From: Hyphomicrobiales bacterium
GTDB taxonomy: Bacteria; Pseudomonadota; Alphaproteobacteria; Rhizobiales; OSC116
Assembly (NCBI GenBank): GCA_016744975.1
Contig: JADGDI010000017.1
Location: 1 to 36,101 of the forward strand
Reading direction: 5' to 3'
Length of the DNA stretch: 36,101 bases
This document shows, in pieces, positions 1 through 36,101 of this stretch. Position 1 is the first letter of the stretch, and each line of letters opens with the position of its first letter. The translations under genes and the position numbers were made by a program. The notes beneath the pieces are model-generated. The model was not told where the DNA came from, made no database searches, and saw only the letters and a program-made list of their open reading frames with translations.

Positions 1-70
1 TGGCAAAGCGACCCGTTAAATAGTTAACCCGTTCAACATATTTTACATAGGCTTTAATAAAATTTGGCAT
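1..70 (-). CDS. TRAP transporter small permease (DctQ-like), N-terminal fragment
   Basis: Only the first 23 codons lie in the window; the gene runs off the left edge. The peptide begins MPNFIKAYVKYVERVN and continues YLTGRFA, which resembles the cytoplasmic start of DctQ-type small permeases just before their first membrane helix. The ATG at 70 is preceded by a purine-rich GAGGGAAGG ribosome-binding stretch, so it looks like a real start. It lies 46 bases downstream of the N-formylglutamate amidohydrolase-like gene on the same strand and could be cotranscribed with it. The family call rests on a short segment and is tentative; a different small membrane protein is possible. Confidence 0.5.
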   Translation of the reverse strand, partial: MPNFIKAYVKYVERVNYLTGRFA

Positions 71-116
71 CCTTCCCTCTTTCTTGTCACCCCCCCAAAT
101 CAGGTGGGTTTTTGTT

Positions 117-899
117 TTAGTGTTGCGCTGCTTGGTTTAAATATTTTGCTAATAATTCCGCCATGGCTTTTTGGCTTTCATCATTTGCAATTAAATCATT
201 TCTCACTTCAAGCATCACATTTTTTAGCCTGCGCGAAATAGCATGCTTTTTCAAACTATGGGTTACGCCATCTTTAGGGCCATAAGGCTCATTGCGACGA
301 AATATAAATGTTTGATCACCAGCAGATACATTTAATAAATCATCGGCAAAACGGCTATCATCATCATGTAAAATACCGATTTCAACTTCCCGTGGATTGC
401 CGTGGTAAGTCGGTGTAAAAGAATGTATGGTTACAATGATTGGTAAGCTACCTTGCTCTAATTGCCGCTCTAATATGTCATCCAGCATATTAATGAACGG
501 GATGTAATAAGTCTCAACTCTATGGCGCTTTTCTTCAATGCTTAAGGCTTTATTGGCTTCAATTTCATAAATTTCACTAATTTCAGGCATGGCCGTTGGG
601 CTATCTGGTGGGCGGTTGCAATCGTATATCAGCCGTGAAACCTGCTGCGCAATCAATGGCGCATTTAATAACTTGCTCAAATTTTTGGCTAGCTCAAACG
701 CACCAGGGTCCCAAGCAATGTGGCTTTTAAGCACATGTTTGGTTAATCCTAGCTGGTTATATCTGGCGGGTATAAAGTTGGATGCATGCTCGCAAACCAA
801 AATAAACGTTGGGCGTATTTGCGTATTATGCAACGCGACGACCTGCATCTCCTGATTGGTTTTTTGATCGATTGCCGACATTAATGATTTAATTCCCAT
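117..899 (-). CDS. N-formylglutamate amidohydrolase family protein
   Basis: The 260-residue product matches the N-formylglutamate amidohydrolase (FGase) family, zinc-type hydrolases that release formate or related groups from N-acyl amino acids, as at the end of one histidine-degradation route. Seen in the sequence: the early strand FILVCEHASNFIP, then HIAWDPGAFELA, then the SRLIYDCNRPPDSPTAMPE block that carries the family's conserved Arg/Asp/Asn cluster, and later TIHSFTP with the conserved His. Length is normal for the family. No histidine-degradation gene (hutH, hutU, hutI) is nearby, so the real substrate is open; many alphaproteobacterial paralogues are of unknown substrate. Two starts are possible, ATG 899 and ATG 881; neither has a strong ribosome-binding site. 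A TRAP small permease gene follows on the same strand. Confidence 0.85.
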   Translation of the reverse strand: MGIKSLMSAIDQKTNQEMQVVALHNTQIRPTFILVCEHASNFIPARYNQLGLTKHVLKSHIAWDPGAFELAKNLSKLLNAPLIAQQVSRLIYDCNRPPDSPTAMPEISEIYEIEANKALSIEEKRHRVETYYIPFINMLDDILERQLEQGSLPIIVTIHSFTPTYHGNPREVEIGILHDDDSRFADDLLNVSAGDQTFIFRRNEPYGPKDGVTHSLKKHAISRRLKNVMLEVRNDLIANDESQKAMAELLAKYLNQAAQH

Positions 900-1000
900 A
901 TTTTTCTGTAATTATATTTACATAAAATATGTAATGTCAATTAGACTTTGTAATTTTTGTTACAAAACCTTCAATTCATTCAAATTGGCATGGTTAAAAA

Positions 1001-1435
1001 TCACTCAAATCGCTTAAGATAAGCAGTATAATCATTGCTATCTATATTATATTCACTGGCAAATAATGGACTGGTGATTAAAAAATCTGCTGAAGCTCGG
1101 TTTAACGCCGTTGGCACATTATAAACAACAGCTAGACGGGTTAAGGCTTTCACATCAACATCATGAGGCTGTGCAGTCATTGGGTCAGTAAAAAAAATCA
1201 AAACATCAATATTACCCGTGGCGATTAAACCACCAATTTGCTGATCACCGCCAAGTGGGCCCGATAATTTAATGTCCACCTCAAGCTGTGGAAAATTTTG
1301 CATCACCAAACTACCAGTCGTGCCAGTTGCAATAAAACTATGTTGCTTTAATTGTTCGATATGCACCTCTAACCACTGAATAAGTACTTGTTTTTTAGAA
1401 TCATGCGCTACAATTGCAATATTTTTTAAATTCAT
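1001..1435 (-). CDS. mgsA: Methylglyoxal synthase
   Basis: A 144-residue cytosolic enzyme that converts dihydroxyacetone phosphate into methylglyoxal and phosphate, a bypass of lower glycolysis used when phosphate is short or sugar phosphates accumulate. The chain starts with the family's IAIVAHDSKK phosphate-binding segment (residues 6-15), followed by ATGTTG (36-41) and the signature GPLGGDQQIGG (59-69), in which Asp64 corresponds to the catalytic aspartate. FFTDPM and the later VPTALNRASADF block complete the family pattern. Full length. The ATG at 1435 has GAGG seven bases upstream. It is transcribed divergently from the hydroxybutyrate dehydrogenase gene across an 84-base spacer. Confidence 0.95.
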   Translation of the reverse strand: MNLKNIAIVAHDSKKQVLIQWLEVHIEQLKQHSFIATGTTGSLVMQNFPQLEVDIKLSGPLGGDQQIGGLIATGNIDVLIFFTDPMTAQPHDVDVKALTRLAVVYNVPTALNRASADFLITSPLFASEYNIDSNDYTAYLKRFE

Positions 1436-1519
1436 TTTGGCCTCATTGGTTTATCGCCCTATAGTATCATTAATTTATTACACAATAATGACACATGTAC
1501 AACACGTATAGGAACATTC

Positions 1520-2299
1520 ATGCTCACTAAAAAAACGGCTCTAATTACGGGTTCGACTTCTGGCATTGGTCTTGGTATTGCAACTGAACTTGCCGCTCAA
1601 AACGCAAACATTATTCTTAACGGATTTGGCGATCAGTCAATAATCGACCAAACAATTAAACAATTGCAAGAACTAACCAACGGCAAGGTAATCTATTGCA
1701 ATGCCAACATGTTAAATGTAAGTGAGATAGAGCAAATGGTTACAATCGCTCATCAACAATTTGGCAATATTGATATTTTGGTTAATAATGCAGGCATACA
1801 ACATGTACAATCGATTGAAGAATTTCCAGTTTCTAAATGGGATGATATTATTGCCATCAACCTGTCATCAGCATTTCATACAATAAGGCTTTGTTTGCCT
1901 AAAATGCGCCAAGATGGTTGGGGACGCATTATCAACGTTGCTTCGGTGCATGGTTTGGTGGCTTCGGTCAATAAGTCTGCCTATGTTGCTGCAAAACATG
2001 GGCTCGTTGGTCTAACCAAAGAGGTGGCGCTTGAAACCGCAACAGAAACCATTACCTGCAATGCAATATGCCCAGGCTTTACCCTCACCCCACTTATTCA
2101 ACAACAGATTGATGCGCGTATAAAACAACTCGGCACTGAGCAAGCTGCAATTGACCTGCTGCTTAGTGAGAAACAGCCATCAAAAACCTTCGCAACGGTA
2201 AATCAATTGGGTCAATTGGCAGTGTTTTTATGTTCAAACTCAGCTGCGCAAATGACAGGAATATCATTGCCAATGGATGGCGGGTGGACAGCACAATAA
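1520..2299 (+). CDS. bdhA: 3-hydroxybutyrate dehydrogenase (SDR family)
   Basis: A 259-residue classical short-chain dehydrogenase. It shows TGSTSGIG for cofactor binding (residues 10-17), NNAG (89-92), catalytic Ser142 in the NVASVHGLVAS stretch, and the YVAAK catalytic Tyr155/Lys159 pair. The long C-terminal insertion with CPGFTLTPL and QPSKTFATVNQLG, and the ending GISLPMDGGWTAQ, are typical of D-3-hydroxybutyrate dehydrogenases, which interconvert D-3-hydroxybutyrate and acetoacetate with NAD, often in the use of polyhydroxybutyrate or ketone bodies. AGGA precedes the ATG. It converges with a DMT transporter gene 19 bases away and has no partner gene for acetoacetate activation in the window. 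Confidence 0.9.
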   Translation: MLTKKTALITGSTSGIGLGIATELAAQNANIILNGFGDQSIIDQTIKQLQELTNGKVIYCNANMLNVSEIEQMVTIAHQQFGNIDILVNNAGIQHVQSIEEFPVSKWDDIIAINLSSAFHTIRLCLPKMRQDGWGRIINVASVHGLVASVNKSAYVAAKHGLVGLTKEVALETATETITCNAICPGFTLTPLIQQQIDARIKQLGTEQAAIDLLLSEKQPSKTFATVNQLGQLAVFLCSNSAAQMTGISLPMDGGWTAQ

Positions 2300-2318
2300 A
2301 CCACAAATTCAGCAGCGG

Positions 2319-3302
2319 TTAAACAGCTTTTACATCGCCTTTATCGCGTTTAAAAAAGATAATATATAAAGAGGCCAAACAGCTGATTGTTCCCAACAGT
2401 AACATAGATGGCACAAAGTCTTCTTGTGGAAGATAGCCAAGCCACATAGCAGGATATTCAAATATCATATTTACAAATGGCATCATGCTCATTGAACCTA
2501 AATAAAACTCGCTGCTGGTTAATGCGACTGAACGAAGTGAATAATATATGGCTGCTGCTCTAAAAGTTGCACCCGTTAAAAAACCAAATATCCACGCATA
2601 AGGGTTAAAAAAATCTTGCAGAACAAATCTTGTAATATGATTGCGAAACACAGGATAGAAGTCATCAGGCAACTGTGCTTCAAATATTGACCCTAAATAG
2701 GATAAGCTCAACAACATGATGGCACTGGCAATAAACACCATACCAGTTAAATAGAGCGTATCGCCACTATTGTTATTTTGGTTAAGCGGATGAGTTTCAC
2801 CAATGATGATGGCAATGCTAATGATAACTTGAGAGACCAATAATAACCAAACCGCTGGGTTTGAAAACTGCCCTTCCAATTTCAAAATAAAAAGATAAAT
2901 CACCACTAGAATTACTATATGCCCAGGCAATTCAATTAATTTTGGTTTGCGTTTCAAAACCAACCAGACCATTAATATGCTGATGATGATGGTCGTAGCC
3001 CCCATAAAAGCAACATTGGTCGCGCTTACATATACCAATGCACCCACATAAAAACTGGCCGAGAATACTCTAAAGAAACCAAACCCCCATGTGTGGATTT
3101 GTTTTAATGGTGCAACACCAATGCTCTTAATGCGTTTATAGCTCAATAAAGTCAATATCAAGCCACCACTTAACATTTGAATAAATACAAATGTTGCAGG
3201 TGCAATGCTATATTCAAGCAACGTTATCCGGGTTAGTACAACCAGTATTCCCCAAGAAAAGGCACACAATAAAGTCACAAATAAAGGTGTTTCAAATTTC
3301 AT
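2319..3302 (-). CDS. EamA/DMT-superfamily transporter
   Basis: A 327-residue integral membrane protein with about ten hydrophobic segments, beginning ETPLFVTLLCAFSWGILVVL and ending in a positively charged tail (FFKRDKGDVKAV). The pattern of two five-helix halves and small residues in helix 1 matches the drug/metabolite transporter superfamily (EamA domains), which export or import small metabolites. The second half is less typical, so only the first EamA repeat may be detected by searches. Substrate cannot be read from the sequence. GGGGA lies just upstream of the ATG at 3302. It converges with bdhA and lies downstream of the ATP synthase terminator on the same strand. Confidence 0.7.
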   Translation of the reverse strand: MKFETPLFVTLLCAFSWGILVVLTRITLLEYSIAPATFVFIQMLSGGLILTLLSYKRIKSIGVAPLKQIHTWGFGFFRVFSASFYVGALVYVSATNVAFMGATTIIISILMVWLVLKRKPKLIELPGHIVILVVIYLFILKLEGQFSNPAVWLLLVSQVIISIAIIIGETHPLNQNNNSGDTLYLTGMVFIASAIMLLSLSYLGSIFEAQLPDDFYPVFRNHITRFVLQDFFNPYAWIFGFLTGATFRAAAIYYSLRSVALTSSEFYLGSMSMMPFVNMIFEYPAMWLGYLPQEDFVPSMLLLGTISCLASLYIIFFKRDKGDVKAV

Positions 3303-3424
3303 AATATCCCCAAATACTCCAATATATATATCAGTGAAACCAGGCCTTATCTAATGAAATTAATTGATAGATTGATGAGTTATGTAGAAGAGTTCAAAAT
3401 CTATTCTTTGGGTCAGATTTTCTC

Positions 3425-3454
3425 AAAAAAAAAAGCTCAGCATAAATGCCGAGC
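3425..3454 (-). terminator. Intrinsic terminator of the ATP synthase Fo operon
   Basis: On the minus strand an eight-pair stem, GCTCGGCA with TGCTGAGC around a TTTA loop (one G-U pair), is followed directly by ten T residues. On the plus strand the same stem has an A-C mismatch, so the signal is oriented for minus-strand transcription. It lies 25 bases beyond the atpF stop codon. Confidence 0.9.
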
Positions 3455-3478
3455 CTAATTTCTTCAAATTGCTAAAAG

Positions 3479-3964
3479 TTAATTCAAACGATCTTTTAAA
3501 GATGCGATACTGTCATCTATCAAACTATTGGCTTTAGCTTTGCTTAAATCACTCGATAAAATCTGTTCAGTAGCCTGTACAGCAATATCAGCAGCATAAG
3601 CTTGTACATTTTTGCGAGCTTGCAATTGAGCTTGTAGTATTTTATTTTCGGCCATTTTAGTACGCCGATCAATCGTCTCTTCAAGCTTTTTCTCTGTCTC
3701 AACAGCCAATGCTTCAGCTTCTTCTTTGGCCTGAGCGATAATGCTTTGTGCCTCTTCAGTAGCAGCTTTTTGTTTGCGCTCATATTCAGCCAGCAAGCTT
3801 TGGGCTTCTTCTTTAAGGCGGCGGGCTTCATCAAGCTCATTTTTAATGGCATCAGCACGGTCATCCAATGCTTTGGTAATCAATTTTGGCACGCCTAAAT
3901 AAGCAAGCATTGCCAAAAAGCCAACCATACCAACGGCTACCCAAAATGTAGGATCTTGTAACAT
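3479..3964 (-). CDS. atpF: ATP synthase Fo subunit b
   Basis: A 161-residue peripheral-stalk subunit. One N-terminal membrane helix (about residues 7-25, FWVAVGMVGFLAMLAYLG) is followed by a long charged coiled coil rich in Glu, Lys, Ala and Gln, which spans to about residue 140 and would pair with subunit b' to hold F1 in place. It is the last gene of the Fo operon, 20 bases after atpF', and is followed by a strong terminator. AAGGA lies upstream of the ATG. Two b-type genes next to each other is the alphaproteobacterial/cyanobacterial arrangement. Which copy is b and which is b' is judged from order and the N-terminus. Confidence 0.93.
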   Translation of the reverse strand: MLQDPTFWVAVGMVGFLAMLAYLGVPKLITKALDDRADAIKNELDEARRLKEEAQSLLAEYERKQKAATEEAQSIIAQAKEEAEALAVETEKKLEETIDRRTKMAENKILQAQLQARKNVQAYAADIAVQATEQILSSDLSKAKANSLIDDSIASLKDRLN

Positions 3965-3984
3965 TCATCTATCCTTTAATTTTA

Positions 3985-4470
3985 TTATGACGCAAGTTGC
4001 GCATTAACAGCTTTACTAATTTTCTTAGCATCCAAATCTTCGCCCAATAAAGCGGTGATAAGATTTGCAGTCGTATCATTAGAAATCGTGCCAACTTCAG
4101 CCATTGCAGCATCGGTCATTGCCGTAATTTGTGCTTCAGCATCGTTAAGTTTTTTAGCCAACTTTGCTTCAACTTTTTTACGTTTTGTGTCGCTTTTAGC
4201 ACCCAATTTATCGCGGGTTGATTGCGCAATTTGAGACGCCTCACTGCGGGCATCTTTTAATGCTTTTTCGTATGAAGCAATGGCTTCATCGGTTTCAGCA
4301 CGAAGGCGCTGTGCTTTATCCAAATCTTTAGCAATGCGGTCGCGGCGTTCTTCAATAACTTCGCCAATACGCGGTAGCGCTACTTTTGCCATAAGAATGT
4401 AAAGCACAGTAAAAGTGACTAATAACCAAAAAATCTGAGGCAGATAAGTGGTGAAATCTAACTGAGGCAT
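3985..4470 (-). CDS. atpF': ATP synthase Fo subunit b'
   Basis: Peripheral-stalk subunit of the b/b' heterodimer. From the start chosen here (ATG 4470) the protein has 161 residues: MPQLDFTTYLPQIFWLLV, a single membrane helix, then ALPRIGEVIEERRDRIAKDL and a long charged coiled coil. The open frame extends to a TTG at 4491, but ATG 4470 has a clear AGGAG about seven bases upstream and matches the usual MPQL-type N-terminus of b' subunits, so the longer form is unlikely. It lies between atpE and atpF in the Fo operon. Confidence 0.92.
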   Translation of the reverse strand: MPQLDFTTYLPQIFWLLVTFTVLYILMAKVALPRIGEVIEERRDRIAKDLDKAQRLRAETDEAIASYEKALKDARSEASQIAQSTRDKLGAKSDTKRKKVEAKLAKKLNDAEAQITAMTDAAMAEVGTISNDTTANLITALLGEDLDAKKISKAVNAQLAS

Positions 4471-4653
4471 GTTGCTGCTCCTAAAAGCCAATACTGGTTT
4501 AGCAAATTTGCCAAACCCAAAAATCTTTTATGAATGTTTTAAGACCCTCATAAATGGTCAACTCTTTTTAAAGCAAGAGCTGCTGACTTGGTATAAAGCG
4601 CAGGGATAACCCACTATTGCCCGCCAAGCCAGCGAATTCGCAATTCTTAAATC

Positions 4654-4878
4654 TTAAGAGAAAAGAATGATAAATGCGATAACCAAACCAAATAGGCCAG
4701 TCGCTTCAGTAAGCGCGAAACCTAGTAGAAGGTTGGTTTGTTGGCCAGCTGCTGCAGCAGGGTTACGAAGTGCACCTTGCAAATAGCTACCAAAAATATT
4801 ACCAATACCAATACCAGCACCCAAAAGTGCCAAACAAGCGATACCAGCGCCAATGTATTTTGCGGCTTCTGCTTCCAT
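4654..4878 (-). CDS. atpE: ATP synthase Fo subunit c
   Basis: The 74-residue proteolipid that forms the rotating c-ring. Two membrane helices are joined by the polar loop GALRNPAAA (the conserved Arg-Asn/Gln-Pro motif). The second helix carries the ion-binding glutamate in LLGFALTEATGLFGLV at about residue 58, with neighbours that suggest proton rather than sodium coupling. Strong AAGGAG ribosome-binding site upstream of the ATG, fitting the high dosage needed for the ring. The 113-base spacer from atpB holds three successive hairpins, described separately. Confidence 0.96.
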   Translation of the reverse strand: MEAEAAKYIGAGIACLALLGAGIGIGNIFGSYLQGALRNPAAAAGQQTNLLLGFALTEATGLFGLVIAFIILFS

Positions 4879-4902
4879 GATTTATCTCCTTAAGATAAAG
4901 TT

Positions 4903-4980
4903 ATCGAGGACTAATTCCTCAATGTATTAAGTTATTGGGGCTAAATCCCCAATGGACTATGTTACGGGGCAAGCCCCATT
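4903..4980 (-). repeat. Three tandem hairpin units between atpB and atpE
   Basis: Three short stem-loops follow each other at a spacing of about 30 bases: GAGGA/TCCTC (4906-4920, loop of 5), ATTGGGG/CCCCAAT (4934-4953, loop of 6) and GGGG/CCCC (4966-4977, loop of 4). The flanks are alike too (GTTAT or GTTAC before, CAATG or CCAT after), so this looks like a degenerate tandem repeat whose stems stay paired although their bases differ. They lie after the atpB stop and just upstream of the atpE ribosome-binding site. Position suggests a role in mRNA stability or in setting the high translation of subunit c; that is inference. Confidence 0.7.
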
Positions 4981-4991
4981 AGATTTAATGC

Positions 4992-5729
4992 TTAGTGAAG
5001 GTTCACCGCGTCATTAAGATAGATGCATGTCAGAATGGCAAACACATAAGCTTGCAATACTGCCACAAGAAATTCTAAGCCAGTGAATAATACAATCACT
5101 ACCAATGGAATAACACCAAAGAAACCAAGCGCTATCACAAAACCTGCAAATACTTTAAGCATGGTATGGCCTGCTAACATATTGGCGAACAACCGAACAG
5201 AAAGGCTCAAAGGACGGGTTAAGTAGGATACGATTTCAATCGGCGTGATAATTGGGTACATATATAAAGGCAAGCCAGCTGGTGCAAATAATTTAAAGAA
5301 ACCAAAGCCATGCTTAATAAAACCGTATATTGTTACCAATAAGAACACTGCAAATGCCATAACAAATGTCACCGCAATATGGCTGGTTACTGTAAATGAG
5401 TATGGCACCATACCAATTAAGTTTAAGAATAATACAAACATAAAGATTGAGAATACAAATGGGAAGAATTTCAAACCACCACTACCAATATTCTCGCGTA
5501 TCATGCCTGCAATAAATTCATAAGATAACTCAGCCATTGACTGCCAGCGGCCAGGAACAATAGAGCGTCCGCGCATGCTAAGCACTGTAAATAATGTGAT
5601 GCCAATCACCGCGATCACCATCATAAGCGCACTATTGGTAAACGATATGTCATATCCACCAAGGCTAATTTCCTTATAACGGGTAATTTCAAACTGGTGC
5701 ATTGGGCCATGTGCTTCAGTTGCTGACAT
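4992..5729 (-). CDS. atpB: ATP synthase Fo subunit a
   Basis: Membrane subunit that forms the proton half-channels against the c-ring. From ATG 5729 it has 245 residues with five to six membrane helices. The helix containing [18 protein letters not shown] carries the essential arginine facing the ring, and the C-terminal helix has [25 protein letters not shown]. The open frame extends upstream to a TTG at 5750, but ATG 5729 has AAGGA eight bases before it and gives the usual short N-terminus ([13 protein letters not shown]). Second gene of the Fo operon. Confidence 0.95.
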
Positions 5730-5800
5730 ATGCTTAATCCTTTTAATCAAATGGCAAAGCCATCTGTTTGGTTCAAAAGCTGCTTTACTAAGCAGGCCTG

Positions 5801-6169
5801 TTAATTCTCTTTGCCGTTTAAGGCAATATCTTGTTCGCCATTTTTGGCGTTTTCTTGTGCCTTTTGTTGTGCTTCAAAGTCACGCTTTGATGACTTTACG
5901 ACATTTAAAATGCCAGCTGCTGCACCCACAAAAATAAACACGATCATAAATAAAGGTTTGGTTTGTAACCAATTATCTATCGACCATCCCATTATCGCGC
6001 CAATCACAAATCCTGCCAGTAATTCAGTTGCATATTTATATGCATTGCCCATGGCTTGGTTATGATCGCTCTTTTGTCTAACTTCTTTTGGTGTGGTTGC
6101 TTCCTTAAGCGCCGCATCAAATTTTTTCAATTTATCTTCATCTTGTTTGGTCATTTTGGCTTTCAACAT
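5801..6169 (-). CDS. atpI: ATP synthase assembly protein AtpI
   Basis: A 122-residue small membrane protein with two hydrophobic segments (about residues 48-68, [19 protein letters not shown], and 73-90, [16 protein letters not shown]) between a charged, Lys/Glu-rich N-terminus and a charged tail. Position as first gene of the Fo operon and the GAxxGWxID pattern identify it as AtpI, an accessory protein for c-ring assembly. The start is uncertain between ATG 6169 and ATG 6154; the second has a weak GAAAG upstream. A near-consensus promoter lies upstream (6233-6261). Confidence 0.88.
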
Positions 6170-6232
6170 GTCTATTCTAATGTCTTACAAAACAACTATA
6201 CAGAATCTAAAAAATCTATAGAAGCTGCGCGC

Positions 6233-6261
6233 ACAATATAAAAGCCACTAAAGTCTGTCAA
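6233..6261 (-). promoter_or_regulatory. Housekeeping promoter of the ATP synthase Fo operon
   Basis: On the minus strand a perfect -35 hexamer TTGACA (6256-6261), a 17-base spacer and a -10 hexamer TATTGT (6233-6238) lie 64 bases upstream of the first possible atpI start. Expected transcription start is near 6226. Confidence 0.7.
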
Positions 6262-6420
6262 GCATAAGAGCCTTATTATCGCCATGATTCTAAGACTTGT
6301 TAAATGATTTTATTTAAAAGCAGTTAATAAAGCAAATTTTCTAATGTTTTGGGACTAGAAGCATAGCGATTAAGTGCCATATAAATTTAATTATCTGGTT
6401 TTATGTATGCCATCATCAAC

Positions 6421-6450
6421 AAAACCGCATTAACATTATAATGCGGTTTT
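6421..6450 (-). terminator. Terminator hairpin after the DsbA-like gene
   Basis: A perfect 12-pair inverted repeat (AAAACCGCATTA and TAATGCGGTTTT) around a six-base loop lies 31 bases beyond the stop of the DsbA-like gene. The minus-strand transcript would have GCGG followed by a short U run. The structure is symmetric and could stop transcription from either side. Confidence 0.7.
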
Positions 6451-6481
6451 CTATTATTTAAAAACTTTATCTAAAAAATGC

Positions 6482-7126
6482 CTATTTGGCCAATAGCTCA
6501 TCGACCTTCGTGCTTAATGTTTGGTAACTCAGCGCGCCGCTTTGTTTTTCACCATTGATGAATATCGTTGGTGTAGAATTTACATTAAATTCTTCTGCAG
6601 CTCGCTTTCTGTCATCAAGCAAGCCTGAAATAAGATCCTTTTTAGTAAAACATTCATCAACCTTTCCTTGAGTATAGCCAACTAGTTTTAAAATATTGAC
6701 CATTTCAGCAAATTGCTTCGGCGCAGCAATCCATTTGCGTTGGTTGCTGAAAATAAGGTCCAAAATTGGGAAATACTGGTCTTTTGGTGCACATTCGGCA
6801 ATCAATGCCCCTGCAAGCGCCAAATTATCTAAATGAAAATTGCGATAAATGAATTTAACCTTATTGGTATCAATATAGTTTTTTTTGAATTCCTTAAAAG
6901 TATCAACATGGAAAGTTGCACAATGTGGGCAAGTTAAAGAAGCATATTCAACAATGGTCACTTTTGCATCTGGATTGCCGATAATATGATCGGCAATTTT
7001 GCCAGGTTTATAAAGTGGCAATGCATATTCTTGTGTCGCATCACCCGCTGCATATACCGCTGGTGCAGCCAATAGGCTGGTTATAATCGCGCCAAGGCCG
7101 ATTAGTTTTTTAATGTTCAATTTCAT
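6482..7126 (-). CDS. DsbA-family thiol-disulfide oxidoreductase
   Basis: A 214-residue exported protein. Residues 1-27 form a signal peptide (KK, hydrophobic core LIGLGAIITSLLAAPAV, cleavage near AYAA-like YAAG). The thioredoxin fold follows, with the active site CPHC at Cys66 and Cys69 (YASLTCPHCATFH) and the cis-proline loop NSTPTIFING near residue 185. It would form or isomerise disulfides in the periplasm. The pattern is that of the alphaproteobacterial DsbA-like group (thioredoxin_4 type) rather than E. coli DsbA. AAGGGA precedes the ATG. It follows the DUF721 gene by 106 bases on the same strand, with its own promoter-like sequence. Confidence 0.9.
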   Translation of the reverse strand: MKLNIKKLIGLGAIITSLLAAPAVYAAGDATQEYALPLYKPGKIADHIIGNPDAKVTIVEYASLTCPHCATFHVDTFKEFKKNYIDTNKVKFIYRNFHLDNLALAGALIAECAPKDQYFPILDLIFSNQRKWIAAPKQFAEMVNILKLVGYTQGKVDECFTKKDLISGLLDDRKRAAEEFNVNSTPTIFINGEKQSGALSYQTLSTKVDELLAK

Positions 7127-7153
7127 GTTTTTCCCTTAAATTCATTTTAGAAA

Positions 7154-7182
7154 TATATAGCTTAAATTTCTATTTGTGGCAA
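7154..7182 (-). promoter_or_regulatory. Candidate promoter of the DsbA-like gene
   Basis: Minus strand: -35 TTGCCA (7177-7182), 17-base spacer, -10 TATATA (7154-7159), 28 bases upstream of the ATG. Reasonable but not a perfect match. Confidence 0.45.
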
Positions 7183-7232
7183 TAAAGCAACCAATTGTGG
7201 CAAGAATAAACCCTATACAAAACAAAGTTCTT

Positions 7233-7784
7233 TTATAAATCACCTTTTTGTGATTTGCCATTATATACCTGTGCTCCTAATGAATCTAACGCCTCACGAA
7301 GTCTATTATCTTTGATGTCATGTGTTGCATCCAACACTTTTTGGTTAGGTTTTGGCTTCACGATCTCCGCTGGTTTTTGCTCCAATATAAGGGTTTGGCT
7401 TTGTTTGATTTTAATTTTACCAATGGCGCTATAACCAAATATCATATTGGCATTTTGTATGATGCTTGGTGCATTGCTTTCAATTTCTAGCGCAAAAGCA
7501 CCTAAGCATTTTATCACCAAAGTTGCCGATGGTGTTTGGTCATAAGATAAGTCATTGCCCCAACTTTTTTGTGAGCCACGTGGCCAGTTAATTTTTTCTG
7601 GCAAACAATATTGGCTTAAATGATTGCCGACAATAAATGGCCATTGTTTAAACATTTCTAGACCATTAAACCCTTGTTTTTTAAAACTATTTCGGCCAAT
7701 GTCTTGAGCAAATTTGCCAATGGATTTTAAACCTCTATGGGTGCGTTTATAGATTTTTTGTTGCTTGTTAGTTTTTGTCATCAT
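7233..7784 (-). CDS. DUF721 (DciA-like) domain protein
   Basis: A 183-residue basic protein. The central segment KIGKFAQDIGRNSF-like start, MFKQWPFIVGNHLSQYCLPEKINWP, and LVIKCLGAFALEIESNAPSIIQNANMIFGYSAIGKIKI match the DUF721 fold, whose studied member DciA loads the replicative helicase DnaB. Whether the alphaproteobacterial branch has that role is not established by this sequence. The C-terminal 50 residues are polar and look disordered. No good ribosome-binding site is seen before the double-Met start. It is divergent from mutY with a 41-base spacer and upstream of the DsbA-like gene, an association common in alphaproteobacteria. Confidence 0.85.
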   Translation of the reverse strand: MMTKTNKQQKIYKRTHRGLKSIGKFAQDIGRNSFKKQGFNGLEMFKQWPFIVGNHLSQYCLPEKINWPRGSQKSWGNDLSYDQTPSATLVIKCLGAFALEIESNAPSIIQNANMIFGYSAIGKIKIKQSQTLILEQKPAEIVKPKPNQKVLDATHDIKDNRLREALDSLGAQVYNGKSQKGDL

Positions 7785-7825
7785 TTATTTTAGCGAATCT
7801 TGCCTTATTTGGCTATATGTAACTG

Positions 7826-8959
7826 ATGAAAGATAAAAATTTGAGCTTTTCTAAACAGATATTGGAATGGTACGACCTTTTTGGTCGAGAATTGCCGTGG
7901 CGAATTAAAAATTACGGGGGCATGCAAAACCAAAATCCCAACCCATATCATATTTGGTTAAGTGAGATCATGTTACAACAAACCCAAGTTGCAACGGTTA
8001 TAGATTATTTTGAAAAATTCACCCAAAAATGGCCAAGGGTAGAAGATTTAGCCGCTGCCGATTTAGACGATGTCTTGACTGCATGGGCGGGGCTTGGCTA
8101 TTATGCGCGAGCGCGGAATTTACACAAATGCGCAAAAACCATTTATGCCGAATATAACGGTATATTTCCCACTTCTGAAACCGATTTAATCCATTTACCT
8201 GGCGTTGGCATTTATACCGCAGCTGCCATTTCAGCCATTGCATTTGATAAAAAAGCCAATGTTGTGGATGGCAATATTGAGCGCATTTTCTCTCGAGTGG
8301 GGAAAATTGAACAAGAATTCCCTGTTGCAAAAAAGACTTGTTTTGAAATTGCAAATCAATATTTACCACAAAATCGATTTGGCGATTATGCTCAGGCATT
8401 GATGGATTTAGGTGCACTAATCTGTAAGCCTAAAAAACCCGATTGTGCAGCATGTCCAGTCAATAAATATTGCATGATGGCTTTTAACGAGAAAGTCGAA
8501 TTTTACCCCAAGAAAGTAACAAAAAAGCCAAAAAAACAGCTAAAAGCACGTATTTTTTGGGTAGAAAAAGCTAAAAAAGACCATATTTGGCTCAAAAAGG
8601 GTCAAAAAACACCTAAAAACACCCTGATTTTGATGCAAAAACGCCCCGAAAAGGGCCTTTTAGGCAATATGATGGAATTCCCATCTACTGAATGGTTGCA
8701 GCGAAATATCGACCCAAATTCTCAACCAGACATCGGTATTCAAGTAGGAGAAATAACCCATATTTTTACCCATATTAAATTGCTATTATCGGTTTGGAAA
8801 ATCAACCAAACCCAATTGCATGAAATTGATGATTTAGTTTTATATGATCATTATCAATGGGTTGATCTAGACCAAATACAGGACTATGCCCTACCGACAT
8901 TAATGCAAAAAGTCGTTAAATTAGTTAAAGACAAACAAAAACAGCCGACATTATTATAA
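7826..8959 (+). CDS. mutY: A/G-specific adenine DNA glycosylase
   Basis: A 377-residue base-excision repair enzyme that removes adenine paired with 8-oxoguanine. Seen: ELPWR near the start, SEIMLQQTQV with catalytic Glu47, the helix-hairpin-helix LPGVGIYTA (124-132), catalytic Asp148 in VVDGNIERI, and the iron-sulfur ligands Cys200, Cys207, Cys210 and Cys216 in the C-X6-C-X2-C-X5-C spacing. The C-terminal half is the NUDIX-like 8-oxoguanine recognition domain (ARIFWVEKA onward, THIFTHIKLLLSVW). Its linker around residues 225-260 is unusually lysine-rich. Full length. Divergent from the DUF721 gene; convergent with ccrM 34 bases away. Confidence 0.96.
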   Translation: MKDKNLSFSKQILEWYDLFGRELPWRIKNYGGMQNQNPNPYHIWLSEIMLQQTQVATVIDYFEKFTQKWPRVEDLAAADLDDVLTAWAGLGYYARARNLHKCAKTIYAEYNGIFPTSETDLIHLPGVGIYTAAAISAIAFDKKANVVDGNIERIFSRVGKIEQEFPVAKKTCFEIANQYLPQNRFGDYAQALMDLGALICKPKKPDCAACPVNKYCMMAFNEKVEFYPKKVTKKPKKQLKARIFWVEKAKKDHIWLKKGQKTPKNTLILMQKRPEKGLLGNMMEFPSTEWLQRNIDPNSQPDIGIQVGEITHIFTHIKLLLSVWKINQTQLHEIDDLVLYDHYQWVDLDQIQDYALPTLMQKVVKLVKDKQKQPTLL

Positions 8960-8993
8960 ATGACAGCTGCTTGGAGAGATTTAATGAGGCGTT

Positions 8994-10139
<1,146 letters not shown>

Positions 10140-10231
10140 CTAAACTCAAAACAAACTGCATTTGCAGCAGGACTATTTGGAGTATGGCGAAATAGGGTAA
10201 ATAAATTGTTAGTTTTGTATCATTTTGAGAA

Positions 10232-10879
10232 TTATTTTTTATCCAGCTGATTTAATAAAGCTTTTACTGGTTTGAACGATTTTCGGTGATGTTTGGTTAC
10301 ACCAAATTCAGCCAACCCAATTTGATGCGCCTGCGTACCATATCCCATATTTGTATGCCAACTATAATATGGATGTTCTTGGTGCAAGTTCGCCATCAGA
10401 CGGTCGCGCGTGACTTTTGCAATGATTGATGCTGCTGCTATTGAGTAAGATCTTGCATCGCCCTTTATAATTGCTTGAGCTGGAATATTTATATCTTTGG
10501 GTAATTTATTACCATCTATTAAAGCATGTTCGGTTTTTACCTTTAAGCCATCTAATGCCCGCATCATTGCGAGCATGCTGGCTTGCAAAATGTTAATTTG
10601 GTCAATTTCCTCAACCGATGCCATGCCAATTGCATAGTCGCAATCATTGATGAGATGCGGGTATAAAAAATCTCGTTTTATACTGGTTAGCTTTTTGCTG
10701 TCATTTAATATAGATAAATAATCGGCACTAAAACTGGGTTTAAAAATAGCAGCTGCTGCAACCACTGGCCCTGCCCACGGCCCACGGCCGACCTCATCAA
10801 CACCAGCAACAAGTTTATAGCCCTGCTGCCAAAGGGTTAGTTCAAAATCAAAATTAATATTATTAAATATTTTTTGCAT
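10232..10879 (-). CDS. rnhB: Ribonuclease HII
   Basis: A 215-residue RNase HII that cuts RNA in RNA/DNA hybrids and starts removal of misincorporated ribonucleotides. The active site is visible: Asp28 and Glu29 in AGVDEVGRGPWAGPVVAAA, Asp122 in HALIDGN, and the SIAAASIIAKVTRDRLM block. Length is typical. The ATG at 10879 has no clear ribosome-binding site. The upstream spacer carries a strongly structured RNA candidate on the same strand that could be part of its leader. Confidence 0.95.
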   Translation of the reverse strand: MQKIFNNINFDFELTLWQQGYKLVAGVDEVGRGPWAGPVVAAAAIFKPSFSADYLSILNDSKKLTSIKRDFLYPHLINDCDYAIGMASVEEIDQINILQASMLAMMRALDGLKVKTEHALIDGNKLPKDINIPAQAIIKGDARSYSIAAASIIAKVTRDRLMANLHQEHPYYSWHTNMGYGTQAHQIGLAEFGVTKHHRKSFKPVKALLNQLDKK

Positions 10880-10916
10880 AATTCGCCATTATTGATAGTG
10901 GCAAATTAAACCAAAG

Positions 10917-11068
10917 GGTTGGAATTGCAAATATAATCGCAACTTTTTTCGGGAAAGGGGATATATCTGCAATTCCAGTTGGTTCACATTGCTGCGAACC
11001 TAGGCTAGGCCTCACCAATATAAGCCAAACAATGGCTCATATTAGTGAAGCTTAACCTTGCTGAGTAG
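10917..11068 (-). ncRNA. Candidate structured RNA upstream of rnhB
   Basis: Reading the minus strand, three hairpins follow each other. The first pairs 11034-11054 with 11006-11026 (20 of 21 positions, seven-base loop). The second pairs 10994-11000 with 10981-10987 (seven pairs). The third pairs 10962-10977 with 10920-10935 (16 pairs, 26-base loop). Nearly all imperfect positions are A-C on the plus strand but G-U on the minus strand, which points to a minus-strand RNA. A promoter-like TTGATT, 16-base spacer, TAAAAA lies at 11072-11099. It could be a small RNA or the rnhB leader. I do not recognise it as tmRNA, SRP RNA, RNase P RNA or a known riboswitch. Confidence 0.5.
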
Positions 11069-11304
11069 AGTTTTTATGATTTTAAATAGCCAAATCAAAA
11101 GGCTTTATAAATGAAAAGAGATTGGTAAGTGGACGGATAATTATAGGATACGGCATGTAAAGATTAATACCCGTATATAAAAGCTAAAGCTTTATACATT
11201 CGGATATAACCCGAATAATTATCTGTTTCTCAATTCACTATTTAGGGTTGGTTACTCCTCCTGCTATTGTGTTTTGCTTGTCATTATATTGTGGTATATG
11301 CTTA

Positions 11305-11358
11305 TATTATGTAGAGACTTCGTATTATGTATAGACTTCATATTGTGTAGAGAAATGT
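11305..11358 (+). repeat. Three imperfect tandem 18-bp repeats
   Basis: Units at 11305-11322 (TATTATGTAGAGACTTCG), 11323-11340 (TATTATGTATAGACTTCA) and 11341-11358 (TATTGTGTAGAGAAATGT). The first two differ at two positions, the third is more divergent. They lie about 140 bases upstream of the glycosyltransferase gene. No spacers, so not a CRISPR. Confidence 0.75.
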
Positions 11359-11494
11359 AGAAGACAGAAATATATATAACTTAACGTTTAGAATAAATCA
11401 AGAACAAAACTGGAACAAAGTGGGAAAACTCCTTACTTATGGTAAACAAAATATTAATGCTTTTAAATTTACAACATTCAGATAGTTTATATAA

Positions 11495-12196
11495 ATGACC
11501 GAGAAGCTTACAATAATTATACCATGTTTAGATAGCGCAGATAGAATTTTGCCAACTTTAGAATGTTTGGTAGAGCCAACTGTTTCTGGACTAATAAAAC
11601 AGGTAATCATTGCCGATGGCGGCTCTATTGACGCTACCAATGACCTTGCAGAACAAGTTGGTGCCGACTTTATCAGCTGCCCAAAAGGGCGCGGCATTCA
11701 ATGTAAAATCGCCACTATTTACGCAAAGGCCAATTGGCTTTTATTCATACATGATGACAGTATCTTAAGTGATGAGTGGGATAGAATTGTTAGTCAATTT
11801 ATCAACGATGAGACCCATAATCACCATATTGGTTATTTTAAACACCAACTTAATTCTACATCGATCAAGGCCAAATTATTGTCTTTTTCGGTATATTTGC
11901 GCTGTAAAATATTTACTCTACCTTATGGCGATCAAGGTTTATTAATCCACCGTGATACCTATGAAGAAATTGGTGGATTTTCGTCCAAGCCGATTATGGA
12001 AGATGTTGAGCTTATTGCTCGGATAAAACGCCAATTTGGTCGCAAAAGTTTGGTTATGCTAAATTCGACAATAAAAACCAGTGATGACAAATATCGAAAC
12101 GGTTATTTAAAGCGTATTTTTAGGAACTTTAGCTACCTTATGGCCTATAAATTTGGCAAAGACCCAAAAGCCATAGCAAAAGCCTATTATAAGTAA
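11495..12196 (+). CDS. Family 2 glycosyltransferase (TIGR04283-like)
   Basis: A 233-residue GT-A type glycosyltransferase. The N-terminus LTIIIPCLDSADRILPTLECL and QVIIADGGSIDAT form the nucleotide-sugar fold; NWLLFIHDDSIL carries the metal-binding acidic motif near residue 90; YGDQGLLIHRDTYEEIGGF and IMEDVELIARIKR follow as in the short TIGR04283 group. That group is often paired with a TIGR04282 protein, as here: the next gene starts 28 bases downstream. Some such pairs are annotated in arsenosugar synthesis, but no arsM or radical-SAM partner is in the window, so substrate is unknown. The start lacks a clear ribosome-binding site. Confidence 0.85.
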   Translation: MTEKLTIIIPCLDSADRILPTLECLVEPTVSGLIKQVIIADGGSIDATNDLAEQVGADFISCPKGRGIQCKIATIYAKANWLLFIHDDSILSDEWDRIVSQFINDETHNHHIGYFKHQLNSTSIKAKLLSFSVYLRCKIFTLPYGDQGLLIHRDTYEEIGGFSSKPIMEDVELIARIKRQFGRKSLVMLNSTIKTSDDKYRNGYLKRIFRNFSYLMAYKFGKDPKAIAKAYYK

Positions 12197-12224
12197 AATA
12201 TTACAAGTAACTATAAAGTAAATT

Positions 12225-12827
12225 ATGCGCAATCATTTAGTTATCATGGCAAAGCGCCCTACTATGGGGCGGGTTAAAACACGGCTTGCCAAACATATTG
12301 GCAATGCCGCTGCCTATAAATTTTTTAATAATAATCTCAAAATGCTAATGCAAAAATTGAGCCATGACCCGCGTTTTAAACTGCATGTTGCAACCACACC
12401 TAAAAGCGCCATTTCTGAGCGGTTTTGGCCGGTAAAAGTTAATGTTTTTGAACAAGGCGAAGGCAACCTTGGCAGGCGCATGAATGCGGTATTTAGGCAT
12501 GTTTCGGCAAGCTATAAAGCTACAAATATACTCATTATAGGCTCTGATATACCAGACATAAACCCGCAACATATTATGCACGGATTTAAAACACTTGGTA
12601 ACAAAAAGGTCTGTTTTGGGCCTTCTGATGATGGTGGATACTGGCTTGTAGGCCAACGAATGGCGCCAAAAATTGATGATTTATTTAGCAATGTTAGATG
12701 GTCAACTGAATATGCATTGGCCGATTGCCTCGCCAATCTTGAACATGATAAAGTCGGTTTTATTGACAGGTTAAATGACGTTGATGATTTTAAGGATTAT
12801 CAACAATATTTGGAAAAGCTAAGATGA
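12225..12827 (+). CDS. TIGR04282/DUF2064 glycosyltransferase-like protein
   Basis: A 200-residue nucleotidyl/glycosyl-transferase fold protein. It begins LVIMAKRPTMGRVKTRLAK, the G-x-V-K-T-R-L nucleotide-binding pattern of the family, and contains ILIIGSDIPDI (aspartates near residues 106 and 109) and the conserved VCFGPSDDGGYWLVG. These match DUF2064. It is cotranscribed with the preceding family 2 glycosyltransferase and ends nine bases before the convergent uspA-like gene. The biochemical role is unproven for most members; the pairing suggests the two act on one glycoconjugate. Confidence 0.85.
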   Translation: MRNHLVIMAKRPTMGRVKTRLAKHIGNAAAYKFFNNNLKMLMQKLSHDPRFKLHVATTPKSAISERFWPVKVNVFEQGEGNLGRRMNAVFRHVSASYKATNILIIGSDIPDINPQHIMHGFKTLGNKKVCFGPSDDGGYWLVGQRMAPKIDDLFSNVRWSTEYALADCLANLEHDKVGFIDRLNDVDDFKDYQQYLEKLR

Positions 12828-12835
12828 GCGAAAAT

Positions 12836-13258
12836 TTAACGAATGACCATAACCGATTGTTTGGAATGACGCACCACTCTTGCAGCGTTTGAGCCTAGTA
12901 AATAATCCTCAATATCTTCATGTCCAGATGACATAATGATCAAATCTACCGACAAATTATCGGCAGCTAGGATAATCTCCTTATAAATATTGCCTGATGC
13001 CACAACCATTTTAACGTCCGTATCGGCAAAATACTCATCTATATATTTGCGTAATTCATTTTTAGCGTGAGATTTTGCGTCTTTCTCAAATCCTTCTTTA
13101 AAAAAACTGCCTACAATGCTCATGCCAAAATCTGGTATTACTGACATGATATGTAATTTTGCATTATATAATTTCGCCATGTCTTTGGCGGTTTGAATGG
13201 TTTTGGATATGTTTTTATTCTCATCCAAATCGATTGGTAACAATATATTTTTATACAT
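12836..13258 (-). CDS. Universal stress protein (UspA family)
   Basis: A 140-residue single-domain Usp. It starts MYKNILLPIDLDENK, with Asp10 in the ATP-binding position, and ends in LIIMSSGHEDIEDYLLGSNAARVVRHSKQSVMVIR, the nucleotide-binding loop and last strand of the family; the G-x2-G spacing is altered to SGHED, so ATP binding is likely but not certain. It starts ten bases after the stop of the TRAP permease gene with AGGA before the ATG, so it belongs to that operon. Usp proteins in TRAP operons (for example TeaD of Halomonas) regulate the transporter, a reasonable role here. Confidence 0.88.
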   Translation of the reverse strand: MYKNILLPIDLDENKNISKTIQTAKDMAKLYNAKLHIMSVIPDFGMSIVGSFFKEGFEKDAKSHAKNELRKYIDEYFADTDVKMVVASGNIYKEIILAADNLSVDLIIMSSGHEDIEDYLLGSNAARVVRHSKQSVMVIR

Positions 13259-13267
13259 ATCAGTATC

Positions 13268-15877
13268 CTAAGCAGTTTCAGGTTCTTTACGGCGGCGTTG
13301 CACCATCACCACTAAGCCAAGTAGTAAAAATGCTGGTAGATAAAATAGCTGTTTTGGAAAACGCTCTACTGGGGTTTCGACCTTAATAACTTCCCAATCA
13401 AAGTCCAGCTTTTGTTTTTCAGCATAGCTATTAAAGGCAATGTTATCGATAATCATTTTGCCCTCATCATTGCGCAGTTCAATGCCTGATGTTTCAAGCA
13501 AGCGGCTAGCACCCTCACCTTTTACACCTAAAGGCAGTAATACCGTTTTTATAATTTCTTTATCACTTGATAAATCGACACCTTTAAAAGTAGCCCTAAT
13601 GCTGCCTTCATCCGGCAAATCAGTGGCCAATTGCACTATATTAGCTGGATTATTTAACGCGTAGGGTTCAATAACCTGATCTAACCAATAGCCTGGGCGG
13701 AACAAGGTGAAGGCGACCAAAAGCAGTATCGCACTCTCCCATAATCGGCTTTTTGCAATAAAATAGCCCTGCGTCCCTGCGGCAAATAACAGCATGGCCA
13801 TGGTTGCGGTTATGAATACGAAAATGCCCTCTATTACCGATACATCAATCAGCAAGAGATCGGTATTAAAGATGAACAAGAACGGTAGCGCTACGGTTCG
13901 TAAGCTGTAATAAAAAGCGGTAAAGCCTGTTTTAATTGGGTCGGCGCCCGATATGGCTGCGGCAGCAAAGGAAGCCAGCCCCACGGGGGGAGTTACATCG
14001 GCCATTATCCCAAAGTAAAATACAAATAAATGCACTGCGATAAGTGGTACAATCAAGCCATTTTGCGCTCCAATTTCAACAATCACACCTGCCATTAAAG
14101 ATGAAACCACGATATAATTGGCCGTGGTTGGCAAACCCATACCTAAGATTAATGACAGCAAAGCAACCATTAACAACATTAGCATTAAATGCCCGCCTGA
14201 TAAAAATTCTATCAGCTCACCCATGACGGTATGTGCGCCAGTTAGCGATATTGTGCCCACGATAATACCTGCTGTGCCAGTTGCAACGGCAATGCCGATC
14301 ATGTTTCTTGCGCCAGAAATTAGCCCGTCAATTAGGTCATTAAAACCTGCTTTTAGCTCAGGCATAATTGCTTTGGTTTTTCGGAATATGGCTTTAATTG
14401 GCTTTTGGGTTAGCAAAATAATAATCATCGCAACCGTTGCCCAATAGGCGCTTAGACCCGGTGAGAAACGTTCAATCATCAGACACCAAACTAGAATAAC
14501 AATTGGCAATAAGAAATATAGCCCTGTGGTGAGCACATCGGACATTAATGGTAGTTTTACCAAAGGTGAATTAGGGTCATCTAGTTCCAAATCGGGTTTT
14601 TTTGAAGCTAAGAAAACCAAGCCAATATAAGCTGCAAGAAAAATAACCACCACTGCATTAAATGTTGCATCGCCGAAAATATCCTTCGTCCAGCCGAGGC
14701 CATAATATACGATGGCACAAAGCAAACCAAAACCTGCAAAACCGCCTAAAGCGCCCATTAGTTTTTGCACAGCAGATTTAACTGGGCCTGGTTTGGGCAG
14801 GCCTTTTAGATTGGCTTTTAGAGCTTCTAAATGCACAATATAAAACAACGAAATGTAAGAGATAACCGCTGGAAGCACCGCATGACGTACCACATCAAGA
14901 TAGGATACACCCACATATTCAACCATTAAAAAGGCCGCAGCGCCCATGACGGGCGGCATGATTTGGCCATTGACCGATGAGGCAACTTCGACCGCGCCAG
15001 CCCTTGCACCGCTGAAACCAACACGCTTCATTAACGGAATGGTAAAAGTGCCTGTGGTGACGGTGTTGGCAATGGATGAACCTGAGATTAAGCCTGTCAT
15101 CGCAGAAGATAAAACCGCAGCTTTGGCTGGCCCGCCGCGCAAATGGCCAAGGCCAGCAAAGGCGACTTGAATGAAATAATTACCCGCGCCAGCTTTATCA
15201 AGCAAAGAGCCAAATAAAACAAATAAGAAAACCATTGAAGCAGAAACGCCTAGCGCCACGCCAAACACGCCTTCGGTTTGCATCCAGAAATGCCACATGG
15301 CTTTGCCATAGGATGCGCCACGCCATTGGATGACATCTGGCAAATTAGGACTATCGCCAAAAAACACATAAGTTAAGAATATTGATGCCACCACAACCAT
15401 TGGCAGGCCAAGAGATCTATAAGTTGCGATTAGTAAAATAATAAGACCGATTGACGACACCACCAAGTCTAGATCGGTTGGCAGCCCAGGGCGATTGGCA
15501 ATGGCTTCTTTATCAAACAGCAGATATAGCGCTGCTAAAACGCCTAATATGCCTAAAATATAGTCATATATCGGGATGGATTTTTTGTTACTGGATTTAA
15601 ATAATGGGAAAGCAGAAGCGGCTAAAAATAGTGCAAACGCGAGATGAATGGCACGAGACTCATCTGAATTAAATGTAAAGTTTAAACCCGTTAAATTGGT
15701 TAAAACAAAAGGGATATTTGATGCGATATAAATATGGAATAATGACCAGACCAATGCAACGCCTGCAATCAGCTTGCCTTCAATGCCCTCAGGGCTACGT
15801 GCGCCTGTATCATTTTCGGCGATTAGCTCATCTAAATCGATTTCTTCGGTAATGTGTGAGGCGGATTTTTCTGACAT
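13268..15877 (-). CDS. TRAP transporter fused permease (4TM/12TM) with DUF3394 tail
   Basis: An 869-residue membrane protein in which a DctQ-like small permease (helices within about residues 35-175) is fused to a DctM-like large permease (about 190-690). Family motifs include GSSIANTVTTGTFTIPLMKR, VASSVNGQIMPPVMGAAAFLM, GMGLPTTANYIVVSSLMA and ADVTPPVGLASFAAAAISG. The last 170 residues (FRPGYWLDQVIEPY onward) match the soluble DUF3394 extension seen in such fusions and end with a final helix. It would use an ion gradient to import the ligand delivered by the TAXI binding protein encoded just upstream. GAGGG precedes the ATG. An attenuator hairpin separates it from the binding-protein gene. 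Confidence 0.93.
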   Translation of the reverse strand: MSEKSASHITEEIDLDELIAENDTGARSPEGIEGKLIAGVALVWSLFHIYIASNIPFVLTNLTGLNFTFNSDESRAIHLAFALFLAASAFPLFKSSNKKSIPIYDYILGILGVLAALYLLFDKEAIANRPGLPTDLDLVVSSIGLIILLIATYRSLGLPMVVVASIFLTYVFFGDSPNLPDVIQWRGASYGKAMWHFWMQTEGVFGVALGVSASMVFLFVLFGSLLDKAGAGNYFIQVAFAGLGHLRGGPAKAAVLSSAMTGLISGSSIANTVTTGTFTIPLMKRVGFSGARAGAVEVASSVNGQIMPPVMGAAAFLMVEYVGVSYLDVVRHAVLPAVISYISLFYIVHLEALKANLKGLPKPGPVKSAVQKLMGALGGFAGFGLLCAIVYYGLGWTKDIFGDATFNAVVVIFLAAYIGLVFLASKKPDLELDDPNSPLVKLPLMSDVLTTGLYFLLPIVILVWCLMIERFSPGLSAYWATVAMIIILLTQKPIKAIFRKTKAIMPELKAGFNDLIDGLISGARNMIGIAVATGTAGIIVGTISLTGAHTVMGELIEFLSGGHLMLMLLMVALLSLILGMGLPTTANYIVVSSLMAGVIVEIGAQNGLIVPLIAVHLFVFYFGIMADVTPPVGLASFAAAAISGADPIKTGFTAFYYSLRTVALPFLFIFNTDLLLIDVSVIEGIFVFITATMAMLLFAAGTQGYFIAKSRLWESAILLLVAFTLFRPGYWLDQVIEPYALNNPANIVQLATDLPDEGSIRATFKGVDLSSDKEIIKTVLLPLGVKGEGASRLLETSGIELRNDEGKMIIDNIAFNSYAEKQKLDFDWEVIKVETPVERFPKQLFYLPAFLLLGLVVMVQRRRKEPETA

Positions 15878-15947
15878 ATTTCCCTCTATGTTTCTAAATT
15901 TGTCTCAGTTTTTGGCCGATTTATTATTTTTATCATTAGAGCCAATA

Positions 15948-15976
15948 TAAAAAAAGCCAAGGTAAATACCTTGGCT
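15948..15976 (-). terminator. Intrinsic terminator/attenuator between TAXI binding protein and permease genes
   Basis: Minus strand: AGCCAAGG and CCTTGGCT pair around TATTTA and are followed by seven T residues. Placed 15 bases after the binding-protein stop and 71 bases before the permease start, it would let only some transcripts continue, giving an excess of binding protein over permease. Confidence 0.85.
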
Positions 15977-15990
15977 CTTTATTTTGAAAT

Positions 15991-16968
15991 TTAGTCCATT
16001 AGACCTAATTCTTTGTAAGCTTTAATAGCGCCATTATGCAATGGAGCAGACAGACCGTCTTTAATCATCTTTTTCGCATCTAATGTGCGGAATGCAGGAT
16101 GAAGTTTACGGAAAGTATCTAAGTTAGAAAGCGTGGCTTTTGCTACTGTATATACCACTTCGTCTGGTATTTTTGCTGACGTTACGAAGGTTGCGCCCAC
16201 GCCAAATGTGGTTACATCACCGTCTGTACCGCGATACATGCCACCGGGAATGGTTGTTACGCTGTAATAAGAATTCTCAGAAACCAGCAGGTCAATTTCT
16301 GGGCCTTTTACGGTGACCAATTTAGCATCACATGCGGTTGTTGCTTCTTTAATAGATGCAGCTGGATGGCCGATTGTATAGATCATCGCATCAATTTTAT
16401 TATCGCAAAGTGCAGCTGCCATTTCAGAACCTTTAAGCTCTGAAGCCAGTGAGAAGTCGGCCTTTGTCATGCCAAATGCTTCCATAACAACTTCGGTAGT
16501 TGCGCGTTGGCCTGAACCAGGATTGCCGATATTAACGCGTTTACCCATTAAATCTTTAAAGCCATTAATGCCTGAATCGGCACGTACAACAAGGGTGAAT
16601 GGTTCGGTATGAACTGAAAATACTGCACGCAAATCTTCAAATTTACCAGCGTCTTTGAATTTTGATGTGCCGTTATAAGCGTGATATTGCCAGTCTGATT
16701 GAGCAACACCAAATTCTAACTCGCCAGCGCGTAATGTATTGATGTTATAAACCGAGCCGCCAGTTGATTCAGCACTACAGCGGATACCATGATCCTTACG
16801 GCCTTTATTAACCAAGCGGCAAATTGCACCGCCTGTTGGGTAATAAACACCTGTTACACCACCAGTACCGATGCTAACAAATTGCTTTTCTGCGGCGCTA
16901 GCCACTGATGCCATTGACAAAGTTGCAACCGCAGCAATGCCCATAAATTTAGTGATGGATTTAGTCAT
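15991..16968 (-). CDS. TAXI-family TRAP transporter solute-binding protein
   Basis: A periplasmic binding protein of 325 residues from ATG 16968. Residues 1-25 are a signal peptide (KSITKFMGIAAVATLSMASV, cleavage near ASA-AEKQF). The mature start FVSIGTGGVTGVYYPTGGAI is the hallmark of TAXI proteins, as are ELEFGVAQSDWQYHAYNGT and NIGNPGSGQRATTE. The open frame continues upstream to 17028, but ATG 16968 follows GGGAG at the right distance and gives a proper signal peptide. Studied TAXI members bind glutamate-like dicarboxylates or amino acids; this ligand is unknown. It heads an operon with the fused permease and a UspA-like gene. Confidence 0.94.
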   Translation of the reverse strand: MTKSITKFMGIAAVATLSMASVASAAEKQFVSIGTGGVTGVYYPTGGAICRLVNKGRKDHGIRCSAESTGGSVYNINTLRAGELEFGVAQSDWQYHAYNGTSKFKDAGKFEDLRAVFSVHTEPFTLVVRADSGINGFKDLMGKRVNIGNPGSGQRATTEVVMEAFGMTKADFSLASELKGSEMAAALCDNKIDAMIYTIGHPAASIKEATTACDAKLVTVKGPEIDLLVSENSYYSVTTIPGGMYRGTDGDVTTFGVGATFVTSAKIPDEVVYTVAKATLSNLDTFRKLHPAFRTLDAKKMIKDGLSAPLHNGAIKAYKELGLMD

Positions 16969-17279
16969 TTTACTTCTCCCTATTTTGGTTATTATTGGAA
17001 GCCTAACTATAAAAAGCCCTATCGTCACTCACTAAAATATGTAAATTTTTTAATTTTTCGCATTCATCTATATCTATACGCCTTATCCATAAGTCCAATT
17101 TTTTTCGTAATATACTGAAATATAAGATGTTTTATACCCTGCAAACTATTAGTATTTATCGTAAATATATAGAAGGTCAGTCATTTATGATCTGGGATAA
17201 ATTCAGAATAAACTTAATTTGTGCGAATTGCGTACAAAAAGTTATATTACGCACTTACTGGTGTAAGGATTTTATTTAG
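16969..17279. other. Region between TAXI gene and iclR-type gene
   Basis: An AT-rich 311-base gap that must hold the promoter of the TAXI-TRAP operon. Apart from the dyad at 17219-17237 and a GTGCGTA half-site at 17248-17254 I see no gene or RNA. Confidence 0.6.
17219..17237. promoter_or_regulatory. Operator-like dyad, probable IclR-type site
   Basis: TTGTGCGAATTGCGTACAA is a near-palindrome (seven of nine opposing positions pair). Its core TTTGTGCGAATTGC (17218-17231) recurs with one change on the opposite strand at 18120-18133, in the iclR/aminotransferase promoter region. The shared site suggests control of the TAXI-TRAP operon by the neighbouring IclR protein. Confidence 0.5.
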
Positions 17280-18074
17280 CTATATTCCCCTTAACGAGCG
17301 CAGTTCATTTTTTATAGCAGTCGCACAAGAATTTAGTTCTGGCAATATTTCTGATACCAAATTAAATTCGCTCACTCTTGAAATATGCGTTCCGACCGTC
17401 AACGCACCGATTAATTGTTCTTGATCGTCAAATAATGGTATAGCGATTGACCTAAGGCCCATTTCAAGCTCTTGATTTAATACGATATAGTTGTTGTTGA
17501 AAGCGGTTTCTAATATTTGCCTCAGTTTTTGAGATTCATCAACTGAAAATTCGGTATATTTTTTAAAATCTGCAGTTTTTAAATAATCATCTGTAACTTT
17601 TTTAGAGCTGAATGCTAAAATTATTCGCCCTGTGGAGGTTATATGTGCGGGGTAGCGGCTTCCAACCTGAGGCGTAACTGACATTATTCGATGTGGGGTA
17701 CCGATACGTGCGACATATTCAATTTCATGACCGTCTAATATGGCTGCACTGGCGGCCTCGTCTATTTTATTTACCATAAGTTGCATATGTTTATTGGCAA
17801 TTGCCCATATATCAACGGCCTTATTAAATCCCTTAGTGAAATCAAGTACCTTTGCAGTGAGTGAAAATTTTTTATTCACTTGTTCAGCATAACCTAAATC
17901 CTCTAGCGTTAATAAAAACCTTCTGGCCGCAGCGCGGGTTATTCCGACCTTTTTAGCCACTTCGGTGAGTGACATTTTGCTGTCTTTTTTATCGAAACAT
18001 TCAAAAACTGCCAGACCTTTGGCGAAGGATTTTACGAAATAATTTTTATTTTCTTGTGGATTTTGAATTGACAT
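17280..18074 (-). CDS. IclR-family transcriptional regulator
   Basis: A 264-residue regulator. The N-terminal winged helix-turn-helix spans about residues 12-75 (FAKGLAVFECF, then MSLTEVAKKVGITRAAARRF and LLTLEDLGYAEQ). The GAF-like effector domain follows (ISRVSEF near the end, with VTPQVGSRYPAHITSTGRIILA in the ligand pocket region). The ITRAAARRFLLTL pattern is like the PcaR/PcaU/PobR branch, whose members sense aromatic or carboxylate ligands; no aromatic pathway genes are present here. GAGGG precedes the ATG. It is divergent from the aminotransferase gene over a 94-base spacer with two operator-like dyads, and lies upstream of the TAXI-TRAP operon. Confidence 0.93.
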   Translation of the reverse strand: MSIQNPQENKNYFVKSFAKGLAVFECFDKKDSKMSLTEVAKKVGITRAAARRFLLTLEDLGYAEQVNKKFSLTAKVLDFTKGFNKAVDIWAIANKHMQLMVNKIDEAASAAILDGHEIEYVARIGTPHRIMSVTPQVGSRYPAHITSTGRIILAFSSKKVTDDYLKTADFKKYTEFSVDESQKLRQILETAFNNNYIVLNQELEMGLRSIAIPLFDDQEQLIGALTVGTHISRVSEFNLVSEILPELNSCATAIKNELRSLRGI

Positions 18075-18096
18075 GATTAGACCCTCAGATTAGCAT

Positions 18097-18135
18097 GTTC
18101 GCAAGGGTAACATATGTTTGCAATGCGCACAAATT
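18097..18135. promoter_or_regulatory. Operator-like dyads between iclR-type gene and aminotransferase gene
   Basis: Two adjacent sites. TGTTCGCAAGGGTAACA (18097-18113) has four outer pairs on each side. The minus-strand TTTGTGCGCATTGC (18120-18133) matches 13 of 14 bases of the site at 17218-17231. Placed in the divergent promoter spacer, they fit autoregulation and control of the aminotransferase gene by the IclR protein. Confidence 0.5.
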
Positions 18136-18168
18136 ATTATGTTTAAAATACATACTTAGGGGTGGATA

Positions 18169-19482
18169 ATGACCAATAATTTAAAAAGTGAAGCTCTATT
18201 TAGTCGAGCAATTGAAGTTTTACCAGGCGGCATTAGCCGAAATGCAATATTTAGAAAACCGTATCCGTTTTACGCAGCGCATGGAAAAGGTGCTTACATT
18301 ACTGATATAGAGGGTGTTGAGCGCATTGACTTTGCCAATAATATGGCGTCGCTTATTCATGGGCATTGTAATGATGTACTTAATGATGCGATTAAAAGCC
18401 AGCTTGATAAAGGCGTGGCTTTTACTATGGGCACAGAAGTTGAGATTGAATTTGCCGAGTATATGGTTGAGCGATATGGCAGTTTTGATAAAATTCGGTT
18501 TGTTAACTCGGGCACAGAGGCGATTATGGCCGCAATCCGCGCCAGCCGAGCTTATACGGGCAAGGTAAAAATTGCCAAGGCCGAAGGGGCTTACCATGGC
18601 GCTTATGACTATGCCGAGGTTAGTGAAAATTCCAAACCTGACAATTGGGGTGACGTTGCTGCGCCTAACAACAACCCTGTTGTATTTAACACACCAAAAA
18701 GCGCGTTGGATGAAGTGGTTATCATTCCTTTTAACGATATTGAACGTGCTATTAATATACTTGATCAACATGCCAGCGAATTGGCATGTATCATTTTAGA
18801 TGCAATTCCCCACCGTATTGGGTTCATTCCGGCTCAGAAACAATATGTGGAAACTTTAGCCGCATGGGCGAAGAAAAACTCAGTTTTACTGGTGTTTGAT
18901 GAAGTGATTACCCTACGGGCTGAATTGGGCGGTGCGCAATCTTGGTTTGATGTAAAACCTGATTTAACCGCTATGGGTAAAATGATTGGCGGGGGTTTTC
19001 CTGTTGGGGCAATCGCGGGTAGTGATGAAGTGATGCAAGTTCTTAACCCGTTGGCAGATAAAGTTTTATTTCCTCATAGCGGTACATTTAGCGCCAACCC
19101 AATGACCATGATGGCTGGCCTTACAAGCATGCGATTATTTGAAGGACAAGCGATTACCAAGCTTAACCATTTGGCTGATAGAATGCGGTTGCAAATTAAA
19201 GAGGCCATAGCGGTTGCTGATGTGCCTGTTTGTGTTACTGGCGCGGCCTCGGTTTCAAAAATTCATATGTTAGGGCAGACACCGACTAGTTACCGCGACC
19301 ATTTCAAGTCTTCTAAAATGAAAAAGCTTGAGAATAGGTTGATTGAATATATGGCGGCAAATGGCGTGCTGATGGTTGGGACTTGCTCGCTCATTTTATC
19401 AACCGCGATGGAAACCAAAGAAATTGACCACTTTAGCGAAGTGTTTTTAGCCGCCATGCGCGATATGAAAAGTGAATTTTAG
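18169..19482 (+). CDS. Class III PLP-dependent aminotransferase (glutamate-1-semialdehyde aminomutase-like)
   Basis: A 437-residue fold-type I enzyme. It begins like glutamate-1-semialdehyde aminomutases (ALFSRAIEVLPGGISRNA). PLP-site features: SGTEA (114-118), FDEV with Asp244, and the Schiff-base Lys271 in DLTAMGKMIGGGFPVGAIAG; HSGTFSANPMTM follows. It is probably not the tetrapyrrole enzyme HemL: the EPVAGN-like segment before FDEV is replaced by LDAIPHRIGFIPA, and it sits under an IclR regulator. Such paralogues act on diverse amines or amino acids; substrate unknown. AGGGGTGG precedes the ATG. Its stop overlaps the stop of the convergent AGE-family gene by four bases. Confidence 0.88.
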   Translation: MTNNLKSEALFSRAIEVLPGGISRNAIFRKPYPFYAAHGKGAYITDIEGVERIDFANNMASLIHGHCNDVLNDAIKSQLDKGVAFTMGTEVEIEFAEYMVERYGSFDKIRFVNSGTEAIMAAIRASRAYTGKVKIAKAEGAYHGAYDYAEVSENSKPDNWGDVAAPNNNPVVFNTPKSALDEVVIIPFNDIERAINILDQHASELACIILDAIPHRIGFIPAQKQYVETLAAWAKKNSVLLVFDEVITLRAELGGAQSWFDVKPDLTAMGKMIGGGFPVGAIAGSDEVMQVLNPLADKVLFPHSGTFSANPMTMMAGLTSMRLFEGQAITKLNHLADRMRLQIKEAIAVADVPVCVTGAASVSKIHMLGQTPTSYRDHFKSSKMKKLENRLIEYMAANGVLMVGTCSLILSTAMETKEIDHFSEVFLAAMRDMKSEF

Positions 19483-20759
19483 CTGCCATATAGTTCAGAT
19501 TTTTTGATGCCAGCGGTGATGCTGCAATCAGAAGGCAATAACGGTATTAAGCATGCTTGCAGAGCGTGATAAATGTCGGGTTTACCCGCAAATACCTTTT
19601 CATTATTGCCTAAATCTGATTGCGCTTCTGGCCACCAGCCACCGTTTTTATGGTCGATAAACTGCTGACTTACATAGCCTAGGATACGGCGATACCAAGT
19701 TTCATAATATGGATCATTGGTTACATTTGCTAAAACCGCAGCTGCGGCGATGCCTTCGGCGCATGGCCACCAAAATTTATCGGCCTTACTGGGTTGGTCT
19801 TGCCAATTTAAAGTATAATAGAAACCGCCTAATTGTTGATCCCAACCAGATTTTATGGCATTTTTAAACAGGTTTTTTGCAGCTGGTTGCATCCAATTAT
19901 TTTTGCGGCCACCCAGCTGCCAAAGTTGGATTAACAGACGTGACCATTCTAGCGCGTGGCCGGGGGTTGTGCCACTTGGGCGAAACATCGGGTCACCTTC
20001 ATAGTTTTGATCGACTTGCCAATTTTGGTTAAAATGCTCAGGCACACGCCAGCCATTTTGCCGTGCGTGATGATTGATGATTAATTCTGAAATTTGCTCG
20101 GCCATTTGTAGGAAGTTTTTATCGCCCGTGGCTTCAAATGCGGCCATACTCGCCTCGGTTAAATGCATGTTTGAATTTTGACCACGATAATTGCTAATCT
20201 CTTGCCAATCTTCGGTAAATTCTTCGCGCGTTGCGCCAATTTTATCATCCCAAAAGCGGGTTAATATAATGTCGCTAACGTCGTTTAACAAACGATCAGC
20301 ATCGGGGTGGCCGATAATTTTTGCCGATGATGCTGCGAGCAAGACAAATGCATGACCATAGGCTAATTTACCATTATCTATTGGATGAGCATCAGCCACA
20401 GCGGAGAAATAGCCGCCATTTTTTTGATCGCGATGATGTTGCCAGATGAATTTCATTCCATGATCTACATTGCGTTCAGCTGCCGGCAAGCCCAACAAAT
20501 GGCCGATCGCAAAGCTATGCACCATACGGGTGGTATCATGCAAATGACGGGTAGTGCCCTTTTGATTTTCGGGAGATTGCAAAGGGTTGCCAAAGCCGTC
20601 CAGAGCATGAAAACCACCGCTAGAGTTAAAAGCGGAAAATTGAAAAAATGTTAGTAATGACATGGCTTGACCAAGCATCCATTGATGGTGAGCAGGCCTT
20701 GTTATAAATCTTGAACCTTCGCTGCTTGGCCAATTATTTTTGTTATTTTCATTTTCCAT
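19479..20759 (-). CDS. AGE-family sugar epimerase/isomerase
   Basis: A 426-residue (alpha/alpha)6-barrel protein of the N-acylglucosamine 2-epimerase family, which includes mannose isomerases, cellobiose epimerase and sulfoquinovose/aldose isomerases. Conserved pieces: DTTRMVHSFAIGHLLG, YGHAFVLLAASSAK, SNMHLTEASMAAFEATGD, TTPGHALEWSRLLIQLW and FWWPCAEGIAAAAVL, with the catalytic histidines near the ends of these helices. The frame is open to 20852, but an upstream start would overlap the terminator at 20827-20875; ATG 20759 (MENENNKNN) is preceded by GGAAAA and is preferred. The substrate is not readable. It lies downstream of the ABC transporter operon and overlaps the aminotransferase gene tail to tail. 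Confidence 0.88.
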   Translation of the reverse strand: MENENNKNNWPSSEGSRFITRPAHHQWMLGQAMSLLTFFQFSAFNSSGGFHALDGFGNPLQSPENQKGTTRHLHDTTRMVHSFAIGHLLGLPAAERNVDHGMKFIWQHHRDQKNGGYFSAVADAHPIDNGKLAYGHAFVLLAASSAKIIGHPDADRLLNDVSDIILTRFWDDKIGATREEFTEDWQEISNYRGQNSNMHLTEASMAAFEATGDKNFLQMAEQISELIINHHARQNGWRVPEHFNQNWQVDQNYEGDPMFRPSGTTPGHALEWSRLLIQLWQLGGRKNNWMQPAAKNLFKNAIKSGWDQQLGGFYYTLNWQDQPSKADKFWWPCAEGIAAAAVLANVTNDPYYETWYRRILGYVSQQFIDHKNGGWWPEAQSDLGNNEKVFAGKPDIYHALQACLIPLLPSDCSITAGIKKSELYGS

Positions 20760-20826
20760 AATTTTCCATAATTTGCTAAATGGTGGTTTTTTTGAATATA
20801 TCCATATCGCATGCAGCCATGCAATG

Positions 20827-20875
20827 AAAAAGCGCCCTCTCATCACAGTCACTTTGTGTTGAGGGACGCTTTTTC
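20827..20875 (-). terminator. Intrinsic terminator of the pyrimidine/ABC transporter operon
   Basis: A long hairpin: AAAAAGCG pairs with CGCTTTTT (20827-20834 and 20867-20874), then CCCTC with GAGGG and CACA with TGTG inside, with one bulged base. On the minus strand the stem ends in a run of five T. It lies 21 bases after the stop of the binding-protein gene. Confidence 0.85.
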
Positions 20876-20895
20876 TATTTTTGTCAGCTTAATAA

Positions 20896-21882
20896 TTACA
20901 TTTTGGCTTTGTCTGTAATCATGCTTGTCCAAGCGCCTTTTGGTGCTTTGCTGATGACACCAGCACCACCTTTTAACAATACATCAACAGTACGTTGGTA
21001 ATCCGCTTCTAGCAACGAGCCATCTGAACCTGCGGTTAGTTTTGAAATTTCGCGCATCATGCGGCGTTGATGCTCTTCAGTTTGCGCACCAGAGGCATCA
21101 TTTTCGAGGATGATGTCTGCCGCTTCATCTGGATTGGCAGATGCATATGCCCAACCTTTCATCGAAGCTTTTACAAAACGCACCATTTTATCAGCAAAGG
21201 CGGCATCTTTTAGATTATCTTCAAGCACATAAATACCATCTTCAAGCGTTGCAACGCCCTGATCTTCATATTTAAAGGTGATTAAATCTTCAGCTTTAAG
21301 GCCTGCATCAATGATTTGCCAATATTCATTATAGGTCATTGTGGAGACGCAAGCGGCTTGTTTTTGCAATATAGGATCGACATTAAAGCCTTGTTTAAGT
21401 ACGGTTACGCCATCGGCGCCGCCATCAGTCGATAGGCCTAATTTGCTCATCCAACTTAGGAATGGATATTCATTACCATAAAACCACACACCTAATGTTT
21501 TGCCTTTAAAATCTGCAGGGGTTTTAATGCCACTATCTTTACGGCAGGTTAGCATCATACCCGATGACTTAAAGGGTTGTGCGATATTGACCAATGGCAC
21601 ACCTTTTTCGCGCGTTGCAAGTGCTGAAGGCATCCAATCTAGCACCACATCGGCGCCGCCACCTGCAATGACTTGCGCAGGTGCAATGTCTGGCCCGCCT
21701 GGTTTGATTTCAACGTCGAGGTCTTCACCCTCGTAAAAGCCTTTGTCTTTTGCCACATAATAGCCAGCAAATTGAGCTTGGGTTACCCATTTTAGCTGCA
21801 ATGTAACCTTGTCTGCCGCCAAGGCGCTAAATGCCGCAACCGACATAGCACTGGCCAATAATAATGTTGTAAATTTTTTCAT
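20896..21882 (-). CDS. ABC transporter substrate-binding protein, NMT1/THI5-like
   Basis: A 328-residue periplasmic protein from ATG 21882. Signal peptide: KKFTTLLLASAMSVAAFSA, cleaved near ALA-ADKV. The mature N-terminus VTLQLKWVTQAQFAGYYVAK and DKGFYEGEDLDVEIKPGGPD are typical of NMT1/THI5-like proteins, which in studied cases bind pyrimidine precursors, riboflavin-type or sulfonate ligands. The frame opens at 21897, but that codon lies within the GGGAG ribosome-binding region of ATG 21882. Last gene of a seven-gene operon with dihydropyrimidinase; a pyrimidine or hydantoin-like ligand is the best guess from context. Confidence 0.9.
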   Translation of the reverse strand: MKKFTTLLLASAMSVAAFSALAADKVTLQLKWVTQAQFAGYYVAKDKGFYEGEDLDVEIKPGGPDIAPAQVIAGGGADVVLDWMPSALATREKGVPLVNIAQPFKSSGMMLTCRKDSGIKTPADFKGKTLGVWFYGNEYPFLSWMSKLGLSTDGGADGVTVLKQGFNVDPILQKQAACVSTMTYNEYWQIIDAGLKAEDLITFKYEDQGVATLEDGIYVLEDNLKDAAFADKMVRFVKASMKGWAYASANPDEAADIILENDASGAQTEEHQRRMMREISKLTAGSDGSLLEADYQRTVDVLLKGGAGVISKAPKGAWTSMITDKAKM

Positions 21883-22035
21883 TTTATTCTCCCTCATTCA
21901 GTTTGATTTATTTGCTTTTTTTGGTTTATTCGCTGATTTTACCAACCCTCTATTGGTATAATCTGCCAATTTCTAATTTTTGCTCCGCTACTATTTTACC
22001 CTTTATTATTTCATTTGTTGCTATTTTGCCCATTA

Positions 22036-22896
22036 CTATTTTGCTCGTTGTGATGGGTGCCAAAAAGTAATACGCCCTTCGATTAATACAATAATGCCAT
22101 AAAATATGCTGCCTGCTAATGCTGCCACTGCAATTTCTGCCCAGACCATATCAACATTCATTCGCCCGACTTCGGTCGAAATTCTAAAGCCCATACCCAC
22201 TGTTGGGGTGCCAAAAAACTCTGCAACAATGGCACCTATCATAGCCAATGTTGAGTTTATTTTAAGTGCATTAAATATAAATGGCCCTGCCGATGGCAAA
22301 CGTAAATAAACTAAAGTTTGACGCCAGCTGCTGGCATAAGTGCGCATTAGATCACGCTCCATTGAGTTGGTAGCACTAAGACCTTGCACGGTATTTACCA
22401 ACATTGGAAAGAAAGTCATGATAATAACCACTGCGGCTTTTGACTGCCAGTCAAAACCAAACCACATGACCATGATGGGCGCAACACCAATGATTGGCAA
22501 TGCAGCAACAAAATTACCCAATGGCAAAAGACCGCGTTGTAAAAACGGTGATCGGTCAATTAATATAGCAACGATAAAACCTGAACCACAGCCAACCACA
22601 TAGCCAATTAGCACGGCATGTAAGAATGTTTGTTTAAAATCTGCCCATAAAATGGGTAAGCTGTTGGTAATGCGCTCCCAAATCATTGATGGTGGGGGAA
22701 GCAAAATTGTTGGTACTTTAAAGCCGCGCGTTGCGCCCTCCCACAGAACCAACAATGTAATGCCAAATAGTAGAGGGACAAATATTGAAATGGCTCGGTT
22801 AACCATTGGGCTACAATTATTTAGGCTTACCAGCCATTGATTTAGCGCCCATGCAAGCAACCAAAAGATAATTGCGCCGATGAAAATTAAACTCAT
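22036..22896 (-). CDS. ABC transporter permease (SsuC/TauC-like)
   Basis: A 286-residue inner-membrane permease with about seven hydrophobic helices. It carries LPPPSMIWERI, VGCGSGFIVAILID, FVAALPIIGVAPIMVMWFG (the region before the EAA loop), and DLMRTYASSWRQTLVYLRLPSAGPF, the EAA-type loop that contacts the ATPase; AMIGAIVAEFFGTPTVGMGF is typical of the nitrate/sulfonate/taurine permease group. Its ATG overlaps the stop of the preceding permease gene by one base, so the two are translationally coupled. Likely forms a heterodimeric channel with that permease. Confidence 0.93.
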   Translation of the reverse strand: MSLIFIGAIIFWLLAWALNQWLVSLNNCSPMVNRAISIFVPLLFGITLLVLWEGATRGFKVPTILLPPPSMIWERITNSLPILWADFKQTFLHAVLIGYVVGCGSGFIVAILIDRSPFLQRGLLPLGNFVAALPIIGVAPIMVMWFGFDWQSKAAVVIIMTFFPMLVNTVQGLSATNSMERDLMRTYASSWRQTLVYLRLPSAGPFIFNALKINSTLAMIGAIVAEFFGTPTVGMGFRISTEVGRMNVDMVWAEIAVAALAGSIFYGIIVLIEGRITFWHPSQRAK

Positions 22897-23789
22897 TAGC
22901 TTACCCCCCCAGCTTGGCTATCTAACTGACCCATGCGTTTAAGCACCATATTATGGGCTATGCCGACAATAATCACCAAGCCTGCTGCAACAATGGCTGC
23001 AACAAAAAGAGCTGACCAAATTTGCACCGTTTGCCCATAATATGAACCTGCTAACATACGCGCCCCAAGGCCTGCTACCGCGCCTGTTGGCAATTCGGCG
23101 ACAATCGCGCCAACCAATGAGGCTGCGACTGCAACTTTTAGCGAGGTGAATAAATAAGGCATTGAAGATGGCCATCTAAGCTTCCATAATATTTGTGATT
23201 TGCTACTGTTATAGGTGTGCATCAAATCCAACTGGGCTTGATCTGGACTGCGCAGGCCTTTAACCATGCCGACCACAATAGGGAAAAATGACAGATAAGT
23301 TGAGATAAAGGCTTTGGGTATTAGGCCTTGAAAGCCAATAGCATTCAGCACCACGATAATCATCGGCGCGATGGCCAATATGGGTATGGTTTGGCTGGTG
23401 ATCACCCACGGCATGACCGATTTATCCATGGCTTTATTATGCACGATGCTGATCGACAATATAATGCCGAATATGCTGCCCATTAAAAAGCCAAGTAAGG
23501 TTACCGATAAGGTCACCCATGCGTGATATACTAGCGAGCGTTTTGAGGTTATTTTTTTGAGGATTGTGGTGTTCCAAATCTCGCTAAAAACTTGGTGTGC
23601 TGACGGCAAAACAGGGCGTTTTTGTGACATGGTGTTTTTAACCATTTGGTTGAATTCTATCTTACTGCCTGCCCGCTCTGCTTGGTCATATTCAAAAGGT
23701 GCATTTAGCCACACCACAGCGACATACCATATCGCAACAATGACGATCAAAATGGTTAAAACCGGTATGAGTTTACCGTCTCTAGTCAT
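22896..23789 (-). CDS. ABC transporter permease (SsuC/TauC-like), second subunit
   Basis: A 297-residue permease with one N-terminal helix, a periplasmic stretch of some 60 residues, then six membrane helices. Characteristic pieces are HAWVTLSVTLLGFLMGSIFG, ITSQTIPILAIAPMIIVVL, the ATPase-contact loop DLMHTYNSSKSQILWKLRWPSSM and LVGAIVAELPTGAVAGLG. Its start overlaps the end of the ATPase gene by eight bases and its end overlaps the next permease gene. Pairing of two different permeases is less usual for this group, where one permease commonly dimerises. Confidence 0.93.
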   Translation of the reverse strand: MTRDGKLIPVLTILIVIVAIWYVAVVWLNAPFEYDQAERAGSKIEFNQMVKNTMSQKRPVLPSAHQVFSEIWNTTILKKITSKRSLVYHAWVTLSVTLLGFLMGSIFGIILSISIVHNKAMDKSVMPWVITSQTIPILAIAPMIIVVLNAIGFQGLIPKAFISTYLSFFPIVVGMVKGLRSPDQAQLDLMHTYNSSKSQILWKLRWPSSMPYLFTSLKVAVAASLVGAIVAELPTGAVAGLGARMLAGSYYGQTVQIWSALFVAAIVAAGLVIIVGIAHNMVLKRMGQLDSQAGGVS

Positions 23790-24564
23790 CGTAACTTTGC
23801 CCCGCTCTTAAGCCCTCACGCACACGATGTGCTATGTCTCTAAATTCGTCACTCTCGCGGATGTCTAATGGGCGTTCTTTGGGTAGTGGGCTTTCAATCA
23901 CATCTATCACCCGCCCAGGCCTTGGGCTCATAACCACAATTTTGGTCGACAAATATACCGCTTCGGATATTGAATGGGTGACAAAACAAATGGTTTTATG
24001 AGTGCGCTCCCATAACTGCAATAATTGTTGGTTTAAATGATCGCGGACAATTTCATCCAACGCGCCAAACGGCTCATCCATTAACAATAAATCGGCATCA
24101 AATGCCAAAGAGCGGGCGATGGATGCCCGTTGTTGCATACCGCCTGATAGTTGCCACGGGTATTTTTTCTCAAAACCTGCAAGATTGACCAAATTTAACG
24201 AATCTTGTGTGCGTTTTAAGATTTCATCTCGGCTATAACCCATAATCTCAAGCGGTAAGGCGACATTTTTCTCGATTGTGCGCCACGGGTAGAGTGATGC
24301 ATGTTGGAATACATAGCCATATGCGCGGGCTTTACGGGCTTGCTCGGGAGTAACACCATTGACCAAAATTTCACCGCTGGTTGGTTTTTCAAGATCGGCG
24401 ATCACTCTTAGGAAGGTGGTTTTGCCGCAACCGGAAGGGCCAATGAAGGATACAAAATCGCCTTTTTTTACCTCAAGGTCAACCTCTGACAAGGCGTGTA
24501 CTGGCGCATCACTGGTTTCAAAAACTAGTGATAATTTTTTTGCTGATATAACTATTTCTGACAC
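23782..24564 (-). CDS. ABC transporter ATPase (SsuB/TauB-like)
   Basis: A 260-residue nucleotide-binding subunit: Walker A GPSGCGKTT (42-50), Q-loop in FQHASLYPW (near 87), signature LSGGMQQR (139-146), Walker B LLLMDE (159-164) and switch His197 in FVTHSISEA. It resembles the nitrate/sulfonate/taurine importers. The start is GTG at 24564 with AAAGGGA upstream; the ATG two bases before it is in another frame. It lies 11 bases after the dihydropyrimidinase gene and overlaps the following permease gene. Confidence 0.93.
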   Translation of the reverse strand: MSEIVISAKKLSLVFETSDAPVHALSEVDLEVKKGDFVSFIGPSGCGKTTFLRVIADLEKPTSGEILVNGVTPEQARKARAYGYVFQHASLYPWRTIEKNVALPLEIMGYSRDEILKRTQDSLNLVNLAGFEKKYPWQLSGGMQQRASIARSLAFDADLLLMDEPFGALDEIVRDHLNQQLLQLWERTHKTICFVTHSISEAVYLSTKIVVMSPRPGRVIDVIESPLPKERPLDIRESDEFRDIAHRVREGLRAGQSYDD

Positions 24565-24575
24565 ATTTTTTCCCT

Positions 24576-26030
24576 TTAAACACCAGAAGCTGGGATGCCG
24601 GTGCGTTCTACTTTACGCGGTGCTGTGATCTGCTTCCATTTACTCAGTGCCGAGTTAACGGCTTGGAATGGCTCGCGTTTAACAAATTTGCCATGACCTT
24701 CTTGCACATTGATTGCGCCTTCGGTAATTGCCACATGGCCGCGGGTTAACGTGAAGCGCGGAAGGCCAGTGACTTGTTTGCCTTCAAATACGTTATAATC
24801 AATACTGGATTGCTGTTTCGTTGCCGAAATGGTTTTTGATAATTTTGGATCCCATACCACAATGTCAGCATCGCTGCCTTCTAAAATAGCCCCTTTTTTG
24901 GGATACATATTTAATATTTTTGCGATATTGGTTGAGGTTACTGCGACAAATTCATTCATGGTTAGTCGGCCTGTTACCACACCCCTCGTCCATAACATTG
25001 GCATCCGATCTTCAAGGCCGCCTGTGCCATTTGGAATTTGGGTAAAATCATTAATACCAAAGCGTTTTTGCTCGGTGGTAAATGCGCAATGGTCGGTCGC
25101 CACCACTTGTAGGCTGCCAGCTTGCAGGCCAGCCCACAGGCTATCTTGATGTTGTTTATTGCGGAATGGTGGGCTCATTACCCGCCTTGCCGCATGATCC
25201 CAATCTGGGTTTTTATATTCGCTTTCATCAAGGGTTAAATGTTGGATTAGAGGCTCGCCATAAACCCGCATGCCATTTTGTCTGGCGCGCCTTATTGCCT
25301 CATGGCTTTGTTCGCAAGATGTATGCACCACATAAAGTGGCACACCTGCCATATTGGCAATCATAATTGCGCGGTTTGTTGCCTCTCCCTCCACTTCTGG
25401 CGGGCGGGAATAGGCATGGGCTTCTGGGCCATTATTGCCTTCTTCTAACAATTTTGCCTGCATTTGAGCGACCACGTCGCCATTTTCGGCATGTACCATT
25501 GGTAATGCACCAAGCGCTGCGCAGCGCTGGAAGGATGAATACATCTCATCATCATCGACCATTAACGCGCCTTTATAGGCCATAAAATGTTTAAAACTAT
25601 TGATGCCATGCTGTTTGACAATGGTTTGCATATCATCAAATACTTTCTCGCCCCACCAAGTGATTGCCATATGAAAGCTATAGTCGCAATTGGCACGGGA
25701 GGATTTATTATGCCACCGATCCAACGCCTCAACCAAAGATTGGTCGGGGTTTGGCAGTGCAAAGTCAACCACCATAGTAGTGCCACCAGCCAACGCTGCG
25801 CGGGTGCCGCTTTCAAAATCGTCCGACGAATAAGTACCCATGAACGGCATTTCTAAATGGGTATGCGGGTCAATTCCCCCCGGCATGACGTAACAACCTG
25901 TTGCGTCCAAAACCTCATCAGCCTTAAGGCCGTGCCCAATTTGGGCAATTTTACCATTTTCGATTAAAATATCGGCTTTATAAGTGCGGTCGGCAGTTAC
26001 AATTGTTCCACCTTTTATGACTTTACCCAT
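24576..26030 (-). CDS. hydA: Dihydropyrimidinase (D-hydantoinase family)
   Basis: A 484-residue metal-dependent amidohydrolase that opens dihydrouracil or dihydrothymine to the N-carbamoyl beta-amino acid (step 2 of reductive pyrimidine breakdown). Seen: metal ligands His56 and His58 in GGIDPHTHLE, the carbamylated-lysine segment SFKHFMAYKG (Lys153 expected), His180 in VHAENGD, His236 in VVHTSCEQS and the ATDHCAF aspartate. The EMPFMGTYSSDDFESGT stretch fits dihydropyrimidinases better than allantoinases or dihydroorotases. GGGAGGAT precedes the ATG. Genes for the next enzyme and the transporter flank it. Other cyclic ureides (hydantoins) remain possible substrates. Confidence 0.92.
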   Translation of the reverse strand: MGKVIKGGTIVTADRTYKADILIENGKIAQIGHGLKADEVLDATGCYVMPGGIDPHTHLEMPFMGTYSSDDFESGTRAALAGGTTMVVDFALPNPDQSLVEALDRWHNKSSRANCDYSFHMAITWWGEKVFDDMQTIVKQHGINSFKHFMAYKGALMVDDDEMYSSFQRCAALGALPMVHAENGDVVAQMQAKLLEEGNNGPEAHAYSRPPEVEGEATNRAIMIANMAGVPLYVVHTSCEQSHEAIRRARQNGMRVYGEPLIQHLTLDESEYKNPDWDHAARRVMSPPFRNKQHQDSLWAGLQAGSLQVVATDHCAFTTEQKRFGINDFTQIPNGTGGLEDRMPMLWTRGVVTGRLTMNEFVAVTSTNIAKILNMYPKKGAILEGSDADIVVWDPKLSKTISATKQQSSIDYNVFEGKQVTGLPRFTLTRGHVAITEGAINVQEGHGKFVKREPFQAVNSALSKWKQITAPRKVERTGIPASGV

Positions 26031-26067
26031 TTATCAATCCTCCCAAATATCAAAATATTTTTATAGC

Positions 26068-27318
26068 TTATTTTATAATTTGTGCAGTTTCAACCACTGC
26101 ATGGAATAATACATCCGCCCCTGCAGTTGACCATTGTTTGCTAATATCTTCAGCTTCATTATGCGAAAGGCCATCTACACATGGGCACATAATCATCGCT
26201 GTTGGTGCAAGGCGGTTGATCCAACAGGCATCATGGCCTGCGCCTGAAATGATATTCATGTGTGAATAACCTAAATTTTCAGCTGCCTTTCGTACTGCAG
26301 TGACGCAATTTTCATCGAACGTTACGGGGTCGAAACCACCGACTTTTTCGATCTCTATTTCTAGCCCCATCATGTCGCAAATTTTCTTTGCACCTTTTGC
26401 TAGTGCTTGCTCCATTGCTTCAATAGTCGCCAGATCTGGTGATCTTAGGTCAACTGTGAATACGACTTTACCTGGGATGACATTGCGGCTATTGGGGTAT
26501 ACATCAATATGCCCTGCAGCGCCTACGGCGTTGGGTTTGTGTGACCATGCAATTTCATCAACCAGCTCTAAAATTCTTGCCATGCCAAGGCCTGCATTTT
26601 TGCGCATTGGCATGGGGGTTGAGCCTGTATGGCTGTCCTTGCCTGTGACGGTGATTTGCGTCCATGACAGGCCTTGACCGTGGGTTACCACGCCAATGTC
26701 TTTATTTTCGGCTTCTAAAATTGGCCCTTGTTCAATATGCAGCTCAAACATGGCGTGCATTTTACGTGCGCCGACCTGTTCATCGCCTAGCCAGCCAATG
26801 CGTTTTAGCTCATCGCCAAATTTTTTACCTGCTGCATCCTCAATCTCATATGCCCATTCTTGGGTGTGCATTTCTGCAAATACGCCAGATGCTAACATGG
26901 CAGGTGCATAGCGGGTGCCTTCTTCATTTGTCCAATTGGTGACGACGATGGGATGTTTGGTTTTAATGTCCAAATCATTAAGGCTGCGTACCACTTCAAG
27001 GCCTGCTAAAACGCCTAATATGCCATCGTAACGCCCGCCTGTTGGTTGGGTATCTAAATGGCTGCCTATATAAACAGGTAATAAATTGGGGTCGCTGCCT
27101 TCTCTAGTCATAAACATGTTGCCCATGGTATCGACACCCATTGTCATACCTGCATCGAGGCACCATTTTTTAAAAAGATGACGGCCTTCACTGTCTTCAT
27201 CGGTTAGGGTTTGGCGGTTATTACCACCTGCAACACCTGGGCCAATTTTTGCCATTTCATGAATGCTATCCCACAAACGATCGCCATTAATGCGTAAATT
27301 CTCACCCGCTGCGCTCAT
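26068..27318 (-). CDS. Zn-dependent N-carbamoyl-amino-acid hydrolase (beta-ureidopropionase type)
   Basis: A 416-residue M20-family amidohydrolase. The zinc site is visible as GSHLDTQPTGGRYDG (His87, Asp98) and TNEEGTRYAP (Glu132/Glu133), with ELHIEQGPILE and HTGSTPMPMRKNAG in the lid/dimerisation domain and SGAGHDACW near the end. Members hydrolyse N-carbamoyl-beta-alanine, N-carbamoyl-L-amino acids or allantoate. With dihydropyrimidinase 37 bases downstream, the beta-ureidopropionase role (releasing beta-alanine or 2-methyl-beta-alanine, ammonia and carbon dioxide) is the most likely. GGGAG precedes the ATG. A decayed cupin reading frame lies just upstream. Confidence 0.88.
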   Translation of the reverse strand: MSAAGENLRINGDRLWDSIHEMAKIGPGVAGGNNRQTLTDEDSEGRHLFKKWCLDAGMTMGVDTMGNMFMTREGSDPNLLPVYIGSHLDTQPTGGRYDGILGVLAGLEVVRSLNDLDIKTKHPIVVTNWTNEEGTRYAPAMLASGVFAEMHTQEWAYEIEDAAGKKFGDELKRIGWLGDEQVGARKMHAMFELHIEQGPILEAENKDIGVVTHGQGLSWTQITVTGKDSHTGSTPMPMRKNAGLGMARILELVDEIAWSHKPNAVGAAGHIDVYPNSRNVIPGKVVFTVDLRSPDLATIEAMEQALAKGAKKICDMMGLEIEIEKVGGFDPVTFDENCVTAVRKAAENLGYSHMNIISGAGHDACWINRLAPTAMIMCPCVDGLSHNEAEDISKQWSTAGADVLFHAVVETAQIIK

Positions 27319-27330
27319 TAAAATTCTCCC

Positions 27331-27447
27331 TTATTTAAGTTCCACCTCAACAAATGACATTGGCTCGGAGCCAATGTTAACGACATTATGCTTCATACCT
27401 ATATCACGTTTATACGCAGCGCCTGAGGCTATTTTTACTTGCTTCCA
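27331..27447 (-). pseudogene. Remnant of a small cupin-family gene
   Basis: Between mmsA and the hydrolase gene a 38-codon minus-strand frame encodes WKQVKIASGAAYKRDIGMKH followed by NVVNIGSEPMSFVEVELK and a stop. This looks like the last two strands of a small cupin (a G-x-H-x-V-x-N turn and the ending FVEVELK). It has no start codon with a ribosome-binding site and is preceded in frame by a stop at 27448-27450, so the N-terminal part of the gene has been lost. The only other frames nearby are very short (for example ATG at 27465). Probably deletion scar of a former operon member. Confidence 0.6.
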
Positions 27448-27483
27448 TTATGATCCCCCAATCATATGATTTAACTTTTCCTT

Positions 27484-28974
27484 TTAGGTTGGGAAAGTAA
27501 ATACAGCACCTTGTTTTATACCTGTTGGCCATCTGGTTGTGATGGTTTTAAGGCGCGTGTAAAAATGTATGCCTTCGGGGCCGTAGATTGAATGATCGCC
27601 AAATAATGAGCGTTTCCACCCGCCAAAACTATGATAAGCAACAGGTACAGGAATTGGTACATTCACACCTACCATACCCACTTCAATGCGGTTGGCAAAA
27701 TCGCGCGCGGCATCGCCATCGCGGGTAAAGATTGCCGTGCCATTGCCATATTCATGGTCATTTATCATATCCACCGCAGTTTCATAATCTGCAACCCGAG
27801 CGACTTGCAATACGGGGCCAAAAATCTCTTCTTTATAGATGGTCATGTCGGTTGTGATGCCGTCAAATAATGTGCCGCCTACAAAATAGCCGTTTTCATA
27901 ACCTTGTAGTTTGAAACCGCGCCCATCTACAAGCAGTTCTGCGCCTTCTTCAACACCTTTATCGATATAAGAAAACACTTTTTCTTGATGCATTTTGGTA
28001 ATCACGGGGCCCATTTCAGCATCGGAATCAGTCGATGGGCCAATTTTCAAGGATTCAACCCTTGGCTTTAACTTTTCGATCAATTTATCAGCTGTTTGAT
28101 CGCCAATTGCGACGGCAACTGAAATTGCCATACAACGTTCACCCGCACTGCCATATCCTGCACCCATTAAGGCATCTGCTACTTGATCCATATCGGCATC
28201 GGGCATGATGATCATATGGTTTTTTGCGCCGCCTAAAGCTTGTACACGTTTGCCAGCTGCGGTGCCGCGCGTATAAATATACTCGGCAATAGGCGTTGAG
28301 CCGACAAAGCTGACGGCTTTAACATCGTCATGATCTAAGATTGCATCAACCGCACCCTTATCACCATGAACAATGTTAAATACGCCAGGAGGGAAGCCTG
28401 CCTCATGAAACAATTCCCACACCAACATTGGTGCTGCGGGGTCTCGCTCTGAGGGCTTTAAAACAAAAGTGTTACCACAGGCAATGGCGATTGGAAACAT
28501 CCACATCGGCACCATTGCTGGGAAATTAAATGGGGTAATGCCCGCCACAACACCAAGCGGTTGGCGGTCAGAAAAGCTGTCTATCGCAGGGCCAACATTG
28601 CGGCTAAACTCGCCCTTTAACAGGCCAGGAATGCCACAGGCATATTCTACAATTTCGATACCGCGCTGTAATTCGCCCAAGGCATCATCATGGGTTTTGC
28701 CTTGTTCTTTTGAGATAGCGCGGGCTAAATCATCCGCCCTGTCATCTAGCAACTGTTTGAATTTAAACATGAATTTTGAGCGTTTAAGTGCTGGCATATC
28801 TAGCCATGCAGGCAATGCGGCTTTGGCAGCAGCAACCGCCTCGCTAACTTCGGTATTTGTTGAAAGTGGCAAGCTAGAGGATTGCTCACCTGTTGCTGGA
28901 TTATATACAGCAACATGCTTGTCCGTATTTGAAGTGACCAATTTACCATTTATGCCATTTTGATAGATATGCAT
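27484..28974 (-). CDS. mmsA: CoA-acylating methylmalonate/malonate-semialdehyde dehydrogenase
   Basis: A 496-residue aldehyde dehydrogenase of the MmsA/IolA type, which converts malonate semialdehyde to acetyl-CoA, or methylmalonate semialdehyde to propionyl-CoA, with NAD and CoA. Seen: TPFNFPAMVP (147-156), VLKPSERDP, FVGSTPIAEYIY, nucleophile Cys281 in GSAGERCMA. The usual general-base Glu of ELGGK is replaced (QALGGAKNH, Ala246), a hallmark of the CoA-dependent group. These aldehydes are end products of uracil and thymine breakdown after transamination of beta-alanine or its methyl form. First gene of the operon, with a RutR-type operator in its promoter. The matching beta-alanine transaminase is not obvious in the window. 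Confidence 0.94.
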   Translation of the reverse strand: MHIYQNGINGKLVTSNTDKHVAVYNPATGEQSSSLPLSTNTEVSEAVAAAKAALPAWLDMPALKRSKFMFKFKQLLDDRADDLARAISKEQGKTHDDALGELQRGIEIVEYACGIPGLLKGEFSRNVGPAIDSFSDRQPLGVVAGITPFNFPAMVPMWMFPIAIACGNTFVLKPSERDPAAPMLVWELFHEAGFPPGVFNIVHGDKGAVDAILDHDDVKAVSFVGSTPIAEYIYTRGTAAGKRVQALGGAKNHMIIMPDADMDQVADALMGAGYGSAGERCMAISVAVAIGDQTADKLIEKLKPRVESLKIGPSTDSDAEMGPVITKMHQEKVFSYIDKGVEEGAELLVDGRGFKLQGYENGYFVGGTLFDGITTDMTIYKEEIFGPVLQVARVADYETAVDMINDHEYGNGTAIFTRDGDAARDFANRIEVGMVGVNVPIPVPVAYHSFGGWKRSLFGDHSIYGPEGIHFYTRLKTITTRWPTGIKQGAVFTFPT

Positions 28975-29478
28975 TGGACTGCTCTTTAGCTGTTAATATT
29001 ATTTCACTATAGCCGCCTTGACCAACTGGTCAAGATTAAATTTAAAACCAGGCCATTAAACCTAAGATTCAGGTCGCATTTTTAAGCTTGCTGAAATGAG
29101 GTTGAGTTTGCTAGCATAATGAAAAATATGGGCTTATTTAATTTTTATTGCAAAATTAGATAGGCCTTCGAAATGTGAATAACTAGATTTTAAATTTAGC
29201 AAAAGGCGGTAAAAAATTGCAAATGACGCTCATTTTATGCTGTTATGACGCATAAATGGGGATGTTAGCATTGGTTTTTTAAAATTTATATCGGGTAAAG
29301 CCATTCTATAATGATAGATTACTATGTGATAATGCACTATATTCCTGACTAAAATTCAATAGCCAATGTTTTTGTTTATTTTTTGAAGTTAGTTATTTTC
29401 TACTATCTAGTTTATTTATATGAAAAATTTTAGCTTTTATAAATCAATTTATAAATTTCTTGACCTATTTTTTATCAA
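28975..29478. other. Divergent promoter region between mmsA and cofG
   Basis: A 504-base AT-rich spacer between the two main operons. It holds the mmsA promoter and RutR-type operator at its left end and a candidate cofG promoter at its right end. Between 29040 and 29455 I see no open frame of note, RNA gene or second copy of the operator. Confidence 0.7.
29006..29033 (-). promoter_or_regulatory. mmsA promoter overlapped by a RutR operator
   Basis: The 16 bases 29018-29033 read TTGACCAACTGGTCAA, an exact match to TTGACCAnnTGGTCAA, the palindrome known for RutR, the pyrimidine-sensing TetR-family repressor of E. coli. On the minus strand its first half is also the -35 hexamer TTGACC (29028-29033); after a 16-base spacer comes -10 TATAGT (29006-29011), with the mmsA ATG 32 bases further on. 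Binding would block RNA polymerase, and uracil or thymine would relieve it. No rutR gene is in the window. Confidence 0.8.
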
Positions 29479-29488
29479 ATGGTAAAAA
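29460..29488 (+). promoter_or_regulatory. Candidate cofG promoter
   Basis: -35 TTGACC (29460-29465), 17-base spacer, -10-like TAAAAA (29483-29488). The expected transcription start falls on or next to the ATG at 29494, which would make a leaderless message and would explain why no ribosome-binding site is seen. Weak -10; tentative. Confidence 0.35.
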
Positions 29489-29493
29489 ATATT

Positions 29494-30630
29494 ATGGAAG
29501 AAAAATACAAAGCCCCAACCGCTGAACTTTTAGCGTCTTTACCGTTAGAAATTTTAAAGCAGCAGGCACAAAAAATAAAATTGGAGCAATGGGGAGATGT
29601 GATCACATATTCTCGCAAGGTTTTTGTTCCTTTGACCAATATGTGCCGCGATACCTGTGGTTATTGCACATTTGTTAAACACCCTGACGACCCTGCCGCT
29701 GAAATTATCACCAAAGACCAAGTTTTAGCCATTGCCAAAGAAGGGCAAAAAAAAGGCTGCAAAGAATTGTTGTTCAGTTTGGGCGAAAAGCCTGAATTGC
29801 GTTACCAAAAAGCTAAAGCAGCGCTTGCTAAACTTGGCTACTCATCAATTATTGATTATTTAGCTGATATGTGCCAACTGGTGCTTGATGAAACCAGCTT
29901 ATTGCCCCATGTGAACGCTGGCACATTAACCCCTGATGAAATTGTTAAGCTTAAGCCTGTTGCCGCATCAATGGGCATGATGCTTGAGACAGTGAGCAAG
30001 CGGTTGACCAAAATTGGCATGGCGCATTATGCTTGCCCCGACAAAATGCCCGTCCAGCGATTGCGTACTTTAGAACGCACTGGTGCGCTTAACGTGCCTT
30101 TTACAACCGGCTTGTTAATTGGTATTGGTGAGACATGGCAAGAGCGAATTGACAGCTTATATGCAATCGCCAAAATGCATAAAAAATATGGGCATATCCA
30201 AGAAGTGATTGTGCAAAATTTTATGTCAAAACCTGGAATAGAAATGCAAAATCACCCTGAACCTAGCTTGGATGACATGCTGCGAACATTATGTGCTGCG
30301 CGGCTTATATTACCGCCTGATATCAGCTTGCAAGCGCCACCAAATTTAAGCAATCGCCATGTTGAATATTTATCAGCGGGGATTAATGACTGGGGCGGCA
30401 TATCCCCCATTACCATTGATTTTATCAACCCACAAAATGAATGGCCTGAAATTAGAGAACTTGCAAAAAGCACTGAAAGATTTGGTGGTAAATTGCAAGA
30501 AAGACTAACCGTTTACCCCAAATATATCCAAGCTGAAACACGATTTATTGACAAAAGTATTTTACCACGCATTTTTGTACAAGCACGAAGCGATGGGCTA
30601 GCCCAAAACCAAGAGGTAACGACATCATGA
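29494..30630 (+). CDS. cofG: FO synthase subunit 1 (7,8-didemethyl-8-hydroxy-5-deazariboflavin synthase CofG)
   Basis: A radical-SAM enzyme that with CofH builds the deazaflavin chromophore FO of coenzyme F420 from tyrosine and the flavin precursor 5-amino-6-ribitylaminouracil. The iron-sulfur cluster motif CRDTCGYC follows VFVPLTNM, in the C-x3-C-x2-C spacing; KELLFSLGEKPE and HVNAGTLTPDE are typical of CofG, as is VQNFMSKPG. From ATG 29494 it has 378 residues; an in-frame ATG at 29479 would add five. Neither has a good ribosome-binding site. The stop overlaps the cofH start by four bases. Separate CofG and CofH, not the fused FbiC of actinobacteria. Confidence 0.95.
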   Translation: MEEKYKAPTAELLASLPLEILKQQAQKIKLEQWGDVITYSRKVFVPLTNMCRDTCGYCTFVKHPDDPAAEIITKDQVLAIAKEGQKKGCKELLFSLGEKPELRYQKAKAALAKLGYSSIIDYLADMCQLVLDETSLLPHVNAGTLTPDEIVKLKPVAASMGMMLETVSKRLTKIGMAHYACPDKMPVQRLRTLERTGALNVPFTTGLLIGIGETWQERIDSLYAIAKMHKKYGHIQEVIVQNFMSKPGIEMQNHPEPSLDDMLRTLCAARLILPPDISLQAPPNLSNRHVEYLSAGINDWGGISPITIDFINPQNEWPEIRELAKSTERFGGKLQERLTVYPKYIQAETRFIDKSILPRIFVQARSDGLAQNQEVTTS

Positions 30631-31871
30631 CCCACCGCGCCATGAGGACATTATTAACCGCAAGCACTGCCACTCAAGATATTTTAAACCGCTGCTTGGC
30701 TGGCAATGAGGTTAGTGAAAAAGACGGCATTATATTATTTTCGGCGCCTGAAAGTGACATGCCTGCTATTGCTAGTGTGGCTGATTATTTGCGCTCTAAA
30801 ACCAATGGAGATGCGGTTTCATTTGTAGTCACACGCAACATTAACTTTACTAACATTTGCTATATGGGCTGTAAATTTTGCAATTTTGCCAAACGAATTG
30901 AAGATGTTGGCGCACAATGGCTCGACATTGATAAACTGGTTGAAAGGGCCGTTGAAGCTTGGGATAGAGGCGCAACGGAAGTTTGCATTCAAGGTGGTTT
31001 GCACCCCAAAATGAAAGGCACTGAGTATCGAAATATTTTACTGGCATTAAAAGCCCGATTGCCCGATTTGCACATCCATGCATTCTCACCCTTTGAGATT
31101 TGGTATGGCGCTAAAAAGTCCAAACTTTCTTATGAAGCATTTTTGAGCGATTTGAAGAACTGTGGTTTAGACTCAATGCCTGGCACTGCAGCGGAAATTC
31201 TTGATACGGAAATTCGCAAACAGCTTACTAAAAACAAATTAAGCACCGAGCAATGGGTCGAGATTATTACCACCGCACATAAGGTTGGCATCCCGACCAC
31301 TTGCACCATTATGTATGGCCATATTGACGGGCCAAAAGACTGGGCTGGGCATATTTGTAAATTACGCGACATTCAGAAACAAACAGGGGGGTTTACTGAG
31401 TTTGTACCGCTAAGCTTTGTGCATACAGACTCGCCATTATATACTGAAAACCCCGAAACTGTTCGCCCTGGCCCAACGGCACTTGAGGTTGAAAAAATGC
31501 ATGCAATATCCCGTATTTTATTACATAGGTGGATTGATAATATTCAGGTATCTTGGACCAAGCTTGGTGCTGAATTTGCAACCGAAATGCTACAATCTGG
31601 GGTGAATGACCTTGGTGGTACTTTAATGAATGAGAGCATTTCCAGAGCTTCTGGTGCTTTAAATGGGCAAGAAATTACCGCAACTGAAATGGTTGAGATG
31701 ATCCGCACAGTTGGCCGCACACCTGTTCAGCGCAATACACTATATCAGGTTTTGGAGACATATTTGCATAAAGAACCAACGGACTATGCACCTTTGGTTG
31801 ACCGCAAAGGGCAGAATCCGCTTGATTATTTAGCTCAAGAACCAATGGCAATAGAACAGGCTGGTGCATAA
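30627..31871 (+). CDS. cofH: FO synthase subunit 2 (CofH)
   Basis: A 414-residue radical-SAM protein, partner of CofG in FO synthesis. The cluster motif CYMGCKFC has Cys78, Cys82 and Cys85, after VTRNINFTNI. Downstream are EVCIQGGLHPKM, IHAFSPFEIWYGAKK, LDSMPGTAAEIL, TTCTIMYGHIDGP and the late GGTLMNESISRASGA, all as in CofH and related menaquinone (MqnC/MqnE) enzymes; operon position settles it as CofH. The C-terminal 40 residues extend past the family core. Its start overlaps the cofG stop (ATGA) and its end overlaps cofD by one base. Confidence 0.95.
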   Translation: MTHRAMRTLLTASTATQDILNRCLAGNEVSEKDGIILFSAPESDMPAIASVADYLRSKTNGDAVSFVVTRNINFTNICYMGCKFCNFAKRIEDVGAQWLDIDKLVERAVEAWDRGATEVCIQGGLHPKMKGTEYRNILLALKARLPDLHIHAFSPFEIWYGAKKSKLSYEAFLSDLKNCGLDSMPGTAAEILDTEIRKQLTKNKLSTEQWVEIITTAHKVGIPTTCTIMYGHIDGPKDWAGHICKLRDIQKQTGGFTEFVPLSFVHTDSPLYTENPETVRPGPTALEVEKMHAISRILLHRWIDNIQVSWTKLGAEFATEMLQSGVNDLGGTLMNESISRASGALNGQEITATEMVEMIRTVGRTPVQRNTLYQVLETYLHKEPTDYAPLVDRKGQNPLDYLAQEPMAIEQAGA

Positions 31872-32836
31872 TGGCTGATATTCAAAAAACCTCGGTTGTT
31901 TTACTATCTGGTGGGGTTGGCGGGGCTAAGATAGCCGAAGGCTTGGCGCATATTGACCATGTAGATTTGACCATTATTGGCAATGTTGCTGATGATGATG
32001 AGTTTCATGGTTTGTGGGTATCGCCTGACATTGACACGCTGGTTTACACGCTTTCAGGGCGCATTGACACAAAGCAGGGTTGGGGTGTTGCTGATGAAAG
32101 TTTGCGCGCCTTATCGGTTTTAACTGAACTTGGGCAAGACACCTGGATGACCTTGGGTGACCGAGATTTTGGTTTGCATATTTACCGAACAAATCGCCTT
32201 AAGCAAGGCCATAGCCGCAATGAGATTTTGAGCGATATTTGCGCGGCATTTAAACTACCCTGTTCAATTATTTTACCAACTGAAGATGTGATTCAGACTA
32301 GGGTTCGGATTTCTAGTGGGTGGGTTAGTTTTCAAGAATATTTTGTCAAAGAGCAATGTTTGCCAGAAGTCCTAGAATTAAAGGTTCAAAATATCGAGAA
32401 GGCCAAGCCTAGTCAGATGGCTTTAGATGCCATAAAAAATGCTGACATTATTGTTATTGCACCAAGCAATCCACTGGTTTCCATTTTGCCGATCATTAAT
32501 ATTCCTGATATTGGCGAGGCAATAAAATCGGCAACTGCGCCGAAAGTTGGCATGTCACCATTGATTGGTGGTAAAACCGTTAAAGGCCCTGCTGATAAAA
32601 TGATGCAATCTTTAGGTATCGGTGCAAAATCCTCGCAAATTGCGGCATTATATCGTGATTATTTGGATGTGTTTTTTATTGATCGTTGCGATGTTCTTGA
32701 AAAGACAGACATAACAAAAGGTGGCATGGCAGTTGTAACCGACAATATTTTTATGCGCAATAAGGTCGATAAAATTGCTTTGGCAAAAAAAATGTTACAA
32801 AGTGTGAATTTGCTTGGGAGCGTTGAAAATGGCTAA
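31871..32836 (+). CDS. cofD: 2-phospho-L-lactate transferase (CofD)
   Basis: A 321-residue enzyme that joins FO to the phospho-lactyl (or phosphoenolpyruvyl or related) group of the activated guanylyl precursor, giving F420-0 or its dehydro form. Clear signatures: VVLLSGGVGGAKIAEGL at the N-terminus, NVADDDEFHGLWVSPDIDTLVYTLSG, TWMTLGDRDFGLHIYRT, and IVIAPSNPLVSILPIINIP with VGMSPLIGGKTVKGPADKMM. Full length. It overlaps cofH by one base and cofC by eight, so translation is coupled along the operon. Confidence 0.96.
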   Translation: MADIQKTSVVLLSGGVGGAKIAEGLAHIDHVDLTIIGNVADDDEFHGLWVSPDIDTLVYTLSGRIDTKQGWGVADESLRALSVLTELGQDTWMTLGDRDFGLHIYRTNRLKQGHSRNEILSDICAAFKLPCSIILPTEDVIQTRVRISSGWVSFQEYFVKEQCLPEVLELKVQNIEKAKPSQMALDAIKNADIIVIAPSNPLVSILPIINIPDIGEAIKSATAPKVGMSPLIGGKTVKGPADKMMQSLGIGAKSSQIAALYRDYLDVFFIDRCDVLEKTDITKGGMAVVTDNIFMRNKVDKIALAKKMLQSVNLLGSVENG

Positions 32837-33470
32837 TATGGTAGATACCGATTGCTTGATTATCATCCCGATGAAAGACCCGAAGCTTGCCAAAACTCGA
32901 CTGGGCAAAGTAGTTGATGATGAAACCCGCGCGGCATTGGCACTTGGTTTATTTAAAAACACATTGCGGATTTTGGCAGATTTAAGCCCACGAGCTTCCG
33001 TCTTGGTGGTAACTGAGGCGCAAGCAATTGCGGATATTGCTGTTAAGCAAAAATTTGCTGCTTTGGTTCGAACGCTTAAAGATGGACTCAATGGCGCTGT
33101 GACTGACGGGGCTAATTGGGCTGTTGAGCAAGGGTATAAAACCATCGTGATTATCCCTGCTGACCTTGCGCTATTGGAGGTTGAAGACTTAGCCGATGCG
33201 TTACAATATGCAGATATTGCCGAGCAATTAACGCTTTGCAAATCTGCTGATGGCGGCACAAATTGTTTGATGGTTTCGCCGCCTAATGCCATTAAATTTT
33301 GTTATGGAATAAACTCGTTTAATTTGCATAAGATGCAGGGGCGCTCTGCGGATTTGACTGTACAGATACTGGCTGAAACCAGTATGAAATTTGACTTGGA
33401 TAGTGCGGATGATTTGGATGGCCTCGCGCGTAGCAGCTATTTGTCTTTAGTCAGCGGAGGCCTTGCATGA
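32829..33470 (+). CDS. cofC: Phospholactate/phosphoenolpyruvate-type guanylyltransferase (CofC/FbiD)
   Basis: A nucleotidyltransferase that activates 2-phospholactate, phosphoenolpyruvate or 3-phosphoglycerate with GTP for CofD. From ATG 32829 it has 213 residues: CLIIIPMKDPKLAKTRLGKV (nucleotide loop), VLVVTEAQAIADIA, LKDGLNGAVTDGANWAVEQG, IVIIPADLALLEVEDL and CKSADGGTNCLMVSPP. The frame opens at a TTG (32814) but ATG 32829 has GGGAG eight bases upstream. Which three-carbon acid is used cannot be told by eye and matters, because it sets the chemical form of the cofactor. Overlaps cofE by four bases. Confidence 0.93.
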   Translation: MANMVDTDCLIIIPMKDPKLAKTRLGKVVDDETRAALALGLFKNTLRILADLSPRASVLVVTEAQAIADIAVKQKFAALVRTLKDGLNGAVTDGANWAVEQGYKTIVIIPADLALLEVEDLADALQYADIAEQLTLCKSADGGTNCLMVSPPNAIKFCYGINSFNLHKMQGRSADLTVQILAETSMKFDLDSADDLDGLARSSYLSLVSGGLA

Positions 33471-34234
33471 GTTTGTTTATTTCGGTCATTCCTGAAATTC
33501 CTGAAATTCAGCCCAATGACGATTTGGCTGCAATATTGGCTGAAAAGATTTTGGCAAATATTGGTCAGTTGCAAGATTATGACATATTGGTCATTGCTCA
33601 AAAAGTTATCTCAAAAGCTGAGGGCCGTATTGTTAACCTATCGGATATCACACCATCTACCGAAGCATTGGACTATGCTAAAAAACTTGCAAAAGACCCC
33701 CGTAAAGTGGAGGTAGTATTGCGCGAGAGCAGCAAAGTGGTAAAGAGTTTTAAACACCCAAATAATGATGAAGGCACGATGATTTGCCAGCATAATACAG
33801 GGCATATTAGCGCCAATGCGGGGGTAGACCAGTCTAATTGCACAGGCGATGATGAGGTGATTTTATTGCCTATTTCAGCTGATAAAAGCGCTGAGAAAAT
33901 TCGTAAAATATTGGTTGAGAAATTCAACGTTAAGCTTGGCATTATTATTTCCGACACATTTGGACGGCCTTGGCGCTTAGGCCAAATGAATGTTGCCATT
34001 GGGGTTGCTGGCATGCCAGCTAAAAAAAGTGAGGTTGGTAATTTGGATGCAAATGGCCGACCATTATCCGTAACCGAACCTGCCTTTGCCGATGAAATTG
34101 CCGCCGCTTCTGGCCTAGTTATTGGCAAGGCATCTAACACACCGCTGGTTTTAGTGCGTGGTTTAACATGGCATGAAGCAGCAGGTACAGCACAAGATTT
34201 AATTAGAAACCAAAAAGAGGATGCATTTAGATGA
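33467..34234 (+). CDS. cofE: Coenzyme F420:L-glutamate ligase (CofE)
   Basis: A 255-residue GTP-dependent ligase that adds glutamate residues to F420-0. It shows [48 protein letters not shown] (substrate-binding), [16 protein letters not shown] and [20 protein letters not shown] with AIGVAGM, all characteristic. It is the stand-alone archaeal-type form, lacking the flavin-binding C-terminal domain of mycobacterial FbiB. If cofactor synthesis passes through dehydro-F420-0, the reductase for that step would have to be another protein. Overlaps both neighbours by four bases. Confidence 0.95.
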
Positions 34235-34899
34235 CCATAGCAATTATTGGCGGGACAGGCCCTCAGGGCCAAGGGTTGGCATTGCGATTTGCGAAAGCTG
34301 GCGTGGCTGTGGCACTGGGTTCGCGCGATGGGGGGCGCGCCAAACAAATAGCCGAAACATTAAATGAAAAGCTGCCTGAAGGTTCGGCTGAAATTTTAGG
34401 GCTTGAGAATAATTTAGCAACGCAAGCCGCAGATGAATTGGTCATTTTGGCGGTACCATTCTCAGCCCATAACGTGACTTTAGAAGGTATTAAGCCTGAC
34501 CTTGTTGGAAAAGTTTTAGTTGATATTGTTGTTCCACTTTCGGCCACCGACCCAAAACTGGTTGATATGCCACCAGAAGGTTCGGCTACCGAAGCAGCCC
34601 AAGCACTTTTAGGCAAGGAAATACCTGTAATTGGTGCATTGCATAATGTTTCGGCAACTACTTTAAATAATTTAGAATGGGATATAAATTGTGACATTTT
34701 AGTTTGTGGCAATAGTTTAGATGCACGCAAAAAAGTTATGGCATTATGCAATAGGCTTGGTGTGCAATCTTATAATGCAGGCCCCGCGCAGAGCGCCCGT
34801 TGCATTGAGGCCATGACGCCTATTCTGATACGGATTAACATATCAAAAGCCGTGCCATTTTCTCATGCTGGCATGAAAATTTGGGCACCAGAACACTAG
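34231..34899 (+). CDS. npdG: NADPH-dependent F420 reductase
   Basis: A 222-residue Rossmann-fold enzyme that moves hydride between NADP(H) and F420. The N-terminus [20 protein letters not shown] binds NADP, with [13 protein letters not shown] providing the 2'-phosphate contact. [45 protein letters not shown] and [16 protein letters not shown] complete the family pattern. It would keep F420 reduced for the oxidoreductase encoded next. Overlaps cofE by four bases. Confidence 0.94.
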
Positions 34900-34921
34900 A
34901 CTTAAAAAAAGGGAGAATATT

Positions 34922-35926
34922 ATGGATTTTGGAATTTGTTTTAAAGGCTTTGTTGAGCCGGAACGCGCAAAAGCATTGGTTCGACAAGCGGAAAATGCAG
35001 GCTTTAAATATTGCTGGTTTTACGACAGCCATATTTTATGGCGTGAATGTTACCCAGCCATTGCAATGTGCATGGAGCATACTACAAAAATGCGGTTTGG
35101 CCCTTGTGTGACCAACCCTAATACACGAGATTGGTCTGCAGCGGCAAGCTTGTTTGGCTCACTCGCGCACCAATCTGGCGGGCGATTTGACATTGGGCTT
35201 GGCCGCGGTGACAGCGCAGTACGGGTTATGGGTAAAAAGCCTGCTAAACTTGCAAAGCTTGAAGAATTTACTCATAAAGTTAAAGCGCTTATTCGTGGTG
35301 AAGAAGTTGAATATGGTGATTGCCCTGCGCCGATTAAATTTCCATGGGCAAATGGCTATGAACTGCCTGTTTGGGTTGCAGCTTATGGCCCTAAAGCGCT
35401 TGCATCTGCCGGTAAAGTTGGTGACGGGCTGATATTACAAATTGCAGAACCTGCTATTTGTAAATGGCTCGGCGACCAAGCTGTTAAGGCGGGTGTTGAG
35501 GCTGGTCGTGACATGTCAAATTATGGCATAATGGCTGCAGCGCCTGCATTTACGGGTGATCGGAAAGTTGGCCGTGAGGCAACGCGTTGGTTCCCTGCTA
35601 TGGTTGGCAACCATGTTGCTGATATTGTCGAAAAATACGGCACTGAGAATAGTGATATTCCATCGAGCTTAACATCATATATCGAGAATAGACGCGGTTA
35701 TGATTATTCCAAACATGGCCAAAGTGATAACCCATTTTTGGACTTTATTACCGATGATATTATCGATGCTTTTTGCGTCTTGGGCGAAACAGATGAACAT
35801 ATTAGCAAGATTCGTGAACTTGAAAAGGTTGGTGTAACGCAGTTTAATATTTATCTCGATAGTGGTGATGAAGAGCGCATTATTGCAGATTATGGCACCG
35901 ATATTATTCCAGAATTTGAGAAATGA
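34922..35926 (+). CDS. Luciferase-like (LLM class) F420-dependent oxidoreductase
   Basis: A 334-residue TIM-barrel protein of the bacterial luciferase-like family, close in style to methylenetetrahydromethanopterin reductase (Mer) and to the group I remember as TIGR03842 (CPS_4043 family). Seen: MDFGICFKGFVEPERAKAL, WFYDSHILWRECYPAIAMC, FGPCVTNPNTRDWSAAAS, RFDIGLGRGDSAVRVMGKKP, LPVWVAAYGPKALASAGKVGDGLIL and the late GVTQFNIYL. A GGGAGAATATT ribosome-binding region precedes the ATG. As last gene of the F420 operon it is the obvious user of the cofactor. Substrate unknown; linkage to the divergent pyrimidine operon suggests a cyclic-amide or pyrimidine reductase, which is inference. Confidence 0.9.
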   Translation: MDFGICFKGFVEPERAKALVRQAENAGFKYCWFYDSHILWRECYPAIAMCMEHTTKMRFGPCVTNPNTRDWSAAASLFGSLAHQSGGRFDIGLGRGDSAVRVMGKKPAKLAKLEEFTHKVKALIRGEEVEYGDCPAPIKFPWANGYELPVWVAAYGPKALASAGKVGDGLILQIAEPAICKWLGDQAVKAGVEAGRDMSNYGIMAAAPAFTGDRKVGREATRWFPAMVGNHVADIVEKYGTENSDIPSSLTSYIENRRGYDYSKHGQSDNPFLDFITDDIIDAFCVLGETDEHISKIRELEKVGVTQFNIYLDSGDEERIIADYGTDIIPEFEK

Positions 35927-35935
35927 CAAACATCA

Positions 35936-35966
35936 TTGAGGGAGTGATTATTAGTTACTCCCTTAA
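35936..35966 (+). terminator. Hairpin after the F420 operon
   Basis: TTGAGGGAGT pairs with ACTCCCTTAA (ten pairs including one G-U that is paired only in a plus-strand RNA) around an 11-base loop. It starts ten bases after the stop codon of the LLM gene. No U run follows, so it may stabilise the 3' end or act as a weak terminator. Confidence 0.5.
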
Positions 35967-36038
35967 GAACCAGTTAGACGTTAAGGGTTTAATATTATAA
36001 ACTTAAGTTTATAAAAATCATTTATTGGGATTGTATCT

Positions 36039-36101
36039 TTGACTATTTTTAACCTTGGCTCGATCAATATCGATTATGTATATAAGGTAGAGAAACTGCC
36101 A
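36039..36101 (+). CDS. PfkB/ribokinase-family sugar kinase, N-terminal fragment
   Basis: The last 63 bases read LTIFNLGSINIDYVYKVEKL and a final P, the typical first strand and lid of PfkB-family carbohydrate kinases (a G-S-x-N-x-D motif followed by V-x-x-L-P). The gene continues past the right edge. The likely start is TTG at 36039, with GGGA eight bases upstream; there is no in-frame ATG, and a stop lies at 36012-36014. Substrate cannot be said. Confidence 0.65.
   Translation, partial: MTIFNLGSINIDYVYKVEKLP

Follow-up and report, generated by a model that had tools for sequence, protein, structure and literature searches.

The window, by which we mean the whole stretch of 36,101 nucleotides analyzed here, carries two operons that lie head-to-head across one 500-bp interval. 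The minus-strand operon starts with mmsA and includes an ABC transporter, and the plus-strand operon is a cof operon for the biosynthesis of coenzyme F420. The features on the mmsA side are the following.

29018 to 29033, no strand: RutR operator (almost certain), a perfect TTGACCANNTGGTCAA palindrome; consensus match, genome uniqueness, PWM
29006 to 29033, minus strand: predicted mmsA promoter, with the -35 hexamer TTGACC (29033-29028) within the operator, a 16-base spacer, and the -10 hexamer TATAGT (29011-29006); consensus match
27484 to 28974, minus strand: mmsA, CoA-acylating methylmalonate/malonate-semialdehyde dehydrogenase; TIGR01722, 724 bits, cut-off 448
26068 to 27318, minus strand: hyuC-type Zn amidohydrolase, putative beta-ureidopropionase; NF006769, 693 bits; TIGR01879, 395 bits
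24576 to 26030, minus strand: hyuA/hydA, dihydropyrimidinase; TIGR02033 equivalog, 623 bits, cut-off 393
23782 to 24564, minus strand: ABC transporter ATPase; PF00005, syntenic in RutR-linked clusters
22896 to 23789, minus strand: ABC transporter permease 1; weak NCBIfam permease matches, synteny
22036 to 22896, minus strand: ABC transporter permease 2; PF00528, synteny
20896 to 21897, minus strand: ABC substrate-binding protein, NMT1/THI5-like, putatively for pyrimidine uptake; PF09084, 139 bits

The sequence TTGACCAACTGGTCAA at 29018-29033 is an inverted repeat that is exact save for its two central bases, and it agrees with the RutR consensus TTGACCANNTGGTCAA at 14 of 14 defined positions, as the initial annotation had read it, letter for letter. 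A pattern scan of the whole 2.77-Mb genome, which that annotation had proposed, found the exact box in a single copy, located in the mmsA promoter, where base composition predicts 0.012 copies per genome and 0.00015 per window; the reversed control pattern gave 0 exact matches, and boxes with one mismatch numbered three (0.5 expected). The palindrome reaches a PWM score of 26, compared with a maximum of 14 over 1000 shuffles of the region, and ends 43 bases ahead of the mmsA ATG at 28974. The proposed overlap with a good promoter is borne out as well: on the minus strand, the outer six bases of the palindrome are the -35 hexamer of a TTGACC-16-TATAGT promoter that scores 10/12 and whose -10 hexamer ends 31 bases ahead of the ATG. 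Promoter-like matches in the region number 8, against 3.9 in shuffles, and the mmsA promoter alone is therefore not significant; the palindrome is. A terminator scan reports a hit with a plus-strand, T-rich tail at 29017-29034, which could make the inverted repeat an intrinsic terminator; this reading was rejected, because no plus-strand gene ends at 29017-29034. A palindrome arising by chance is at odds with its full match to a known operator, its uniqueness in the genome, and its conservation beside rutR in relatives, and the probability of a terminator or a chance repeat taken together is negligible. The segment is thus almost certainly a RutR operator. We infer from its position that RutR bound at 29018-29033 would cover the -35 hexamer and block RNA polymerase, which would repress mmsA-hyuC-hyuA-ABC, and that binding of uracil in RutR would release it from the operator.

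The RutR homologue that the operator calls for is present. A PF08362 search of the genome found one gene (G000:C35:99-1376, or L018:99-1376), whose single open frame gives two matches. In place of the single-unit RutR of approximately 210 residues that acts as a homodimer, the product is a tandem of 425 residues in which TetR_N and TetR_C_3 each occur twice (PF08362, 336 bits, cut-off 25). Against the NCBI RutR equivalog (TIGR03613, cut-off 368 bits), the whole tandem scores 402.9 bits and its halves 190.7 and 217.0 bits; since each half falls below the cut-off, the protein was filed as a PydR-like member of the RutR family and not as the E. coli equivalog. Both halves retain K52, K62, W77, Y97, W167, Q171, and Q179 (E. 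coli RutR numbering), among which W77, Y97, W167, Q171, and Q179 contact uracil in RutR, and K52 and K62 contact DNA (PMC10891134); in the tandem, K52 corresponds to K53 and K267. The same fused gene occurs in three genomes of the same genus (G001, G002, and G005), and the fusion is confined to this genus among the loci examined. In other Alphaproteobacteria, two paralogues are often separate neighboring genes, with the order A-B in all 24 adjacent-pair loci (a few of them from the same genome) and with reading frames that overlap by four bases in three of the four pairs examined. In the tree, the A sequences cluster weakly (63/55 support), and the B sequences join E. coli RutR with moderate support (92/92). 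Same-frame A-B pairs with a single stop codon between them, i.e., near-fusions, were seen in Sinirhodobacter ferrireducens and an alphaproteobacterial MAG (L089, ~9001-10365; L090, ~8407-9726).

Because two paralogous RutR domains (A and then B) are fused, one chain can put two HTH heads on two half-sites, and the tandem would occupy both half-sites as two chains do elsewhere. On sequence grounds, we consider the chances of such intramolecular binding of the palindrome by a single chain to be even; the AlphaFold model of the tandem, built from four sequences, is poor (pLDDT 49, pTM 0.29). The TetR-family regulator Mce3R of Mycobacterium tuberculosis likewise carries two TetR units in one chain, along with two HTH motifs, but its site is asymmetric, nonpalindromic, and 25 bp long, and it has one ligand domain (PMC11667970), whereas the tandem RutR keeps the ligand residues in both halves and faces a perfect palindrome. 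The tandem offers a natural test of how a TetR-family dimer can become one chain, and its direct precursor is seen in the A-B gene pairs that are unfused in related genera.

The initial annotation had held that the site should be conserved near the mmsA orthologues of close relatives, where we found it with zero or one mismatch in four same-genus genomes. In G002, an exact box separates the tandem rutR from the divergently oriented aptA-mmsA-hyuC-hyuA-ABC; the box of G001 and that of G005 each carry one mismatch, and a box with a single mismatch separates PreT from aptA in G004, which is fragmented. The mmsA product is 83-84% identical to that of the RutR-linked operon in same-genus genomes, and the conserved operon includes the same transporter, the substrate-binding protein of which has an 86% identical counterpart in the G002 cluster. 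In families with A-B rutR pairs, the interval between rutR and the operon holds one or two boxes, which differ from the consensus at zero to two positions. Of 80 named alphaproteobacterial rutR loci, 69 carry a box with two mismatches or fewer within 450 bases upstream of rutR, compared with 10 of 1223 random windows drawn from the same rutR loci. In the window genome, the operon is now apart from rutR, yet the box is kept; in the assembly, no box was found in the 98 bases upstream of the tandem rutR on contig C35. Among the boxes with one mismatch, that on C191 (L021:4827-4842, G000:C191:10826) stops 23 bases short of the gene for a class-III aminotransferase that is only 31% identical to the AptA of RutR clusters; this gene, which lies beside alanine dehydrogenase and arginine-succinyltransferase-type genes, is a possible second member of the RutR regulon. 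The other two, on C180 (within a gene) and C154 (within a minus-strand open frame), were taken as background. In G075 and G003 (L217 and L220), a divergent PF08362 regulator is encoded in the neighborhood of an ABC transporter and a GMC-type oxidoreductase, among other genes; that of G003 has Q171 replaced by E and Q179 by I, and the ligand of this regulator is probably different.

The minus-strand operon was originally proposed to serve pyrimidines as a whole, transporter included, and this reading gains support from the profiles, the synteny, the presence of RutR, and the conservation of the box; the ABC transporter is grouped with pyrimidine genes in several families. The operon would import pyrimidines or their breakdown products through the NMT1-type ABC transporter, and dihydrouracil would then be converted via N-carbamoyl-beta-alanine, beta-alanine, and malonate semialdehyde to acetyl-CoA. 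The AptA step would be encoded elsewhere: the AptA-type beta-alanine aminotransferase of the window genome lies on contig C175, away from the operon, where no RutR box was found at the gene. Hydantoins, allantoate, or valine could instead be the substrates of the operon, with RutR answering another ligand. MmsA can also act in valine catabolism, and the hyuC product belongs to a Zn amidase subfamily (NF006769) that is named allantoate amidohydrolase. Nevertheless, the hyuA product exceeds the cut-off of the dihydropyrimidinase equivalog, the syntenic same-genus cluster includes PreT and PreA, and all the uracil-contact residues are kept in both RutR halves, which leaves a non-pyrimidine operon with only a slight probability. 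Directly downstream of the substrate-binding protein gene, an N-acylglucosamine 2-epimerase/mannose isomerase-like gene (19479-20852) perhaps forms the end of the same transcript. A TAXI-type TRAP transporter, an IclR-type regulator (PcaR/PobR-like), and a GSAM-like aminotransferase at 13268-19482 form a separate uptake/catabolic cluster.

Control of the reductive pathway by RutR, as advanced in the initial annotation, is supported but is not new. The precedents are PydR of Pseudomonas putida, a case of RutR-like control of this pathway (Hidese 2012, cited in PMC7332683), and the RutR regulons of RegPrecise, which cover 68 genomes (PMC5343134). Since this type of control is already known from PydR, the regulatory site itself is an ordinary further case of a known kind, firmly supported, and it provides a firm regulatory label for the mmsA operon and its transporter. 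E. coli RutR shares with the present system the 16-bp palindrome (at rutA and carA), membership of the PF08362 TetR family, and the uracil-contact and HTH lysine residues; in contrast, reductive-pathway genes are controlled here rather than the rut operon, and the protein is a single chain of two domains. As cited in PMC7332683, PydR represses the dihydropyrimidine dehydrogenase gene, whereas no such gene was found in the genome studied here, and the targets would be the lower-pathway and transporter genes and, probably, the F420 branch. The surroundings of the site are unusual, in that a fused RutR is combined with a probable F420-dependent first step.

This first step concerns what the initial annotation overlooked, i.e., the absence of PreA and an F420-dependent candidate across the same intergenic region. 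The features on that side are the following.

29471 to 29486, no strand: weak RutR-like degenerate palindrome TTTATCAAATGGTAAA, with 3 mismatches, which ends 7 bases before the likely cofG ATG; a suggestive site only
29494 to 30630, plus strand: cofG, FO synthase subunit; TIGR03550, 470 bits; 29494 is the likely ATG
30627 to 31871, plus strand: cofH; ORF, 57-70% identical to CofH orthologues, one of which is annotated CofH
31871 to 32836, plus strand: cofD; ORF, orthologue annotated 2-phospho-L-lactate transferase
32814 to 33470, plus strand: cofC; ORF, orthologue annotated CofC
33467 to 34234, plus strand: cofE; TIGR01916, 244 bits, cut-off 181
34231 to 34899, plus strand: npdG/FNO, NADPH:F420 reductase; TIGR01915, 185 bits, cut-off 150
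34922 to 35926, plus strand: TIGR03842 F420-dependent luciferase-like reductase; 496 bits, cut-off 295; Mer-like model, co-occurrence, synteny

The F420 biosynthesis set (cofG, H, D, C, E, and npdG) is directly upstream of the TIGR03842 gene on the same strand. The dihydropyrimidine dehydrogenase PreA/PydA is absent from this assembly, which is ~95% complete, so that PreA could fall in a gap; in same-genus genomes, PreT and PreA are located on the other side of rutR. Among 121 genomes of the order, 7 score above the cut-off for TIGR03842 and 44 for PreA, and no genome belongs to both sets. When the comparison is restricted to the 55 RutR-positive genomes of the order, PreA occurs in 42, TIGR03842 in 7, both in none, and neither in 6 (Fisher p=8.5e-6; the 7 TIGR03842 genomes come from 5 genera, and congeneric genomes are not independent). 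A class panel of 387 genomes has TIGR03842 in 8, PreA in 73, and both in none, a result that is not significant alone (p=0.18). PreA is lacking in 14 of 14 TIGR03842 genomes, and a dihydropyrimidinase is present in 13 of them; the remaining genome, G333, has TIGR03842 and no dihydropyrimidinase over the cut-off.

The protein of the window shares 68-82% identity with its closer orthologues in the alignment and 52-57% with the paralogues of family f117. Among solved structures, F420-dependent methylene-tetrahydromethanopterin reductases come closest to it (E ~1e-27), and the best match of its model (pLDDT 85) is F420-bound Mer (TM 0.82). These matches would also suit a Mer-like methylene-tetrahydrofolate reductase or another housekeeping reductase that lies near pyrimidine genes for other reasons. 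However, Mer is only 24-28% identical to TIGR03842 and has a different gene context, and what the two have in common is the F420-binding fold; moreover, TIGR03842 is exclusive with PreA, operonic with dihydropyrimidinase, and linked to RutR, which makes a housekeeping role very unlikely.

The gene neighborhoods of TIGR03842 point in the same direction as its distribution. In G360 and G426, its gene (LLM) is the first of the run LLM-hyuC-hyuA-ABC, the arrangement also given for family f116. G088 has a contiguous series of RutR, aptA, mmsA, hyuC, hyuA, ABC, cofG-H-D-C-E, npdG, and LLM. On Leisingera plasmids, NCS1 symporter-hydA-Zn hydrolase-aminotransferase-PntB-PntA faces cofG-H-D-C-E-npdG-LLM-RutR, a cluster that reads as a complete putative chain from NADPH via F420H2 to uracil. 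RutR boxes stand upstream of cofG in G026 and G071 and upstream of TIGR03842 in G010 (regional p=0.001 each; two genera). The window's own site before cofG, TTTATCAAATGGTAAA, has a regional p of 0.058, and no clear RutR box was found before cofG or TIGR03842 in G088, G333, G075, G360, G426, G486, and Leisingera. In the Leisingera RutR (L222:16228-16860), the DNA contact K52 is replaced by threonine, a change that is consistent with the absence of a canonical box from its cluster and that suggests a changed operator for this RutR.

The weakness of the window's cofG site and the incompleteness of the assembly leave room for a simpler account, in which an ordinary RutR operator happens to have the F420 operon as an unrelated neighbor, and PreTA was lost in assembly gaps or no such enzyme exists because dihydropyrimidines are taken up. 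We consider this account unlikely: TIGR03842 and PreA never occur together among the RutR genomes, the TIGR03842 gene shares an operon with hyuC-hyuA-ABC in f116 and lies in a cluster of pathway genes in G088 and Leisingera, and RutR boxes stand before cofG or TIGR03842 in two other genera. The reading that we prefer is that the conversion of uracil to dihydrouracil, carried out by PreT-PreA in relatives, would be performed here by the F420H2-dependent TIGR03842 enzyme encoded at the end of the cof operon. TIGR03842 is accordingly a good candidate for an F420H2-dependent uracil reductase that replaces PreTA, and we regard this assignment as probable. The explanation as a whole, i.e., a RutR-repressed operon, a tandem RutR, and TIGR03842 for the first step, has a probability of about 0.8 in our estimation. 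A broader reading is somewhat favored: in some Alphaproteobacteria, TIGR03842 would reduce uracil and thymine with F420H2 in place of the NAD(P)H-dependent PreTA, RutR control would reach F420 biosynthesis in some of them, and a single-chain double RutR with two non-identical heads would act on a perfect palindrome.

The proposed reaction, uracil to dihydrouracil, is that of PydA/PreTA, which are NAD(P)H- or ferredoxin-dependent (PMC7332683), and it would feed the same dihydropyrimidinase; unlike these enzymes, TIGR03842 is an F420 enzyme of luciferase fold that lacks Fe-S domains, and it is unrelated to them in sequence. A similar exchange was proposed in Chloroflexota for the degradation of urate, with a putative yanthine reductase of the F420 luciferase family in place of a PydA-like dearomatizing reductase (PMC12507026). 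That case differs in belonging to a purine pathway; it was proposed from the gene neighborhood, and a link to RutR is not described (PMC12507026). No F420-dependent uracil reductase was found in the literature on F420 with uracil, dihydrouracil, or pyrimidine degradation, with partial coverage of subscription papers, so that its absence is unproven; likewise, no mention of TIGR03842 was found in the literature searched. If TIGR03842 has the proposed role, F420H2 would be the third electron donor for the reductive pyrimidine pathway, after NAD(P)H and ferredoxin, and a family named by number alone at NCBI would have a testable function. To our knowledge, F420 use in marine and soil Alphaproteobacteria is largely unexplained. 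Uracil reduction would give it a physiological reason, and under the broader reading, a deazaflavin cofactor would be made for pyrimidine degradation.

Two further observations concern the distribution of the F420 genes. Genomes of family f117 (G487, G361, and G282; L241, L243, L244, L245, and L246) each encode two to four paralogues of TIGR03842, several of which lie beside npdG and cof genes, with hyu genes not close by and dihydropyrimidinases elsewhere in the genome. Plasmid-borne F420 biosynthesis genes together with TIGR03842 were observed in Leisingera (L222 and L269) and Paracoccus alcaliphilus (L221), with a DUF1330 gene close to the L222 and L221 clusters.
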